From positions 1 to 64,000 of the forward strand of contig JAJDVB010000205.1 of the NCBI GenBank assembly GCA_022826345.1: a stretch of DNA of 64,000 nucleotides, in the 5' to 3' direction. Origin of the DNA: Alphaproteobacteria bacterium. GTDB lineage: Bacteria > Pseudomonadota > Alphaproteobacteria > UBA828. Both the position numbers and the translations under genes were made by a program. Below are positions 1 to 64,000 of this stretch, piece after piece (position 1 is the first letter of the stretch; every line of letters starts with the position of its first letter). The notes under the pieces are model-generated. The model searched no databases and was not told the DNA's origin. It saw only the letters and a list, made by a program, of their open reading frames with translations.

Positions 1-93
1 CGCTATGACAGGTATTCCCAACGGGCCCTGCCGCAGAAAGACATCTGGCTCCGGCCCCTCCGAAAAGACTGGAAACGAGCACTCAACCGATGA
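1..93 (+). CDS. C-terminal tail of an unidentified protein, cut by the window edge
   Basis: The first frame is open from base 1 and ends at the TGA at 91-93, giving a basic 30-residue tail that ends in KDWKRALNR. It shares ATGA with an ATG at 90, the coupling used by many genes in this island, which is the only reason to suspect it is real. I do not recognise the family, and a chance open frame is possible. Confidence 0.25.
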   Translation, partial: RYDRYSQRALPQKDIWLRPLRKDWKRALNR

Positions 94-128
94 CATCTCG
101 ATCCTCATCGCGCACCATCACCCGGTGA

Positions 129-611
129 CCGAAGGGATTCACCTGGCGCCCGCGCCACGGCTCGCACACGAGCCAGACCGGACAGCTCACCTCCGCCGCC
201 ATCGACGCACGCGACTTCCGCCGCGCACGCAAGGACCGAGAGACCCGCGCGCACCTGCCCGAGGGCACCCTGGTCGCAATCACCGGCGGCAAGACCGTCA
301 GCGATGCCGACGCGGTCTGGAGCACGCTCGACATGGCGCGCGCGAAGTACGGCGACATGGTCCTGCTGCATGGTGGCGGTCCCGGCGTCGAGAAGGTCGC
401 CGCGAGCTGGGCCGAGGCCAGAGGCGTCAACCAGGTCGTCTGCCGCCCCGACTGGACCGCGCACGGCAAGGCCGCGCCCTTCCGCCGCAACGACGAGCTG
501 CTCAACTTCCTGCCCAAGGGCGTCATCGCCTTCCCCGGCAGCGGCATCACCGGCAACCTCGTCGACAAAGCCCGCTCGCTCGGCATACCTGTGATGACCG
601 TGGCCGCGTAA
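129..611 (+). pseudogene. DUF2493 (SLOG/YspA-type) protein, N-terminus missing
   Basis: The translation matches the C-terminal half of the DUF2493 family, a Rossmann-like SLOG domain thought to bind nucleotide-derived ligands and common on alphaproteobacterial plasmids and integrative elements. Visible family features are the WRPR...TGQLTSAAIDARDF entry segment, ITGGK, the glycine-rich LLHGGGPGVE loop, CRPDWTAHGKAAPFRRND and FPGSGITGN near the end. Full-length relatives, as I recall them, carry about 150 more residues in front. Here the same frame is closed by a TGA at 126-128, and the first in-frame ATG is at 333, inside the domain. The gene therefore looks truncated or disrupted. It could instead be expressed as a 92-residue protein from 333. 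Confidence 0.6.
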
Positions 612-1065
612 GCAGCGCGCGCCTCCTCGACAGCGGCCGGTGCCTCAAGGCATCGGCCGCTTCGTCGTGTTTCACGACGCGCATCACGAGCGTCGGCCTG
701 TGCGCCCGCCCGTCAGATCGCGCACCGCCAATCCGAGGGCGCGCTCGAACGCCGGCGTCGCCGCGCTTCGCGTCGGCGCCGTCCGCGCTCGCAGCGGTGA
801 CCGTGTTTCCCCGCCTCCCTCCGCCGCCGTGCTTCCGGCTCGGCGCGTGCGCGCCATCGCCGGGCTCGATGCGGGCGTCCTGCTCTCCGGCTTGTCCGTC
901 CTGCATCGCCGCGTCCGGCTCGGCGCTCGTGCGCCGTCGCCGGACGATGGCCGCGCAGCAGAGAGGTGGACCGCGGTTCAGTCCGCGAAGATCTGCCCGC
1001 ACTCAAGCAGCGCACGCCGATCCCGGCCGTTGCAGCGGCCCGCCTACGGACTGCGCGTTCTCCCG

Positions 1066-1890
1066 CTTGTGCCGGTGGCGATGAACATGGCCGTGGTGCA
1101 CCAGCGAGTGCGGCCGCCGGCGTCGTGCCGCAGTTCACCTTCGGCTCACGGACTGTAAGCCACGCGCGCACCCTCGGCGTCAGCGCCGTCGCCGATGGCG
1201 ACGAGCGCCTCCGCGGTTCGACGGACATTGATGCCGTCGCGGCTGAACGGCCCGACGCCACCACGTCCGACACTCGCGAGGATCATGGCGATCGGCACGC
1301 TGCGCCGATCCTGATCGCCAGCCTCTGCACGTCTTCCCGGTTGCCGTTCGTCAGACCGTCCCCGGATCGTTGCGGTCGAGTGTCCACCCTCCGCGAAAGC
1401 CGACCCCCGGCCCAGCCGCATGCCGACGTCGCCGAGTGCTGCACCGGTGCGAGTGTCGCTGCGAGCGCCCCTGCTGCCGAAGGTGACGATGACCATGACG
1501 ATGACAACGGCGCAGCGCCAAGTGCGTCCGCCACCGCCGTGATGAACTTCACCTTCGCGAGACGAACTGCGAGACCCCTGTGCAGGCTCCCCGTCAGTGC
1601 CGTCGCCGATGGCGACGAGCGCCGTGACACCCTACTCGACGACAATGCAGCCGTGACTGCATGACCCGGCGTCACCCAGCCCGACACTGTCGATGACAGG
1701 CGTGACGAGCACGCTGCGCCGATTGCGATCACAAGCGTCTTCACCTCGTCCCGCTTGCCGTTCCACCCTCAACATTTCCTCGTCGTGAGTGCTTCCTATG
1801 CTTGCAACTCGAAGCTGCGCAACGACCTGCAACACCGCTCCGCCGGATGCGTCGCGAGCGCTGACGCGAAGGCATCGATCGACCCGATCG
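1066..1890. repeat. Two diverged tandem copies of a 414-bp unit
   Basis: Three landmarks recur in the same order at nearly the same offset: TTCACCTTCG at 1134 and 1549 (415), GCCGATGGCGACGAGCGCC at 1191 and 1605 (414), and GCACGCTGCGCCGAT at 1295 and 1709 (414). A CTTGCCGTTC-like segment follows in both. The sequence between landmarks is diverged. The unit is 138 codons long, so plus-strand frame 3 reads both copies with matching words (FTFxxRT, SAVADGDER, HAAPI, SSRLPF). The minus strand also shows repeated words (ALVAIGDG, RRSV). Outer boundaries are approximate. Confidence 0.7.
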
Positions 1891-2018
1891 TTTGTCCTGC
1901 TACAAGTTGGGGCCCTGACCGCTTCTATATCGAACTTGTGTCCCCCCTCGACGCTTGCGCGCTTGTTATCTCACACCCGACTCACCGATGGTGCAGGGCT
2001 GCAACCTGTCGTACGCCT

Positions 2019-2048
2019 GCGTAGTCCCGCGTAGTTGTGCGTAGATGT
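2019..2048. repeat. Three GCGTAG repeats at exact 10-bp spacing
   Basis: GCGTAG occurs at 2019, 2029 and 2039, so the three copies lie on the same face of the helix about one turn apart. They sit in a gene-free region upstream of a predicted ribbon-helix-helix protein. This arrangement suits a binding site for that protein, recombinase arm sites or an iteron-like element. The sequence alone cannot choose between these. Confidence 0.5.
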
Positions 2049-2364
2049 GACCTGTTAATTTGGGCCGATCCTACGGCCAATAGTGCTCCCGACACCCTGG
2101 GAACGCGTCCCTTTTTCGGGTGACGATCGCAACCAGCTGATATACCGGTGTTAATCGCCGACGACACCAATTTGCGTCGCATGGCTCTTCCGCCAATGGG
2201 CCGGGCGAATGTTGAACGAGTTTCGCCGCATTGCGCGCGCCAATCGACAAGGGCGCGGCTATGATCGGCCCTGCAGGCCGTTCCGGCGGACGGTCCTCTT
2301 CCAAGTACCGCTGGTATGTTGCGGCGGTACGGCCCCGACTTGCAACGACCGACTGAGGATATCG

Positions 2365-2706
2365 ATGGGAACGCCACGCTTCCAGCGCTCGATCAGGTTC
2401 TCCCAATCGGAGTGGAACGCGATTTGCGAGGCGGCCGAACAGCGCCGGATGAAGCCCGCGGAGTTCGTCCGGGAGGCCGCAGCCGGCGTCGCGGCGCGCG
2501 AGATCGACCTCGACGACGGCAAGCTGACACCCGCGCTGGTGGAGATAATCGAGCGAACCTTTCGAGGCGTGCACCTGCTCGCCTACCTCAAGCACGAGGA
2601 GCTTGCCGCCCTGGGCAGACAAGAAGATTTTCGGCGGGCCACCGAGGCCGGCCAGATCGCGCAGGAGGAGACGCTCGGCCAAGATAACTCGAACGGCGAA
2701 GACTGA
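2365..2706 (+). CDS. Small ribbon-helix-helix-like DNA-binding protein
   Basis: A 113-residue protein. Its N-terminus (residues about 5-45) has the ribbon-helix-helix pattern: a short strand RFQRSIRFS followed by two helices, with SEWNAICEAAEQRRMKPAEFVREAA. The rest is acidic and helical. Such proteins on mobile elements act as relaxosome accessory factors (MobC-like) or as autoregulators. The ATG at 2365 is chosen over longer frames because GAGGA lies about eight bases upstream. The gene is a single unit, 460 bp from the defence operon that follows. Family assignment is by pattern only, and the exact role is unknown. Confidence 0.6.
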   Translation: MGTPRFQRSIRFSQSEWNAICEAAEQRRMKPAEFVREAAAGVAAREIDLDDGKLTPALVEIIERTFRGVHLLAYLKHEELAALGRQEDFRRATEAGQIAQEETLGQDNSNGED

Positions 2707-3166
2707 CGGCGCCTGCGTTTCGCGTCGAAGCCGGCTGTCCCTGGCGCTTCACGAACGACCTCGGGCGGTTGCGGGTGCACCGGCTTGGCGAGTTTTTCCG
2801 CCAACCTGGGCCGCCAGGCACCCTCCCGGGATTGCCAACCCGGCGGCCTGCGGCGATAAGGAAGCTCACCTACTGCCACCGTCCCTGCGCCTGAACGTCG
2901 ATGCCGTTGCCCGACAAGTGCCCTCGATTCAGCTTCACGGACGACCGCCGGCGCGCGAGTGATGGGCGATGGAGGCCGGCGAAGCTTGCCTTGCGCGACG
3001 CCATGAGGCTCGTCCTGGAGGTCAAGCTACCCGGCATCGGCCTCTCGTCTCTTTCCGGCGGCCGCCCCCGTGACTGCTCAGGGCCGCACCGCGTCCGCCA
3101 ATCATTCAACTCTGCCGCCTTCCGGAATCACCTTTGGCCGCCTGCACATCAATCGGCGCCCGTCTC
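2707..3166. other. Intergenic leader before the Wadjet-like operon
   Basis: About 460 bp without a gene I can support. Short open frames occur on both strands but lack family features. The promoter of the downstream four-gene operon should lie here, although no clear -35/-10 pair stands out in this GC-rich sequence. Confidence 0.4.
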
Positions 3167-4588
3167 ATGAGCCAATCGGAGAGCGCGTCGCGGGAGACGC
3201 TGACCCGCCAGCAGCGCAACTTGGCGCTGACGGAGCCGATCGCCCGGCTGTCCCGCGACCGGCGGGTGATCTTCAAGGACGATCCTGCGTTGGCCGAGAG
3301 GCTCGACGTCCAGTACCTGGCGCTGAGCGCGATCGACTTCGTGATGGAGCGCTCAGCAATCGAGGCGGGCGCTCCGCCGGAAGATGTGGTCCAACACGTC
3401 GCCGGCGAGGCGGTGCGCATGAAGCCGGTGCTGACCGAGAAGCAGGCGCGCAAGGCCGGACAGGTGGTGCTTGACCACCTTTCCAATGCGCGCGAGGGCC
3501 ACAGGACCTTCCGTGTGGAGTACTACGACGCGGACCGGGGCGGCTTTTCCTTCCAGGATTTCCGTCTTCTGGCGCTTTCGGCCGCCGACGACGGGTCTCC
3601 GCGCTACAAGCTCGCACGGGGCGCGCAGACGCTGACGCTCGCGATGCTCGACATCGCGCCGGAGTTTGCGCAGGAGGCCGAGGCGATCATGATCCGCAAG
3701 GCGGTGGAGCGGGGCCGCTTCGAGGACGCGCGCACGCTGGCGCGGCGCTCGCGGATGCGCTCGATCCACTACCGGCAGTTCATCGAGGACCGGCTGTTCC
3801 AGGTGCGCCGCGCCGCCGACCGCGTCAGGTGGAGCGAGGAGGTGCTGCCGGAGCTGGACGAGGCGCGCGTACACCTGGGCGAGCGGCGCAAGCACGAGGC
3901 TGCGATCGTGGATTCGATCCGGGAACACATCGCGCACGCCGAAGGCGACACGCGCGATCATCTCGTCGATCTGAAGACGACGATCGACGACTGCCAGCAG
4001 CGCCACGCGGCATTGTTCGAGCGGGTGATGACGGCGTCGGAGGAGTTCCGGCAGTTGCAGGTGAGCGCATTCCGCGCACGCCTCGTGCGCGACGTTCCCG
4101 ACCTGGAGGACCGCATTCTCGGTCCGCTTCTGGCCGCGCCGATGGGAACGATCGCCGGCATGGGCGACAACATTGTCGCCGCCTTCGCCGCTCCGTCTCC
4201 GCCGCCGCTGCTCGATCTGGCGCTTCTGTTCGAGACCGCCACACAGCCGAGGTTCCGGCGCGACCCCGCCGGCGCGGAAGAGGAGCTCGATCTGGTGGCG
4301 ATCGAGCGGGTTCCGCCCGAGTTCGACGCCGAGGATATCCGCGCGGCGCAGGACTGGCTGGTGCGCACGATCGCGGCGCGCACGCGGCTGGACATGCGTT
4401 CGGCCGTCGGTTTCGCGGAAGACGAGGGCATGGCGGAGTCCACGCTGCGCTGCGTGCTGTTCCTGATGCTGCGTTCATGGTGCCCGGAGGACGATCCCTT
4501 GGGGGTTATCGCCTCCATCGACGGGGCGATCGCGCATGAGCGGGTGGCGGGCGACAACCTGGTGCTTGAGAGCGATACCGAACGATGA
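3167..4588 (+). CDS. jetA: Wadjet JetA-like kleisin subunit (DUF5716-like)
   Basis: A 473-residue protein, first gene of the four-gene SMC operon. In Wadjet, JetA is the kleisin that bridges the SMC heads and binds the KITE subunit JetB. The N-terminal 130 residues look winged-helix rich. A segment around residues 145-230 (YKLARGAQTLTLAMLDIAPE, then a helix-rich stretch with many arginines) resembles the 'L..TEEGY..L...lEID' region of type III JetA/DUF5716 proteins as I remember them. A coiled-coil-like region (about 225-310) and an acidic C-terminal domain follow. The ATG at 3167 is the first in a sensible place; the alternative TTG at 3134 lacks support. The stop overlaps the next start as ATGA. 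Assignment rests largely on context. Confidence 0.75.
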   Translation: MSQSESASRETLTRQQRNLALTEPIARLSRDRRVIFKDDPALAERLDVQYLALSAIDFVMERSAIEAGAPPEDVVQHVAGEAVRMKPVLTEKQARKAGQVVLDHLSNAREGHRTFRVEYYDADRGGFSFQDFRLLALSAADDGSPRYKLARGAQTLTLAMLDIAPEFAQEAEAIMIRKAVERGRFEDARTLARRSRMRSIHYRQFIEDRLFQVRRAADRVRWSEEVLPELDEARVHLGERRKHEAAIVDSIREHIAHAEGDTRDHLVDLKTTIDDCQQRHAALFERVMTASEEFRQLQVSAFRARLVRDVPDLEDRILGPLLAAPMGTIAGMGDNIVAAFAAPSPPPLLDLALLFETATQPRFRRDPAGAEEELDLVAIERVPPEFDAEDIRAAQDWLVRTIAARTRLDMRSAVGFAEDEGMAESTLRCVLFLMLRSWCPEDDPLGVIASIDGAIAHERVAGDNLVLESDTER

Positions 4589-5337
4589 CCGGCCTGACCC
4601 ATCTGAGCGAGGCCCAGAAGGCGGTCCTTCTCCTCAACAAGGGCCTCGCGCCGAGGGCGTCGGCGCTGCGGGGCGATACGGACTACCGCCAGCTGCTGGC
4701 GCACTGGCGCGCCGATCCCGAGTTCCGGACCCTGGTGCAGGAGCTCGCGCCCATGCTCGGCCTCCGGGTGGTCGACGCGCTGGAGCACGCGATCGTGCTC
4801 GCGCCGCAGAGTCCGGAGAGCGTTTTCGCCGCAACGCTGACGGATCTGCGCAAGGATCTAGGCGAGATGCCGCGCGGTGCGCTCGCGCTCATCCACGTGG
4901 CGATCGCGGCGACCTTCTTTCCGACTGCGGCGGTGCTGACGGGAATGCAGGAGGATCGAGCGGAAGTATCGGCGACGCCGGCGCGGATCGCGTCGCTGCT
5001 GCGCGAGCACTGCCGGCGCCTGGAAGAAGAGTCGGGCAGCGATCCCGAGCTGGAGGAGGCGGGCCTGGTGGATGCCTGGCGCGAACTCGCCCGCTTGCCG
5101 GAGACCCGGCCCGACGGCAGCCAGCGCGCAGGCCTGGGCTCGCTCGCCGGCATGGTCAAGCTGGTGCTCAACCAGCTTCACGAGCACGGGATGGTGCAGA
5201 CCCTGGAGACGGCCGACGGCGAGACCTACATGGCGACGCCGTGCTACCGGCTGCAGGTGCGCGAGCTCGCGGCGCACGAGCTGTTCGAGCGCTGCGCCTC
5301 GGTGCTGCCGGGTTTTCTCGACAGCGAGGGCCGGTGA
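4585..5337 (+). CDS. jetB: Wadjet JetB-like KITE subunit
   Basis: A 250-residue helical protein in the position and size range of JetB/MukE, the tandem winged-helix KITE subunit that binds the kleisin. The first helix is followed by a stretch of alternating helices, and the C-terminal third (about 180-240: LVLNQLHEHGMVQTLETAD, then TYMATPCYRLQVREL) has the look of a winged helix with a beta hairpin. It begins inside the stop codon of the preceding gene (ATGA), and its TGA directly abuts the ATG of the SMC gene, so the three are surely translated together. Sequence similarity alone would not identify it; the operon does. Confidence 0.72.
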   Translation: MTGLTHLSEAQKAVLLLNKGLAPRASALRGDTDYRQLLAHWRADPEFRTLVQELAPMLGLRVVDALEHAIVLAPQSPESVFAATLTDLRKDLGEMPRGALALIHVAIAATFFPTAAVLTGMQEDRAEVSATPARIASLLREHCRRLEEESGSDPELEEAGLVDAWRELARLPETRPDGSQRAGLGSLAGMVKLVLNQLHEHGMVQTLETADGETYMATPCYRLQVRELAAHELFERCASVLPGFLDSEGR

Positions 5338-8300
5338 ATGCGGTGCATCACGCGTATCCACCTCTCCGACTGCGGCTGGCACGAGGCGTACTATCCGGGA
5401 ACGACCGTCCATCTTGCCGACCCGCGCACGGGCGAGCCCGTGCACACGGTGTTCAGCCTGGAGAACACGGGGGGCAAGACGTCCTTCCTGTCCCTGGTTC
5501 TGAGCTGCTTCGACACCAGCGAGCGGCGCTTCCTGAAGACTCTGATCCGGGCGAACCAGAGGTTCGGCGACTACTTCGGGGAGGTGCCGGCGTTCATCCT
5601 GGTGGAGTGGGACCTCTCCGGCGGCCAGTCGGGCCTGCTGGAAGCTGAACGCCTGGTCACGGGCCAGGTGGTGGTGCCGCACGGCGAGGGCCGCCAGCGC
5701 GAGCTGGAGCGCCGCTTCTTCACGTTCCGGAGCGCGCCGGGCCTCTCTTTCGACGCCATCCCCGCGCCGGGGCTCGAAGGGTTCGAGGAGCACGGCCGCC
5801 TGAGAGGGCATCAGGACGTGCAGCGCTGGCTGCACGAGATGCGTTCAGGCCATCCCGGCAACTTCCAGGATTTTTCGAAGCAGTCGGACTGGAAGCGCAA
5901 GCTCGCCGAAGAGAAGATTGACACGGAGCTCCTGGCGGCGCAGGTGGAGTTCAACCGCAGCGAAGGCGGCATCGAGGACTTCCTCGATTTCCGGAGCGAG
6001 GCGCAGTTCCTGCGGAAGTTCCTGGCGATGACGGTGCCGGACGGGGAGGCCGGCGCGGTGCGGGGGCTGCTCGCCGAGCACGTGGCGAAGCTCTCGGACC
6101 TGCCGCGCCTGCAGCGGCGGCGGGACGCGATGCGCCGTCTTCAGGAAAAATTCGCGCCCTTCGTGGACATCGCCGCAGGAGCGCAGGCCGCGCAGGAGGA
6201 GGTTTCGCGGCGCAGCAGCGATGCGTCCTCCCTCAAGGCGGCGCTGGACGAGCACGCGGACCGGGCGTCGCGGCTTGCGGAACAGCGCGCCGGGACTGCG
6301 GAAGAGCACGAGACAGCCGCCGGCAAAGCCGAGGCGGCATGCGGGAGGGCGAGGATCGAGCTCGCCTCCGCCGCCGTCGAGACGGCGCGTCGCAGGCACG
6401 AGGCCGCCGAAGCGGCCGCCGTTGCCCGCGAGGAAGCTCGCGGACAGGCCCTCGGGCACAGCCGTCTTCTCCAGGGCGCCGTGTCGATGCGCGGCGTTCT
6501 CGACGACCGGGAGCGGAGCAGGGCGCTGCAGGAGGCGATCGACGCGGAGCATGCCGACCTGCAACCGCGCCGCGATGCGCTCTGCGCGATCGGCGCGGAT
6601 CTCGTTTCCACCCTCAACGGGCGCGCCGAGACGTTGCGGGAGCGCCAGCGCGCCCTGTCGACCGAAGCGCGGGAGCTGACGGCAGCAGCGCGCACGGCCG
6701 ACGCCGAACGGGCAGCGGCATCGGAGAGCGCGCAGATGGAACACAGGGAGGCGGCGCAGATCGACGTTAACCTGGGTCATGCGCGCGAATTCCGCGCCAA
6801 GCTCGAGGAAGGGCAGGTGCTTGAGGCCGGCGAGGGCGCCGATGCGGCGGCGCGGCGTCATGCGGAGGCTGCGCGGCTTGCCGAAGAAGAGGCTGCCGAG
6901 TTTCGCCGGCGCGCCGAGGAGGCGGACCTCACCGCCGCGCGGCACCGGGAGCGCCAGGGCGATCTCAGGGCCGAGGGCTCGGTTCTGGAGACCGAGGCGG
7001 CGCGGTTGCGGGAAGCCGCCCGCGAAGGTGAGGAGCGGCGCCGGGCCTTGGCCTTCGATCCAACCCTTCTCGAGCTCAGCGGCGAGAGCGAGGTCGACCC
7101 GGACGCCGACGCGGCGGGAAGGCTGCTGGCGGATGCCAGGAGCGGGTGCATGGCCAGATTGCGCGAGGAAGAGCGGCGCCAGGAGGTTCTGCAGGCCGAC
7201 CGCGAGTCGTTGGAGGCCACCGGCCTCGCGTCGATCGACGAGGACGTGCGCACCGTCGCCGGGCGGCTGCGCGACTCCGGCATCGCCGACGCCCAGCCCT
7301 ATGCCGTCTATCTTTCCGACATCCTGCGCTCGCCGGGAGAGGTCCGCCGCTTCGCCGAGCGCGACCCGGCCCGCTTCGTCGGCGTCGCCGTCCCCAACCG
7401 GAACGCTCTCGAAGCGGCGCGGCGGGCGCTGGAATCCGCCCCTCCGCTGAGCCGGCCAGTGACCGTCGCGATCGCCGGAGACACGCCGGGAGAGACCGAG
7501 GCGGACAGGTTCGTGCTTCCCGTGGACGAGCCTGCCGCCTACGACCGTGCCGCTGCCCGCGACCTGCACCGCCGGATCGAGAACGATCTGGCAGGTGTGG
7601 CATCGTCGATCGATGCGCAGCAGACGCGCATTGAGCACCTGGAGTCGATCTTTCGGGAGCTCGGGGCGTGGCGTGAACGCTTCGGCGGAGGTCGGCTCGA
7701 TGGAATGCGGCGCGACATCGAGCGCAAGGAAGCGCGGATTGCGGAGATCGCAGGCGAGATTGACGCGCTGTCCGACCGGATCGAGACCACCGGGCGCGAC
7801 GCCCGGGACTGCCGCGACAGGGCGGGCGAGTGCGACGGGCAGGCCCATGCGTCTGCCGAGCATGTGCGCCGCGCCGACGAGCACCACGCGCAATGGGGCT
7901 CACGCGTCGACGGCTGGCGCAAGGCACACCTCGCTCGCCGGCAGCGGGCGGCTTCGGCCGAGCGCCTCGCCAGGGAAAAGGAGGCAGAACGGGACGGCCA
8001 TACCAGGGAGGCCGGCGCCCGCGAGGACGAGGCAAGATACGCTGCAAGTATGGCTGCGGACATGGAGCGCGAGGCGGGCAGCGTCACCCATTCAGGACCC
8101 GGCGGACGGGCGGCCGGCGATCTCGACGCGTTGCGCGGCGCGTACGAACGCGAGCTCGAGGCGCTGACGGCCCTGGAGCAGGAACGGGTGGGCGAGCTGC
8201 GCGGCCAGCGCCTGGAGGTCGAGCGCTCCGTGGCCGGGAAGGAGGACCGTTTCGCGGAGGCGTTCAGCGATCTGGAGCGCGCCGTGGTCGAAGCCGAGGC

Positions 8301-9705
8301 GCTACGGGACGGCCTCCGGGAGGTCGCCGCCGGCGCGGAGGCGGCGCTCGAAGCGGCGCGCGAGGCTGCATCGGCCGCCCGCGCGGAGGCGGACGCCGCG
8401 CGAAGGGACCACCGCGCGGAGAAGGAAAGGCGCACACAGGAGGTCCGTCCCGGGCCGCTGACGGATATGCGTTCGCTCGCTCCGGAGGCGCTGGCCCGCA
8501 TCGTGCCCCGGGCGGAGGCGACAATTGTCGAGCAGGAAGCCATCGCCTCGCGCGAGGCGGATGCCGCGCGGCGGGCGCGCGACGAAGCGGCGCGGCACGG
8601 CCGGACGGCCGCGTCATGCACCGACCAGGCCGCCACCCTCGGCGGCGTCCTAGGCGCTGAACCCGCTCCGGCGGAACGGATGGAGCTCCCGCGCGAGGAT
8701 GAGGTGGCCGCTCTGGTCAGCGCCACCTTCGCCGCACTCGGACGGGCGCGCGACGCTCTGGGCGAGGCGCACAAGGCCGTCTACGAGAGCTACGACGATA
8801 TCCGCAGGTTCACCAACTCCGACGCGTTCAGGGAGCTGGAGAGCGAGCGGCAGGTCGCAGCCCACCTCGGCGCCAACGACCCACTCGCCGCGGCGGAGAA
8901 CGCGGAGAGGACGGCGGGCCTGATCGACGACCGCCTGAAGACCATCGAGCACGACCTCTCGCGTCTCGACGAAGACCTCGAGGCCTGCGTCGCTGAGCTG
9001 GAGCGCCTGCTTCGGACCGCCCTGCACATCCTCCGGCGCATGGTCCGCGACGGGCGCATCCCGGACCACGTGCCCCGCTTCGGGGGGCAGCCGGTGTTCC
9101 GCATGAGCGCCGACCTCTCGAGGGTCGCCGTCGATCAGCGCAGGGAGATCCTCCGCAGCTACGTGACCGACCTGGCGGAGGCCGACCGGATCCCGGAGAC
9201 CGGCCAGGACATCGCCTCCGAACTGGTCGAGCGCATGACTGCGGCGCTGGGCAGGGACTCTCTCGGCATCCGGCTGCTGAAGCCCAAGGGCGAGGGCGAC
9301 ACCGAGCACATGCCGATCGACCGGGTGAGCGTCTCGGGCGGCGAGCTGCTGACCGCCGCGATGATGATCTACCTGGTGTTGGCGCGGCTGCGAGCTGAGG
9401 CGATGCACGGCGGCGCGAGCGAAGGCGGCGTCCTCATCATGGACAACCCCCTGGGCAAGGCGAACAAGGCCCTGCTGCTGAAGACCCAGATCGGTCTCGC
9501 GGACGCCATGGGGATCCAACTCTTCTACACCACCGGAGTGCAGGACACGAACGCGCTGGCCGAGTTCGAGAACATCGTGCGGCTGCGGCGCATCGGCCAG
9601 TCTCGGGACTCGCGCCGCATCCACGTGGAGGTCGAGGCCATGCGCGCCCATATCCACAGGCGGGCGACCGAAGACACCGTAAGATCGGCCGTGGCCGCCG
9701 AGTAG
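5338..9705 (+). CDS. jetC: Wadjet JetC-like SMC ATPase
   Basis: A 1455-residue SMC/MukB-like motor subunit. An N-terminal ATP-binding half has Walker A ENTGGKTS at residues 42-49. It is followed by long Ala/Glu/Arg-rich coiled coil (about 270-600 and 780-1200) around a more globular centre (about 590-780) that may include the hinge. The C-terminal half has the signature SVSGGE (1331-1336) and Walker B VLIMDNPLG, in which Asp1369 is followed by Asn1370 rather than the usual catalytic Glu. An MDNPF-type motif is what I remember for type III JetC proteins. In Wadjet this subunit drives loop extrusion on circular DNA. It starts immediately after the jetB stop and ends one base before jetD. Confidence 0.85.
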   Translation: MRCITRIHLSDCGWHEAYYPGTTVHLADPRTGEPVHTVFSLENTGGKTSFLSLVLSCFDTSERRFLKTLIRANQRFGDYFGEVPAFILVEWDLSGGQSGLLEAERLVTGQVVVPHGEGRQRELERRFFTFRSAPGLSFDAIPAPGLEGFEEHGRLRGHQDVQRWLHEMRSGHPGNFQDFSKQSDWKRKLAEEKIDTELLAAQVEFNRSEGGIEDFLDFRSEAQFLRKFLAMTVPDGEAGAVRGLLAEHVAKLSDLPRLQRRRDAMRRLQEKFAPFVDIAAGAQAAQEEVSRRSSDASSLKAALDEHADRASRLAEQRAGTAEEHETAAGKAEAACGRARIELASAAVETARRRHEAAEAAAVAREEARGQALGHSRLLQGAVSMRGVLDDRERSRALQEAIDAEHADLQPRRDALCAIGADLVSTLNGRAETLRERQRALSTEARELTAAARTADAERAAASESAQMEHREAAQIDVNLGHAREFRAKLEEGQVLEAGEGADAAARRHAEAARLAEEEAAEFRRRAEEADLTAARHRERQGDLRAEGSVLETEAARLREAAREGEERRRALAFDPTLLELSGESEVDPDADAAGRLLADARSGCMARLREEERRQEVLQADRESLEATGLASIDEDVRTVAGRLRDSGIADAQPYAVYLSDILRSPGEVRRFAERDPARFVGVAVPNRNALEAARRALESAPPLSRPVTVAIAGDTPGETEADRFVLPVDEPAAYDRAAARDLHRRIENDLAGVASSIDAQQTRIEHLESIFRELGAWRERFGGGRLDGMRRDIERKEARIAEIAGEIDALSDRIETTGRDARDCRDRAGECDGQAHASAEHVRRADEHHAQWGSRVDGWRKAHLARRQRAASAERLAREKEAERDGHTREAGAREDEARYAASMAADMEREAGSVTHSGPGGRAAGDLDALRGAYERELEALTALEQERVGELRGQRLEVERSVAGKEDRFAEAFSDLERAVVEAEALRDGLREVAAGAEAALEAAREAASAARAEADAARRDHRAEKERRTQEVRPGPLTDMRSLAPEALARIVPRAEATIVEQEAIASREADAARRARDEAARHGRTAASCTDQAATLGGVLGAEPAPAERMELPREDEVAALVSATFAALGRARDALGEAHKAVYESYDDIRRFTNSDAFRELESERQVAAHLGANDPLAAAENAERTAGLIDDRLKTIEHDLSRLDEDLEACVAELERLLRTALHILRRMVRDGRIPDHVPRFGGQPVFRMSADLSRVAVDQRREILRSYVTDLAEADRIPETGQDIASELVERMTAALGRDSLGIRLLKPKGEGDTEHMPIDRVSVSGGELLTAAMMIYLVLARLRAEAMHGGASEGGVLIMDNPLGKANKALLLKTQIGLADAMGIQLFYTTGVQDTNALAEFENIVRLRRIGQSRDSRRIHVEVEAMRAHIHRRATEDTVRSAVAAE

Positions 9706-9706
9706 C

Positions 9707-10741
9707 ATGGCCTCGTTCGAGGACGAGTTGCGCGCCCTGGGCAAGCGGCGGATCGGCCTGCCCAAGCTGCGCGCCGCCTGGCTCCGCGCCCATCCCGAAG
9801 TCCGCGACCAGCCCGAGCAGAGGCGCATGCTCCTCGACGCCCTGCGAGGCCTGGAGCGCGAGGGGACGATCGATCTCCCCGCACGGGGATGGGACACTTC
9901 GGGCTCTCCCGCGCTTCCGCGCACGGCCAGCCTCCGGGATGCGGCGCAGAACCGGCGCACCCGGACGCCTCAAGCCTGGCTGCCGGCCCTGGCCTTTGCC
10001 GCCGACGAGGGCCACCCCGTGCGGCGCGCCGACCTTCAGGCCGTCAACGCGTTCCTGCTGTCCATGCGCGGCAGGGAGCCCGTGCCGGCGCCGACGAGGG
10101 AACGCTCGCTGCAGATATTCGGGGACGAGAAGCGGCTCGACGACCTGCGCAAGGGCGAGCCCGCCCTGTTCGAAGGACGCGTCACGCTGGCCGATCTCCA
10201 CTGCTATCCCGTCGCGCCGCCGCTGCCGCACGAATCGCCACCCGAACGGGTGCCGGGGCGGCCGGTCCTGGTGCTGGAGAACTATCACTCCTGGGACAGC
10301 TTCTGCCGGTGGAACCGGGAAGCTGCGCTCTATGCGGCCATCGCCTACGGCGGCGGCAACGCCTTTCGGCAGGGCGCCGGCAACCTCGACGACTTGATCG
10401 TCTGGACGCAGGCGAAGGGCGCCATGTACCTCGGCGACCTCGATCCAGCCGGCGCCCGGATACTGATCGGGGTCAACCGGCGGCGGCAGTCGGAGGGGCG
10501 GTCGGTTCTGAGCCCGCATCGCGGCCTCTATCGCTGGCTGCTCGACCACGGCCGCCGGTGTCCCCTGGAGCGGACAGCGGAGAATGCGGAGGTCGACGGT
10601 CTGGTCGACGTGTTTCCCGCCGACCTCGCGAGGGCGCTGGTGGGGCTCTGGTCTGCGGGGCAGCGCATTCCGCAGGAGAGCTTTGGCATCCAGCAGTTGT
10701 CGGGAGCCGAAGCGGACTTCGCCGCGCCTGATGCCGGCTGA
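9707..10741 (+). CDS. jetD: Wadjet JetD-like TOPRIM nuclease subunit
   Basis: A 344-residue protein matching the JetD/DUF3322-DUF2220 layout. A winged-helix-like N-terminal domain (about 1-60, with the GLPKLRAAWLRAHPEV segment) leads to a C-terminal TOPRIM domain. The TOPRIM acidic residues are visible as VLVLENYHSW (Glu191) and YLGDLDPAG (Asp244, Asp246), and a late IPQESF resembles the conserved Gln-Glu of the family. In characterised Wadjet systems JetD cleaves the plasmid DNA that the SMC complex has looped. The start is one base after the jetC stop. All the acidic residues I would expect are present, so it is probably active. Confidence 0.85.
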   Translation: MASFEDELRALGKRRIGLPKLRAAWLRAHPEVRDQPEQRRMLLDALRGLEREGTIDLPARGWDTSGSPALPRTASLRDAAQNRRTRTPQAWLPALAFAADEGHPVRRADLQAVNAFLLSMRGREPVPAPTRERSLQIFGDEKRLDDLRKGEPALFEGRVTLADLHCYPVAPPLPHESPPERVPGRPVLVLENYHSWDSFCRWNREAALYAAIAYGGGNAFRQGAGNLDDLIVWTQAKGAMYLGDLDPAGARILIGVNRRRQSEGRSVLSPHRGLYRWLLDHGRRCPLERTAENAEVDGLVDVFPADLARALVGLWSAGQRIPQESFGIQQLSGAEADFAAPDAG

Positions 10742-11028
10742 CGCGTGGGACGGAATGTTGCGGTGCGGACATTCCCGCCGATGATGCGTCGGATGTGAGA
10801 TGGCCGCGCCGCAGGGCGTGGAAAATCGCAATCCGCCCACGCATCCGCGAAGCGTTGAAAGCCCGGTAGTCACAACGGCTTGCAGCCGGCGCGGCGTTTG
10901 AGCGCGGCACTTCCGACACTTCCCATCTTCGGACCCGGCTCCGTTACCCGGCGTGTCCTGGGTGTTCCCCAACGGGGGGCACCTGGGCCGCGCCGGTCGC
11001 GACCGGAACGAACGGAAGGCATCGGACC
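10742..11028. other. Leader between the defence operon and recombinase remnants
   Basis: About 290 bp with no gene I can support. A weak GC hairpin (around 10967-10987) precedes the first recombinase remnant. An old attachment site may lie here, but I see no repeat that proves it. Confidence 0.35.
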
Positions 11029-12160
11029 ATGGCGAACAGAACGAAGATCACGATGGCGGGCGCGCGCGCCTTCGCAGCCGCGGACGGTCGCGAGGCCGTG
11101 CTGTGAGACAGCGCGGCGCCGGGCCTCGGACTGCGGGCGCGAGCGAACGGACGCAAGACGTGGATCGTGCACCGGCGCTGCAACGGCTCGGTCGTCAAGC
11201 GGACGCTCGGCGCGTTCGACGCGCTGACGGTCGAGGACGCACGGCACGCGGCGCGGGCGTTGCTCGCCGATGCCAAAACGGGCAGCGCGGCGGCGGCGGT
11301 CCCGACGGTGCAGGCGTTCGCGCCGGCGTTCCTCGCCGACTGCGCCGAACGGTGGAAGCCCTCGACGCGGAGAAGCTACGCGCATACCGTGCGGCGCTGG
11401 ATACTGCCTGCGTTCGCCAACCGCCCGGTCGATGCGATCGGCGCGAAGGACGTGCGCAACTGGCACGACGACATCTCGGCAACGTGCCCCGGCTCGGCGC
11501 ACTGGGCGTTGGCCGCGATGTCGTCGATGATGAAGCACGCGGAGGCTCTCGGCCTGCGGCGCGAGGACTCCAACCCGTGCAAGGGACTGCGGCGGCGCAA
11601 GACCGGCTTCGAGGCGCACTACCTGATGGACGACGAGTTTGCCGCGCTCGGTCGGTCGCTCGACTGCGCGGAAGCGGATCATCCGGTCGCCATCGCCGTG
11701 GTGCGCTTCCTTCTCTACACCGGCGCGCGCAAGTCCGAGGCGCTGCGCCTCAAGTGGTAGCACGCTCACGACGACCGCGCGGTGTTGCCCGACTCAAAAA
11801 CTGGTCCCCGCACGATCTGGCTGGCGTCACCGGCCCCCGCCGTGCTCGCGGCGCGGCAACGGCGCACCAACTGTCCGTGGGTGTTCGCGTCGCCCTGCGG
11901 CGGTGGACAGGGAATGGAACGCGATCCGCGCGGCGGCGGGACTGCCGACGCTGCGCATTCACGATCTCCGGCATTCGCTCGCGGCGGTCGCGGTCAACGG
12001 CGGCGAGGGCCTGCGCGTCGTTGCCGGGCTGCTCGGCCATGCCGACATCAAGACCACCTTCGGCTACGCGCACCTTGCCGAGGGTTCCGTGTTCGATGCC
12101 GCCAACCGGGTCTCGCGCGGCCTTGCCGACATGCTCGACGGCAGGGAGGCGGGCCGATGA
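11029..12160 (+). pseudogene. Tyrosine recombinase (phage-type integrase), disrupted copy 1
   Basis: Read through its lesions, this is a full tyrosine recombinase: an arm-binding N-terminus (APGLGLRARANGRKTWIVHRR), a SAM-like core-binding domain and a catalytic domain with TGARKSEALRLKW (Arg I), HDLRHS (His-x-x-Arg) and LLGHADIKTTFGYAH (His and the Tyr nucleophile). It is interrupted by an in-frame TGA at 11104 and an in-frame TAG at 11758. A frameshift near 11905 moves the reading frame before WNAIRAAAGLP. Three independent lesions make it a dead gene unless the organism or sequence is unusual. Its end overlaps the start of the second recombinase as ATGA. Confidence 0.85.
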
Positions 12161-13325
12161 CCGAGCGCGCCCGCCTGACCGATGCGCTCGCACTCGCGGC
12201 CCGGCCGCGCGAGCGCGAATACGCCATCCACGACGCCGCCCTGCAGGGCTTCATGCTGCGCGTCCAGCCCACAACGGCGCGCGATCCTGGGTGTTTCGGT
12301 TCCAGCGCAACGGCAGGCCGCGCCGCGTCACGCTCGGCAAGCCGGACGCGGTGAAGGCCGACCAGGCGCGGGCCGCGGCGCTCGCCTTCCTCGCCCGCGA
12401 GAAGGGCGGCGGGAGTCCCGCGCCCCTTCCCGCTTCCGGCCCAACGCTGACGAAGTTCGCCGCCGAATACGTCGAGCGGCGCTCGCTGTCGTGGAAGCCG
12501 TCCACGGTGAAGGCGACCCGGAGCTACCTCAACAGCGCCATCCTGCCCGCGCTCGGCCATCTGCGCGTCGGCTCGGTCGTGCGGGCCGACGTCGCGCGCT
12601 TCTTCCACGAGTACGGACGCAGAAAGCCGGGCGGCGCGAATCGCAGTCATGACATACTGCGCACTATGTTCGACTGCGCCATCGCGTGGGGCCATCGCCC
12701 CGAAGCCGCCGGGAACCCGTGCACCGGCATCGTCCGCTACCGGCGACCGCTGCGCGGGCGGCTGCTCGGCGCGGACGACCTTGCGAAGCTCGGCGCGGTC
12801 CTGCGCCAGCGCGAAGCGGATAACCCGGTCTGCGTCGCGGCGGTGCGCCTGCTCCTGCTGACGGGATGCAGGCCGGGCGAGATACGCCGCATGCGCTGGC
12901 GCGAGGTCAAGCCGGACCGGCTCGCGCTGATTGACGCGAAGACCGGACCGAGGCACGTTCTGCTTGGTGAGGCGGTGCGGGAGCTGCTGAACCGTCTCGC
13001 CGAAACGGCGTCCGGGGAGTGGGTGTTTCCGGGCGGCAAGGGGGACGGGCCGTTGAGCACGAACGACCTGTGGACGTTCTGGACCGGGGTGCGCGACAAG
13101 GCGGGGATCGTGGCGGATGCACGATTGCATGACCTGCGCCACGCGCACGCCTCGCACGCGGTCATGAACGGCGAAAGCCTGCATGTCGCGGGACGCCTGC
13201 TCGGACATCGGCGGGCCAGCGAGACGAATCGCTACGTCCATCTCGACGATGCGACCCTGAGCCAAGCTGCCAAGCGGGTGGCGGAGGCGGTGGAGCGGAA
13301 GCTGCATGGGCTGGAACAGCTATGA
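12157..13325 (+). pseudogene. Tyrosine recombinase, frameshifted copy 2
   Basis: A second tyrosine recombinase whose ATG sits inside the stop of the first. The start frame gives MTERARLTDALALAARP...FMLRVQP, then the family sequence continues in another frame (NGARSWVFRFQRNG onwards), so a frameshift lies near 12272-12285. The remainder is intact: TGCRPGEIRRMRW, HDLRHAHASH and LLGHRRASETNRYVH hold the catalytic Arg, His, Arg, His and Tyr. Only one lesion is visible, so a sequencing error is possible here, unlike in copy 1. The two overlapping genes suggest that both recombinases once acted together. Confidence 0.75.
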
Positions 13326-14101
13326 TAGTGTCAACTAACGATGCTCAATCGCCATTGGAAAACGACAGAGTGATGCAGGAAGGCACCACGGCACACCATC
13401 CCGACCTTGCGGACTCGGAAAAACGTCGGGTGCAAAACGGCGAAGCCACCAATGATCTTGTGTTCAGTGCAAGCACGGATGGCAACGACCGCGTGTTTCC
13501 TCGCATTCTCGGCCTTTACGTAAAGCCGGGAAGCGTGGTCGCTGACGTAACTTTCGGTAAGGGCGTGTTTTGGCGGCGCGTGCCTTGCGACAAGTACAAG
13601 CTATTGGCTACCGACATTCAAGACGGTACCGACTGTCGCAAACTTCCGTATGAGGACGGAGTGATCGACTGCGTTGTCTTCGATCCACCCTACATGCATT
13701 CGCCCGGCGGAACGGCCCATGAGGTTCATACTCCATTTGAAGACCACTACCGGAACAACCGCACTGGCAATCGGACAAGGAGCAAGTATCACGAGGCAGT
13801 ATTGGATTTGTACCGAGACGGTGGACGCGAGGCCCACCGGGTTCTAAGGGAGCGCGGTGTATTGATCGTCAAGTGTCAAGACGAAGTATGTTCTAACCGT
13901 CAGCGGTTTACCCACATAGAGATAATGCAGATATACGAGAAGATCGGTTTTGTCGCTGAAGACCTATTTGTCGTGATGCGCAACAATCGTCCAGGTGTGA
14001 GCCGTGCCGTTCGGCAGGTACATGCGCGCAAGAACCATTCCTACTTTCTAGTGTTCTGGAAAAAGGATGGAACGAAACGGCGTTGGGAACCCCCGAAATG
14101 A
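13322..14101 (+). CDS. DNA (adenine-N6 or cytosine-N4) methyltransferase, restriction-modification type
   Basis: A 259-residue SAM-dependent DNA methyltransferase. The SAM-binding motif is VADVTFGKGVFW (residues about 73-84), followed by the acidic LATDIQDG, and the catalytic motif is DPPY at residues 121-124. DPPY marks amino-methyltransferases acting on adenine N6 or cytosine N4. The ATG at 13322 overlaps the preceding recombinase stop as ATGA; a downstream ATG at 13373 is a possible alternative. Base composition drops sharply towards 50% GC exactly here, a sign of separate acquisition. Its stop overlaps the start of an endonuclease-like gene, so the pair looks like a type II restriction-modification unit. 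The recognition site cannot be read from the sequence. Confidence 0.8.
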   Translation: MIVSTNDAQSPLENDRVMQEGTTAHHPDLADSEKRRVQNGEATNDLVFSASTDGNDRVFPRILGLYVKPGSVVADVTFGKGVFWRRVPCDKYKLLATDIQDGTDCRKLPYEDGVIDCVVFDPPYMHSPGGTAHEVHTPFEDHYRNNRTGNRTRSKYHEAVLDLYRDGGREAHRVLRERGVLIVKCQDEVCSNRQRFTHIEIMQIYEKIGFVAEDLFVVMRNNRPGVSRAVRQVHARKNHSYFLVFWKKDGTKRRWEPPK

Positions 14102-14592
14102 ATCCCGTTGAACTTCTGGTGGAGGTCATCAGGGAGCACATGCCCGAAGACATATGGCAAGACTCGCCGCTCATGGGCTACCGTTTGCTTGGCAACACAA
14201 ATAGGGGCGAGATTGGAGAGGAGTTCATCCGTAGGTACCTACAAGCCGCTGGGATAGACGTTGGTAACGGCGGGCGAACATCTGCAACAGACATGACAAT
14301 CGCCAAGCGTAGCTTCGAAGTGAAGACGGCGTCTTTAGGTTCAAACGGAACCTTCCAGTTCAATCACGTACGCTTAGATCGTCGTTACGACTATCTGCTT
14401 TGCCTCGGCATATGTCCGCACAGAATCGTATTCAATATGTGGCGCAAAGGCGAAGTGGCGGAGGAACGTGCCGGAAGGCTCGTCAGAATGGCGGAAGGTC
14501 AGGCCGTCACCTACAAGATCACGAAAAGGTTGGCCGATATGGAAGACATCGAAGGGTTGCTCGGCGTGTTGCACGAGACATTGGGCATTTGA
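14098..14592 (+). CDS. PD-(D/E)XK endonuclease-like protein, partner of the methyltransferase
   Basis: A 164-residue protein with a clear PD-(D/E)XK nuclease core. An N-terminal helix carries GEIGEEFIRRYLQAAG (the upstream Glu), then ATDMTI gives Asp65 and SFEVKTAS gives Glu74-Val-Lys76. The size, the motif and the ATGA overlap with the methyltransferase stop (TGA 14099-14101) point to the restriction endonuclease of a type II system. I prefer the ATG at 14098 to the TTG at 14083 for that reason. I do not recognise the family closely, and a Holliday-resolvase-like or repair role is not excluded. GC content matches the methyltransferase and not the host. Confidence 0.7.
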   Translation: MNPVELLVEVIREHMPEDIWQDSPLMGYRLLGNTNRGEIGEEFIRRYLQAAGIDVGNGGRTSATDMTIAKRSFEVKTASLGSNGTFQFNHVRLDRRYDYLLCLGICPHRIVFNMWRKGEVAEERAGRLVRMAEGQAVTYKITKRLADMEDIEGLLGVLHETLGI

Positions 14593-14714
14593 TGGGCTGC
14601 GACCTGACCGGAAGACGCACGGACGAATTGGTGGATACGACGGTCCACCTTGTAAACATCGCGTTTTGAAGGCGAAGCCAGTTAGTGGCGAGAAGCTAGG
14701 AGAAAGACAGAGAT

Positions 14715-15059
14715 ATGGGCCAAACAAAGACCAGCATGTCGGAGAAGTCAGTGTGGGTCGTGGAAGCTCAATGTTCGGGCGACAAGGCGTCGTGGGCATT
14801 CAAAGATAAGGAAGTGGCTGAGTGGTTTCGCGATATTGCTCAAGCGCACTATCTGGCGCGTTGCCCTTCCTGCGGAGTAAAGGACATTCTGAACTTGCGG
14901 GTGAGCGAAGATATGTTTGAACAGGTGCAGGTGATAGTATCCTGTGGCTACGATGATTGCGATTTTGCGAAACGCATCGTGCGCGCAACGACCGAAGATA
15001 GTCAACCGGCTTGGTTTTCCAAGCTTTTAGGCGAAGGAGACGCCGCTGGGTCCATCTAA
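14715..15059 (+). CDS. Small hypothetical protein with zinc-ribbon-like cysteines
   Basis: A 114-residue protein of low-GC composition, preceded by an AGGAG at about 14698. The middle holds CPSCG and, some 34 residues later, CGYDDC, so two Cys-x-x-Cys-like knuckles could bind a zinc ion. No signal peptide or membrane segment is seen. I do not recognise a family. It lies 120 bp after the endonuclease-like gene in the same cassette and may be an accessory or unrelated cargo gene. Confidence 0.6.
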   Translation: MGQTKTSMSEKSVWVVEAQCSGDKASWAFKDKEVAEWFRDIAQAHYLARCPSCGVKDILNLRVSEDMFEQVQVIVSCGYDDCDFAKRIVRATTEDSQPAWFSKLLGEGDAAGSI

Positions 15060-15145
15060 CCGTATTGGTGCCCACATGGTGTTCAGGTAGTGTCTTGCAT
15101 TCAATTGCACCGGAATAGGTATTCCGATTTCAAAGGCAACAGCTA

Positions 15146-15682
15146 ATGTGGTGCTGGATTGATGAAAATTTGGAAGCGATTCGAGTTGCGATACTCTTTC
15201 TTGGTCTTCTTGGCGGAGTTATCGGACTATATTTTGCTAGATGGCGCTGTCGTACCGCAGACCGGAACCTATTGCGCGAACGATGTCAGATGGGTATGGA
15301 GCTCTTGAGTCTCAATCCAGAGCGTTATACTGCTCGAGTGGCAGGGGCCACTATTCTTTCGGATATTTTGAATGGTAGTTCAGTTGAGTACGACAGTAAC
15401 ATTCTCCGTGCCTTTGAGGCTTTTTTGTTCTCCCCGCCAGGATTTGGTATGAACTTGGAGAACCATAAGAAACATGAAACGGACTACGAGAGTCGGGATA
15501 CATTCGTGGTAGTCAACGCCCTACGTCGTTATGCGAAAAAGCAAGATGCGCAGCCTATGCTCCCACTCCCTCCGGGTTTAGTGTTTGCGATCACTCGAAA
15601 TTCAGTGGAGCCCAACAAGGACCACGAGCACTACAAACGGTGGATGGAGGCGAGAGGCAGACCTCCAAAGTACTGTGACTAG
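15146..15682 (+). CDS. Hypothetical membrane-anchored protein
   Basis: A 178-residue protein with one N-terminal membrane helix (about residues 10-31: AIRVAILFLGLLGGVIGLYF) and a cytoplasmic domain. The segment RNLLRERCQMGMELLSLNPERYTARVAGATILSDI resembles the 'ERYQKGAELLGSE...VRLGGIYAL' module that sits after a membrane helix in many pentapeptide-repeat proteins of unknown function. Here no pentapeptides follow. It is the last gene of the lower-GC cassette. Its function is unknown; proximity to defence genes makes an accessory membrane effector conceivable but unproven. Confidence 0.6.
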   Translation: MWCWIDENLEAIRVAILFLGLLGGVIGLYFARWRCRTADRNLLRERCQMGMELLSLNPERYTARVAGATILSDILNGSSVEYDSNILRAFEAFLFSPPGFGMNLENHKKHETDYESRDTFVVVNALRRYAKKQDAQPMLPLPPGLVFAITRNSVEPNKDHEHYKRWMEARGRPPKYCD

Positions 15683-15997
15683 CATCTTGTCGGACTGGAG
15701 GAGTCGCGATTCGGACTAGCGCTTATCCTATCCGCTCAGAATATGATAGGCTCAGTTCGTAGGACGCGCCCAACCGTGTCCTAGACGTGGTGCCCTAGAC
15801 GTGGTGCGGGTTGGTGAGGCGAAGGAAGAAAGGGCAGCAAGCGAGGTCTCCGGAAGCTGTTGTAAAGTAACACATTTTTCACGTGTCCTCGCATCGCTGA
15901 TCGAAAGTCGCCAAGCATCCTAGATGCGTCGGGTATGATGCTCCGGCCGCGTGCCCCGTATTGAGACGTCGAAGTGAAGCGCGCGGGCCGCTGATCG
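15683..15997. other. Intergenic region with short direct and inverted repeats
   Basis: A gene-free 315 bp between the low-GC cassette and the 3' end of the relaxase gene. It contains a perfect 14-bp tandem duplication, CCTAGACGTGGTGC at 15780-15793 and again at 15794-15807. A short inverted repeat is also present, CCTATC (15727-15732) with GATAGG (15745-15750). These could be a terminator or binding region, an attachment region or part of a transfer origin. Confidence 0.45.
15780..15807. repeat. Perfect 14-bp tandem repeat
   Basis: CCTAGACGTGGTGC occurs twice back to back with no mismatch, 190 bp downstream of the relaxase stop codon. No coding sequence crosses it. Confidence 0.7.
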
Positions 15998-18900
15998 TCA
16001 CAGTTCCAGTTCGAGCTCGTATTCGATCGTCTTGGGCCCGCGCTCCTTCACCGGCTCTGGAGCCTTCGCAGGTTCAGGTGCCCGCGCGGGCTTGGGTGCC
16101 GGAGCGGGCGGCTGCTCCCTTTCTGGTGTCGGCGTTCTCGCGGGCGTGGGCCGTCGTGTCCTTTCCGGCTCGTGGGCCGGTGCCTCGGGTCGGGATTCTG
16201 GTACCCGGTTCCTGGCGGGCGCAGGCGCCGTCGTCCTCCCGGGCTGTCGAGTCGGTGACTCCGGCCTTGCCTCCGTCCCCGGACTCCTTGCAGTTGCGGG
16301 CGGACGCATCGTCGCGGGTTCGCCGGCCAGCCCGTCCCGCTCGATCTCCCTTTCCCTGCTCGTGGCCGCTTCACGTGCCTGCGCCTGCCTGGCCTGCTCC
16401 GTCCTCCTCGCCAGTTCCGCCGCAGCGGCGACGCCCTCTAGCGCCGACATGCGCTCCCCGGTCGCGGCCTCCAGGCGGTCGCACAGCGCCTTCGCGTCGT
16501 CCGTCACCAGCTCCGCCCGGTGCCGCGCACGGCTGATCTCCACGTAGAAGCTCTTCTGTGTGGTCAGGTGAGGGTGATTGGCCTCCATCACCGCGATCAC
16601 GTTGTCCACCGTGCGACCCTGGAACGCATGCACCGTCGATGCCCAGGCATGATCGAGATGGCGCAACTGCGGGTCGTGACGACCCAGATCCAGCTTGCAG
16701 CCGTCCTCAAGCAGGAACGAGACCCGGTCGCCCCGCACCGCCGTCACCTCGGCCGCGTGGCTGTTCACCAGCCCGAGCCTGGCATCGTTGCGGGTCCAGC
16801 GGATGCGGTCGCCCGCCCGAAGTTCTATCGGCTCGCTCCGGTATACCTCCACCGCGCCGCGGCTCGCTCCTACCTGGCGCGGGCGCCAGGGCACAGCCTC
16901 GCCGTCCGCGCCTTCCAGCATGACAATGCCGCGCGCACCGTCGACCTCGCGCACCCGGCGCTCCTCGCCTTTCTCCACGCCGAGGCTCTTGTAGGCCCGG
17001 TGGAAGGCCACCACGTCGCCCTGCGCGTAGTTGGCGGCCTGCATCTTTTCGGCCGCGGTGTAGCCGCGCGACACCAGCCGCTCGCCCTCCAGGGCCGGGC
17101 CGTGGATGACGCCGTCACGGGCGAGGCGCTCGCGGATGTGGCCGTTGACGGTCTGGCGCAGCTCATGGCTCGGCGCCATCAGTCCGGTGTTCTCCCGCTC
17201 CTCAAGCGAGAGCTTCAACCATCGAGCGGCCGCAGCACCGGCGAGATTGTCGGGCTTCACCTCCGCGACACGGTCGCCTAGCCTGTCGAACGCGGCACGG
17301 ACGTCGCCCGCCAGGCTGGCCCGCACCGCCTCCTTCAGCGCCGGGTCCTTCTGCCGCAGGATATCGTCCATCACCACGGTCTTCATGCCCGCTTGCTGAA
17401 GCTGCGCGAAGGGCTTGCCCGCATCCACGGCGTCGAGCTGCTTCTCGTCGCCCACCAGCACCACCCTCGGGATCCTGAGCCTGTCGGCGATCCGCAGCAG
17501 GTCACGGGCCTGGACGGTGGATGCCAGAGAGCCCTCGTCCACCACCAGCACCGTCTTGCGGAAGGCGGCCCGCATCTCGCGCTCGCCCCTGGCCGTCAGC
17601 CGCCCCTCGGCCACGCCTGCGTTGCGCGCCAGGAACCGCTGCAGGGTCTCGCTCCGGATGCCGGCCTCTGCTGCCAGCGTCGCCGTCGCAGACGCCGAGG
17701 GCGCCAGGCCGATCATCCGGTAGCCGCTCTTCTCCGCGAGCGAACGCGCGCGGTCCAGCATCGCGGTCTTGCCGGTGCCGGCATAACCCTGCACGCCCAC
17801 CACCCGGTCCTTCGAGGACAGGATCGTGGTTACCGCGTCCTTCTGGCCCTCCGTCAGGCGGCCGTTGTGCAGCAGCGGCTTTGCGATCCAGCGCCGCATC
17901 ACGGGCTTCGACCTGCCTTGCCCGCGCTGCATGAGCCTGATGGTCTCGGTCTCGTCAATGAGGGCCTTCTCGGTGGTGAGCGCATCGCCGAGCACCGGCG
18001 TCCTCGCGGCGTGCAGAGTACCGGCCTTCTCCAACCGCTCCACCGCTGCCTCGGCCTCGCCGATGGTGACCTTGCCGGGTTTCCAGGCAAGAGTAGCGGT
18101 GAGCAGGTCGGAGCGGGCGAACACGGCTTCGCGCTCCGAGAGATGCGCCACCGCCCAAGCGGCCGCGCGGTCCGCATCGCTTGTCCTGCCGGGCTCGGCC
18201 TCACGGTCGTGGCCGGCAAAAGGTAAGGAGCGCTCCCGATGCGCTGCCTGCCAGTGCCGGGCCTCGTCCACGAGGTTCCGTGCGTCGAAGCCCAGATCGG
18301 CGGCCTGCCTCTGCCACGTGTCCCGCAGCGCCTCCTTGTCCACGTCGCGCTTGTGCGAGCGGGTCATCAGCGCCGCGCGCTCGGCGACCCGCTGGTTGCT
18401 TGCCGGCTCGCCCTGCCCCCGCGCCTCCATCGCCGCCTCGATTTCCGCGCGGCGCGTGGAGAAGGCATCGATCACCGGCCGCGCAACACCTGCGATCTCG
18501 AAGCGCCCGTCGGCGTGCGTCTTCTCGACCGCGTAGCCGAGCTCCTCCAGACCCCGTGCCAGCTCCGCACGGTAGAGCGCGCCGATCAGCATCTTGGACG
18601 CATAGAGCTTCTCGTTCGCCATCGTGCGCCACTTGCCGGACCGGGGCGTTCCCCTGTCGCCGCCCTGCACCATGTTGGCGATCACCGCGTGCGTATGCAG
18701 CTGTGGGTCCAGGTTGCGGGACGTGTCGTGCCGGAACGTGGCTGCCACGATCGACTGATCGCCGGCGCGCACCATGCGCCCGAGCTCGGGGTCCATCATC
18801 CTGGTCTCGGCCGCGTTGGCCTCGATCCAGGCCAGTGCCTCGCGCACGGCGGCATCGTGGACGCCCACGATCCGTTCGTCGCCGCCGACCAGCGCCGCCA

Positions 18901-19195
18901 GCGACACGGACTTCGGCGCAGAGAAGGTGAGGTCCCTGCCGGGGCGGTGCTCGATCTCACCCTCCCTGTTCCTGCGGCCGAGCCTTGTGCCAGAACCGTC
19001 GGGGACTTCGCCTGCGAGGATGCCGGTGAAGACGTCGGGATCGACGGTGCCCTCCAGGCCCAGCGCCTCCGCTCCCTTGCCGAACCAGGCGCTGGCCTGC
19101 CGGTGGGCGGGATCGTCCTTCGCGTAGTACCCGTCTCTTTCATAGTAGGAGACGCCCTGCGCGGGCGAGGCGACGGCGCCGACGGAGACCACCAT
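15998..19195 (-). CDS. MobF-family conjugative relaxase/helicase (TraI/TrwC-like)
   Basis: A 1065-residue relaxase that would nick the transfer origin, stay bound to the strand and unwind it. The N-terminal relaxase domain (about 1-290) has the tyrosine clusters SYYERDGYY (17-24), RDLTFSAPKSVS and the metal-binding histidine motif LDPQLHTHAVIAN. The helicase domain has Walker A GVQGYAGTGKT (about residues 460-470), Walker B VVDEGSLAS, a GDEKQLDAVD motif and the late AWASTVHAFQGRT and YVEISRARHRAEL motifs of RecD/TraI helicases. The last 170 residues are low-complexity Pro/Ala/Arg/Glu. Its ATG shares one base with the stop of the coupling protein gene. No type IV secretion genes are nearby. 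Confidence 0.92.
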   Translation of the reverse strand: MVVSVGAVASPAQGVSYYERDGYYAKDDPAHRQASAWFGKGAEALGLEGTVDPDVFTGILAGEVPDGSGTRLGRRNREGEIEHRPGRDLTFSAPKSVSLAALVGGDERIVGVHDAAVREALAWIEANAAETRMMDPELGRMVRAGDQSIVAATFRHDTSRNLDPQLHTHAVIANMVQGGDRGTPRSGKWRTMANEKLYASKMLIGALYRAELARGLEELGYAVEKTHADGRFEIAGVARPVIDAFSTRRAEIEAAMEARGQGEPASNQRVAERAALMTRSHKRDVDKEALRDTWQRQAADLGFDARNLVDEARHWQAAHRERSLPFAGHDREAEPGRTSDADRAAAWAVAHLSEREAVFARSDLLTATLAWKPGKVTIGEAEAAVERLEKAGTLHAARTPVLGDALTTEKALIDETETIRLMQRGQGRSKPVMRRWIAKPLLHNGRLTEGQKDAVTTILSSKDRVVGVQGYAGTGKTAMLDRARSLAEKSGYRMIGLAPSASATATLAAEAGIRSETLQRFLARNAGVAEGRLTARGEREMRAAFRKTVLVVDEGSLASTVQARDLLRIADRLRIPRVVLVGDEKQLDAVDAGKPFAQLQQAGMKTVVMDDILRQKDPALKEAVRASLAGDVRAAFDRLGDRVAEVKPDNLAGAAAARWLKLSLEERENTGLMAPSHELRQTVNGHIRERLARDGVIHGPALEGERLVSRGYTAAEKMQAANYAQGDVVAFHRAYKSLGVEKGEERRVREVDGARGIVMLEGADGEAVPWRPRQVGASRGAVEVYRSEPIELRAGDRIRWTRNDARLGLVNSHAAEVTAVRGDRVSFLLEDGCKLDLGRHDPQLRHLDHAWASTVHAFQGRTVDNVIAVMEANHPHLTTQKSFYVEISRARHRAELVTDDAKALCDRLEAATGERMSALEGVAAAAELARRTEQARQAQAREAATSREREIERDGLAGEPATMRPPATARSPGTEARPESPTRQPGRTTAPAPARNRVPESRPEAPAHEPERTRRPTPARTPTPEREQPPAPAPKPARAPEPAKAPEPVKERGPKTIEYELELEL

Positions 19196-21414
19196 CAGTA
19201 GAAGTCCTGACTGCCGCGGCGCCGGCGCCTCCCGTCACCGTGTCCCCTGTCGGAGGGTAGAGGCCGTTCGTCTGGTTCCGGAGCCCTGTTGGCGAAGGCG
19301 GCGCTGTCACCGTCAGGATCGGCGCCGGCCGCCCCCCGAGGCGGCCGCTCCGGCCCAATCTGCGCATTGTCATCAGCGTCAGGCGGGGATTCGGCGACAT
19401 GCGTCCCCTCTGCCGGTTCCGGCACGCCGGTTTCACCGCCCTCCCTGGCTTCACCGGGTGGGTCGGCAGCGGCGGGAGCAAGTGCGGACGCTTCGGCGAC
19501 GCCGTCCTGCGCCGCACCGGCGCCTCGTTCGGCCGCCCCCGCCGTCTCAGTTGGGCACTCCGCCATGGCAGCGTGAGGCGTGACGGGTTGCCGCGCGTCC
19601 GGCGCCGGCACAGCGCCATCGCCGGCAGCGTGTGTCACCCGAGCCTGCGGCCCGCCGGCAAGGCTCGGATCGTGGCTGTCGTCCGGCCTCGGCACGAAGC
19701 GCACCGCGACAACGTCCCGCTTCCGGTACTTCAGCCTGATCCGTGCGACCGGCGAGGGGCCGGGAAACTTCAGATAGCCCGACAGGTTCTCAAGACGCGA
19801 TACCTCCGACGGAAGAACCAGCGGACGCTCCTCGCGCCGCGTGCTCAGCGTCACGCCCTCCCGCGGGGTCTCGTAGCTCACGCCCTCCGAGAGGGTCTCG
19901 ACCTCCACCTTGCCCAGGCTCCCCGCCGACCACTCCGACGTATCCTTGTCGGGCGATGCCAACACGACCCGGGTGCCGCACAGCCCCGAGATCGTCTGCG
20001 CAAGGTCGCGCCCGTACAGGTCGCGCAGGGCGGAGAACACCTGGACCCCAAGGACGAAGCAGCCTCCGAACTGCCGGCTCTCCGAAAGGCCGGGCTCGAG
20101 GCTCGGGAGCTGGTGCAGGGTCGGCAGCTCGTCCAGGATCACCCAGGTGCGGCGTGAGTTGGAGCGCGACAGCGAGAGCAGCGAGTTGACCGCGATCTCC
20201 AGCCAGGTGGAGATCAGACCCCGCAGGCTCGCGTGCTGATCGCCCCGCGACGTGAGAAACAGGCAGCCGCCGCTTCCCTCGCGTTCGATCCACTTCCTGA
20301 TGGAGAAGGGGTCGCCCTCGTCGGGCAGCACCTCCATGGCGCCGATGTTGGCGGTGAGCATGGCGCGGACCGAGAGCGCCGTCTTCGGGTTGGCGAGATC
20401 GACGATGGACTGGGTCACGGTGCCCTCCATGGCCGCCGCGAGTTCGCTCAGATCGGTCTTGAGCAGACGGTCCACCAGCACCCTGTTACGTGTCTCTCCC
20501 CGTTGCCAGAGCACGGCCGCGCCATGAGAGAAGAGCTGGCGTGCGGCGGTGATCCAGAACGGATCGGCGGCGTCCTTCTGGCGGGGGATCAGCGCCGCCG
20601 CCATCGTGTCGAAGTCCAGCGCGGTGCGGGCCTCGAGGAAGGGCGACCAGCGCGGCGCGCGGTCGTCGAGGGGATTGAGCAGGACGTCCCGGCGCTTGTC
20701 GAAGAAGGTTTCGGTATAGCTCCCCATCTTGTCGTAGATGACGCAATGCTCGCCCCGGCTGCGGATCTGCTCGACCAGGTCCGAGATCAGCACCGTCTTG
20801 CCCGAGCCCGTGGTCCCGGAGACGATCGTGTGGTGCCTCTCGGCACCCTTCGGCCAGGGGATGCGGGCGATCAGGTAGGGCTGGGCCTCCGCGGGGCGGT
20901 TCCGCAGCAGCAGCCGACGCCGCCATGGCAGGGAGCGGCGCCTCAGCTCCTTCGCGCTTGCCAGCTCGCCGCCCCGCAGGCGCTTGCCGCGCCCCAGCCT
21001 TCGCCCCACCAAGTGCAGCCCGAAGAGGACGGCGGCGGCGAGGCCCGCACAGCCGCCGCCGCCGAGCAGGGCGGCATCGACGGCATCCCCCAGCATGCGA
21101 TCCCGATAGTCGAGGATCACGGGGTGTCTGGTGATGGTGTCGAGGGTCATGACCAGGACGGTTCCATCCAGGTCGCGGATCTTCTTGGTCTTGTCGGGCT
21201 TGAAATCGGCAACCAGCATGAACTCGCTCAGCGCGTAGACGCCGAAGACGTGCCAGTCGTAGTTGGTGTAGTCGCTGGTGGTCTTCCAGATCGCGGCGCC
21301 CAGGCCTGTGAGGATGACGCCGATGCCGATCCACCAGCCGAACCTGAACCATGTGCGGAAGCCCCGGGTAGCAACCCGGAGTCCGCGTCCGGTATCGCCG
21401 CCCACCCCGGTCAT
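19195..21414 (-). CDS. TraD/TrwB-like type IV coupling protein
   Basis: A 739-residue inner-membrane ATPase that hands the relaxase-DNA complex to a secretion channel. The N-terminus has two membrane helices (about 22-42 and 110-130). The AAA domain has Walker A VSGTTGSGKTVL (about residue 200) and Walker B WVILDELPTLH (about 420), with LCGTRVVLASPDKDT and RPLVLPSEVSRLENLSGYL matching the TraD C-terminal core. A long Pro/Ala/Asp-rich tail may contact the relaxase. The start overlaps the upstream HD-like gene by four bases and the stop overlaps the relaxase start, so the three form one transcription unit. Confidence 0.9.
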   Translation of the reverse strand: MTGVGGDTGRGLRVATRGFRTWFRFGWWIGIGVILTGLGAAIWKTTSDYTNYDWHVFGVYALSEFMLVADFKPDKTKKIRDLDGTVLVMTLDTITRHPVILDYRDRMLGDAVDAALLGGGGCAGLAAAVLFGLHLVGRRLGRGKRLRGGELASAKELRRRSLPWRRRLLLRNRPAEAQPYLIARIPWPKGAERHHTIVSGTTGSGKTVLISDLVEQIRSRGEHCVIYDKMGSYTETFFDKRRDVLLNPLDDRAPRWSPFLEARTALDFDTMAAALIPRQKDAADPFWITAARQLFSHGAAVLWQRGETRNRVLVDRLLKTDLSELAAAMEGTVTQSIVDLANPKTALSVRAMLTANIGAMEVLPDEGDPFSIRKWIEREGSGGCLFLTSRGDQHASLRGLISTWLEIAVNSLLSLSRSNSRRTWVILDELPTLHQLPSLEPGLSESRQFGGCFVLGVQVFSALRDLYGRDLAQTISGLCGTRVVLASPDKDTSEWSAGSLGKVEVETLSEGVSYETPREGVTLSTRREERPLVLPSEVSRLENLSGYLKFPGPSPVARIRLKYRKRDVVAVRFVPRPDDSHDPSLAGGPQARVTHAAGDGAVPAPDARQPVTPHAAMAECPTETAGAAERGAGAAQDGVAEASALAPAAADPPGEAREGGETGVPEPAEGTHVAESPPDADDNAQIGPERPPRGAAGADPDGDSAAFANRAPEPDERPLPSDRGHGDGRRRRRGSQDFY

Positions 21415-22088
21415 TGCGAAGCCTCCACGGCGGCAGATGCCGGAGCGCCGGTTGTATCGCTCCCGGCGTGGGTATCTCCAGCAGTAGAAGAGCCGGCCAG
21501 CTCCCTGAACCGCGCGAGCCAGCGCTCCGCCGCCGCCTCGGGCGCCATGGGCCGGATGGTGCGGCGTAGCGGAGGAAAGGGCGTCCTGGCGCCGTCCACA
21601 CCGAGATCGCGTCTTTCCGCAGCGTCGGTCATTCTGGCGACGAAGCGGAGCACCTCGCTCCAGTCTTCCGGCAGCTGCGGATCGAGGCCTGCGGCCTCGC
21701 GCACCGCCCTGTCGACAGCGGCTCCCAGCGCCTTGGCACGTGCCGCTGCCTTGGCCGATGCGGGGACATCCCCCTTTTCGTCGCCGAGCCAGGCGACACG
21801 CGCGGGAACGAGAAGTGCGTGGAGCGCCAGGCAGCGCCGGTCCTCGCCGGCGATGCCCTCCAGCGCCTCGATTTCCTCGGGCATGGTGAGCGCGTGCTGG
21901 GCGAGCGAGAGGAAGCGCCGCGTCCGTCCGCCCCAGCGGCAGGTGTTGGCCAGCACATGGGCGATCGCCTCGATATCCACGTCGATGTTCTCGCCAAGCG
22001 CCGGATCGCCGGGCCAGCGAGGCGGCGGCGACTGCTTCGATCGCGAGCGCCGGCGGCGGCGCTTGACGGGGGATACTTGGTCGGTCAT
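21411..22088 (-). CDS. Degenerate HD-domain phosphohydrolase-like protein
   Basis: A 225-residue protein with a basic N-terminal stretch (KRRRRRSRSK) and then the pattern of small YfbR-like HD hydrolases: DIEAIAHVLANTCRWGG, LSLAQHALTMPEE and LALHALLVPARVAWLGDE. In active members the third segment reads roughly L-L-H-D-A-x-E-A-x-x-G-D, where the His-Asp pair binds metal. Here Val94-Pro95 stand in its place, so metal-dependent hydrolysis is probably lost although His65, His90 and the LGDE remain. It is the first gene of the coupling protein-relaxase operon and overlaps the coupling gene as ATGA. The role may be structural or regulatory. Confidence 0.65.
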   Translation of the reverse strand: MTDQVSPVKRRRRRSRSKQSPPPRWPGDPALGENIDVDIEAIAHVLANTCRWGGRTRRFLSLAQHALTMPEEIEALEGIAGEDRRCLALHALLVPARVAWLGDEKGDVPASAKAAARAKALGAAVDRAVREAAGLDPQLPEDWSEVLRFVARMTDAAERRDLGVDGARTPFPPLRRTIRPMAPEAAAERWLARFRELAGSSTAGDTHAGSDTTGAPASAAVEASQ

Positions 22089-22127
22089 CGTCTCGATCCT
22101 CGTGAAGTACCTTCAGTGCTGTTGCTC

Positions 22128-22158
22128 ATCGGGGGCCGACTCAGGATCGGCCCCCGAT
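22128..22158. other. Perfect 12-bp stem-loop upstream of the mobilisation operon
   Basis: ATCGGGGGCCGA (22128-22139) and TCGGCCCCCGAT (22147-22158) pair perfectly around a 7-base loop. It lies 40 bp upstream of the HD-like gene start, between two minus-strand genes. No T-run follows on the minus strand, so an attenuator, a protein site or part of oriT are as likely as a simple terminator. Confidence 0.7.
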
Positions 22159-22191
22159 GTCGTTTCGGCGGGAATGACTGAATTCGGGAAA

Positions 22192-22223
22192 GCCGGCACG
22201 GAGGCGCAAGCCGCCGTGCCGGC
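22192..22223. other. Second strong stem-loop in the same gap
   Basis: GCCGGCACGG (22192-22201) pairs with CCGTGCCGGC (22214-22223), and the stem continues inside after one mismatch (GGC/GCC around GCAA). It lies 34 bp from the first hairpin in the 209-bp gap ahead of the relaxase operon. Confidence 0.65.
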
Positions 22224-22297
22224 AACCCGTCAATCGCCCGTTGCCGATCCAGCCGATGCTGCCGGCGACCGGGCCCGCGAGAACGGCCCCGGCACCG

Positions 22298-22612
22298 TCA
22301 TCGCCGCCCCCGGTCCGATGCTTCACCGGCCTCGCACCGGAGCTCCGCCCACAGACCCTTGAAGATCTTGAATGTGAGCGCCCCCAATGCGAGCAACAGC
22401 GACACGCAGAGCGTGAGCATCAGCACGACGACAAGGGTTTCGATCTCGCAGGTGCTCCGGGAAGAAAACTCCGCCGCGGTTCCCGACAGGGTCTCTTCAT
22501 ATTCCAACGGCAGGGGCGGGGACGTCTCCGCGTATGCCGGGGCGGCCTGCGGCATATCCGGCGCAGGCTCCCCGGTCTGCCTGCCCAGCGGCAGACCGGC
22601 GCCGACCGTCAT
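22298..22612 (-). CDS. Small single-pass membrane protein
   Basis: A 104-residue protein with a Pro/Glu-rich N-terminal half, one hydrophobic segment (about residues 59-83: LVVVLMLTLCVSLLLALGALTF) and a short basic cytoplasmic tail. I do not recognise a family. Its ATG overlaps the stop of the AlpA-like gene (ATGA), so the two are co-translated. Its position next to the mobilisation operon suggests a role in transfer, but nothing in the sequence proves it. Confidence 0.6.
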   Translation of the reverse strand: MTVGAGLPLGRQTGEPAPDMPQAAPAYAETSPPLPLEYEETLSGTAAEFSSRSTCEIETLVVVLMLTLCVSLLLALGALTFKIFKGLWAELRCEAGEASDRGRR

Positions 22613-22899
22613 CGCCGTACCCTCCCGGAGCCGTCGGCGCCGTCATCGTCGTCGTCCTCGTCATTCTCCTCGTCCCCGTCTTTCGGGACCGGGGTCTGCA
22701 GCCCGTCGTCGGAGGTCGAACGCCTGCGCCGCTTCGACGCCCACTTGAGGACGTCGGACAGCAGATAGCGCACGACGCCATCGAGGTCGTAGTAAGGCGG
22801 ACCCCCACCGCGGGAGCGGTAGCTCTCCAGCGTGCGATGGCTCAGGCCCAGGTATTCCGCCACCCTCTTGGTGGATATGAACTGAGTTTTCTCGTCCAT
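22609..22899 (-). CDS. AlpA/excisionase-like helix-turn-helix protein
   Basis: A 96-residue protein whose first 60 residues form a MerR/excisionase-like winged helix: FISTKRVAEYLGLSHRTLESYRSRGGGPPYYDLDGVVRYLLSDVLKWA. Such proteins act as AlpA-type regulators or as recombination directionality factors for a nearby integrase. A highly acidic Asp/Glu tail follows. The ATG at 22899 is preceded by GGAG six to nine bases upstream, which decides the start. The stop overlaps the membrane protein gene. With an intact integrase one kilobase upstream, an excision or regulatory role for the element is plausible. Confidence 0.8.
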   Translation of the reverse strand: MDEKTQFISTKRVAEYLGLSHRTLESYRSRGGGPPYYDLDGVVRYLLSDVLKWASKRRRRSTSDDGLQTPVPKDGDEENDEDDDDDGADGSGRVRR

Positions 22900-23279
22900 T
22901 TCTTTCTCCCATGTGTCCTGTCGCATCGACCGCAACAGGCGTGACGCCGTCCCCGACCGAGGCCCGCACCTGATTCCACCGCGCTCGCGGTGTTCGCCAT
23001 CAAGGCACTCATCTCTTGGTCGGTGCCGGGCGTCGGGGACCGTCCCCGTCCCAGCCTGAGCACGAAGCCGGGACCGCTCATTGCCCTCTCGCCGAACCTT
23101 TGCGGCTCGATGCCGGTCTCCTCGAGGAGGGCATCGACCTCCCGCAGGAAGCGGGCGCCGATGGGCCCAGGTTCGTGGAAACCGGCACCGTGTCGGCAGT
23201 GCCGGGGCGCACGTCCGAACCCCGGCCGAGGCAGCCAGGGAAGGACGCGTCGCCGGGCGCAGCGCTGCCGAGGCCGCAA
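22842..23279 (-). other. Possible small regulator gene or remnant
   Basis: One minus-strand frame reads GARFLREVDALLEETGIEPQRFGERAMSGPGF...MSALM across about 22985-23165. This resembles small HTH-type proteins of the 'FL..V..FL..TG..PT.FG..A..DP.FV..LR.GR.P' kind that occur in similar islands. The frame runs on to 22842, overlapping the AlpA-like start by 58 bases, and lacks an obvious ribosome binding site. It may be a frameshifted or misread gene. Confidence 0.3.
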
Positions 23280-23892
23280 CGCGAGAGATGATCGAGAGCG
23301 ATGTGCATCTCGATGCTGTGCGCCTCGGTGCCGTCAATCGACGCCTGACGGCTGCTTCGGGTAACGCGGTCGATGTGGAGTGATGTGCCCATGGGGAGAA
23401 CATATGGGCAACATTTCTATTTATGCAATTGTATGGAATCGGAGATTGGATGTAGCATTAGGCATAAAGCGACGACATAAGGTGTCAGGAGTACTCAGGA
23501 GTACCATCCGGTACGACGATCAACTTTTTGTGATCCCGGCACGGCCCTTTTGGGCGCAAGACTTCGCCGCCATCGGCTGCAACCGGTACAGGGTCGGCGG
23601 TTAGGCGGAATTCCGAAGGCGGACGTCTGCCGCTGCAGACATCGCGATGCACGTTGAACTCCTCAATGGCGAATCCGAACAACCGCGCCACGAAGCACGG
23701 CGCTCGCGGGGGCAGGTTGTCCATCGCGACCCTGTCGCCAAGCTCAAGGGGCGACGGCACCGGCAGATGCTCGGCACGGGTAAGGCGGCGTCATGCACGG
23801 CGCCGTTATTCGCCAGGCATCTCTCTCGTCACGCGCGCCGATCCAGCCATGAGATATCGAGAACGGTGAAGAACGAAGTCAGCCGGCACAAA
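23280..23892. other. Intergenic region between regulator and integrase
   Basis: About 600 bp without a supported gene. From 23400 to 23540 it is clearly more A/T-rich than its surroundings and contains a perfect 10-bp tandem repeat, TCAGGAGTAC at 23485-23494 and 23495-23504. This is a reasonable place for promoters, integrase-linked control sites or a transfer origin, but no motif settles it. Confidence 0.45.
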
Positions 23893-25062
23893 CTAACCTG
23901 CGACCTCGGCGATCCTGCTCGCGATCCGGTTGGCGGCCGCCTTCACGGGGTCGTTGGCCAGGTGCGCATAGCGCGAGGTCGTCGTCACCCTGTTGTGCCC
24001 AAGGAGCTTGCCGATCATCGGAAGCCCTTCACCGACCAGCAGGCCGCCACTGGCAAAGGAATGCCTGAGGTCGTGGATTCGCAGATTCTCGATCCCGGCC
24101 CGGTCGAGAATGCGGCGCCACGAGTCGTGCAGGTAGGCGATATGCTTGCCACCCCTGATGCCCGGCAACACCCACGGACTGCCGTCTGCGCGCGGGATGC
24201 CCCGCAGCACTGCGATCGCCGGATCGCCCAGGTGCACCACCTTCGATCCGGTCTTGCTCTCCGGCAACCTGAGCTCGCCTGCCTCAAGATCGACGTGCTC
24301 CCACCGAAGGCTCATGATCTCCCCGCTCCGGCACCCGGTCAGCATCAGCAAGCGTATCGCGGCGATCGCCACCGGGGAGACGAAGCCCTCATCCTCCGCG
24401 TCCCGCAGCGCGGCGCCGAGGCGGCGGTACTCGTCGTCCGAGAGAAACCGCTCGCGCTTGTGCTCCGGATACTTCTTGACGTGCCGGCACGGATTGACGC
24501 CCTCGGGCCGCATCTCCCAGACCTCGGCGAGGGTCAGCATGCGCGAGAGCACGCTCAGCGTCCGGTTGGCATGGCCGGGGACGTCGCGCATCTCGTGGTG
24601 AAGAGCGGCGACGTCGTTCTTGCCGAGATTGCCGACCCGGCGCTTACCAAGCCGGGGAAGGATGCGGTTGTCGATGATCTTGCGGTAGAGCCGCGCGGTG
24701 CCGGGCTTCAGATGGGCAGGGGCGTACTCGTCCATGAAGCGCTTGGCGAGGTCCGCCACGGTGGCGCCCTTCTTGCCACGAGGGATCTTCCCTTCGAGAT
24801 CGCGGCCTGTCTTCGCGAGGGTGACGATTTCTGCTGCCTTTGCCCGCGCGGCGGCAGGAGTGATGGGGCCGTGGGGTCCGATGGTGTCTTTGACGGATCG
24901 CCCCTCGTGTCGATACTTGACGATGTAGACCTTTCGCCCGGTGGGATGGACGCGGACACCGAAGCCCGTGATTGCGTCGTCCCAGAGGATGCGTTCCCGC
25001 TCTGCTGGGACGAGTGCGTCGACGGTTCTCTTGGTGATTTTGGGCAAGGCGGTTTTCCTCAT
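23893..25062 (-). CDS. Intact tyrosine recombinase (integrase) of the element
   Basis: A 389-residue integrase of the P4/ICE type. It has an N-terminal arm-binding region (ALPKITKRTVDAL, ITGFGVRVHPTGRKVYIVKYRHEG), a core-binding SAM-like domain (about 95-185) and a catalytic domain with all key residues: TGCRSGEIMSLRWEHVD (Arg), HDLRHSFAS (His and Arg), LLGHNRVTTTSRYAHL (His and the Tyr nucleophile). I chose the ATG at 25062 (MRKTALPKI) because it matches the usual N-terminus; an upstream ATG at 25134 would add an unconvincing leader. It marks the right-hand end of the island and faces inward, as in many integrative elements. Confidence 0.9.
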   Translation of the reverse strand: MRKTALPKITKRTVDALVPAERERILWDDAITGFGVRVHPTGRKVYIVKYRHEGRSVKDTIGPHGPITPAAARAKAAEIVTLAKTGRDLEGKIPRGKKGATVADLAKRFMDEYAPAHLKPGTARLYRKIIDNRILPRLGKRRVGNLGKNDVAALHHEMRDVPGHANRTLSVLSRMLTLAEVWEMRPEGVNPCRHVKKYPEHKRERFLSDDEYRRLGAALRDAEDEGFVSPVAIAAIRLLMLTGCRSGEIMSLRWEHVDLEAGELRLPESKTGSKVVHLGDPAIAVLRGIPRADGSPWVLPGIRGGKHIAYLHDSWRRILDRAGIENLRIHDLRHSFASGGLLVGEGLPMIGKLLGHNRVTTTSRYAHLANDPVKAAANRIASRIAEVAG

Positions 25063-25318
25063 CGTCCTATCCGGGTACCGGATAGGCACTTCCAGGGAAC
25101 GAACCGAAGCATATGATAGCGTGCTTCCGTCCACAAGAGAATTTTCCTAATATTCTGACATTATGGCATTATCGTATCTCACCGTATCTCTCTCGCCTCC
25201 TGCCTCCGATATCTCAATACTATGGTGCGGTGCACAGGGGGCGTTGAGGTCGCAATGATCGGGGCATGATGAACGCCCGATACTCCGCCCCTCTTCCCAT
25301 CCATGAGAGCTTTACCTG

Positions 25319-26560
25319 ATGCCGGCCAAGGCTCTGGCCGGGCGGCTCCGCCGGCTCCTCCCTCCCTCTCGCGCCAGCGTGCCGGCGGGGCCACACTTCG
25401 GCGAGGTCGCCGCCGCCAGCATCGCAGGCCGCCTCCAACCCTACATCGGCGAGCTGCCGCTCAACCCGCGCCAGCCCTCCCGCTACGCCGAGCGCTACCG
25501 CGACGAAGGGCACGCGCTCCGCATCTATCGCGACATCCTGCGGGACGAGCGCTGCCAGGCTGCACTCGACCAGCGCCTCGATGCCGCCATCGCGCGGCCC
25601 TGGACCGTCGAGCCCGGCGGCGATGGGCCGGACGACCGCGCCGCGGCCGACGACCTCGCCCGCCAGCTCGAAGGCGTGGGCTTCGACGCCGTCAGCCGCC
25701 AGCTCCTGCACGGGGTCTGGTACGGCTACGCCATCGCCGAGGCGCTCTGGACCCGCGCGGGCGACCGGGTGGTGCTCGACCGCCTCCTGGTGCGCGCGCC
25801 CGACCGCTTCCGCTGGTCGGCGGAGGGTGAGCCGCTGCTCCGCACCGACGCTCACCCTCTGGGCGAGCCGCTGCCGGCGGGCAAGTTCGTGATCCTGCGC
25901 CGCCCCGGCGAGCACGGCGACCTGCCCCACGGGCCGGGCCTCGCGCGCTGGTGCTTCTGGCCGGTCTGGCTCAAGCGTCACGGGCTCAAGTTCTGGTCCG
26001 TCGCGCTGGAGAAGTTCGGCGCGCCCGGCGTCAAGGGCACGTATCCGAGGAACGCGAGCGCCGAGCAGAAGGCCGACCTGCTCGACCTGGTGCAGTCCTT
26101 CGCCACCAGCCTCGGCGTCATCCTGCCCGAGGGCCAGGAGATCGAGATCGTCGAGAGCGCGCGTCGTGCCGGCGGCGACTTCCAGGCCTTCGTCGCCTAC
26201 CTCGACCGCGCCATCGCGACCACGATCCTCGGGCAGTCTGCCACCACCGACATGGGGCCCTGGCGCGGCACCGCCGAGGTGCAGCGCGACGTGCGCGACG
26301 AGACCGTCGCGGCCGATTGCCGCCTGCTCGACGATGCGCTGGGCGGCACCGTCGCCCGTTGGCTCACCGCATGGAATTTTCCGGGCGCGGCGACGCCCCG
26401 CATCCGACGCGACGCATCACCGCCGAAAGATCTCGACGCCCGCGCCCGCCGCGAGGCCGTCATCGCCAGCACCAGCGGCCTGCGTCCCACCCGATCCCAC
26501 ATCGAGCGCACGTTCGGCGGGGAGTGGGAGGCGACTCCCCCAACATCGGAAGAGACGTAA
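25319..26560 (+). CDS. DUF935 phage portal protein (Mu gp29-like), orphan
   Basis: A 413-residue protein of the DUF935 family, the portal protein of Mu-like phages through which DNA enters the capsid. Recognisable stretches are YRDILRDERCQAALDQRLDAAIARPWTVEPGG, GVWYGYAIAEALW, VRAPDRFRW, GKFVILRRPG, WLKRHGLKFWSVALEKFGAPGVKGTYP and the late AIATTILGQSATTD. It is slightly shorter than the roughly 450-520 residues I expect. No other phage structural gene is present on either side, so this is a prophage scrap or a gene captured by an island. The frame is intact and has normal high-GC codon use. Confidence 0.85.
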   Translation: MPAKALAGRLRRLLPPSRASVPAGPHFGEVAAASIAGRLQPYIGELPLNPRQPSRYAERYRDEGHALRIYRDILRDERCQAALDQRLDAAIARPWTVEPGGDGPDDRAAADDLARQLEGVGFDAVSRQLLHGVWYGYAIAEALWTRAGDRVVLDRLLVRAPDRFRWSAEGEPLLRTDAHPLGEPLPAGKFVILRRPGEHGDLPHGPGLARWCFWPVWLKRHGLKFWSVALEKFGAPGVKGTYPRNASAEQKADLLDLVQSFATSLGVILPEGQEIEIVESARRAGGDFQAFVAYLDRAIATTILGQSATTDMGPWRGTAEVQRDVRDETVAADCRLLDDALGGTVARWLTAWNFPGAATPRIRRDASPPKDLDARARREAVIASTSGLRPTRSHIERTFGGEWEATPPTSEET

Positions 26561-26568
26561 GGGGAGAG

Positions 26569-26663
26569 CGCCGGGCCGAACTCAAGCCTCCGCGCATTCC
26601 AGCAAGAGAGCCTTGGCCTCGACGGACTGGCCCGCCGCCACGTGCAGGGCCGCGACGGTCCCC
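26569..26663 (-). pseudogene. Duplicated 3' end of the pyruvate carboxylase gene
   Basis: This 95-bp stretch is a diverged copy of 27293-27387. On the minus strand it encodes GTVAALHVAAGQSVEAK, then ALLLECAEA and a stop, against GTVAALHVAAGQSVEAK and DLLLEYAEA at the real end of pyruvate carboxylase. The similarity continues past the stop codon. The toxin-antitoxin module lies between the two copies, so this is either the displaced original tail or one arm of an attachment-site-like duplication. Confidence 0.85.
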
Positions 26664-26664
26664 A

Positions 26665-26946
26665 TCACGCCTGAGGCCATTGTTGGGCTGCGTGCAGTAC
26701 ACGAAGGATGGTGACAGTGTGGGCGTCCTCCGCATAGACCACGAGGTAGTTGGAGCGCACAACCATCTCGCGAGTGCCCTCCACGCGACCGGTCCTGTAG
26801 AGCTGTGGGTTCTCCCGCAATCGGAGTGTCTTGGCCTCGATATCTTCCTTCAAGGCCTGAGCGGCGTCTGGATTATCGTCCGAGATGTAGTCGACGATCG
26901 CCATCAGATCGGCGACCGCCATTGCCGTCCATTCAAGTTCGCGCAC
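26665..26946 (-). CDS. RelE/ParE-family toxin
   Basis: A 93-residue ParE-like toxin. RelE-type members cleave mRNA at the ribosome and ParE-type members inhibit gyrase. The family pattern is clear: LEWTAMAVADLMAIVDYISDDNPDAAQALKEDIEAKTLRLRENPQLYRTGRVEGTREMVVRSNYLVVYAEDAHTVTILRVLHAAQQWP. The conserved RV-GTRE-VV-NY-VVY-...ILRVLH stretch is the ParE/RelE signature. It starts inside the antitoxin gene (14-bp overlap) and follows it in the operon. All features look intact, so the toxin is probably active. Confidence 0.88.
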   Translation of the reverse strand: MRELEWTAMAVADLMAIVDYISDDNPDAAQALKEDIEAKTLRLRENPQLYRTGRVEGTREMVVRSNYLVVYAEDAHTVTILRVLHAAQQWPQA

Positions 26947-27232
26947 GGCGCTTCCGGTCGATGAGCGCCTGCGTGCCGGTCATGACTCGTTCATGCGGAA
27001 CCGCGGGACCCGGATCGTCCAGGGCTTCCCGTACCTTGGCGCGAAACCACGCATCATAGGCTCCAGGATCGGCGGTCAGGCCCGCCGGCAAACCGCCCTC
27101 CGCAGCGACACGGGTCAACAGGATTCGCACGGCATCGGAGAGTGTCAGGCCGACGCTGGCCAGCGTGTCGGCCGCTTTCGCCTTGAGCCGATTGTCCACA
27201 CGGACATGAAGCATCGATGTCTGAGCTGGCAT
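26933..27232 (-). CDS. RelB/DinJ-family antitoxin
   Basis: A 99-residue antitoxin. The N-terminus (SMLHVRVDNRLKAKAADTLASVGLTLSDAVRILLTRVAAEGGLP) is the RelB/DinJ ribbon-helix-helix, which binds the operator as a dimer. The C-terminal half would wrap the toxin. The ATG at 27232 (MPAQTSM) is chosen over an upstream ATG at 27265 because it matches DinJ starts. A perfect palindrome lies about 32 bp upstream (27264-27277), so autoregulation by the toxin-antitoxin complex is likely. Confidence 0.88.
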   Translation of the reverse strand: MPAQTSMLHVRVDNRLKAKAADTLASVGLTLSDAVRILLTRVAAEGGLPAGLTADPGAYDAWFRAKVREALDDPGPAVPHERVMTGTQALIDRKRRART

Positions 27233-27263
27233 GGGACATCCTCCGTCGTTACCGACGATATGC

Positions 27264-27277
27264 ATCTCAATTGAGAT
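27264..27277. promoter_or_regulatory. Palindromic operator of the toxin-antitoxin operon
   Basis: ATCTCAATTGAGAT is a perfect 14-bp palindrome, A/T-rich in a GC-rich setting, just upstream of the antitoxin start. Ribbon-helix-helix antitoxins typically bind such sites and repress their own operon. Confidence 0.7.
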
Positions 27278-27306
27278 ACGTCAAGCCCCATGGCGCCGGG
27301 CTGAGC

Positions 27307-30300
27307 TCAAGCCTCAGCGTACTCCAGCAGGAGGTCCTTGGCCTCGACGGACTGGCCGGCCGCCACGTGGAGGGCTGCGACGGTGCCGTCGCGCTCGGCA
27401 TGGAGGGCGGTCTCCATCTTCATCGCCTCGATGGTCATCAGCAGGTCGCCCGCCACCACGGGGCGCCCGCTCGCCACCGCGATCGAGGCCACGACGCCCG
27501 GCATCGGCGCCGAGACGTGGCATGGGTTGGCCGGATCGGCCTTGGGCCGGCGCACCACGCTCGCCGACGCCTCGCGGTTCTCGATCTTGACCGTGCGGGG
27601 CTGGCCGTTCAGCTCGAAGAAGACGCGCACCGCGCCTTCCTCGTCTGTCTCCCCCACCGCGAGGCAGCGGATGACCAGGGTGTGCCCGCGCTCGATCTGG
27701 ACCGAGACCTCGCGCCTCGGCGCCAGGCCGTAGAAATACACATCGGTGGGCAGCGCGGAGACCGGCCCGTAGATCTCGTGCCGCGCCGCATAGTCCGTGA
27801 AGACCTTTGGGTAGAAGAGCCAGGAATAGAGGTCCTCGTCCGAGAGCGTCCAGCCGGTCTCCTCCTTCGCCCGCGCGCGCTCTGCCTCGAAATCGACGGG
27901 TGGGAGGATCGCGCCGGGCCGCCCCTCCATCGGCGCCTCGCCCTTCAGGATCTTGCTCGCGAGCGGCTCGGGGAAGCCGTCGGGCATGCGGCCGAGCTCG
28001 CCCCGAAAGAGGCCCACGACCGATTCCGGGAAGGCGATCTCGCGGTCCGCGTCCTCGACATCCGCGCGCGTGAGCCCGCCCGAGACCATCACGAGCGCGA
28101 GATCGCCCACCACCTTGGAGGTGGGCGTCACCTTCACGATGTCGCCGAACATCCGGTTGACCTCGGCGTAGGCTTCGGCCACCTCGTGCCAGCGCTCGGC
28201 GAGGCCGAGAGCGCGTGCCTGCTCGCGCAGGTTCGTGAACTGCCCGCCCGGCATCTCGTGCAGGTAGACCTCGGACGCCGGCGCCCGCATGTCGGTCTCG
28301 AACGCCGCGTACTCCGCGCGCACCACCTCCCAGTAGTCCGAGATCTCGCGCACGTAGGCGGGGTCGAGGCCGGTGTCGCGCGGCTGGCCGCGCAGCGCCT
28401 CCACCACCGAGCCGAGGCAGGGCTGGGAGGTGAAGCCGGAGAGGCTGTCCATTGCGAGGTCCACCGCGTCCACACCCACGTCCACCGCCGCCAGCACGCT
28501 GGCTGCGGCGATGCCGGAGGTATCGTGGGTGTGGAAGTGGACCGGAAGCCCGGTCTCCTGCTTGAGCGCATGGACCAGCTCGCGGGCCGCGGCGGGCTTG
28601 ACCAGCCCGGCCATGTCCTTGATGCCGAGGATGTGCGTGCCCGCATCGCGCAGCTCGCGGGCCATGGCCAGGTAGTAGTCGAGGTCGTAGCGGCTGCGGC
28701 TCTCGTCGTGCAGGTCGCCGGTGTAGCAGATCGCCGCCTCGCAGAGCTTCCCGGTCTCCCGCACCGCATCGACCGCGACGCGCATGTTCTCGACCGAGTT
28801 CAGGGGATCGAAGATGCGGAAGACATCGATGCCCGAGTCCGCGGCCCGGCCCACGAAGCCCCGCACCACGTTGTCCGGGTAGTTGGTGTAGCCGACCCCG
28901 TTGGAGGCGCGCAGCAGCATCTGCAGCAGGATGTTCGGAATCTGCGCACGCAGGCGCTCCAGGCGCTCCCACGGGCACTCGCCCAGGAAGCGGAGCGCCA
29001 CGTCGAAGGTGGCGCCGCCCCAGCATTCGAGGGAGAAGAGCTGCGGCAGGTTGTGGGCGTAGGCGTCCGCCACCTGGCAGAGGTCGTGGGTGCGCATTCG
29101 CGTCGCGAGCAGCGACTGGTGCGCGTCCCGCATGGTGGTGTCGGTGACCAGCACGCGGGTCTGCGCCAGCATCCACGCCGCGACCGCCTCCGGCCCCTCG
29201 GCATCGAGCAAAGCCTTGGCACCTGCCGCCGGCTTCTTGGCGTGGAGCGGCGGCGGGCTGGGATTGCGGGCGTGGGCCGGTGGCGCGGGCCGGTCCTTCA
29301 CCTCCGGGTGGCCGTTGACCGTGGTCTCGGCGATGTAGCGCAGCAGGCGGCTCGCCCGGTCGCGCGGGCGGGCGAAGGTGAGCAGCTCCGGGTTGTCGTC
29401 GATAAAACGGGTGGTCACCTGGCCCTGGCGAAACACCTCGTCGCCGACCAGGCGTTCGAGAAAGTCGATGTTGGTGGCGACCCCCCGGATGCGGAACTCC
29501 TGAAGCGCGCGCCGCATGCGGTCGATCGCGCCCTCGCGCGAGGACGCCCACGCGGTGACCTTCTCCAGGAGCGAATCGTAATGGCGGGTGATGACCGCGC
29601 CGGTGTACGCCGTGCCGCCATCGAGGCGAATGCCGAAACCGGTGGCGGCACGGTAGGCGGTGATCCGCCCGTAATCGGGGATGAAGCGGTCGAGCGGGTC
29701 CTCGGTGGTGATCCGGCACTGCACGGCGTGGCCGCGCAGCGCGAGGTCGCCCTGCGGCGGGCAGGCGTCGTCCGGCGCGTCGCCGATGGCCCCGCCCTCG
29801 GCGACGCGGATCTGGGCCCGCACCAGGTCGACGCCGGTCACCTGCTCGGTGACGGTGTGCTCCACCTGGATGCGCGGATTGACCTCGATGAAGTGAAAGC
29901 CGCCGGTGTCGAGATCGTGCAGGAACTCCACCGTGCCCGCGTTGAGATAATCCGCGCTGCGAGCGATGGCGAGCGCGTAGCCGGTGAGCTCGTCGCGCTG
30001 CGCGGGCGTGAGGCCGGGGGCCGGCGCGCACTCCACGATCTTCTGGTTGCGCCGTTGCACCGAGCAGTCGCGCTCGAAGAGATGCACGGTCCGGCCGTGG
30101 GAATCCGCCAGGATCTGGACCTCCAGGTGGCGGGCGCGGCGGATGAAGCGCTCGAGGTAGACGTCGTCCTTGCCGAAGGCGGCGTCCGCCTCGCGCCGGG
30201 CCGCCAGCAGGGCGGCCTCGAATTCGTCCTCGGACTCGACCCTGCGCATGCCGCGCCCGCCGCCGCCCCAGCTCGCCTTGAGCATGCCGGGGAAGCCCAC

Positions 30301-30759
30301 CTCTCGCACGAGGGCGAGCGCCGCCTCGGGCTCCGCAGGCAGCGCGTCGGTCGCGGGCACCGTGGGCACGCCCGCGCGCGCCGCGATCTCCCGCGCGGAG
30401 ACCTTGTCGCCGAGCAGGCGCAGGGTCTCCGGCCGAGGGCCGATGAAGGCGATCCCGGCATCGGCGCAGGCCTCGGCGAACTCGGGCGATTCGGAGAGGA
30501 AGCCGTAGCCCGGATGGATGGCGTCGCTCCGCGTGTCCCTAGCAACCTTGATGATGTCGTCCACGGCGAGGTAGGCGGTGACGGGGCCGCGGCCTGCGCC
30601 GATGCGGTAGGACTCGTCGGCCTTGAAGCGATGGAGGGAGAGGTGATCCTCCTCCGCGTAGACCGCGACCGTGGCCTTGCCCATCTCATAGGCGGCGCGC
30701 AGGACGCGAATGGCGATCTCGCCCCGGTTCGCCACCAGTACTCGTTCGAAGCCGCTCAT
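27307..30759 (-). CDS. pyc: Pyruvate carboxylase
   Basis: A 1150-residue biotin enzyme that carboxylates pyruvate to oxaloacetate using ATP and bicarbonate. Domains in order: biotin carboxylase/ATP-grasp (about 1-455; RVLVANRGEIAIRVLRA, KASWGGGGRGMR, FIEVNPRIQVEHTVTE), carboxyltransferase barrel (about 530-805; VTDTTMRDAHQSLLATRMRTHDL, HFHTHDTSG), the conserved PYC/allosteric region, and a C-terminal biotinyl domain with EAMKMET, where Lys1114 carries biotin. Length is typical of a single-chain pyruvate carboxylase. It is the last gene of a minus-strand series. Its last ~27 codons are duplicated downstream at 26569-26663, beyond a toxin-antitoxin pair. Confidence 0.95.
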   Translation of the reverse strand: MSGFERVLVANRGEIAIRVLRAAYEMGKATVAVYAEEDHLSLHRFKADESYRIGAGRGPVTAYLAVDDIIKVARDTRSDAIHPGYGFLSESPEFAEACADAGIAFIGPRPETLRLLGDKVSAREIAARAGVPTVPATDALPAEPEAALALVREVGFPGMLKASWGGGGRGMRRVESEDEFEAALLAARREADAAFGKDDVYLERFIRRARHLEVQILADSHGRTVHLFERDCSVQRRNQKIVECAPAPGLTPAQRDELTGYALAIARSADYLNAGTVEFLHDLDTGGFHFIEVNPRIQVEHTVTEQVTGVDLVRAQIRVAEGGAIGDAPDDACPPQGDLALRGHAVQCRITTEDPLDRFIPDYGRITAYRAATGFGIRLDGGTAYTGAVITRHYDSLLEKVTAWASSREGAIDRMRRALQEFRIRGVATNIDFLERLVGDEVFRQGQVTTRFIDDNPELLTFARPRDRASRLLRYIAETTVNGHPEVKDRPAPPAHARNPSPPPLHAKKPAAGAKALLDAEGPEAVAAWMLAQTRVLVTDTTMRDAHQSLLATRMRTHDLCQVADAYAHNLPQLFSLECWGGATFDVALRFLGECPWERLERLRAQIPNILLQMLLRASNGVGYTNYPDNVVRGFVGRAADSGIDVFRIFDPLNSVENMRVAVDAVRETGKLCEAAICYTGDLHDESRSRYDLDYYLAMARELRDAGTHILGIKDMAGLVKPAAARELVHALKQETGLPVHFHTHDTSGIAAASVLAAVDVGVDAVDLAMDSLSGFTSQPCLGSVVEALRGQPRDTGLDPAYVREISDYWEVVRAEYAAFETDMRAPASEVYLHEMPGGQFTNLREQARALGLAERWHEVAEAYAEVNRMFGDIVKVTPTSKVVGDLALVMVSGGLTRADVEDADREIAFPESVVGLFRGELGRMPDGFPEPLASKILKGEAPMEGRPGAILPPVDFEAERARAKEETGWTLSDEDLYSWLFYPKVFTDYAARHEIYGPVSALPTDVYFYGLAPRREVSVQIERGHTLVIRCLAVGETDEEGAVRVFFELNGQPRTVKIENREASASVVRRPKADPANPCHVSAPMPGVVASIAVASGRPVVAGDLLMTIEAMKMETALHAERDGTVAALHVAAGQSVEAKDLLLEYAEA

Positions 30760-30810
30760 CGATCCGCCCGTCCGCCCGTCCTCCGGGTGCGGGCGTTCTA
30801 CACGGATGTC

Positions 30811-31944
30811 CTAGTCTGGGGAAGACGATGGCGCGGGCGCGCCGGTGGCGACGTCCATCTCGCGCAGCACCGCGCCGGCGGCTTCGACGAAGCGGGCCAT
30901 GGTGTCCGTGCGGAAGGCGCCGATGCAGCCCACCCGGAAACTCTCCACCTGCGCGAGCTTGCCGGGATAGATCACGAAGCCGCGTTCCGCCAGCCGGTCG
31001 TAGAAGGCCTGGAACCGCCAGGCGGGGTCCGCGGGCGCGCGGAAGGTGACGATGATCGGCGCCTGTACGGCATCCTCCAGCAGCGTCTCGAAGCCGAGGC
31101 CGCGCATGCCGTCGACCAGGGTGCGGCAGTTCTCCCAGTAGCGGGCGAAGCGGCCGGCGACGCCGCCTTCGTCGTCGAGCGCGTCCAGGGCCCGGTCGAG
31201 CGCGGCGAGGACATGGGTGGGCGGCGTGAAGCGCCACTGGCCGTTGGCCTCCAGCCCCGCCCACTGGGCGTGCAGATCGAGGCTCACGGCGTGGGCGTTG
31301 TCGGCGCAAGCTGTGAGGTGGTCGGTGCGAGCGATGACGAAGCCGACGCCGGGCGCGCCTTCCAGGCACTTGTTGGCGGAGGCCGCGAGGCTCGTGACCG
31401 GCAGCCGCGCGAGGTCGATAGGTATGCCGCCGAAGGAGCTCATGGCATCCACGTGCAGGCGGCGCCCGGCTTCACTCACGGCGGCGGCGAGATCGGCGAG
31501 CGGGTTGAGGATGCCGGTCGTGGTCTCGCAATGGACCAGCGCGACATCGGTGATGTCGGGCTCGGCTACGAGCCGTTCGGCAAGCGCCGCCGCCCGCTCG
31601 GGCGGCTCGGTCTCGCCAGTCTCCAGCACGCCGTAGGCGCGGCCCGCGCGGCGGCAAATCTCCGCCATGCGCCGGCCGTAGGCGCCGTTGACGAGAATCA
31701 GCAGCCGGCCGTCGCGGGGGACCAGCGTGCCGAGCTGGGCCTCCACCGCGAAGGTGCCGCTGCCCTGCATCGGCACGCAGGTGAAGGTCTCGCCGGCGTT
31801 GGCGAGCGTGAGCAGGCGCCGGCGAACCCGCGCCGTGAGCTCGATGAAGGCGGGATCGCGCGAGCCCCAGTCGCGGCCCATGGCCGCACGGGTCTCGGGC
31901 CGGGTGGTGAGCGGGCCGGGGGTGAGGAGGACGGTCTCGGCCAC
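30811..31944 (-). CDS. phnW: 2-aminoethylphosphonate:pyruvate transaminase-like (PhnW)
   Basis: A class V PLP aminotransferase of about 377 residues. The start ETVLLTPGPLTTRPETRAAM, the MSSFGGIPIDLA segment and the PLP-lysine motif SANKCLEGAPGVGFVIAR match PhnW, which moves the amino group of 2-aminoethylphosphonate to pyruvate to give phosphonoacetaldehyde and alanine. I choose the GTG at 31944 because the family begins a few residues before LLTPGP and a GGCGGAG lies upstream. The ATG at 31989 would overlap the previous gene by 29 bases. No phnX or phnA partner is visible, so a related serine-glyoxylate-type activity is possible. Confidence 0.8.
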   Translation of the reverse strand: MAETVLLTPGPLTTRPETRAAMGRDWGSRDPAFIELTARVRRRLLTLANAGETFTCVPMQGSGTFAVEAQLGTLVPRDGRLLILVNGAYGRRMAEICRRAGRAYGVLETGETEPPERAAALAERLVAEPDITDVALVHCETTTGILNPLADLAAAVSEAGRRLHVDAMSSFGGIPIDLARLPVTSLAASANKCLEGAPGVGFVIARTDHLTACADNAHAVSLDLHAQWAGLEANGQWRFTPPTHVLAALDRALDALDDEGGVAGRFARYWENCRTLVDGMRGLGFETLLEDAVQAPIIVTFRAPADPAWRFQAFYDRLAERGFVIYPGKLAQVESFRVGCIGAFRTDTMARFVEAAGAVLREMDVATGAPAPSSSPD

Positions 31945-31960
31945 GGCGCCGGCTCCGCCG

Positions 31961-33616
31961 TCAGCGGGCGGCGGCTGGGCGCAAGGCATCGAGGGCTTCC
32001 GGTGTGTCCACGTCGATGGTCACGGAATGATCGGGGCTCTCGACCTCGTACACCGCGTCCGCGTGGCCGCCGATCAGGTGGCGCGCGCCGACATCGCCCG
32101 AGAGGGTCCGTATCTCACCGAAGAACCGCGCGGCCCAGAGCACGGGGTTGCCGCGCTTGCCGCGGTAGGTCGGCACGCCGATGGCGCGGCCTTCCAGCGG
32201 GTTGAAGCCCGCGATCAGCTTGTCGATCAGGTCCGCGGAGGTGCGCGGCATGTCGCCGAGGCAGACCACGGCGCCATCCAGCGCCGGATCGAGCGCTTCG
32301 ACGCCATACTGGAGCGAGCTGCTCATGCCCTCGGCATAGTCGGGATTGTGGGCGATGGTCACGTCGAGCCCGTCGAGCGCCGCCTGTACGCGCTCGGCCT
32401 CGTGGCCGGTCACAACGACCACCGGCGCGGCCTTGGACGCGAGCGCGGCGGAAGCGACGCGGCGCACCATCGGCTCGCCGTCGACCTCGATCAGGAGCTT
32501 GTTGAGCGCGCCCATGCGGCGCGACTGGCCGGCCGCGAGCACCACGGCCGCGATGCGAGGCGGCGCCGCGGGGGCCTCCGCCTCTTCCGTGCGCGCGGCG
32601 CTCCGGGGCGAGGCGCGGTTGCGGGGCAAGGGGCGGCTCGGGATCTCCATCAACAGGCCGCCCGCCCCCATGCGCATGATGTCGGACGCGGTGATATCGA
32701 CGCCGGCGAAGATGCGCTGCAGCACCCAGTCGAAGCCGTTGAGCTTGAGCGAGCGGGCGCAGCCGGGGAGCCCGAGCACCCGCGCGTCGCCGAGCCGCGC
32801 CAAGAGCAGCAGATTGCCGGGGTCCACGGGCATGCCGAAGTGGTCGATGGCGCCGCCCGCCTCCACGACTGCCGCCGGCACCACGTCCCGCCGGTCGACG
32901 ATGGCGGAGGCACCTGCGATGAGGATGATGTCGCAACCCTTCCCGTGAAGCTGCGCGACCGCCTCCGCCACCTCGGCGCGGCTGTGGGCGCAGCGGACCT
33001 CGGCGGCGAGCGCGCCGTCGAGCTGGGCGAGGCGCGTCGCGACCGCGCCGGTAGTCGAATCGAGCACGCTCTCTCGCGTCCCCGGCAGGCGGGTCTGGAT
33101 TAGCCCGACCGTGCGCGCCTCGAGCGGCGCGAGACGCAGCATCGGCCCGCCGTCCGCCGCGATCTCGACGCAGCGATCGACGATGGCGCGGGAGGCGGCG
33201 AAGGGGATCACCTTGACCGTCGCCACCATCTGGCCAGCCTCGACCAGGGCGTGAGGGGCCACGGTGCCGAGAGTCATGGCCTCGTCGAGGAGATTGAGCC
33301 GGTCCACCCGCGCGTCGTCGATCACGGCGAGACCGTGACCCTCGGCGAAGATGTTGCAGCGGCCGGTGAAGGCCTTGCCCAGCGTGAGCCCCGGCCCGGC
33401 AACCGCGCGCGCGACGGCTTGCGCCGCCTCGTCCTCGCCCACGTCATCGGGCTCCAGCCGCGCGCCCGAGACGGTCTCGATCTTCGCGGCCAGCAGCACC
33501 TCGATGTCCTCGGCGGAGAGCACGCGCCCCTTCTTGAAGGCGCCGCCGGGCAGGCGCACGCTGTGGGCGAGGATCAGGCCCTCGGCGTCCGCGACCGGCA
33601 CGTCGCCGAAGATCAT
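31961..33616 (-). CDS. MoCF (molybdopterin-binding) and MobA-like NTP-transferase fusion
   Basis: A 551-residue two-domain protein. The first ~340 residues belong to the molybdopterin-binding MoCF class (VGLIQTRLPGTRESVLDSTT, DIILIAGASAIVDRRDVVPAAV, GVDITASDIMRMGAGGLLMEIPSRP). A linker then leads to a MobA/MocA-like nucleotidyltransferase (AAVVLAAGQSRRMGALNKLL, VCLGDMPRT, RGKRGNPVLW, DVDTPEALDAL). Such fusions make or modify the molybdenum cofactor, typically the cytosine dinucleotide form used by xanthine oxidase-family enzymes such as aerobic CO dehydrogenase. It sits with XdhC, MoxR and CoxG genes, which supports that role. The enzyme it serves is not in this window. Confidence 0.85.
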   Translation of the reverse strand: MIFGDVPVADAEGLILAHSVRLPGGAFKKGRVLSAEDIEVLLAAKIETVSGARLEPDDVGEDEAAQAVARAVAGPGLTLGKAFTGRCNIFAEGHGLAVIDDARVDRLNLLDEAMTLGTVAPHALVEAGQMVATVKVIPFAASRAIVDRCVEIAADGGPMLRLAPLEARTVGLIQTRLPGTRESVLDSTTGAVATRLAQLDGALAAEVRCAHSRAEVAEAVAQLHGKGCDIILIAGASAIVDRRDVVPAAVVEAGGAIDHFGMPVDPGNLLLLARLGDARVLGLPGCARSLKLNGFDWVLQRIFAGVDITASDIMRMGAGGLLMEIPSRPLPRNRASPRSAARTEEAEAPAAPPRIAAVVLAAGQSRRMGALNKLLIEVDGEPMVRRVASAALASKAAPVVVVTGHEAERVQAALDGLDVTIAHNPDYAEGMSSSLQYGVEALDPALDGAVVCLGDMPRTSADLIDKLIAGFNPLEGRAIGVPTYRGKRGNPVLWAARFFGEIRTLSGDVGARHLIGGHADAVYEVESPDHSVTIDVDTPEALDALRPAAAR

Positions 33617-33626
33617 GGGGCGACGA

Positions 33627-34337
33627 TCACTTGCGTTTGTCCTCGGGTGGCTGCCGGCGCACCTGCGTCACCTCCGCCATGATCGAGACCGCGATCTCGG
33701 CCGGGGAACGGGCGCCGATGGCGAGCCCGATGGGGGCGTGGATGCGCCCGAGCTCGGCGTCGGAGAAGCCTTTCTCGCGCAGGCGCTCCAGCCGCTTGCC
33801 GTGAGTCCGGCGGCTGCCCAGCGCGCCGATGTAGAAGACTGGCGCGCGCACCGCGACCTCCAGCGCGGGGTCGTCGATCTTGGGATCGTGGGTGAGCGTC
33901 ACCACGGCAGTGCGGTGATCGGGCACGAGCCGGTTCAGCACGTCGTCCGGCCACTCGATCGAGACCTCGACGGCGGGGAAGCGCGCGTCGTCCGCGAAGG
34001 CGCGGCGCGGGTCGCAGACGATCACGTCATAGCCCGCGGTCTCGGCCATGCTCGCCAGCGCCTGCGTGATGTGGACGGCGCCCACGATGACCATGCGGGC
34101 CGGCGGGTTGTGGACGTGGACGAACCAGGTCTGGTCACCCTCCTCCACCTGCCGGCTCCGGTCGGCGCGAAGTGCGTCGCGGGCCTCCGCCGCCACCGCG
34201 TCGGGCAGTGATTCACCCGCACTATCGCCCTCGGCGTAGACCAGCGCCTGCGCGCCGCCGTCGAGCGCCGTGACAAGGGCAACACCGCGCTCGGCAGCGC
34301 GGTCGCCATTCAGCCGGTCGAGGATCTCACGTTGCAT
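33627..34337 (-). CDS. XdhC-family molybdoenzyme maturation protein (Rossmann part)
   Basis: A 236-residue XdhC-like protein. It has a short N-terminal domain and then the XdhC Rossmann fold (NPPARMVIVGAVHITQALASMAETAGYDVIVCDPRRAF, LTHDPKIDDPAL, YIGALGSRRTHGKRLERL, HAPIGLAIGARSPAEIAVSIMAEV). XdhC proteins bind molybdenum cofactor, support its sulfuration and insert it into xanthine oxidase-family enzymes. The ATG at 34337 is chosen; the longer frame to 34451 overlaps the neighbour. The usual N-terminal CoxI part is encoded separately in the gene just upstream, so the two probably act together. Confidence 0.87.
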   Translation of the reverse strand: MQREILDRLNGDRAAERGVALVTALDGGAQALVYAEGDSAGESLPDAVAAEARDALRADRSRQVEEGDQTWFVHVHNPPARMVIVGAVHITQALASMAETAGYDVIVCDPRRAFADDARFPAVEVSIEWPDDVLNRLVPDHRTAVVTLTHDPKIDDPALEVAVRAPVFYIGALGSRRTHGKRLERLREKGFSDAELGRIHAPIGLAIGARSPAEIAVSIMAEVTQVRRQPPEDKRK

Positions 34338-34347
34338 CGTTGCCCGC

Positions 34348-34680
34348 TCACTCGACCCGCTCGACCAGCACGCGAACGGTGCCGCCGCAGGCCAGGCCGA
34401 CCTCCCACGCCTGCTCGTCGGAGACCCCGAACTGGAGCACGCTTGCCTCACCGCTCTGCATGACCTGCCGCGCCTCCTCGATCACGGCGCCCTCGATGCA
34501 GCCGCCGGAGACCGAGCCCTCGAAGCGGCCTTCGCCATCGGCGACCAGCTGGCTGCCGACCGGGCGGGGCGAGGAGCCCCAGGTCGCGATGACGGTGGCG
34601 AGCGCCACGTCCTTGCCTTCGTCGCGCCAGCGGGCGGCGGTGCCCAGAATGTCCTCTTGTGCGGCCTGGTGCGAACTCAT
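34348..34680 (-). CDS. XdhC/CoxI N-terminal domain protein
   Basis: A 110-residue protein made up of the XdhC_CoxI domain: WRDEGKDVALATVIATWGSSPRPVGSQLVADGEGRFEGSVSGGCIEGAVIEEA, with the invariant SVSGGCIE cysteine motif, then VLQFGVSDEQAWEVGLACGGTVRVLVE with a second conserved Cys. The ATG at 34680 (MSSHQAAQ) fits; an upstream ATG at 34710 is possible. It lies 10 bp upstream of the XdhC Rossmann gene. The split of CoxI and XdhC parts into two adjacent genes is common in CO dehydrogenase maturation clusters. Confidence 0.87.
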   Translation of the reverse strand: MSSHQAAQEDILGTAARWRDEGKDVALATVIATWGSSPRPVGSQLVADGEGRFEGSVSGGCIEGAVIEEARQVMQSGEASVLQFGVSDEQAWEVGLACGGTVRVLVERVE

Positions 34681-34730
34681 CGGCCCTTCTCCCTCACTAT
34701 GCCGAAGCACGGGCGGCGGGCGCCCCCACC

Positions 34731-35657
34731 CTACTCCGCGACGGCGGTCATCCCGGCGCCGACGTCGGCAAGGATACGCTGAGTCTCACCGCCGCGCGCC
34801 TTGTCGATGTCGTCCTGATACTTGAGCAGGACGCCGAGGGTCTGGTCGACGATCGCGGGATCCAGGCTCTCCTGCGCGAGCGTGGAGAGCGCGCGCAGCC
34901 AGTCGATGCTCTCGGCAACGCCCGGCGACTTGAAGAAATCGACCTCGCGGAGCTGTTGCACGAAGGCCACCACCTCGTGGGTCAAGCGCGGGTCGGCATC
35001 CGGCACGCGCACGCGCAGGATTTCGCGCTCGCGCTGGGCATCCGGGTAGTCGATCCAGTGATAGAGGCAGCGCCGCTTGAGGGCGTCGTGGATTTCGCGC
35101 GTGCGGTTGGAGGTGATGAGCACGATGGGAGGCTCAGCCGCGCGGATGGTGCCGATCTCCGGGATCGTGATCTGGTAGTCGGCGAGCACCTCCAGCAGGA
35201 ACGCCTCGAAGGGCTCGTCGGCGCGGTCCAGCTCGTCGATCAGCAGCACCGGCGGGCCAGAGTCGTGGGGGCGGAGCGCCTCCAGCAGCGGCCGGCTGAT
35301 GAGGAAGCGCTCCGAGAAGATGTCGCCGGCGAGGGTCTGGCGGTCGCGGTCGCCCATGGCCTCCGACAGGCGAATCTCGATCATCTGCCGCGCGTAGTTC
35401 CACTCGTAGACGGCGGACGAGACGTCGAGCCCTTCATAGCACTGGAGGCGCAGCAGGGAGCGCCCGAGCCGCTCGGCCAGCACGGCGGCCAGCGCGGTCT
35501 TGCCGACGCCCGCCTCGCCCTCCAGGAACAGCGGCCGGTTGAGGCGGAAGGCGATGAACAGGCTGGTCGCCAGATTGCGATCTGCCACGTAGTCGCCGCC
35601 GGAGAGCAGCGCGAGCGTCTCGTCGACGGAGTCGGGGATCGCCACGCCGTCAATCAT
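34731..35657 (-). CDS. MoxR-family AAA+ ATPase (CoxD-like)
   Basis: A 308-residue AAA+ ATPase of the MoxR group. Walker A is GEAGVGKTALAAVLAE (about residues 42-57), Walker B is VLLIDELDRADEPFEAFLLE, sensor 1 is IVLITSNRTREI, and the C-terminal lid includes the arginine-rich KRRCLYHWIDYPD. CoxD-type MoxR proteins act in maturation of the active site of CO dehydrogenase-like molybdenum enzymes, usually with a VWA partner (CoxE), which I do not see here. It is co-directional and close-spaced with the MobB-like and XdhC-family genes. Confidence 0.88.
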   Translation of the reverse strand: MIDGVAIPDSVDETLALLSGGDYVADRNLATSLFIAFRLNRPLFLEGEAGVGKTALAAVLAERLGRSLLRLQCYEGLDVSSAVYEWNYARQMIEIRLSEAMGDRDRQTLAGDIFSERFLISRPLLEALRPHDSGPPVLLIDELDRADEPFEAFLLEVLADYQITIPEIGTIRAAEPPIVLITSNRTREIHDALKRRCLYHWIDYPDAQREREILRVRVPDADPRLTHEVVAFVQQLREVDFFKSPGVAESIDWLRALSTLAQESLDPAIVDQTLGVLLKYQDDIDKARGGETQRILADVGAGMTAVAE

Positions 35658-35658
35658 C

Positions 35659-36126
35659 TCAGAAACTTTCCTCGGAAAGACGCTCGATTAGGTCGGCGAT
35701 CGCCTCCGGCTTGTCAAGGCGAAACGCCGGCTGGTGGCCGTCCTCTGCCAGTACCTTGAGCGCTGAGCCGGGCTCGTCGTCGGCGCTAGGCTCGACCGTG
35801 AGCCGGGGCATGGCGCGGTCGTCAAAACCGAGCGCCAACACCACATCCGCATCCTCCGGGAGCGCCGCGAGGGCAGCCGCCCGAGGCGGCGCCGGCGGCT
35901 CGTTGCGGTGGACGCGCGCCCAGCGCCGGCCGGAGACCACGACGACATCGCGGGCACCTGCAGCGGCGTGTTCGTAGCTGTCCTTGCCAGGCTCGTCGAT
36001 GGCGAGCGGGTTCGGGCTCGCCGCGATCACGGCGACGCGCCGGCCGCGGCCGGTCAGCGTCTCGATCAGCTGCGTCGCCATCGCGTCCCGCTCCTCGGCA
36101 GGCCCGGCAATCGCCACCACCACCAC
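35659..36126 (-). CDS. MobB-like protein with a lost P-loop
   Basis: A 155-residue protein that follows the MobB fold. DSYEHAAAGARDVVVVSGRRWARVH mirrors the DS-x-RH-x-x-GA segment of MobB, and VLALGFDDRAMPRLTVEP mirrors the Walker-B-like region. In MobB the N-terminus carries a GTP-binding P-loop; here the equivalent stretch VVVAIAGPAEERDAMATQLIETL lacks the Gly-Lys-Ser/Thr. GTP binding may be gone, or the protein may act only as an adaptor for the MobA-like fusion encoded nearby. The start is a GTG at 36126 in a run of GTG codons. Confidence 0.65.
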   Translation of the reverse strand: MVVVAIAGPAEERDAMATQLIETLTGRGRRVAVIAASPNPLAIDEPGKDSYEHAAAGARDVVVVSGRRWARVHRNEPPAPPRAAALAALPEDADVVLALGFDDRAMPRLTVEPSADDEPGSALKVLAEDGHQPAFRLDKPEAIADLIERLSEESF

Positions 36127-36133
36127 GCGCGGC

Positions 36134-36841
36134 TCAGATCACGCCGGTGAACACGAGGATGAGCACCACGGCGACGACCACCACCGCCGCTGCCCAGGCC
36201 ACGGTGGGGAGCCCCTTGCGCTGCTCGGCGCGCGGGAGCGGCGGCCCCGCATCTGCCGCCGGCGCGCCTTCTGACGGGGCGTCGGCGGGCGATGCGGCAG
36301 GCTCACGCGATGCCGGGGCGGGATCGGGCGGCGGAGCAGGCTCTGGGGGCGAGGCGGCCGCGGCTTCCTGGACAGGCTCGGCGGCGGTTTCTGCCTCCTC
36401 GCCACCGCCAAGCTTCTCGGCGAGGCTGTCGAAAAACTGCTTGGCGAGCTTCTTCGCGGTCGAATCGATGAGGCGCGAGCCGATCTGCGCGAGCTTGCCG
36501 CCGACCTTCGCGTCGACGTCATAGTGGACGACTGTCTCGCTACCCTCCTCCACCAGACTGACCTTGGCCTCGCCCGAGGCGAAGCCGGCGGTGCCGCCCT
36601 GCCCCTGGCCGGAGAGGGTATAGCCGTTGGGCGGATCGAGGTCGGAGAGGGTGACCCCGCCCTTGAAGGTCGCCTTCACGGGGCCGACCTTGATGGCCAG
36701 CGTCGCGGACATCTCGGTGTCGGAGGTCTTCTCGATCTCCTGACAGCCGGGCAGGCACTCCTTCAGGACCTCGGGGTCGTTGAGCGCACGCCACACCGTC
36801 TCCCGATCGGTCGGGACCCGGAACTCGCCGTTCATCTTCAT
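36134..36841 (-). CDS. coxG: CoxG-like SRPBCC membrane-anchored protein
   Basis: A 235-residue protein. Residues 1-150 are the CoxG (SRPBCC/START-like) domain: MNGEFRVPTDRETVWRALNDPEVLKECLPGCQEIEK, KVGPVKATFKGGVTLSDLDPPNGYTLSGQGQGG and AQIGSRLIDSTAKKLAKQFFDSLAEKL. A Pro/Ala/Glu linker follows, and then one C-terminal membrane helix (VAWAAAVVVVAVVLILVFTGVI). CoxG recruits aerobic CO dehydrogenase to the cytoplasmic membrane. The start is the ATG at 36841. Its presence with MoxR, XdhC and MobA-type genes points to a CO dehydrogenase-like enzyme encoded elsewhere. Confidence 0.9.
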   Translation of the reverse strand: MKMNGEFRVPTDRETVWRALNDPEVLKECLPGCQEIEKTSDTEMSATLAIKVGPVKATFKGGVTLSDLDPPNGYTLSGQGQGGTAGFASGEAKVSLVEEGSETVVHYDVDAKVGGKLAQIGSRLIDSTAKKLAKQFFDSLAEKLGGGEEAETAAEPVQEAAAASPPEPAPPPDPAPASREPAASPADAPSEGAPAADAGPPLPRAEQRKGLPTVAWAAAVVVVAVVLILVFTGVI

Positions 36842-36879
36842 GGCTGCGTCGCCCCCTGCCCTGCTGGCGCTCGGCGCCG

Positions 36880-38574
36880 CTAAACGTAGTAGATGACCAG
36901 GCAGGCGCCAAGCAGCACCAGGATCCAGAGCGCGGCGGCGCCGGTCGGCCAGGTGCGCGCCAGCACCCCGCCCGGCCGGTGCTGCTGCGCGATCAGGAAG
37001 AACAGGCGATCGAGGCCGCGCGTGGACTGCTCCCGGAACATCGCGGCGAGGGCGGCTGCCGCGCCTTCCACGCGGCGAGCCACGCCCGGCACCAAGCGCC
37101 GGTACAGCCAGTCGCTGTCGATGTTCGCCGAGCGCAACTCGGGCGGATAGAGGCCCACCAGGTTGAGGAAGGCGAAGGCGAGGGCCGAGAAGAAGAGAAG
37201 CTGGACCTGCACCAGCACGTGGCTGCCGGTGTAGGGCACGTAGTCCACCGGGTAGGGCAAAAGCGAATAGAGCCACGCCGGGTAACAGCCGATGACGATG
37301 CAGAGGATCGCCGCCATCGCCATCGCGATGCGCATGTTGAGCGGCGGCTCGCGGGTGCGGATGCCGCTGTCGTGGGCGAAGAAGGCGAAGTAGGGAATCT
37401 TGATGCCGGCGTGGTGGAAGACGCCGGCAGAGGCAAAGAGCAGCAGTATCCAGATGATCCAGTAACCTTCGGCCGCCGCCGCGCTCATCACCATCGATTT
37501 GCTGACGAAGCCTGAGAAGAGCGGGAAGGCGGAGATCGACGCCGCGCCCACGATGCAGAGCCCGGTGGTCTGGGGCATCGACTTGTAGAGCCCGCCAAGC
37601 TCCGAGCCGTTGATCTTGCCGGTCTGGTGTAGCACCGCCCCCATCGACATGAGCAGCAGGCCCTTGAAGATCACGTCGTTGAAGGCGTGGGAGACAGCGC
37701 CGTTGAGCGCGAGCGACGTGCCGATGCCGATGCCGACCACCATGAAGCCGATCTGGTTGATCATGCTGTAGGCGAGCACGCGACGGAGGTCGTTCTCGAT
37801 CACGGCGTAGAAGATGGGAAATGCGGTCATCGCCGTGCCGATGGGGATCAGCACCTCGGTGCCGGCATAGCCGCGCGCGAGCGCATAGACCGCGAGCTTG
37901 GTGGTGAACGCGCTCAGGAACACCATCCCGGTCGGCGTCGATTCCGGGTACGCGTCGGTGAGCCAGGTGTGCACCAGCGGGAAGCCACACTTGATCCCGA
38001 AGGCGACGAAGATCAGCACGCCGCCGAGGCTGTCGATCCCGATATGCCCGAAGGCGGCTGACCCGGTGTCGCCGATCACGATGATCGCGCCGCCCAGCAG
38101 CAGGAGGCCGGAGACGAGCTGGAACACGAGGTAGCGCATGGCGGCGCGCACCGCCCGAGGCTCGCGCCGGGCGAGGATCAGCAGCACCGAGCCCAGCGTC
38201 GCCCCCTCCCAGAAGATGACCAGGGTGATGAGGTCGCCGGCGAAGACCGCGCCGAGCGCGGAGCCCGCGTAGAGCAGCATGCCGGCCTGCTGCAGGCGGT
38301 CGCGGACGTGGAAGGCGAAGATCGCACCGAGGAACGCCGCGATATGGAAGAGGAGACCGAAGAGCAGGCTGAGCGAGTCGGCGCGCAGCAGGGTGAGCCG
38401 CGTGTCCAGCAGGGGGACCTCGAGCGTGCCGCCGCCTTGCCATACGAACCAGAGATTGATCCCGCCGAGCAGGGGCACGGCCGGCACCAGGAGACGGCGC
38501 ACGCCCCCCGGCAGCAGCAGGACGAGCAATGCTGCGACGAGGAAGACGAAAGCGGGCGGAATGCTACTCGTCAT
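36880..38574 (-). CDS. Proton-conducting membrane transporter, MnhD/NuoL-type (third D-like subunit)
   Basis: A 564-residue polytopic protein with about 14-16 membrane helices. The proton-antiporter core is present: FWEGATLGSVLLILARREPRAVRAAMRYLVFQLVSGLLLLGGA, CGFPLVHTWLTDAYPESTPTG, KLAVYALARGYAG, NDLRRVLAYSMINQIGFMVVGIG, HAFNDVIFKGLLLMSMGAV. The buried Glu and Lys residues of NuoL/M/N-like subunits are visible. A C-terminal extension carries an extra helix. It is the last antiporter gene in transcription order and overlaps the small membrane protein gene by 11 bases. Confidence 0.88.
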   Translation of the reverse strand: MTSSIPPAFVFLVAALLVLLLPGGVRRLLVPAVPLLGGINLWFVWQGGGTLEVPLLDTRLTLLRADSLSLLFGLLFHIAAFLGAIFAFHVRDRLQQAGMLLYAGSALGAVFAGDLITLVIFWEGATLGSVLLILARREPRAVRAAMRYLVFQLVSGLLLLGGAIIVIGDTGSAAFGHIGIDSLGGVLIFVAFGIKCGFPLVHTWLTDAYPESTPTGMVFLSAFTTKLAVYALARGYAGTEVLIPIGTAMTAFPIFYAVIENDLRRVLAYSMINQIGFMVVGIGIGTSLALNGAVSHAFNDVIFKGLLLMSMGAVLHQTGKINGSELGGLYKSMPQTTGLCIVGAASISAFPLFSGFVSKSMVMSAAAAEGYWIIWILLLFASAGVFHHAGIKIPYFAFFAHDSGIRTREPPLNMRIAMAMAAILCIVIGCYPAWLYSLLPYPVDYVPYTGSHVLVQVQLLFFSALAFAFLNLVGLYPPELRSANIDSDWLYRRLVPGVARRVEGAAAALAAMFREQSTRGLDRLFFLIAQQHRPGGVLARTWPTGAAALWILVLLGACLVIYYV

Positions 38575-38806
38575 AGTGATCCTCGCGCCGCATCACGAGA
38601 CGGCGCAGCTCCTTCGCAGCGAGCACGAGAACGACGCAGGCGATGAAGCCGAAGAATCCGTAGAAGCCGAACCAGCCTTCCCAGAAGAACTCCTCGTGCC
38701 GGTGGAAGCCCGCGTCGATCACCAGCACGCCGAGGCAGAGGGCCGCGAAGACCCAGATGAGCCGCATCACGTTGCGGCGTTCGTCGAGCCAGTATTTCTT
38801 CTTCAT
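38564..38806 (-). CDS. Small two-helix membrane protein of the antiporter operon
   Basis: An 80-residue protein with two hydrophobic segments (LIWVFAALCLGVLVIDAGF and FGFIACVVLVLAAKEL) joined by an aromatic loop rich in Phe, Trp and Gly. I do not know a named family, but a small protein of this kind recurs between the D-type subunits of such antiporter operons. The frame is bounded by overlap with the third D-like subunit and a 9-bp gap to the second. Confidence 0.75.
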   Translation of the reverse strand: MKKKYWLDERRNVMRLIWVFAALCLGVLVIDAGFHRHEEFFWEGWFGFYGFFGFIACVVLVLAAKELRRLVMRREDHYDE

Positions 38807-38815
38807 GGCAATGCC

Positions 38816-40279
38816 TTACGGGATGGCCCCAAGCGGCTCCACGAGCGTGAGCAGGGCTTGCGGGTAGAAGAAGAGCGCGGCCGTGCCGAGCGCCGCCACC
38901 AGGGTCGCAGCCAGGATCGGCCAGGGCGCCTCGGCGCGGCCGGGCGCCACCGGCATACCGGAGGCCGGGAAGAAGGCGCGCACGAGAATTGGCACGAAGT
39001 AGAGCGCATTCAGCAAGGAGCTTCCAAGCAGCACCGCGATCACCGCGATATGGCTGCCGTCGTCGGCGCCCGCCACCAGGTACCACTTGCTCCAGAGCGC
39101 GGCGAAGGGCGGCAACCCGATCAGGCCGAGCGCGCCCACGGCGAACGCGCCCATGGTGACGGGCATGCGGTAGCCGATGCCGTCAAGCTCGCTCACCAGC
39201 CGCTTGTGAGCCGCGGTGTAGATCGCGCCTGCGCAAAAGAAGAGCGTGATCTTGCCGAAGGCGTGGGTGGCGATGTGCATGGCGCCGCCCACGACGCCTG
39301 CGCTGGTCGCGAGCGCGCCCCCCAGCACCACGTAAGAAAGCTGGCTCACGGTCGAATAGGCGAGGCGGCGCTTCAGATCGTCCTGACGCAACGCGATCAG
39401 CGAGGCGATGACGATGGTCGCGGACGCGACCGCGATCAGCCATTCGCTGCCCGCCATCGCCCGCAGGAAGTCGATGCCGAAGATGTAGACGATGACCTTG
39501 AGCACCGTGAACACGCCGGCCTTGACCACGGCAACCGCGTGCAGGAGCGCGCTCACCGGCGTCGGCGCCACCATCGCCGCCGGCAGCCAGCCGTGGAGCG
39601 GCATGAGCGCGGCCTTGCCGATGCCGAACATGTAGAGCACCAGCAGCACCGCGGCGGTGCGCTCGCTGACCGCGCCGGCGAGGATCCCGCCCATCTGGAA
39701 GTCGAGCGTCGCGGCCTCCACCCAGGTCCAGAGGATCGCGAAGAGCTGCAGCACGATGGAGGTGGAGAGCAGGATGCCGAGATAGGTCCGGCCGGCGCGG
39801 CGCGCCTCCTCGCTGCCGCTGTGGGTCACCAGCGGGTAGGTGGAGAGGGTCAGCGCCTCGTAGAAGAGGAAGAGCGTGAACATGTTGCCGGCGAAGGCGA
39901 CGCCGATGGCGCTCGCGAGCGCGGCCGCGAAGCAGACGTAGTAGCGGGTGCGGTGGCCCTCGTCGTTGGCGCGGACGTAGCCGATCGAATAGACGGTCGT
40001 CGCGATCCAGAGGAACGACGCTATCAACGCGAACAGCATGCCGAGGGGCTCGAGCGCGAAAGCGATGGGGAGCCCCGCCACGATGTCGAAGAGCGCGACG
40101 CGGGGCGCCTCGCCTGCCGCGACCGCCGGCGCGAGCGAGAGCACGAGGCCGAAGAGCGCGACGGCGGTGACGACGGAGACCGCCTCCTGCAGCGCGGGCC
40201 GGCGCGCGGTCGCCGAGATTAGGAACGCGCCTGCGATCGGCACCGCGAGCGCCGCCAGGATTTGCGCGGCGTGGCTCAT
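38816..40279 (-). CDS. MnhD/NuoN-type proton-conducting subunit (second D-like)
   Basis: A 487-residue membrane protein of the NADH:quinone/Mrp antiporter family. Motifs include LFLFYEALTLSTYPLVTHSGSEEARRAGRTYLGILLST (conserved Glu), MPLHGWLPAAMVAPTPVSALLHAVAVVKAGVFTVLK (conserved Lys), QDDLKRRLAYSTVSQLSYVVLGGAL and IATHAFGKITLFFCAGAIY. It overlaps the preceding D subunit gene by four bases (ATGA), so the products are made together, presumably as one complex. Confidence 0.9.
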   Translation of the reverse strand: MSHAAQILAALAVPIAGAFLISATARRPALQEAVSVVTAVALFGLVLSLAPAVAAGEAPRVALFDIVAGLPIAFALEPLGMLFALIASFLWIATTVYSIGYVRANDEGHRTRYYVCFAAALASAIGVAFAGNMFTLFLFYEALTLSTYPLVTHSGSEEARRAGRTYLGILLSTSIVLQLFAILWTWVEAATLDFQMGGILAGAVSERTAAVLLVLYMFGIGKAALMPLHGWLPAAMVAPTPVSALLHAVAVVKAGVFTVLKVIVYIFGIDFLRAMAGSEWLIAVASATIVIASLIALRQDDLKRRLAYSTVSQLSYVVLGGALATSAGVVGGAMHIATHAFGKITLFFCAGAIYTAAHKRLVSELDGIGYRMPVTMGAFAVGALGLIGLPPFAALWSKWYLVAGADDGSHIAVIAVLLGSSLLNALYFVPILVRAFFPASGMPVAPGRAEAPWPILAATLVAALGTAALFFYPQALLTLVEPLGAIP

Positions 40280-41757
40280 GGCGCGCCCGCCAGCAGTACC
40301 GTCGCCGCGCGCTCGGCGATGCCGACGGTGAGATCGGTGTGGAGCCCGAAGTAGACCGAGCCCGCGATCAAGGCCCAGGTCGAGAGCTGCATGGCCCAGG
40401 GCGCCTCGCGAACAGGCTCGCTATCGGGCGGCGGCGGGCGGAAGTAGGCGGCCTCGATCACGCGGCCCACGTAGGCGAGCGCGATGAGCGAACCCGCCAG
40501 CACGAAGAGCGCGACCGGCCAGAGTCCCTCTTCAAAGGCCGCCTGCACCAGATACCACTTGCTGACGAAGCCGGAGGTGATGGGGACGCCGACCAGGCCG
40601 AGGCCGCCGATCACCACCGCCGCCATGGTGAAGGGCATGCGCCGGCCGAGGCCGTGCAGGGCGCTGAGATCGGTGGCGCCCAAGCGATAAGCGATGGTGC
40701 CGGCAGCCAGGAAGAGCCCGCCTTTCATCAAGGCGTGGTTGAAGATGTGGACCAGCGCGCCGGTGACGCCAGTCACAGAGGCGAGCCCGATGCCGACGCC
40801 GAGATAGCCGATCTGCCCCACGCTGGAGAACGCCAGCAGGCGCTTCAGGTCGCTCTGGAAGACGGCGACGAGCGAGCCCGCGAGCACGGCAATGAGCGAG
40901 AGCGCGAGCAGAATCTCGGTGAGCGGCAGGGTCTCGAAGGCGAAGTGGACGCCGAACACGGTGAAGACGAAGCGGAGCAGCATGTAGGCGCCGACCTTGG
41001 TCGCGGTCGCGGCGAGGAAGGCGCTCACCATCGAGGGTGCGTAGGCATAGGCGTTGGGCAGCCACATGTGGAAGGGGAAGAGCGCGAGCTTGATCAGCAC
41101 GCCCACGGTGATGAAGGCGAAGGCGGCGAGGATCGCCGGCGTCTCGCCGAGGGCCGGCACGCGCACAGAAAGGTCCGCGATGTTGAGGGTACCGGTCTTG
41201 GCGTAGAGAAAGCCGATCCCGACCAGGATCAAGGAGGCGCCGATCGTGCCGATGATGAGGTACTGGTAGGAGGCGGTGAGCGCCCGCCGGCGCTTGCCCT
41301 GGGCGATGAGCACATAGCTTGCGAGCGAGGAGATTTCGAGAAAGACGTAGATGTTGAAGACGTCGCCGGTCGCGGTGATGCCGAGCAGGCCGGTGAGCGC
41401 GAGCAGGAAGATAGCGTAGAAGAGATGCTGCCGTTCGGACCGGACCTCCCGCTCCACGCTCTGCCGGGCATAGGGCATCATCAGCGCGGCGGTGCCGGCG
41501 ATGATCAGCAGGACGAAGGCGTTGACGCCATCCAGCCGGTACTCGATGCCGATGGGGGGCTCCCAACCGCCGAGGCGGTAGGAGATCGCGCCGCCGCTCA
41601 TCACCTGGTCGAGCAGCAGCGCCGCGATGGCGAGCAGCCCCCAGCAGACGACCGTAGTGAAGACCCAGGCGTAGTCGCCGCGCCGCAGCAGCACGCAGAC
41701 CGGCGCCGCGATCAGCGGCACAGCCACCTGGAGCACCGGCAGATGAGTCGCGATCAT
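40276..41757 (-). CDS. mnhD: Na+/H+ antiporter subunit D (MnhD-like)
   Basis: A 493-residue proton-conducting subunit and the most MnhD-like of the three. It has VFNIYVFLEISSLASYVLIAQGKRRRALTASYQYLIIGTIGASLILVG with the buried Glu, LFPFHMWLPNAYAYAPSMVSAFLAATATKVGAYMLLRF with the Lys, QSDLKRLLAFSSVGQIGYLGVGIG and FNHALMKGGLFLAAGTIAYRLG. In the Mrp complex MnhA and MnhD carry ions across the membrane; no full-length MnhA (about 800 residues) is present here. It overlaps its neighbours by four bases on both sides. Confidence 0.92.
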   Translation of the reverse strand: MIATHLPVLQVAVPLIAAPVCVLLRRGDYAWVFTTVVCWGLLAIAALLLDQVMSGGAISYRLGGWEPPIGIEYRLDGVNAFVLLIIAGTAALMMPYARQSVEREVRSERQHLFYAIFLLALTGLLGITATGDVFNIYVFLEISSLASYVLIAQGKRRRALTASYQYLIIGTIGASLILVGIGFLYAKTGTLNIADLSVRVPALGETPAILAAFAFITVGVLIKLALFPFHMWLPNAYAYAPSMVSAFLAATATKVGAYMLLRFVFTVFGVHFAFETLPLTEILLALSLIAVLAGSLVAVFQSDLKRLLAFSSVGQIGYLGVGIGLASVTGVTGALVHIFNHALMKGGLFLAAGTIAYRLGATDLSALHGLGRRMPFTMAAVVIGGLGLVGVPITSGFVSKWYLVQAAFEEGLWPVALFVLAGSLIALAYVGRVIEAAYFRPPPPDSEPVREAPWAMQLSTWALIAGSVYFGLHTDLTVGIAERAATVLLAGAP

Positions 41758-42104
41758 CGCCGATCCTGCTCGTCGATCTCGTCCTCTTCGACGGTCCCGT
41801 AGTCGCGCTTGATTGCCACGGTGAGCGCGAGCCCCACCGCGAGAGTCGAGACGGCCACGACGATCGCGGTCAGGATCAGCACGTGGGGGAGCGGATTGGA
41901 ATAGACCGTGTGGGCGGCATCGATGATCGGCGCGGTGCCGCCCTCGACCTTCCCCGCCGTGATGTAGATCAGGAAGATCGCGGACTGGAAGATGCCGAGG
42001 CCGATCAGCTTCTTGATCAGGTTGGAGGGCGCAATGACGGCGTAAAGCCCGATCATCGCCAGCACGATCGCGGCCCAGTAGTTGGCGTGTTCGAGGGCCT
42101 CCAC
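41754..42104 (-). CDS. mnhC: Na+/H+ antiporter subunit C (NuoK-like)
   Basis: A 116-residue NuoK-like protein with three membrane helices: AAIVLAMIGLYAVIAPSNLIKKLIGLGIFQSAIFLIYI with the conserved N-terminal pattern, then DAAHTVYSNPLPHVLILTAIVVAVSTLAVGLALTVAI with the PLPxVLxLTAIVV motif typical of MnhC. A charged C-terminal tail follows. The start is a GTG at 42104, one base after the MnhB stop region, and the end overlaps the MnhD start. Confidence 0.93.
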   Translation of the reverse strand: MEALEHANYWAAIVLAMIGLYAVIAPSNLIKKLIGLGIFQSAIFLIYITAGKVEGGTAPIIDAAHTVYSNPLPHVLILTAIVVAVSTLAVGLALTVAIKRDYGTVEEDEIDEQDRR

Positions 42105-42105
42105 C

Positions 42106-42519
42106 TCAGCGCCACTCGGCCAGGACAGTGAAGATGATGGTCATCACGGAGGCGACCGCGATGCCGACGCCGATCTCGATGATGATGATGCCGACGTGAT
42201 TGCCATGCGTGGCGTCGGCGGCGAGCGCTCCGTATTCCAGGAAGCCCCCGCCGCCGATCATGCTGGCGACGCCCACGCCCGCGTAGAGCAGCACCCCGAG
42301 ACAGGCGAGCACCACCAGGAGACGCGGAGGTGCGACGGCGCGCACCGCCTCCGTCCCGAAGACGAGGCCGTAGAGAACGAGGCCGGCCCCGAAGATCACG
42401 CCCGCCTGAAAGCCGCCGCCCGGCCCGTAGTCGCCGTGCATCTGAACGTAAAGGGCGAACAGCAGGATCGGCGGAATCAACAGCTTCGAGACCACGCGCA
42501 GGACCAGATGCTCGGTCAT
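42106..42519 (-). CDS. mnhB: Na+/H+ antiporter MnhB-domain subunit
   Basis: A 137-residue protein of the MnhB family with about four membrane helices. The segment LFALYVQMHGDYGPGGGFQAGVIFGAGLVLYGLVFG contains the signature H-G-x-x-x-P-G-G-G-F-Q-A-G. It ends with EIGVGIAVASVMTIIFTVLAE, also typical. Its ATG overlaps the stop of the MbhDE-like gene (ATGA). Confidence 0.93.
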   Translation of the reverse strand: MTEHLVLRVVSKLLIPPILLFALYVQMHGDYGPGGGFQAGVIFGAGLVLYGLVFGTEAVRAVAPPRLLVVLACLGVLLYAGVGVASMIGGGGFLEYGALAADATHGNHVGIIIIEIGVGIAVASVMTIIFTVLAEWR

Positions 42520-43088
42520 TCGCGCTCCCCCGTGTCGGCGTCATCGCCCTTGCCGGCGGGACGCCGGCGGCGAACGACGCCCAGCATCAGCAGAACGCCG
42601 ATGCCAGCGGTAAAGATCACCGTGACCTCGCCCAGCGTGTCGAAGCCCCGGTAGGAGGCCAGCACCGCGGTGACGATGTTGGGCACGCCGGTCTCCGCCT
42701 CGCCATGCTCGATGTAGTGGGGCCCGACGTGCTGCTGCGCGGGCGCCTCCGGGTCGCCGAAGGCCGGCAGGTCCAGCGTGCCGTAGATGAGCAGCCCGCC
42801 GACCGCGAGCGAGGCCAGGATGGGAAGCCACGGCCTGCGATGCGCGATCCTCTCGTGCCGTCCCGTGGCGGCGATGGCCAGCAGCATGAACACAGTGGTC
42901 ACGCCAGCGCCGACGGCGGCCTCGGTGAAGGCCACGTCGACGGCGTCGAGCACCACCCAGAGGGCGGCCATCACCAGGCTGTAGATCCCGAGCACGAGCG
43001 CGGCTGCGAGCAGGTTGCGCAGCGAGACCACGACGAGCGCGGCTGCAACCAGCAGGACCAGGAGCAGAATATCGACGTAGATATCTAT
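42516..43088 (-). CDS. DUF4040/MbhD plus MbhE-like antiporter subunit
   Basis: A protein of about 190 residues combining the MbhD (DUF4040) helices (ILLLVLLVAAALVVVSLRNLLAAALVLGIYSLVMAALWVVLDAVDVAFTEAAVGAGVTTVFMLLAI) with an MbhE-like C-terminal part (NIVTAVLASYRGFDTLGEVTVIFTAGIGVLLML, with the conserved YRGFDTLGE). These replace the C-terminal portion of a full MnhA. The start is unresolved. No ATG, GTG or TTG lies near the natural N-terminus; an ATA at 43086-43088 overlaps the MnhG stop as ATAG, and a GTG at 43031 would remove the first helix. Confidence 0.82.
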   Translation of the reverse strand: MDIYVDILLLVLLVAAALVVVSLRNLLAAALVLGIYSLVMAALWVVLDAVDVAFTEAAVGAGVTTVFMLLAIAATGRHERIAHRRPWLPILASLAVGGLLIYGTLDLPAFGDPEAPAQQHVGPHYIEHGEAETGVPNIVTAVLASYRGFDTLGEVTVIFTAGIGVLLMLGVVRRRRPAGKGDDADTGERE

Positions 43089-43402
43089 GGCTTGGGGTCC
43101 TTGGGCTTCCGGGTCCAGGGCCGGATGCCGTCGAGCAGCGCCGCGTGGGCCAGCGCGTGCGAGGCGGTCGGCGCGGTGAACACCAGGAACACGAAGATCA
43201 GCACGAGCTTGAGCGCGTTGAGCGAGAGGCCAGCCTGAAACATGAACCCGAGCAGGATGAAGCCCGCGCCGGCGGTGTCGGCGACGCTCGACGCATGGAG
43301 CCGCGTGAAGACGTCCGGCATGCGGACCAGCCCGAGCCCACCGACCAGGATGAACACCGCGCCGATGCCGATGCTGATCCAGCTCAGGATGTCGACGATC
43401 AC
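43085..43402 (-). CDS. mnhG: Na+/H+ antiporter subunit G
   Basis: A 105-residue MnhG protein with three membrane helices. ILSWISIGIGAVFILVGGLGLVRMPDVFTRLHASSVADTAGAGFILLG contains the family motif G-x-x-R-(F/M)-P-D-x-x-x-R-L-H-A-x-x-x-x-D-T-x-G. FLVFTAPTASHALAHAAL then follows. The start is a GTG at 43402 that overlaps the MnhF stop as GTGA. Confidence 0.94.
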   Translation of the reverse strand: MIVDILSWISIGIGAVFILVGGLGLVRMPDVFTRLHASSVADTAGAGFILLGFMFQAGLSLNALKLVLIFVFLVFTAPTASHALAHAALLDGIRPWTRKPKDPKP

Positions 43403-43701
43403 GGTGCGCCCTCCGCGCTTTCTGCGCTCTCCGCTTCCTCCGCGTCACGCGCGCGCCGGCGCTTGATGTAGCGCAGCACCGCGATGGTGCCGATGAAGTT
43501 GATGAGCGCGTAGACCAGCGCGATGTCCAGAAACTCCGGCCGGCCCATGAGGAAGCCCACGGCCGCGATCAGCAGCACGGTCATCGTCCCGATCGCGTTC
43601 ACGGCGACCACCCGGTCGTACACCGTGGGCCCCAGGTACGCACGGATCAGCGCGAGGAGGACGGTCACCACGAGCGCGGCGACGGCGGCAAGGGACATCA
43701 T
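43399..43701 (-). CDS. mnhF: Na+/H+ antiporter subunit F
   Basis: A 100-residue MnhF protein with three membrane helices: LAAVAALVVTVLLALIRAYLGPTVYDRVVAVNAIGTMTVLLIAAVGFLMGRPEFLDIALVYALINFIGTIAVLRYIK, with the G-P-T-x-x-D-R-V-V-A-x-N motif. A Glu/Ala-rich tail follows. The ATG at 43701 overlaps the MnhE stop. Confidence 0.94.
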   Translation of the reverse strand: MMSLAAVAALVVTVLLALIRAYLGPTVYDRVVAVNAIGTMTVLLIAAVGFLMGRPEFLDIALVYALINFIGTIAVLRYIKRRRARDAEEAESAESAEGAP

Positions 43702-44174
43702 GACTCGCCCTCCGCCGCCGTGACGCGCCGGTCCATGCCGCCCTGCTTCAGCTCGTCCATGCCCTGCCTCGTGAGCGCGTGGACCTCGAGGCCGTCGGCC
43801 GTCACCGACGTGGTGAGCGTGCCGGGCGTGAGCGTGATGGAGTTGGCGTAGATCACCCTGCCGAGGTCCGACTTCTGGCTGGACGGCACGGTCTCCAGCA
43901 CCGGGTCGATGCGCAGGCGGGGCGACAGGACGATGCGGGTCACGGTGAGCGCGGAGATCAGAATCTGGATCGTCAGCCAGCACAAATAGAGAGGGATGCG
44001 ATAGCCGAGATGGATGGGGTGCCCCTCGTGATCCACCACGTCCATGCGCAACGCCACCGCCACCACGAACGCCGTGCAGGCGGCGCCGATGGCGAGCAGA
44101 AAGGGCGTGTAATGACCGGACAGTGCGAGCCAGAGCCCGTAAAGGCCGACGAACAGACTGAGCGCGTGACGCAC
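43698..44174 (-). CDS. mnhE: Na+/H+ antiporter subunit E
   Basis: A 158-residue MnhE protein and the first gene of the antiporter operon. Membrane helices occupy the first ~75 residues (LSLFVGLYGLWLALSGHYTPFLLAIGAACTAFVVAVALRM, then RIPLYLCWLTIQILISALTVTRIVLSP). The soluble part holds NSITLTPGTLTTSVTADGLEVHALTRQGMDEL, the conserved ANSITLTPGT segment of the family. It starts with GTG at 44174. About 120 bp separate it from the PPOX gene upstream, leaving room for the operon promoter. Confidence 0.94.
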   Translation of the reverse strand: MRHALSLFVGLYGLWLALSGHYTPFLLAIGAACTAFVVAVALRMDVVDHEGHPIHLGYRIPLYLCWLTIQILISALTVTRIVLSPRLRIDPVLETVPSSQKSDLGRVIYANSITLTPGTLTTSVTADGLEVHALTRQGMDELKQGGMDRRVTAAEGES

Positions 44175-44297
44175 GCGAATCCCTCGTGCGGAGCCGGGAG
44201 CGCCCGGATTATGCCCCTCGCGCGACAGCCCGCAACAAGGAATGGTTGTTTGGAATAGCCGTGCCGGAGAATCGGCGAGCGCAGCGCCCTACCCTCT

Positions 44298-44783
44298 CTA
44301 GTCGTCGGCCTTGTTGTAGTCCCAGGTGAGCCAGTCCTGCGGGGTGATGGTGACGATGGTGCGACCCTCGGCCATCACCGGCTCGGCGTACTTGTCTGCA
44401 TCCTCCGGCCCCAGCGCCTTGGCGAGCACCGCGAGCGTGACCTCGCGGATCAGCGCGTCGTCCTGGGAGAGCGTGGCGTTGCCCCGGCACATGATCGCCC
44501 ACGCGCCGGCCGCGAGACCCTGGGCGCCTTCGTCCACGCGGGGGTCACGGTCGATCAGGATCGAGACGCGGGGGTCTTTCGCGAGGTTCTTGAGGTGGAT
44601 TCGGCCCGCGCCGAGGGTGAGCCGGAAGACCTCGCCGTTCCAGTCGAACCAGATCGGCGTGATATGGATCATCCCGTCCTCGCGATAGCTCGCGAGCCGC
44701 GCCAGCGTGCACGCCGCCAATCGCTCGTCGATCTCCGCCTTGGTGAGCGCGTTCTCGGGGGTTGCAGTGGTCTTCGAGCTCAT
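44298..44783 (-). CDS. PPOX-class pyridoxamine 5'-phosphate oxidase-like flavin protein
   Basis: A 161-residue split-barrel protein of the PPOX class, which binds FMN or F420. ERLAACTLARLASYREDGMIHITPIWFDWNGEVFRLTLGAGRIHLKNLAKDPRVSILID matches the family core, and GNATLSQDDALIREVTLAVL with a late TPQDWLTWDYNKADD completes it. The substrate is unknown. The start is the ATG at 44783. The gene is divergent from the PurM-like gene, with about 170 bp between starts. Confidence 0.85.
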   Translation of the reverse strand: MSSKTTATPENALTKAEIDERLAACTLARLASYREDGMIHITPIWFDWNGEVFRLTLGAGRIHLKNLAKDPRVSILIDRDPRVDEGAQGLAAGAWAIMCRGNATLSQDDALIREVTLAVLAKALGPEDADKYAEPVMAEGRTIVTITPQDWLTWDYNKADD

Positions 44784-44953
44784 GGTTTCTCCCGCTGTCG
44801 CATATTGCCGGCGGGCGGACGCCCGACCGCGAATGGGCGGCGATGATAGCGAGCGGCCGGAACAACCGAAAGGCGCCGCCCCGCCGCTTGCCGGCTGCGG
44901 GCCGATGGGCGAGTCTCGCGCCCGGCCGCGGGCGGATGAAGGAGAGATCGGGC

Positions 44954-46073
<1,120 letters not shown>

Positions 46074-46075
<2 letters not shown>

Positions 46076-46103
46076 GGCGTTTCCGTTTTCACGGAAACGC
46101 CCT
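46074..46103 (+). terminator. Strong hairpin terminator after purM
   Basis: AGGGCGTTTCCGT (46074-46086) pairs perfectly with ACGGAAACGCCCT (46091-46103) around TTTC. The hairpin begins inside the purM stop codon. It can work in both directions and would separate purM from the convergent kynureninase gene. Confidence 0.85.
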
Positions 46104-46220
46104 AGCTATTTGTCGCTCACGGCAGCCGGCCGTCTTGCGATTCCGCGCGCCTACCGGCGCGACCGGCCGGCGCCTCCGCGAGGGCGCCGCGTTCGCGGCG
46201 GGCCGCGGTCGCGGCCTGTC

Positions 46221-46245
46221 GCGCGTCCGACTTTGACGGACGCGC
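46221..46245. repeat. Inverted repeat, GCGCGTCCG family, copy 1
   Basis: GCGCGTCCG (46221-46229) and CGGACGCGC (46237-46245) form a 9-bp stem 36 bp from the 3' end of kynureninase, in the place of a terminator. The same stem occurs on the other side of the gene at 47679-47703. Confidence 0.7.
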
Positions 46246-46280
46246 TCTGAGCCGAATTTCTTGGCGCGGTCGCCGCCCGC

Positions 46281-47513
46281 TCACGTGACCGCGTCGGGTG
46301 CCTCCGTCCTGTGCGCCATCCAGCCGTCGCCGGCCATGATCCCTGCGAGCGCGTCCACAGCATCCCATACATCGACGTAGCGCATGTAGAGGGGCGTGAT
46401 GCCGAAGCGGAGGATGTCGGGGCTGCGGAAGTCGGCGACAACGCCTGCGGCGCGCAGCGCCTTGGAAATGGCATAGGCTTCCGGGTGCCTGAAGGAGACT
46501 TGGCTGCCGCGCCTCTCCGGTTCCCGCGGGCTCGCCACCGCGAAGCCATGATGCGCGAGTCGATCGTCCGCCAGGCCGATCAGCAGTTCGGAGAGGCTTT
46601 GAGACTTGGCGGCGACGTCGCCCATCTCCACGCCGTCGAAGCACGCGATGCCGTGCATGACGGCGCGGAGCGACAGGATCGGCGGGGTGCCGACGAGGCA
46701 CTTCTCGATGCCGTCCGTGGGGCGATAGCGGTCCTCGAAGCTGAACTGGTTGGCGTGGCTGAACCAGCCGGTCACCACGGGTTCGTGCGCCGCGATGACG
46801 TTCTGCGCCATGTAGATGTAGGCCGGTGCGCCGGGCCCACCGTTCAGGAACTTGTAAGTGCAGCCGACGGCGTACGCGACGCCCCAGTCGTTGAGCGTGA
46901 GCGGCACCGCGCCGGCGGAATGGCTGAGGTCCCAGATCACGGGGATGCCGTGCGCGTTGCAGTGCGCGGTGATCGCCGCCATGTCGTGGGCCGCGCCCGT
47001 TCGAAAATTGACGTGGGTCAGCAGGACCAGCGCGGTGTCATCATCGATCGCGCCGACGATGGTCTCGGGTTCCGCCACGACGAGATCGAACTTCCCATCG
47101 AACAGATCGACCAGCCCCTCCAGGATGTAGACATCGGTCGGGAAGTTGCCGCGCTCGGTGACGACGGTGCGCCGGCCCTTGCTCTGGCGCAGCAGGGAGG
47201 CCGCAAGCTTGAACAGGTTGACGGAGGTGGAGTCCGCGCAGACGACCTCGCCGGCGGAGGCACCGATCAGCGGCGCGATGGCGTCGCCGGCCTTGCGTGC
47301 GAGGAAGAACCAGTCGGCATCGAGCCAGCTTTCGACCAGGCCCCGGCCCCACTCTTCCTGCACGACGCGGTCGATATCCGTGGCGGCGGTCTTCGGCAGG
47401 GCGCCGAGGGAGTTGCCGTTGAAGTAGAGCATCCCTTCCGGCAGCGAAAATCGCTCACGGCAGTGGGCGAGCGGGCACTCGCGATCCAGCTTCTCGCACG
47501 CTACGCGGTCCAT
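46281..47513 (-). CDS. kynU: Kynureninase
   Basis: A 410-residue PLP enzyme that cleaves kynurenine to anthranilate and alanine in tryptophan breakdown. Family landmarks are LYFNGNSLGALPK, GLVESWLDADWFFLARKAGDAIAPLIGA, STSVNLFKLAASLL, DLSHSAGAVPL and the PLP-lysine segment GCTYKFLNGGPGAPAYIY, followed by GTPPILSLRAV and FRSPDILRFGITPLYMRYVDVWDAV. Length is normal. The ATG at 47513 is chosen because the N-terminal extension beyond it has no family support. No kynA or kynB lies nearby. It is flanked by two copies of the same hairpin-forming repeat. Confidence 0.93.
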   Translation of the reverse strand: MDRVACEKLDRECPLAHCRERFSLPEGMLYFNGNSLGALPKTAATDIDRVVQEEWGRGLVESWLDADWFFLARKAGDAIAPLIGASAGEVVCADSTSVNLFKLAASLLRQSKGRRTVVTERGNFPTDVYILEGLVDLFDGKFDLVVAEPETIVGAIDDDTALVLLTHVNFRTGAAHDMAAITAHCNAHGIPVIWDLSHSAGAVPLTLNDWGVAYAVGCTYKFLNGGPGAPAYIYMAQNVIAAHEPVVTGWFSHANQFSFEDRYRPTDGIEKCLVGTPPILSLRAVMHGIACFDGVEMGDVAAKSQSLSELLIGLADDRLAHHGFAVASPREPERRGSQVSFRHPEAYAISKALRAAGVVADFRSPDILRFGITPLYMRYVDVWDAVDALAGIMAGDGWMAHRTEAPDAVT

Positions 47514-47846
47514 GGGTCCTCTCGCGGTACCGGGGATCGGCCCGCCCTGCGGCGGACCGGCTCCATGCAACGCAGGTTAGCTCCCGTATAGGTCTTCGGT
47601 GAAGTTCGGAACGATGAACCGGAGCGCAGGGAGAGGGCGTTCGGGTGAGTTCGATGACCGGCTCGATCTCGGCATGTCGCGCGTCCGTCAAAGACGGACG
47701 CGCTCCAAGACGCGGCGTGGCCGGATTCGGTCGCAATTCCGCTAGTGGGGTGCGGCGCGCGCGCCCACTGTGGGCCGCAAGGTGCAGCTATGCCCAAACA
47801 GCGATAGATTCCCACCGATGGGACGGGCATCAGACGGCGGCAAACC
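47514..47846. other. Divergent promoter region of kynU and the mttB-like gene
   Basis: About 330 bp between divergent genes. The only clear structure is the hairpin at 47679-47703. No convincing gene or promoter consensus can be picked out. Confidence 0.4.
47679..47703. repeat. Inverted repeat, GCGCGTCCG family, copy 2
   Basis: GCGCGTCCGTC (47679-47689) and GACGGACGCGC (47693-47703) pair perfectly over 11 bp around AAA. The core is identical to the copy at 46221-46245, and a short shared context (TGTC before it, GCTC after) is present at both sites. Confidence 0.75.
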
Positions 47847-49382
47847 ATGACGAGACGAAGCGGTCGCCGCGGCGGCGGGCGCGCGGCACGGCGCGCGGAG
47901 CGGACCGGCGGCGGGATCGAGCAGCTCCGCTACATCACGCGCGACATTCCTTCGGTGGGACTGCTGACCGAAGAGGGGCTGGCTCTGATCGAGGAGAACG
48001 CGGACACCATTCTCGAGGAGATCGGGATCGACTTTCGCGACGACCCTGAAGCGCTCGAACTGTTCAAGGATGCCGGCGCCAATATCGACGGTGAGCGGGT
48101 GCGGTTTCCGCGCGGGCTCGCGCGCAAGCTGGTCTCGACCGCGCCGTCCACCTTCACGCAGCTCGCCCGCAATCCCGAGCGGTCGGTCGAGATGGGCGGC
48201 GGCAATACGGTGTTCGCGCCGGTCTATGGCCCGCCCTTCATCTACGACATCGAGAAGGGGCGGCGCTACGCCCAGCTCGAGGATTTCCAGAACATCGTCA
48301 AGCTCGCCTACATGACGCCGGCGATGCACCACTCCGGCGGCACGGTCTGCGAGCCGGTGGACGTGCCGGTCAACAAGCGCCACCTCGACATGGTCTACGC
48401 GCACATGCGCTTTTCCGACAAGCCGTTCATGGGCTCGGTCACGCACCCCGAGCGCGCGGCGGATTCGGTGGAGTTGGCGAAGATTCTCTTCGGCGCGGAT
48501 GTGGTCGATTCCCAGGCCGTCATGGTCAGCCTGATCAACGCCAACTCGCCGATGACCTTCGATGCGACCATGCTGGGTGCGCTCAAGGTCTACGCCCGCG
48601 CCAACCAGGGCTTGCTGATCACCCCGTTCATCCTGGCGGGCGCGATGGCGCCGGTCTCGGTCGCGGGCACGATGGCGCAGACGCTCGCGGAAGCCATGGC
48701 CGGCATTGCGCTCGCCCAGCTCTGCCGGCCGGGCTCGCCGGTGATCTTCGGCAGCTTCCTGAGCTCGATGTCGATGCAAAGCGGGGCGCCCACCTTCGGC
48801 ACGCCGGAGGCGACGCTTGCGATCTTCGGCCTGGCGGCGCTCGCCCGCCGCCTGGGCGTCCCCTTCCGCAGCGGCGGGGCGCTGACCGCATCGAAGCTGC
48901 CCGACGCTCAGGCGGCTTACGAGAGCGCGAATACGCTGCTGCCGACCGTGCTCGCCGGCACCAACTTCGTGCTCCACGGCGCAGGCTGGCTCGAAGGTGG
49001 GCTCGCGAGCGGCTACGAGAAGTTCGTCATGGACGCCGACCAGCTCGGCATGATGCAGGTGCTGGCGAACGGCTACGACCTCTCCGCCAACGGGCAGGCC
49101 TTGGATGCGATCCGCGAGGTGGGGCCCGGCAGCCACTACCTCGGCTGCGCCCACACCCAGGCGAACTTCGAGACCGCCTTCTACCGCTCGCCTGTCGCCG
49201 ACAATTCGAGCTTCGAGCAATGGCAGGCGGACGGCTCCAAGGACACGACGCAGCGGGCGCACGATCTCTACAAGTCGATGCTGGCGTCTTACGAGGCGCC
49301 GCCCATCGACCCCGGCGTGGACGAAGCTCTCAGGGAGTTCATCGCGAAGAAAAAGGCGTCCATGCCCGACGCCTTCGCGTAG
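47847..49382 (+). CDS. Non-pyrrolysine MttB-family methyltransferase (MtgB-like)
   Basis: A 511-residue member of COG5598. The open frame has no internal UAG, so it lacks pyrrolysine and belongs with MtgB-like enzymes that demethylate quaternary amines such as glycine betaine, not with trimethylamine MttB. Typical stretches are LLTEEGLALIEENADTILEEIGIDF, FAPVYGPPFIYDIEKGRRYAQLEDFQNIVKLAYM, NSPMTFDATMLGALKVYARANQGLLITPFILAGAMAPVSVAGT and GSPVIFGSFLSSMSMQSGAPTFGTPE. The N-terminus is Arg/Gly-rich. It converges with the activator gene (one base between stops). The methyl group would pass to the corrinoid protein encoded at 53002. The substrate is inferred from the family only. Confidence 0.9.
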   Translation: MTRRSGRRGGGRAARRAERTGGGIEQLRYITRDIPSVGLLTEEGLALIEENADTILEEIGIDFRDDPEALELFKDAGANIDGERVRFPRGLARKLVSTAPSTFTQLARNPERSVEMGGGNTVFAPVYGPPFIYDIEKGRRYAQLEDFQNIVKLAYMTPAMHHSGGTVCEPVDVPVNKRHLDMVYAHMRFSDKPFMGSVTHPERAADSVELAKILFGADVVDSQAVMVSLINANSPMTFDATMLGALKVYARANQGLLITPFILAGAMAPVSVAGTMAQTLAEAMAGIALAQLCRPGSPVIFGSFLSSMSMQSGAPTFGTPEATLAIFGLAALARRLGVPFRSGGALTASKLPDAQAAYESANTLLPTVLAGTNFVLHGAGWLEGGLASGYEKFVMDADQLGMMQVLANGYDLSANGQALDAIREVGPGSHYLGCAHTQANFETAFYRSPVADNSSFEQWQADGSKDTTQRAHDLYKSMLASYEAPPIDPGVDEALREFIAKKKASMPDAFA

Positions 49383-49383
49383 G

Positions 49384-51378
49384 CTAAGACCGGCTGCGGC
49401 GACGGCCGGCGGGGGCCGGTGCTGCCTCCGCGGTGGGCAGCGTGACGTGCTGCGGCAGGTGGACGTAGTCGGCCGTGCCGTGGGGGATCGCCATGGCGTC
49501 CACGAAGTGACGCTGAAACGCGGGCTCGACGGCGGTCTCCACCTTCTCGACTCCGCGCACCACGGCCTCGATCTCCTCGCGCGCCGCGCAGTCGAGCAGC
49601 GCGATCAGCGCGCCGGTGCCGGCGGCGTTGCCGGCTGCGGATACCTTCTCCAGCGGGCAGTCGGGGATCATGCCGAGCACCATGGCGTAGAGCGGATCGA
49701 TATGGCTGCCGAAGGCGCCGGTCAGCACGATCCGGCCCACCCTCTCAATCTCAAAGCGGTCCATGAGCAGCCGCGCGCCGGCCATAAGCGCCGCCTTGGC
49801 CAGCTGAATGGCGCGCACGTCGTTCTGGTGGATGGAGATCGCGGGCTCGCCGGTGTGGAGCAGGTAGCGGAAGGTTCGCCCCTCTTCGACGATGCGCGCG
49901 GTGCGCGCCTGAGCGGCCCCGGCGATGGTGCCGTCGGCGAGCAGGATGCCGGCCAGGTACATCTCGGCCAGCGCCTCGATGATGCCCGAGCCGCAGATGC
50001 CGGTGACGCCGGTGGCGGCGGTGGCCTCCTGGAACCCCTCCTCGTCCGACCAGAGCTCGCAGCCGATGACCCTGACCCTGGCCTCCAGGGTCTCACGGTC
50101 GATCCGCACCCGCTCGATTGCGCCGGGGGCCGCGCGCTGGCCGGCTGTGATCTGCGCGCCTTCGAAGGCGGGGCCAGTCGGCGAGGACGCGGCCAGCAAC
50201 CGTTCGCGATTGCCGAGCACGATCTCGGCATTGGTGCCGACATCGACGATGAGCACCGTCTCGTCTGCCCGGTGCGGGGCTTCGGAAAGGACCACGCCCG
50301 CCGCATCGGCGCCGACGTGGCCCGCGATGCAGGGCAGGACGTAGACGCGCGCACCCGGATTGACGTCGAGGTCGATGTCGCGCGCCGGCAGCGTGAGCCC
50401 ACCGGAGGCCGCGAGCGCGAAGGGCGCGCCGCCCAGCTCGGTCGGGTCGATGCCGAGCAGCAGGTGGTGCATGATCGGGTTGCCGACGAAGGCTGCGTTG
50501 AGAATATCGCTGCGCGCGACACCGGCTTCGTCGGCAACCTCGCCGATCAGCGCGTTCACCGCGCCCCGCACGGCCTCGGTCAGCTCGGCCTCGCCGCCGG
50601 GGTTCATCATCACGTAGGAGACCCGGCTCATCAGGTCCTCGCCGAAGCGGATCTGCGGGTTCATGCGCCCGGCGGAGGCCATGACCGTGCCGCTCGATAT
50701 CTCGGCCAGATGGCAGGCGATGGTGGTGGAGCCGATGTCGAAGGCTGCGCCGTAGGCCTGCTCGTGGAAGCCGGGCCAGACGGCGACGATGCGCGTCGCT
50801 TGGTGGACCGCCGCCGTCGCCGACCATTCGCCGTCCCGGAGCGCGCGCTGCAGGCCTCGCAGGACGTGCAGGTCGGCGGTGAGGGCGTCCAGGCCCCACT
50901 GCTCGGCGAGCGCGTCGGTGAGGCGCTCGAAGTCGCTGCGCGGATTGTGCATGTCGGGCTCCGCGACCTCGACATAGTGCAGCCGGATCGCGGGATCGAT
51001 GGTGTAGTCCCTGGCCTCGGCGCGCTTGCGCACGACCTGCTTGTGGACCTGGCTCTCGGGCGGCACGTCGATGACGACATCGCCCTCGATCAGTGCCGAG
51101 CAGCCCAGCCGGCGGTCGTCAGCCAAGCCGCGGCGGGTGGAGTAGCGGGCTTCCTTCTCGCCCGCCGGGCTCAGGTGGCCGGGCGCGCTCTCGATCCCGA
51201 ACTTGGCGAAGTGACCGGTGCCGGCCTCGACCTGGCAGCGGCCGCATAGGCCGCGGCCTCCGCAGACAGAATCGAGATCGACGCCGATGGAGCGCGCCGC
51301 GTCGAGGATCGAGGTGCCGTGGGGGAACCGCCCGCGCTTGCCGGACGGCGTGAAGACGACGAACGCGCTCTCGCTCAT
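49384..51378 (-). CDS. RamA-like corrinoid reductive activator (2Fe-2S plus ASKHA/DUF4445)
   Basis: A 664-residue protein. An N-terminal 2Fe-2S domain has Cys39-x5-Cys45-x2-Cys48 (SVCGGRGLCGRCQ) and a fourth Cys in RRLGCSALIEGD. A linker leads to an ATPase of the ASKHA fold (DUF4445): AYGAAFDIGSTTIACHLAEISSG, ETVLIVDVGTNAEIVLGN, TGICGSGIIEALAEMYLAGI, IVLTGAFGSHIDPLYAMVLGMIPD. Such proteins use ATP and low-potential electrons to reduce Co(II) corrinoid back to active Co(I). It is the last gene of a minus-strand operon with the methyl-THF methyltransferase, DUF1638 protein and corrinoid protein. Confidence 0.9.
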   Translation of the reverse strand: MSESAFVVFTPSGKRGRFPHGTSILDAARSIGVDLDSVCGGRGLCGRCQVEAGTGHFAKFGIESAPGHLSPAGEKEARYSTRRGLADDRRLGCSALIEGDVVIDVPPESQVHKQVVRKRAEARDYTIDPAIRLHYVEVAEPDMHNPRSDFERLTDALAEQWGLDALTADLHVLRGLQRALRDGEWSATAAVHQATRIVAVWPGFHEQAYGAAFDIGSTTIACHLAEISSGTVMASAGRMNPQIRFGEDLMSRVSYVMMNPGGEAELTEAVRGAVNALIGEVADEAGVARSDILNAAFVGNPIMHHLLLGIDPTELGGAPFALAASGGLTLPARDIDLDVNPGARVYVLPCIAGHVGADAAGVVLSEAPHRADETVLIVDVGTNAEIVLGNRERLLAASSPTGPAFEGAQITAGQRAAPGAIERVRIDRETLEARVRVIGCELWSDEEGFQEATAATGVTGICGSGIIEALAEMYLAGILLADGTIAGAAQARTARIVEEGRTFRYLLHTGEPAISIHQNDVRAIQLAKAALMAGARLLMDRFEIERVGRIVLTGAFGSHIDPLYAMVLGMIPDCPLEKVSAAGNAAGTGALIALLDCAAREEIEAVVRGVEKVETAVEPAFQRHFVDAMAIPHGTADYVHLPQHVTLPTAEAAPAPAGRRRSRS

Positions 51379-51382
51379 GCGC

Positions 51383-52309
51383 TCACGCGCTGACGGCGGC
51401 GCCCTCCCGCCGGCGCCGGCGCCCCTCGCGCCGGCCGCGCCTGCCCTCGCCGCCGTTCGCGCCCGCCGGCTCGCGGAAGCGGCCGAGCCAGCGCGCGCAA
51501 TCGGGATCGTTGCCGTTCATCATGTCGGCGGCCATGACCGCGGCGATCTCGGCCTCGTGCAGCGGGTTCATGATCGCGGACGTGAGGCCCGAGCGCGCGG
51601 CCATGCTGAGGAAGGCCGCGTTCACGCTGGGCCGGTTGGGCAGGCCGAAGCCGATGTTCGACGCACCGCAGGTGGAGTTGACGCCGAGCTCCTCCTTGAG
51701 CCGGCGCATGATGGCGAAGGCCTGCACGCCCGCCTTGTTGATGGCGCCGATGGGCATGACCAGCGGGTCGACCACCACATCCTCCTTGGGGATGCCGTGG
51801 TCCATGGCACGCTCGACGATCTTCTTCGCGATCGCGAAGCGCTCGTCAGGGTCTTCGGAGATGCCGCTCTCGTCGTTGGAGATGGCGACGACGGCGCAGC
51901 CGTACTTCCTGACCAACGGCAGCACCGATTCCAGCCGCTCCTCCTCACCCGTGACCGAGTTGAGCAGCGGCTTGCCCTGGTAGACCTCCAATCCGGCCTC
52001 GAGCGCGGCCACGATGGAGCTGTCGATAGAGAGCGGCACATCCACCAGCGACTGCACCAGCCGGATGCAATCGGCGAGGATCTTCGGCTCGTCGGCGAGC
52101 GGCACGCCCGCGTTGACATCGAGCATGTGCGCGCCGGCCGCGACCTGGGCCAGCGCGTCCTTCTCCACGCGGGAATAGTCGCCCGCCGCCATCTCCGCCA
52201 TCAGCAGCTTGCGGCCAGTGGGATTGATCCGCTCCCCGATGATGCAGAAGGGCTCGTCGAACCCGATCGCCACCTCCCTGGTGGCGGAACTGACGATGGT
52301 GCGTGTCAT
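51383..52309 (-). CDS. Methyltetrahydrofolate:corrinoid methyltransferase
   Basis: A 308-residue TIM-barrel protein of the dihydropteroate synthase-like superfamily that moves methyl groups between a corrinoid protein and tetrahydrofolate. Family features are CIIGERINPTGRKLLMAEM, GAHMLDVNAGVPLADEP, LSIDSSIVAALEAGLE, LLNSVTGEEERLESVLPLVRKYGCAVVAISND, DVVVDPLVMPIGA and NSTCGASNIGFGLPNRPSVNAAFLSMA. The last 30 residues are a Gly/Arg/Glu-rich tail. With the MttB-like enzyme, it would feed substrate methyl groups into the one-carbon pool as methyl-THF. It overlaps the DUF1638 gene by four bases. Confidence 0.92.
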   Translation of the reverse strand: MTRTIVSSATREVAIGFDEPFCIIGERINPTGRKLLMAEMAAGDYSRVEKDALAQVAAGAHMLDVNAGVPLADEPKILADCIRLVQSLVDVPLSIDSSIVAALEAGLEVYQGKPLLNSVTGEEERLESVLPLVRKYGCAVVAISNDESGISEDPDERFAIAKKIVERAMDHGIPKEDVVVDPLVMPIGAINKAGVQAFAIMRRLKEELGVNSTCGASNIGFGLPNRPSVNAAFLSMAARSGLTSAIMNPLHEAEIAAVMAADMMNGNDPDCARWLGRFREPAGANGGEGRRGRREGRRRRREGAAVSA

Positions 52310-52989
52310 GGCGCTCCTGCTTCCTCGCCGGCTGCTGCTGCCGTTTCCATGAAGTCCGCAAGCTCGCCGTAGCCCACGTGGCGATGGACGTAGCCGAGCC
52401 CCAGCCGCGCGGCCGCCTCGCGGGCCTTTGCTTCCAGCGCCTCATCGCGGACTTGGGAGATGTAGACGCAGTTGGTGTAGTTGCCGAAATAGTCGTCCCT
52501 GAGCTCGGGCCAACGGTCCAGCCCCAGGCCCTCGATGATCAGCCGGTCGAAGTGGCGCACCATGTAGTCGGTGAGGAAGAACTGAGTGGGATCGTCGTCG
52601 GTGATGGCAGCGAACGCCTGCTGGCCGGTGTAGAAGGCGTAGCAGTGCGGGCCCTCGATGCGCTCCACGCCTTCCTCCTCGATCACCTTGTCGAGCAGGC
52701 CGCCGGTGCCGCAATCGCCGTAGGCCACGAAGATTGCGCGATAGTCCGCCCTGTTCGCCTGGATCTTCGCACGCACCGCGTCCGGGATCAGGTGCGGGCG
52801 ATTGTGCAGCTTGGCCGGCAGGCAGGTGATGTCGAGATGATCGAAGCCGTTGGCCGCGCGGAAGTCCACGATTTCGCGCGCGAGCGCGCCGCAGGCGATG
52901 ACCAGCGCGCGGGCCGGCCCGGCGGAGGCGAAGGCGGCCTCTTCATCGACCGAGAGGTCGGTGTGCGTGGGCGTCGCGGCTTCTACCAT
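52306..52989 (-). CDS. DUF1638 protein of the corrinoid methyl-transfer cluster
   Basis: A 227-residue DUF1638 family protein. Recognisable segments are ALVIACGALAREIVDF, HLDITCLPAKLHNRPHLIP, AIFVAYGDCGTGGLLDKVI, IEGPHCYAFYTGQQAF, TQFFLTDYMVRHFDRLIIEGLGLDRWPELRDDYFGNYTNCVYISQ. Several conserved Cys and His residues (CGA, CLP, GDCG, HCY) suggest metal or corrinoid contact. The biochemical function is not established, but members are regularly found beside MttB-type and corrinoid protein genes, as here. Confidence 0.85.
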   Translation of the reverse strand: MVEAATPTHTDLSVDEEAAFASAGPARALVIACGALAREIVDFRAANGFDHLDITCLPAKLHNRPHLIPDAVRAKIQANRADYRAIFVAYGDCGTGGLLDKVIEEEGVERIEGPHCYAFYTGQQAFAAITDDDPTQFFLTDYMVRHFDRLIIEGLGLDRWPELRDDYFGNYTNCVYISQVRDEALEAKAREAAARLGLGYVHRHVGYGELADFMETAAAAGEEAGAP

Positions 52990-53001
52990 TGCGCGCGGGA
53001 C

Positions 53002-53712
53002 TCAGGCGGCGGTCGCCCCGGCGGCGCCCAGATTGTGCCGGCGCTTCATCAGCTCCTTGGCGGTCTCCACCGTGATCGCGGCGTCGGAACAATACGCGTC
53101 CGCGCCCACCGCCGTCGCGAATTCCTGGTTGAGCGGCGCGCCGCCCACCATCACAAGATAGTCGTCGCGGATGCCCTTCTCCTTCATCGTGTCGATCACG
53201 ACCTTCATGTAGGGCATCGTCGTAGTGAGCAGCGCCGACATGCCGAGGATGTCGGGCTCGTGCTCCTCCAGCGCCTGGAGGTAGTTCTCCACCGGGTTGT
53301 TGATGCCGAGGTCGATCACCTCGAAGCCGGCGCCCTCCATCATCATGGTGACGAGGTTCTTGCCGATGTCGTGGATGTCGCCCTTGACGGTGCCGATGAC
53401 CATCTTGCCCGCGCGGGGCGCCCCGGTCTCGGCCAGCAGCGGGCGGAGGATCGCCATGCCGCCCTTCATGGCATTGGCGGACTTCAGAACCTCCGGCACG
53501 AAGAGGATGCCGTCCCGAAAATCGATGCCGACGATGCGCATGCCCTCGACCAGCGCGTCGGTCAGGATCGTGTAGGGCGCCCAGCCGCGCTCAAGCAGGA
53601 TGTTCACGCCCTCCTCGATCTCCTCTTTGAGACCGTCGTAGAGGTCGTCGTGCATCTGCTCGACGAGATCGGCGTCGCTCAGCTCGCTGAGAATGATGTC
53701 GTCGTCCGACAT
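53002..53712 (-). CDS. Corrinoid-binding methyl carrier protein (MtbC/MtgC-like)
   Basis: A 236-residue cobalamin protein. An N-terminal helical cap domain (about 20-95) contains FVPEVLKSANAMKGGMAILRPLL. A Rossmann-like B12-binding domain follows, with the base-off/His-on motif GDIHDIGKN (His114 is the lower cobalt ligand), ALLTTTMPYMKVVIDTMKEKG and VGGAPLNQEFATAVGADAYCSDA. It accepts methyl groups from the MttB-like enzyme and gives them to the methyl-THF methyltransferase. The ATG at 53712 is the best start; a longer frame to 53832 runs into intergenic sequence. It is the first gene of the minus-strand methyl-transfer operon. Confidence 0.93.
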   Translation of the reverse strand: MSDDDIILSELSDADLVEQMHDDLYDGLKEEIEEGVNILLERGWAPYTILTDALVEGMRIVGIDFRDGILFVPEVLKSANAMKGGMAILRPLLAETGAPRAGKMVIGTVKGDIHDIGKNLVTMMMEGAGFEVIDLGINNPVENYLQALEEHEPDILGMSALLTTTMPYMKVVIDTMKEKGIRDDYLVMVGGAPLNQEFATAVGADAYCSDAAITVETAKELMKRRHNLGAAGATAA

Positions 53713-53925
53713 GGCCACTGTCCTGATCCGGGCGTTGACGGCGCCGGGCTGTAGCTCATCGGCGCCGCACGCCTCCCCTGCAGACCCGCTTTGCAGGCAT
53801 GCGCGCGGCACCTTAACCCAGTCTCTCTTCAATCACATGGGGCGGACAGTCTGTCCCGGACGCGACACTGGCTTGCTGGCCTGCGACAAAGCCCCATGAG
53901 ACCGCCAGTGTCACCGCAGGACGCG

Positions 53926-54942
53926 TTACAAAGACGCCGATCTCGGCAATTCGGCATCGACCGCGCGGAACGGAGGCGAGCCGCTGGTCAGCCGCTTCGT
54001 GTCGCGCGGTGCGTGCCCGAAGTGCAGACGGAACGACTTCGAGAAGTGCGAGGCCGAGACGAAACCCGTGGCGAGCGCCACGTTGGTCACGGACATGCAG
54101 GTCTGCTGCAGCAGGGCGCGGGCGCGGTTGAGCCGCATTTCGAGGTAATAGCGGCTGGGCGTGCAGTTCAGGTATTTCAGGAACAGTCGTTCGAGCTGAC
54201 GGGTCGAGAGGCCGATTTCCCGCGCGAGTTCGGTCTGGCTCAGCGGCGCCTCGATATTCTCCGACATCACGTTGATGGTGGAGAGAAGTTTGGGTTGGCT
54301 GACGGCGAGGCGAAGGCGCAACGCCATCCTCTGGTGGTCGTCCTCGCCCCTGATGCGCTCGCACACCAGCGCTTCCGAGACCGCCGCGGCCAGCTCGTAG
54401 CCGTGATCGCGGTTGATGAAGCTCAGCATCATGTCGGAGGCCGCCATGCCGCCCGCGCAGGTGTAGCGGTTGCGGTCGATGACGAAAATGTCCTCGCTGA
54501 CCTCCACGTTGGGGAAATCCTCGATGAAGCCGGGCAGGTTCTCCCAGTGGATGGTGCAGCGATAGCCGTCGAGCAGCCCGAGGCGCGCCAGAACGTGGCT
54601 GCCCGTGCAGAGCGCGCCGATGTTGGTGCCGCGCCGCCCGATCTGCCGCAGCCAGATCGCGAGCCGCGAGTCCTCGAACAGGTGGGTATCGATGCCGCCG
54701 CAGACGAAGACGGTCGACAGCCGTTCGGCGGCGTCTCCGATGGAAAGGTCCGCGGCGACGCTGAGGCCGGCGGACGACGCCACAGCCTCGCCGTCCACGG
54801 AGACAGTGCGCCATTCGTAGAGGGTCTGGCCGCTGACGTAGTTGGCGAGCCGAAGCGACTCGATCGCGCTCGAGAGCGCGCCGAGCGAGAATTTCGGGAC
54901 CATCAGGAAGCCGAATTGGCTTCCAGGATCGGTGGTCCTCAT
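53926..54942 (-). CDS. GlxA/FtrA-type AraC-family transcriptional regulator
   Basis: A 338-residue regulator with an N-terminal class I glutamine amidotransferase-like (DJ-1/PfpI) domain (about 10-190: FGFLMVPKFSLGALSSAIESLRLAN, TVFVCGGIDT, GALCTGSHVLARLGLLDG, CAGGMAASDMMLSFI) and a C-terminal AraC double helix-turn-helix (about 225-325: LSQTELAREIGLSTRQLERLFLKYLNCTPSRYYLEMRLNRARALL, VALATGFVSASHFSKSFRLHFG). GbdR, the glycine betaine catabolism activator, has the same layout. It lies just upstream of the corrinoid operon in the same direction, so it is the likely local regulator. Confidence 0.9.
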   Translation of the reverse strand: MRTTDPGSQFGFLMVPKFSLGALSSAIESLRLANYVSGQTLYEWRTVSVDGEAVASSAGLSVAADLSIGDAAERLSTVFVCGGIDTHLFEDSRLAIWLRQIGRRGTNIGALCTGSHVLARLGLLDGYRCTIHWENLPGFIEDFPNVEVSEDIFVIDRNRYTCAGGMAASDMMLSFINRDHGYELAAAVSEALVCERIRGEDDHQRMALRLRLAVSQPKLLSTINVMSENIEAPLSQTELAREIGLSTRQLERLFLKYLNCTPSRYYLEMRLNRARALLQQTCMSVTNVALATGFVSASHFSKSFRLHFGHAPRDTKRLTSGSPPFRAVDAELPRSASL

Positions 54943-55183
54943 GGCATCGACGCCGGTCAGGCGCCTCCCCGCATCGCTCTGTTCAAATTACGACATCACA
55001 GGACGGATGGGGCAACAGAATTCTTGCGCCAGCGCGCCGCAGCCTGGGTCGCCATCGCAGGCGCCCTCCCCCATAATCCGCGCCGCCATGGCCCCGCTTT
55101 CGTACTGCCCTCATCCGCCCGGCCGCCAACGCGTGCGCGGTCGGCTGCCCCGTATGATCGCATGACGTGGTGACAGCGGGTCG

Positions 55184-56056
55184 ATGTTAGAGAGCGCGGC
55201 CACCTGGGGCGCGGGCTGCGCGCTCGCCTGGGGCCTCTCGGACGTCATCGCGCGTTTTGCCGGCCGCTCGGTGGGCGTCCTGGTGGCGACCTGCACGATG
55301 ATGACGCTCGGCGCCGCGCTGATCGCGGCCATCATGGTGGCGTCGGGCGAGCCCTTCGACTGGCGCCTCGACGGCATCCACTGGCTCTTCGGCATCGGCG
55401 CCGGCACCGTGATCGGCTCGCTCCTGTTCTATCATGCCATCACCCACGGCCCGGTGTCGCTCGCCTCACCGGTGGTGGCCTGCTACCCGGCGATCGCGGT
55501 GCCGATCTCCGTCGCCCTCGGTGCCCGTCCCGACCCGCTCCATTGGGTCGCGATGGTCGCCACCATGGCCGGGGTCTGGCTGGTCGCGCGGTCGACGGTC
55601 GCCGGCGATCGCGCCGAGCCAGAATACGCGCCCGCGGTAATCCGGCGCACGATCCTCTATGCGCTGATCGCCGCCGCAACCTTCGCCGCTTCGCTTACCG
55701 CCGCCGACCAGGCTGTCGAGATCTACGGCCCCCTGCAGACCGTGCTGGTGGTCCGCCTTATCGGCCTCGTCGGGATCGGGGCGATCCTGCTTGCCCGGCG
55801 CGATCGCGTGCGCCTGCCGATGCGGGCCTGGCCGATCCTAGCCGCCTTCGGGCTGCTCGACACCCTGGGCCATCTGCTGCTCTACACCGGGCTCGATCTG
55901 CCCAACGGCGAGTACGCGATCGTGGCGAGCGTGGGCTACACGGTGGTGACGGTGGTGCTGGCGCGGATTTTCCTGCGCGAGCCGGTCTCGCCGCTGCAAT
56001 GGGGCGGCGTCGGCATGGTGGTCGGTGGCGTCGGGATCCTCGCCGCGTTTGGGTAG
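55184..56056 (+). CDS. EamA/DMT-family membrane transporter
   Basis: A 290-residue protein with ten predicted membrane helices in two EamA repeats (first about 5-140, second about 155-290). The repeat-end segments PLHWVAMVATMAGVWLVARS and PLQWGGVGMVVGGVGILAAF correspond to each other, as expected of the duplicated fold. DMT exporters move small metabolites; the substrate cannot be read from sequence. It diverges from the GlxA-type regulator with 240 bp between starts. Being next to the methylated-amine cluster hints at, but does not prove, a related substrate. Confidence 0.88.
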   Translation: MLESAATWGAGCALAWGLSDVIARFAGRSVGVLVATCTMMTLGAALIAAIMVASGEPFDWRLDGIHWLFGIGAGTVIGSLLFYHAITHGPVSLASPVVACYPAIAVPISVALGARPDPLHWVAMVATMAGVWLVARSTVAGDRAEPEYAPAVIRRTILYALIAAATFAASLTAADQAVEIYGPLQTVLVVRLIGLVGIGAILLARRDRVRLPMRAWPILAAFGLLDTLGHLLLYTGLDLPNGEYAIVASVGYTVVTVVLARIFLREPVSPLQWGGVGMVVGGVGILAAFG

Positions 56057-56169
56057 CGCTTTATCCGTCGTTCCCGGACGGGCCTGCTCTTCCGTGCCAA
56101 GAAGACTCGCCGGCAATCGATGCGTCCCAGATGGGTTAGGCTATACGATGGGTCAGACTGGAGGACACG

Positions 56170-56799
56170 GTGATGAACCAAGAGGGTGCGCTACCTGTTG
56201 TCCGGGACGAGGTCGTGGCGCCGGGGGCTCCGTGGTCGGCCTGCCTGCAACGGGACCAGGTGTTGCGCATCGTCGACCTGGAGGGTGAACAGGGCGTCGA
56301 TTTCCTGTGCTACGACGCGGCTGATCCGAGCGAACGCTACTACGCGCCGAACACGATCAAGAAGAGCGGCACGCTTCGCCTGACCACGGGCCACGCGCTC
56401 TACTCGGACCGGGGACGGGCGCTCTTCACTATCGTCGCCGACTCCTGCGGCCATCATGACACCATCGCCGGCTGCTGCAGCGCCCCCAGCAACGCCATGC
56501 TCTACGGCGTGGAAGGCGTGCCGGGTTGCCGTGAGAACTTCCTGACCGCCCTGGCGGAGCACGGCCTGGGCTGGACCGACATCGTGCCCAACGTGAACTT
56601 TTTCTGCGCCGTGCCGGTCTATGACGGGGGCCGTCTGGCGGAGCGGACCTTCGTCGACGGCCCGTCGAAGCCTGGCGATCACGTCGACTTGCGGGCCGAG
56701 CGCGACGTCCTCGCGATCGTCTCCAACTGCCCTCAGGTCAACAACCCGGCTGCGGGGGGCCGACCGTCCCCGATCCGGATACAGATTCTCGGAGCCTGA
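56170..56799 (+). CDS. DUF1989 protein (urea carboxylase-associated type)
   Basis: A 209-residue DUF1989 protein. Typical segments are RIVDLEGEQGVDFLCYDAADPSERY, RLTTGHALYSDRGRALFTIVADSCGHHDTIAGCCS, GCRENFLTALAEHGLGWTDIVPNVNFFCAVPV and LRAERDVLAIVSNCPQVNNPA. The conserved Cys and His residues could bind zinc. Homologues accompany urea carboxylase/allophanate hydrolase, and the family includes guanidine-related carboxylase subunits, so a role in urea or guanidine-type nitrogen use is possible. No carboxylase lies nearby. Its 3' end overlaps the convergent hydrolase gene by 62 bp. Confidence 0.85.
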   Translation: MMNQEGALPVVRDEVVAPGAPWSACLQRDQVLRIVDLEGEQGVDFLCYDAADPSERYYAPNTIKKSGTLRLTTGHALYSDRGRALFTIVADSCGHHDTIAGCCSAPSNAMLYGVEGVPGCRENFLTALAEHGLGWTDIVPNVNFFCAVPVYDGGRLAERTFVDGPSKPGDHVDLRAERDVLAIVSNCPQVNNPAAGGRPSPIRIQILGA

Positions 56800-57586
56800 T
56801 CGCTGCGTCGCGCAGGAAGGCGCAAAGCGGCGCGTTGACCGCATCGGGCGCTTCGGCGAGCGCCATGTGCCTGAGGCCCGGCAGGATCACGAGCCGGGCG
56901 CCGGGGATCAGACCGGCCATGGCACGCGCCATGGCGGGCGTGTTGCCGGGGTCGTCCTCACCAGTCATCACCAGCGTGGGACACGGGATTCGCTCCAGCC
57001 CCTGGACCAATTCGGCATCGCCCTCGGCGAGCACCCGGTATAACTGCGGATAAAGGGCGGAATCGTTGCGCATGATCCACGCGCGGACGAGGGCGACAGT
57101 GTCCGGCGCCTCGGCGCGGAAGGCCGACGTGAACCAGCGCTCGAGGGCGGGCTCCACGTTTGCAGCAGGCCCGCGCTTTTCCGTCTGACGGACGCGCTTG
57201 CGAACCGCCTCACGCTCGGCGGGGCTGCGATCGTGCGGCGAGTTCAGGATCGCGAGCGCCGACAGCCGGTCTGGATGATCCAGCGCGACGCGGCGCGCGA
57301 TCATGCCGCCGAGAGAGAAGCCCACCACGGCCGCGCGCTCGATGCCGCAGCGGTCCATGAGGCCGAGAAGCTGCCGGGAGAACATGGCGAGGTCGGGCGT
57401 GCCGTGCGGCGGCGCGCTCTCGCCGTGCCCCAGCAGGTCGTAGGTCAGCACGCTGAAATGCGGCGTGAGCGCCGGCAGCATCCACTGCCACATGGCGCGG
57501 TTGAGCCCGAAGCCGTGGATCAGCACGACCGGTGGCCCGCTGCCGTGTCGCTCCCAGGCCGTCTCGCTGACGCTGCCCGCGCTCAT
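56738..57586 (-). CDS. Alpha/beta hydrolase
   Basis: A 282-residue alpha/beta hydrolase. It shows the oxyanion segment VLIHGFGLNRAMWQWMLPAL, the strand VLTYDLLGHGESAPP, the nucleophile elbow GFSLGGMIARRVA (Ser), the acid in VMTGEDDPGNTP and the catalytic His in LPGLRHMALAEAPDAV. The substrate is unknown; 3-oxoadipate enol-lactonase-like and related esterases share this layout. It converges on and overlaps the end of the DUF1989 gene. It lies 37 bp upstream of the end of no other hydrolase and 37 bp downstream of the LLM oxidoreductase gene, in the same direction. Confidence 0.88.
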   Translation of the reverse strand: MSAGSVSETAWERHGSGPPVVLIHGFGLNRAMWQWMLPALTPHFSVLTYDLLGHGESAPPHGTPDLAMFSRQLLGLMDRCGIERAAVVGFSLGGMIARRVALDHPDRLSALAILNSPHDRSPAEREAVRKRVRQTEKRGPAANVEPALERWFTSAFRAEAPDTVALVRAWIMRNDSALYPQLYRVLAEGDAELVQGLERIPCPTLVMTGEDDPGNTPAMARAMAGLIPGARLVILPGLRHMALAEAPDAVNAPLCAFLRDAAIRLRESVSGSGTVGPPQPGC

Positions 57587-57623
57587 TCGCGCCAGCCGTT
57601 CAGTGCCGGGATCGCACGCGGCG

Positions 57624-58661
57624 TCACGCGAACGCGGGCATCACTTCGTCGATGAACAGCTTCAGCGAGCGCTTCTGCTCCTTCATGCCGAGGCCAAGGC
57701 TCGCATAGTAGGTGAACTGGTCGACGCCGAGCACCTCGTAGGCCCTGAGCTTGCCGATCACCTCGTCCGGCGTGCCGAACATCAGGTTGTCGTGGAGCAT
57801 GCGCGGGTCGTACTCGCTCCGGTTCTCCAGTTCCGTAAGCGGGATCGTCCGCGGGAAGCCGTTGGCGACGTCGCCCAGGTTCTTGAACAGGTTCTCGAAC
57901 TGGCCAAACTGGCGGATCGCGGCCTTCACCGGCACCTCCCAGTCCTCCCTGCGGTCGTAGACCACGGTGTGGCGCATGGTGGCGAAGATCGGCCGCCGCT
58001 TGCCGGGGTTGTCGGCAAGCGCCGACTCCATGCGCCCCTTGTAGGCCTCGACCTCCGACATCGGGCGGGTGAGCGGCCAGGAGAGGATGTTGCACTCGTG
58101 CTTCACCGCGAAGTCGTATGTGTCGGGCGAGCGCGCCGCGATCCAGATCGGCGGATGCGGCTTTTGTAGCGGCTTCGGCACCGAGGTCGCGGCCGGGAAG
58201 GACCAGAACTCGCCCTCGTGCGCGTGGTCGCCCTGCCAGAGCGCCTTCACCACGGGCAGCATCTCGAACATGTATTGGAACGCGTCGTTGCGCTGCAGGC
58301 CGGGGTGCATGCGGTCGAACTCGCGCTGGTAGGCGCCGGAGCCGATGCCGAATTCGAGCCGCCCGCCGCTGTAGAGGTCCAGCAGCGCGGCCTCGCCCGC
58401 CGCCTTGATCGGGTGCCAGTACGCCGCCACCACCACCGCCGAGCCGAGCCGGATGCGCGAGGTGTGCGCAGCCCACCAGGTCAGAATCTGGAACGGATTG
58501 GGCGCGATGGTCATCTCCAGCGCGTGGTGCTCGGCGGCCCAGGCGATGGCGAACCCGCCCTCGTCGGCCATCTGCACCATCTCCAGCGTGTGGCGCTCGA
58601 CATCGGTCATGTCGAGGTCGGGCGCCAGACGCTCCATGTTGATCGCCAGTTGAAACTTCAT
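57624..58661 (-). CDS. LLM-class flavin-dependent oxidoreductase (luciferase-like)
   Basis: A 345-residue bacterial luciferase-like monooxygenase. Typical parts are MADEGGFAIAWAAEHHALEMTIAPNPFQILTWWAAHTSRIRLGSAVVVAAYWHPIKAAGEAALLDLYSGGRLEFGIGSGAYQREFDRM, PHPPIWIAARSPDTYDFAVKHECNILSW and MFGTPDEVIGKLRAYEVLGVDQFTYYASLGLG near the end. It would use FMNH2 supplied by a partner reductase, or F420. The substrate is unknown. The ATG at 58661 (MKFQLAINMERL) matches the family start. It is followed by the alpha/beta hydrolase in one operon, a pairing often seen in degradation pathways. Confidence 0.9.
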   Translation of the reverse strand: MKFQLAINMERLAPDLDMTDVERHTLEMVQMADEGGFAIAWAAEHHALEMTIAPNPFQILTWWAAHTSRIRLGSAVVVAAYWHPIKAAGEAALLDLYSGGRLEFGIGSGAYQREFDRMHPGLQRNDAFQYMFEMLPVVKALWQGDHAHEGEFWSFPAATSVPKPLQKPHPPIWIAARSPDTYDFAVKHECNILSWPLTRPMSEVEAYKGRMESALADNPGKRRPIFATMRHTVVYDRREDWEVPVKAAIRQFGQFENLFKNLGDVANGFPRTIPLTELENRSEYDPRMLHDNLMFGTPDEVIGKLRAYEVLGVDQFTYYASLGLGMKEQKRSLKLFIDEVMPAFA

Positions 58662-58919
58662 CGTCCTCGGCTCCCGAGAGGGTCGTGGATGTGCCACTCT
58701 TCGATGGATAGCGGACCGGCGCGAATTATTCACCACTCTTCTGGATTGCGCGGGCCCGGACGCGACATAGGCGGGAGCATCGCCCCCTCGCCGCCCTGAT
58801 CTTGAGATAATAAGAATGAGTTGCATTTGCTGAACAAGCCGCTATGGTTATGCGACACGATTGCATTCGCAGCGGGGGCATCGGATCGGGCAGAGTCCCG
58901 GCGGAGGCTGGAGGGCAAC

Positions 58920-59519
58920 ATGGCCGGCGGCGTAATTCAACAGGATCTTCAAACAGTTGCGCCGCGCCGCTCGACCGCGCCGGGGATGACGATTCCCCGC
59001 CTCACCTTTGCCGAACAACTCGTGCTCTGGTCCGCGCGCAGGCTCGCCGCCGCCGGCCACGGCGCTGCGGCCACCGAGAACGAGGCCTCGGCCTGCCGGC
59101 GCGACGTGCGTGCGCGCGTCGGCGGCGAACTCAGCGTGGCGCTCTGCGCGACCGGCGGTCCCGCGGCAGGCATGCAAGCTGCGGAGGCCCTGGAGCGAAC
59201 CCTCGACATTTTCGGCTGCGCGGGCGTGCGCAGCCTGCGGCTCAATCCCATGTGCTGCCGCTTCGTCAGCAATGACGAGCGGCTCTTCCTGTCGTTCCTC
59301 GCGAGCTGCCAGGAGGGCGACCACCGGCACGCGGCCTCTCTGCTCTCCTGGTTCCTTCCGCCCGCAGCGGTGCGAACCGCAGCAGCCGATGGCGCCGCGT
59401 TCGCGCGGGCGCTGTTCGAGGCCGGGTTCCAGCTGCCGCAGCGACTCATGCTGACCGAAAGCGCGGGCTTCCCGACCAGCCTTTCGGCGGACGCGGTTGC
59501 GCCGCACACGCTGCACTAG
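58920..59519 (+). CDS. Hypothetical protein, cysteine-containing
   Basis: A 199-residue cytoplasmic protein without signal peptide or membrane helix. The best landmarks are PRLTFAEQLVLWSARRLAAAGH, DIFGCAGVRSLRLNPMCCRFVSNDERLFLSFLASCQEGDHRHAASLLSWFLPPAAVRTA and a C-terminal LPQRLMLTESAGFP. I do not recognise a named family, though the layout looks conserved and non-random. The ATG at 58920 has a GGAGG about 15 bases and GGAGGG about 9 bases upstream. It is divergent from the LLM gene and 86 bp upstream of the exported DUF4856 gene. Confidence 0.75.
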   Translation: MAGGVIQQDLQTVAPRRSTAPGMTIPRLTFAEQLVLWSARRLAAAGHGAAATENEASACRRDVRARVGGELSVALCATGGPAAGMQAAEALERTLDIFGCAGVRSLRLNPMCCRFVSNDERLFLSFLASCQEGDHRHAASLLSWFLPPAAVRTAAADGAAFARALFEAGFQLPQRLMLTESAGFPTSLSADAVAPHTLH

Positions 59520-59605
59520 ACCGAATGTTTTCGTTTTCAGCCCCCGGCGAGGACAGCGAGTCCGAGTGCGGGTCAGCCCATGCCAGAGATAAGGGAGACG
59601 ACACC

Positions 59606-61030
59606 ATGAGGCGAACCATTGCCGTAGGTACAGCCCTGTTCGCCCTTGCCGTGCTGCCGGTGGCAGCGCACGCAGAGGGCGATGTCTATGCGGGCTTTCC
59701 GGTCACCCTGAAAGGCTACGAGGGCTCAGCGAAGACATCGGTCTCCTACGGCGGACAGATCGCCCGCCAGGTCCTACATGACTCTCTGAAGAAACTCGCC
59801 GGCAAGGGCACCGGCGCGCCGGATGCCGAGCTGAAGGCCGAGATGACCGCCTACTTCGAGGGCAAGGACGCGGGCCGTGCGATCATCGCGCCGGCCACCA
59901 AGGGGCCGTTCGTGGTGAAGCAGAGCGGCGTCGACGAGCTCAGCAAGGGAACCAACCTCGCCGGTAAGACCTACAAGGGCGCGGTGCCGGGCATGCCCAA
60001 CAACATGACCGGGCCCGAACTCGTGTCGTTCTGGATCGACAAGGCGTCGGCGGCAGAGAAGGGCTTCGATGCGGCGAACGGCTACGACTATCCGCAGCTC
60101 ATCTCCAAGTTCCTCCTGGGTGCGGTGTTCTACAACCAGGCGGTCGACAACTACCTGGACGAGAAATTGCGCGCCGACAACAAGCCCAACGACCAGCCCT
60201 ACAAGGAGGGCGCCGCCTATACCGGCAAGGAGCATTCCTGGGACGAGGCGTTCGGCTATTTCGGCACGCCCGCCCACACGCTGAACCTGACGCCGCAGGC
60301 GGTCTACGAGATCGCCAAGCAGGGCAGCAAGTCGGAGAAGCCGGAAGACGCGCTGGCTTACGCCGATCTAAACCAGGACGGCGCGGTCGATCTCAAGAGC
60401 GAGATGGCCTTCGGGCCGGCCTACTATGCCGCCGCCTTCGACAAGTCGGGCACCGACTACCTCCACACCATCACCCGGGCCTTCCTCGACGGCCGCAAGG
60501 TGATCACCGAGGCGAACGGCGCGGCGTTGACCGACGAGCAGCGCAGCACGCTCCAGGGCTACGCCGAGACCATCCGCACCAACTGGGAGACGGTGCTGGC
60601 GGAAGCCGTGTTCAAGTACGCAGGCTCGGTCTACAAAGACCTCGGCAAGCTGGAGATCATTCTCGAGTCGGGCGGCGATCCCGCCAAGGCCTTCCGCGCC
60701 TACGCCAAGCACTGGGGCGAGCTGAAGGGCTTCGCGCTCGCGCTCCAGACCGGCCGCGACAACCTGGGGGAGACGGCGGTCAGGCTCAACCGGATCATCG
60801 GCTTCGGCCCGGTGCTCCCGAATACGAGTCAGGTCACCGACATCGACAGCCAGGGTAACTACGTGAAGGACGAGTCCAAGCCGCTCGCGACATACCAGTA
60901 CGACATGCTGAAGCTGCAAAACCTCATGGTCTCCGCCTTCGCCGTCGAGGCCCGCCAGAACGATCAGCTCTCCGACATGGAATCGCTTTTGGAAAAGCTC
61001 GGCGACGGCGCGAGCGCCGAGAACGACTGA
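59606..61030 (+). CDS. Exported DUF4856-domain protein
   Basis: A 474-residue protein with a clear signal peptide (MRRTIAVGTALFALAVLPVAAHA, cleavage before EGD). The mature part matches DUF4856: SVSYGGQIARQVLHDSLKKLA, ANGYDYPQLISKFLLGAVFYNQAVDNYLDEKL, HSWDEAFGYFGTPA, ALAYADLNQDGAVDLKSEMAFGPAYYAAAFDKSG and HWGELKGFALALQ. The DLNQDGAVDLKSE segment looks like an EF-hand or dockerin-type calcium loop. Relatives are periplasmic or lipoprotein-like and often near iron-uptake genes. No such genes are adjacent here, so its role is open. The ATG at 59606 has GGGAG upstream. Confidence 0.85.
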   Translation: MRRTIAVGTALFALAVLPVAAHAEGDVYAGFPVTLKGYEGSAKTSVSYGGQIARQVLHDSLKKLAGKGTGAPDAELKAEMTAYFEGKDAGRAIIAPATKGPFVVKQSGVDELSKGTNLAGKTYKGAVPGMPNNMTGPELVSFWIDKASAAEKGFDAANGYDYPQLISKFLLGAVFYNQAVDNYLDEKLRADNKPNDQPYKEGAAYTGKEHSWDEAFGYFGTPAHTLNLTPQAVYEIAKQGSKSEKPEDALAYADLNQDGAVDLKSEMAFGPAYYAAAFDKSGTDYLHTITRAFLDGRKVITEANGAALTDEQRSTLQGYAETIRTNWETVLAEAVFKYAGSVYKDLGKLEIILESGGDPAKAFRAYAKHWGELKGFALALQTGRDNLGETAVRLNRIIGFGPVLPNTSQVTDIDSQGNYVKDESKPLATYQYDMLKLQNLMVSAFAVEARQNDQLSDMESLLEKLGDGASAEND

Positions 61031-61103
61031 GGCGCTATTCTCTGCCGCGGCGTCCGCCAGGGTGGCGGGCGTCGCGGGGAGATAGGAGGTAAGCACCGGC
61101 GCG

Positions 61104-62183
61104 GTGGAGTCGATCGTCCTCGACTATCTCGGCGGGCTCGCCGACGGCTTCGTCGATCCCAGGAAGCGGGTCTTCGTCGGCTACCTGTTCGCGGCGCTCG
61201 CCATCGCCTGCGTCGTGATGCTGGGCGCCGCGGGATGGAACCTGCGCGCCGGCGCCGCGGCCGGGCGGCGGCTGATCTTCTCCCGCGCGATCTGGTGGTC
61301 GGCCTCGGCCCGTGCCGACTACAAGATGTTCGCCATCAACCAGGCGCTGATGATGGTGATCGCGCCCAGACTGGTGGGCCGGATGGCGATCGCCACCGCG
61401 CTCTTCACAGGGCTGTACACGTTGATCGGCGGGCGGCCGGACCTCGCCCTCCCCGGCTGGCTCGTCGTGGCGAGCTTCACGGTCTGCCACTTCCTCTGCG
61501 ACGACCTTTCCAAGTACCTAGTGCATCGCGCGCTGCACCGCTGGCCGGCGCTCTGGGCGTTTCACAAGGTCCACCACTCGGCGACGACGCTGACCCCGCT
61601 CACAGTCTATCGCACCCACCCGCTTGAGGCGGTGCTGTTCAGTTTGCGTGGCACGGTCGTGCAGGCGGTCGTGGTCGCGGTCTTCATCTTCTTCTTCGGC
61701 AGCGCGGTGGACCTCTTCACGGTGCTCGGCGCGAGCGTCTTTCTGTTCGCGTTCAATGCCGCAGGCTCCAACCTGCGCCATTCGCACGTGCGCATCGGCT
61801 ACGGGCAGCGGGTGGAGCGGCTCCTGATGTCGCCGGCCCAGCATCAGATCCACCATTCGGTGGAAGAGCGGCACCACGACAAGAATTTCGGCACCGTGCT
61901 CTCGCTCTGGGACTGGATCGGCGGGACCCTCTACCTCGCGGAACGGGGCGAAACGCTTCGCTACGGTCTGACCCGCGATCCGGCACCGGAGATCAACGGC
62001 CTCGCCGCGCTCTATCTGAGGCCGGCGCTGGAAGCCGGTCAAAGTCTTCGAAACGGGGCAGCGGCAGCGGCGGACGCGCTTGCGAATCGCCACGAATTCA
62101 AAGGACAATCGCGCCGTGGTTGGCACATTGCGAGCGTGACCGATGCCTCCCGAATCGCGCGGCAGGCAATCGGGGGCCGATAG
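61104..62183 (+). CDS. Sterol desaturase/fatty acid hydroxylase family protein
   Basis: A 359-residue integral membrane di-iron oxygenase. The three histidine boxes are visible as HRALHR (with FLCDDLSKYLVHRALH), HKVHHS and HQIHHS (with a later RHHDKNFG). Several membrane helices surround them (for example YLFAALAIACVVMLGAAGW, VVVAVFIFFFGSAVDLFTVLGASVFLF). Members hydroxylate or desaturate lipid chains, hopanoids or carotenoids; the substrate is unknown here. The start is a GTG at 61104. Its last 41 bases overlap the ATP-grasp gene. Confidence 0.9.
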   Translation: MESIVLDYLGGLADGFVDPRKRVFVGYLFAALAIACVVMLGAAGWNLRAGAAAGRRLIFSRAIWWSASARADYKMFAINQALMMVIAPRLVGRMAIATALFTGLYTLIGGRPDLALPGWLVVASFTVCHFLCDDLSKYLVHRALHRWPALWAFHKVHHSATTLTPLTVYRTHPLEAVLFSLRGTVVQAVVVAVFIFFFGSAVDLFTVLGASVFLFAFNAAGSNLRHSHVRIGYGQRVERLLMSPAQHQIHHSVEERHHDKNFGTVLSLWDWIGGTLYLAERGETLRYGLTRDPAPEINGLAALYLRPALEAGQSLRNGAAAAADALANRHEFKGQSRRGWHIASVTDASRIARQAIGGR

Positions 62184-63642
62184 CGACGACCCGGCAGGAG
62201 CCGGAAAGCGTCTGTTCGCCGCGTACGAAACACGTCCGGCCTTCTACGACGAAATGTTCGAGGCCACCGGCGTGCCGCGCGCCCACTGCCGAGAGCTCTG
62301 CGAGGCGCTGGACCGGATGCGCCCCGCCGAAATCGCCGCCATGCAGGAGTACGCCGAGCGCTCCTTCCTGCACCAGGGGATCACGTTCGCTGTCTACGGC
62401 GAGGACGGCGCGCAGGAGCGGATCATCCCCATCGACTTCCTGCCGAGGCTGCTGGACGCCGCCGACTGGGCCCTGGTCGAGCGGGGCCTGAGGCAGCGGC
62501 TGGAGACGCTGAACCGCTTCCTCGCCGATGTCTACGGCCCCGGGCGGATCATCGAGGACGGGGTGATTCCGGTGGACCTGGTGCGGGGCTGCCCGCAGTA
62601 CCGGGTCGAGATGCGGGGCCTGGAAGTGCCGCACGGGGTCTACGTCGCGCTCTGCGGCACCGACATCGTGCGCACCAACGAGGGCTTCGTGGTGCTGGAG
62701 GACAACCTGCGGGTGCCGTCCGGCGTCTCCTACATGCTGGCCAACCGGCGGGCGCTGAAGACCAGCCTGCGCAACCTGTTCCGCCGCCATCACGTGCGCG
62801 GCATCGAGCACTACGGCCAGCTGCTGCGGCAGACGCTGGCCGAGCTCGCGCCGCCCGGCGTCTCCGACCCCTGCATCGTGCTGCTGACGCCCGGCGTCTA
62901 CAACTCTGCCTTCTACGAGCACATGTTCCTGGCGCAAGAGATGGGCATCGAGCTGGTGCAGGGCAGCGACCTGCTGGTCCACAACGGCTTCGTCTACATG
63001 CGGACCACGGCGGGCCTGCGGAAGGTGGACGTGATCTACCGCCGGATCGACGACGACTTCATCGACCCGCTGGCCTTCCGCGCGGATTCGCAGCTGGGCA
63101 CGCCCGGCCTCTTCTACGCCTACCGGCTCGGCAACGTGACCATTGCGAATGCGCCGGGCACCGGAGTCGCCGACGACAAGAGCGTCTACGCCTACGTGCC
63201 CGACATGATCCGCTACTACCTGGGCGAGGAGCCGCTGCTCGCCAACGTGGACACCCACCTCTGCCGCGAGCCCGAGGGGCTGGAGTACACGCTCGACAAC
63301 CTGGAGACGCTGATCGTCAAGATGGTGGGCGAATCCGGCGGCTACGGCATGCTGGTGGGGCCACAGGCCTCGCCAGCCGAGCGCGCGGCCTACGCCGAGG
63401 AGCTGCGGCGGAACCCGGCCAACTACGTCTCCCAGCCGGTGCTCGACCTTTCGGTCTCGCCCTGCCTGACGCCCGACGGCGCGGCGCCCCGCCACGTCGA
63501 CCTCCGCCCCTTCGTGCTGCGCGGCAACGAGATACGCCTCGTCCCCGGCGCCTTCTGCCGGGTCGCGCTGGTCAAGGGCTCGCTCGTGGTCAACTCGAGC
63601 CAGGGCGGCGGCGGCAAGGACCTCTGGGTGCTGTCGGACTAG
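62143..63642 (+). CDS. Circularly permuted ATP-grasp protein (COG2308)
   Basis: A 499-residue member of the circularly permuted ATP-grasp type 2 family. Typical stretches are IIPIDFLPRLLDAADWALVERGLRQRLETLNRFLADVYGPGRIIEDGVIP, GVYVALCGTDIVRTNEGFVVLEDNLRVPSGVSYMLANRRAL, GIELVQGSDLLVHNGFVYMRT, VDVIYRRIDDDFIDPLAF and the late ESGGYGMLVGP. It is nearly always encoded with an alpha-E protein and a transglutaminase, in a predicted peptide ligation or modification pathway of unknown product. The alpha-E gene follows directly. The ATG at 62143 overlaps the upstream gene. Confidence 0.92.
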   Translation: MPPESRGRQSGADSDDPAGAGKRLFAAYETRPAFYDEMFEATGVPRAHCRELCEALDRMRPAEIAAMQEYAERSFLHQGITFAVYGEDGAQERIIPIDFLPRLLDAADWALVERGLRQRLETLNRFLADVYGPGRIIEDGVIPVDLVRGCPQYRVEMRGLEVPHGVYVALCGTDIVRTNEGFVVLEDNLRVPSGVSYMLANRRALKTSLRNLFRRHHVRGIEHYGQLLRQTLAELAPPGVSDPCIVLLTPGVYNSAFYEHMFLAQEMGIELVQGSDLLVHNGFVYMRTTAGLRKVDVIYRRIDDDFIDPLAFRADSQLGTPGLFYAYRLGNVTIANAPGTGVADDKSVYAYVPDMIRYYLGEEPLLANVDTHLCREPEGLEYTLDNLETLIVKMVGESGGYGMLVGPQASPAERAAYAEELRRNPANYVSQPVLDLSVSPCLTPDGAAPRHVDLRPFVLRGNEIRLVPGAFCRVALVKGSLVVNSSQGGGGKDLWVLSD

Positions 63643-63645
63643 GCC

Positions 63646-64000
63646 ATGCTTTCCCGCACCGCCCAGGGCCTTTACTGGATGGGCCGCTATCTCGAACGGG
63701 CCCAGCACGGCTGCCACCTGCTGGCGGAGCAGTTCATCATCATCGAGGACCGGCCGGTCGAGCAGATCGACCAGAGCTGGCGCAGGCTCTACATGGCGGT
63801 CGGCCGCACCCCGCTCGGCGGCCACCTGGACCCGCCGCCGGACGACGAGGACTTCATGCTGGCGGACGCCTACACGCTGGCCGACGACCTCACCTTCGAG
63901 CCGACCAACCCCGATGCGATCCGCAACTGCGTCGCGGCGGCGCGCGAGAGCGCCCGGCAGGTGCGCAACATCATCCCCGACAAGATGTGGTCCTCCCTCA
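63646..64000 (+). CDS. Alpha-E domain protein, N-terminal part (runs off the window)
   Basis: The first 118 residues of an alpha-E protein (DUF403): MLSRTAQGLYWMGRYLERAQHGCHLLAEQF with the conserved helix, LADDLTFEPTNPDAIRNCVAAARESARQVRNIIPDKMWSSL with the conserved NARENARxVRxxI-like motif. It starts three bases after the ATP-grasp stop and is truncated by the window end. A transglutaminase gene is the expected next neighbour. Confidence 0.92.
   Translation, partial: MLSRTAQGLYWMGRYLERAQHGCHLLAEQFIIIEDRPVEQIDQSWRRLYMAVGRTPLGGHLDPPPDDEDFMLADAYTLADDLTFEPTNPDAIRNCVAAARESARQVRNIIPDKMWSSL

Follow-up and report, generated by a model that had tools for sequence, protein, structure and literature searches.

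A complete type III Wadjet operon beside mobilization genes in an alphaproteobacterial contig, with asparagine in the Walker B motif of its SMC subunit

How does the SMC motor of a type III Wadjet system work with an asparagine in place of the Walker B glutamate, and must mobile elements that carry Wadjet have a shape or size that Wadjet spares? Both questions are raised by a four-gene operon, jetABCD, in the window analyzed here, a stretch of 64,000 nucleotides from an Alphaproteobacteria bacterium (contig JAJDVB010000205.1, 101,822 bases long). The locus adds a well-preserved type III Wadjet adjoining mobilization genes, and we regard the Walker B asparagine of JetC as its most interesting feature.

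RESULTS

Gene content and type of the operon

Translations of the open reading frames gave a complete four-gene set on the plus strand, from position 3167 to position 10741.

3167..4588, plus strand: jetA, 473 aa, kleisin-like subunit
4585..5337, plus strand: jetB, 250 aa, KITE-like subunit
5338..9705, plus strand: jetC, 1455 aa, SMC-like ATPase (PADLOC JetC3, PDLC00578)
9707..10741, plus strand: jetD, 344 aa, TOPRIM nuclease (PADLOC JetD3, PDLC00594)

An earlier note on this DNA had described the four reading frames as tightly coupled, and the coordinates and junctions bear this out: jetA and jetB overlap in an ATGA, jetC follows jetB without a gap, and a single base separates jetC from jetD. 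The motifs that it had listed (ENTGGKTS, SVSGGE, MDNPLG, ENYHSW, and GDLDPAG) are all present in the translations; in JetC, the Walker A motif reads ENTGGKT, the signature motif SVSGGE, and the Walker B motif MDNP. Codon-position GC content is gene-like in all four genes, with GC3 values of 0.87 to 0.89. The ATG at 3167 was taken as the start of jetA, and an alternative upstream TTG at 3134 is likewise open. A scan of positions 2650 to 11200 detected no sigma-70 promoter and found six terminator-like sites, all of them within jet genes.

The best PADLOC match of every subunit was a Wadjet type III model (the set PDLC00569, 00573, 00578, and 00594), as the earlier note had predicted: JetA3 for JetA (1.2e-95), JetB3 for JetB, a weak match (7.1e-6), JetC3 for JetC (2.2e-221), and JetD3 for JetD (4.5e-74). 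Pfam added only JetD_C for JetD (22.8 bits against a cutoff of 22); DUF6063 fell below the cutoff for JetB (17.7 versus 27 bits). A suggested likeness of JetA to DUF5716 did not show up in the Pfam results for JetA, which held just an insignificant match to Ferritin (E, 0.12).

Predicted structures placed JetA closest to MukF, a kleisin fold, and JetB closest to MukE and to the JetB chains of Escherichia coli and PA14, a KITE fold, in agreement with the subunit roles originally proposed. For JetA, Foldseek ranked chain E of the E. coli JetABC complex (9qxt) third (E, 0.13); the VIA list contained no Wadjet chain, an uninformative absence, and PDB sequence searches with JetD, JetC, and JetA returned no meaningful match. 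The TOPRIM acids of JetD (E191, D244, D246, and E324) are kept in 15 of 15 aligned JetD proteins, a set made up of 12 type III and 3 type I sequences. According to the excerpted text of PMC10123090, the substitutions E236A and D279A drastically impair the MksG nuclease. Judged by profile matches and predicted folds, jetABCD is confirmed as a complete Wadjet type III operon.

An asparagine at Walker B in type III JetC

Walker B reads Asp-Asn-Pro in all 12 of the diverse type III JetC proteins compared, which span Bacillota, Actinomycetota, and Pseudomonadota (five from the clade of the window protein, and others from Pseudomonas, Polaromonas, Rhodococcus, Streptomyces, E. coli, Microvirga, and Pontibacillus). 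In contrast, it reads Asp-Glu-Ala in the type I (L037) and type II (L030) proteins compared, one sequence of each, in a cross-type alignment that is loose. Two other acids, E90 and E209, are shared by all 12 type III proteins and missing at those columns in L037 and L030. In a wider set of 128 JetC rows, asparagine occupies the position in 119 of the 121 rows with a letter there, and the two exceptions are frame-shifted tails. Because closely related sequences make up most of the rows, the 119 do not count as independent cases. None of the 118 rows with a letter at the first glycine of the P-loop keeps it; the residue there is L, M, or A.

These replacements and the two invariant acids favor an alternative in which type III works unlike types I and II: JetC would hydrolyze ATP very slowly or with another carboxylate, for which E90 and E209 are candidates, and, instead of being a fast extruder, might sense circles as an ATP-locked clamp or switch. 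We consider this possible but on the whole unlikely. In its favor, excerpts of the review PMC10586767 state that a Glu-to-Gln change at Walker B of LmuB, from Lamassu, suggests low or no hydrolysis and that substitutions of this glutamate drastically slow diverse ABC ATPases. The same excerpts state that, in the systems tested, cleavage by JetABCD depends on a working JetC ATPase. Against the alternative, other residues substitute for the Walker B glutamate in some ATPases. Plasmid protection by a type III Wadjet system, reportedly seen by Doron et al. in 2018, would show activity, not mechanism. Only tentatively do we propose that the SMC motor of type III Wadjet is a naturally occurring variant at Walker B, which would sense plasmids without the usual ATP cycle of SMC proteins or by means of a relocated catalytic acid such as E90 or E209. 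The excerpted texts of PMC8565338, PMC12287153, PMC10586767, PMC12647877, PMC10123090, PMC12375680, and PMC10482375 do not mention the type III Walker B motif, and we do not claim that it is unpublished.

Genomic setting

The operon is flanked by the following features.

135..602, plus strand: fragment of a SLOG-family (YAcAr) gene (in tblastn, 91% to the L006 protein and 94% to the L009 protein over 156 aa)
2209..2706, plus strand: NikA-like mobilization accessory gene preceding jetA (Pfam NikA-like match under the cutoff, 21.9 versus 27 bits; E, 2e-4)
11029..13325, plus strand: pair of tyrosine-integrase genes in tandem, neither confined to a single frame, the first from about 11029 and the second from about 12157
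13322..14592, plus strand: low-GC restriction-modification-like pair, a methyltransferase (N6_N4_Mtase, 4.1e-9) and a type II endonuclease-like gene (PADLOC REase_II, 9.1e-16)
15998..19195, minus strand: TrwC-type relaxase-helicase (Pfam TrwC, 1.2e-84; AAA_30, 1.6e-48)
19195..21414, minus strand: TrwB/TraD-type coupling protein (Pfam TrwB_AAD_bind, 5.3e-130)
23893..25134, minus strand: tyrosine integrase with an intact open frame (Pfam Phage_integrase, 8.1e-20; Arm-DNA-bind_3, 2.5e-11)
26568..26662 and 27293..27387, no strand: copies of a 95-nt att-like direct repeat (87%), the second overlapping the 3' end of a pyruvate carboxylase gene

Two related loci, L006 and L009, share the upstream backbone of NikA-like and SLOG genes. 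Their proteins matching 135..602 are YAcAr in Pfam, their NikA-like relatives upstream of jetA are 90% (L006) and 86% (L009) identical over about 120 residues, and stretches of backbone DNA are 76 to 91% identical. The backbone is absent from L003, L004, L007, L008, L012, and L013, each with 7.8 kb of upstream sequence, and was seen in no locus but L006 and L009, with L001, L002, L005, and L010 too short to judge. On the 3' side of jetD, homology to L010 and L001 stops within about 50 bases.

Both integrase genes next to jetD were recognized by frame analysis, the second also by Pfam (Phage_integrase, 2.2e-22). A 790-aa open reading frame over the same region (10953 to 13325) was considered as an integrase with a new N-terminal domain and rejected, since its first half is a wrong-frame reading over the two broken genes. 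Further downstream, a Mu-type portal gene accompanies the intact integrase, followed by metabolic genes.

The claim that the operon sits on an integrative element holds in part. The relaxase, the coupling protein, the NikA-like gene, and the integrases, one of them intact, speak for it; no att pair bounding jetABCD was found, nor was a left end within the 64,000-nucleotide window. The two att-like copies start only 725 bases apart and so may bound a small insert and not the element. Among the 29 window proteins scanned, which are fewer than the open reading frames listed, no type IV secretion gene other than that for the coupling protein was recognized, and the element may extend to the left. 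Because no pair of ends was found, an integrative element is only probable, and we conclude that jetABCD is probably carried by a mobile element. The excerpted text of PMC12375680 reports type IV CRISPR-Cas and type I Wadjet on integrative and conjugative elements (ICEs), so Wadjet on an ICE is not new.

The two broken integrases adjoining jetD could instead mark the operon as a decaying passenger, a relic on a dying element that no longer protects. This we judge very unlikely: the four jet frames are open and their motifs intact, and operon parts in L001, L006, L009, and L010 show 80 to 96% protein identity (L006, L009, and L010 end at contig edges).

Relatives, distribution, and transfer

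A protein search that scored only the 7,990 candidates sharing the most words with the query found 269 JetC homologues at an E value of ≤1e-3, the full-length ones being up to 89% identical among the 120 listed. These relatives do not fit the divergent outlier that the earlier note had seen here, and on the same grounds we rejected a divergent type III clade confined to the host. A genome scan gave 14 loci, in metagenome-assembled genomes of Alphaproteobacteria, Gammaproteobacteria, and Gemmatimonadota and in three Pseudomonas genomes. All four jet genes were matched over most of their length in eight (L001 to L004, L007, L008, L012, and L013), and the other six (L005, L006, L009, L010, L011, and L014) were partial, several of them ending at contig edges. 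Kin of the window protein's own clade comprise those in the metagenome-assembled genomes and one under an Acidobacteria name (P0086). This spread over several phyla lends no support to the expectation that type III belongs mainly to Firmicutes. More distant type III JetC proteins came from Pseudomonas, Polaromonas, Rhodococcus, E. coli, Streptomyces, Microvirga, and Pontibacillus, counted as type III by their match to the JetC or JetD of the window; the one typed with PADLOC was a Pseudomonas genome (G005).

Type III Wadjet is rare in the genomes sampled. PDLC00578 matched 1 of 299 genomes of the phylum, that of the window itself, and JetC matched 2 of 27 and 1 of 14 genomes in two orders, with the same genome counted each time. 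Such a patchy distribution bears on whether jetABCD is a chromosome-maintenance complex of the MksBEF kind and not a defense system, as the resemblance of its kleisin- and KITE-like parts to MukF and MukE might suggest. That reading is extremely improbable, given also that the operon includes a JetD whose TOPRIM motif is intact, that type III defense models match best, and that some relatives adjoin other defense genes.

In a tree of 26 rows, whose deep part is unsure because of long branches, the alphaproteobacterial L002 pairs with the gammaproteobacterial L004 (100/100), and L005, from Gemmatimonadota, groups with P0086, named Acidobacteria, and P0084 (100/100). These pairings suggest horizontal transfer between classes and phyla. 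Pattern scans of viral contigs found no relative of JetD or JetC, and phage records held no relative of type II JetC.

Wadjet genes on plasmids

The earlier note had also argued that a mobile Wadjet carrier needs to avoid its own circular form. When JetC or JetD queries from each of the three types were run in tblastn against 72,556 plasmid records, at least 47 Wadjet records emerged (11 of type III, 16 of type I, and 20 of type II, by query). The figure is a lower bound because one or a few query seeds stood for each type, and it keeps partial matches and chromosome-sized records. Their median size was 691,576 bases, and 5 of the 47 were smaller than 100 kb.

Rhodococcus: 77 kb, linear
Streptomyces dangxiongensis: 73 kb, linear, jetC appears broken in the annotation
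Sphaerotilus: 60 kb, linear in its record, which may be an unclosed contig
Stenotrophomonas: 42 kb, circular, broken jetC, with dnaK/grpE/dnaJ-like housekeeping genes (read from partial translations)
Tsukamurella: 22 kb, circular, broken jetC, with the housekeeping genes trpAB

The Stenotrophomonas and Tsukamurella records look like pieces of chromosome. Topology was read for 11 of the 47 records, including all five small ones, and for 12 small control records. The latter came from HsdR, for which 12 of 60 sampled rows (of 1,292 records) were below 100 kb, all 12 circular and 7 of them covering at least 80% of HsdR. Wadjet and HsdR did not differ when any match below 100 kb was counted (5/47 versus 12/60; Fisher P = 0.29) and differed when only circular records were (2/47 versus 12/60; P = 0.02). 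Dropping the two circular Wadjet records as broken, post hoc, gave 0/47 versus 12/60 (P = 0.001), an unfair test since the control rows were not screened for breakage likewise; restricting the control side to ≥80% coverage gave 0/47 versus 7/60 (P = 0.02). With matches to at least 80% of a query required on both sides, the contrast was 1/23 versus 7/34 (P = 0.13; 23 and 34 counted by hand). The rows are not independent, because Klebsiella dominates the control, with many of the plasmids nearly identical, and Streptomyces is frequent among the Wadjet carriers. For type I JetD, one model had matches in 25 of the phylum's 249 genomes (three of the matches weak) and one query in 10 of the 72,556 plasmid records, a comparison between differing methods.

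Overall, the survey fits the rule that Wadjet spares linear DNA and large circles, a size and shape rule for its targets given in the excerpted text of PMC10586767. This support for self-avoidance is only suggestive: the controls are weak, taxon bias could explain much of the pattern, and significance is lost when only near-full-length matches count.

DISCUSSION

The best explanation, and one that we consider highly likely, is that jetABCD is a working type III Wadjet that spreads with mobilization genes; the analysis shows which genes it contains, its type, the folds likely for its subunits, and the motif of its nuclease. By analogy with type I, the kleisin JetA, the KITE protein JetB, and the SMC protein JetC would together make up a motor for the uptake of circular DNA, and a small circle, once fully taken up, would be presented to the TOPRIM nuclease of JetD and cut. 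We infer both loop extrusion and cutting by the window system from work on type I. The operon most likely spreads with the adjoining mobilization genes, a mobility suggested by its neighbors, and a mobile element would thereby shield its host against other mobile elements. The element itself would be safe while integrated and, once excised, only if its circle were short-lived or reached a size of some 100 kb or above.

Among known systems, Wadjet type III is the match to the window operon in gene order, sizes, the four best models, and the Walker and TOPRIM motifs. Nothing was found that separates the operon from its own clade, and its JetB scores weakly. With type I (E. coli GF4-3, Pseudomonas aeruginosa PA14, and MksBEFG of Corynebacterium glutamicum) it has the four parts and the JetD acids in common and a similar JetB fold; the type I example L037, however, has a JetC of 1129 aa with D-E at Walker B, compared with 1455 aa and D-N here. 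The comparison with type II (TIGR02680 JetC) concerns JetC alone, which is SMC-like in both, and the type II example L030 carries GNNGTGKS and LLLDEAF, unlike the window protein. In the excerpted text of PMC12647877, three Wadjet types are named and the complexes used are Wadjet-I of E. coli and nvJET, which we take from its reference list to be the type II system of N. vireti. LmuB of Lamassu, as described in the excerpts of PMC10586767, likewise lacks the Walker B glutamate, with a glutamine there, and its description as Rad50-like and small sets it apart from the JetC of the window.

Neighborhood of the Wadjet operon

Two features of the window lie beside integrase or relaxase genes:

13322-14592, low-GC pair of a methyltransferase and a type II endonuclease-like gene, flanked by the two broken tyrosine-integrase genes and the TrwC-type relaxase gene
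25319-26560, Mu-type portal gene (3.7e-88), adjoining the intact tyrosine integrase

The methyltransferase/endonuclease-like pair is possibly a second defense module. No further phage genes were recognized among the scanned neighbors of the portal gene. At positions 1069-1763, a sequence of about 285 bases is present twice (copies 70% identical; spacing, 414), and this region can be aligned to L006, a genome locus with relatives of the window's jet genes.

Wadjet relatives elsewhere

Defense-like genes, SngA-like (Shango) and encoding a Ppl-like protein, adjoin the Wadjet relatives at two other such loci (L002, 9795-11465; L003, 3341-6196). In the plasmid survey, NZ_CP090424.1 (Stenotrophomonas) and NZ_LR134444.1 (Tsukamurella), both deposited as circular plasmids, each carry a broken Wadjet and housekeeping genes; they look like chromosome pieces.
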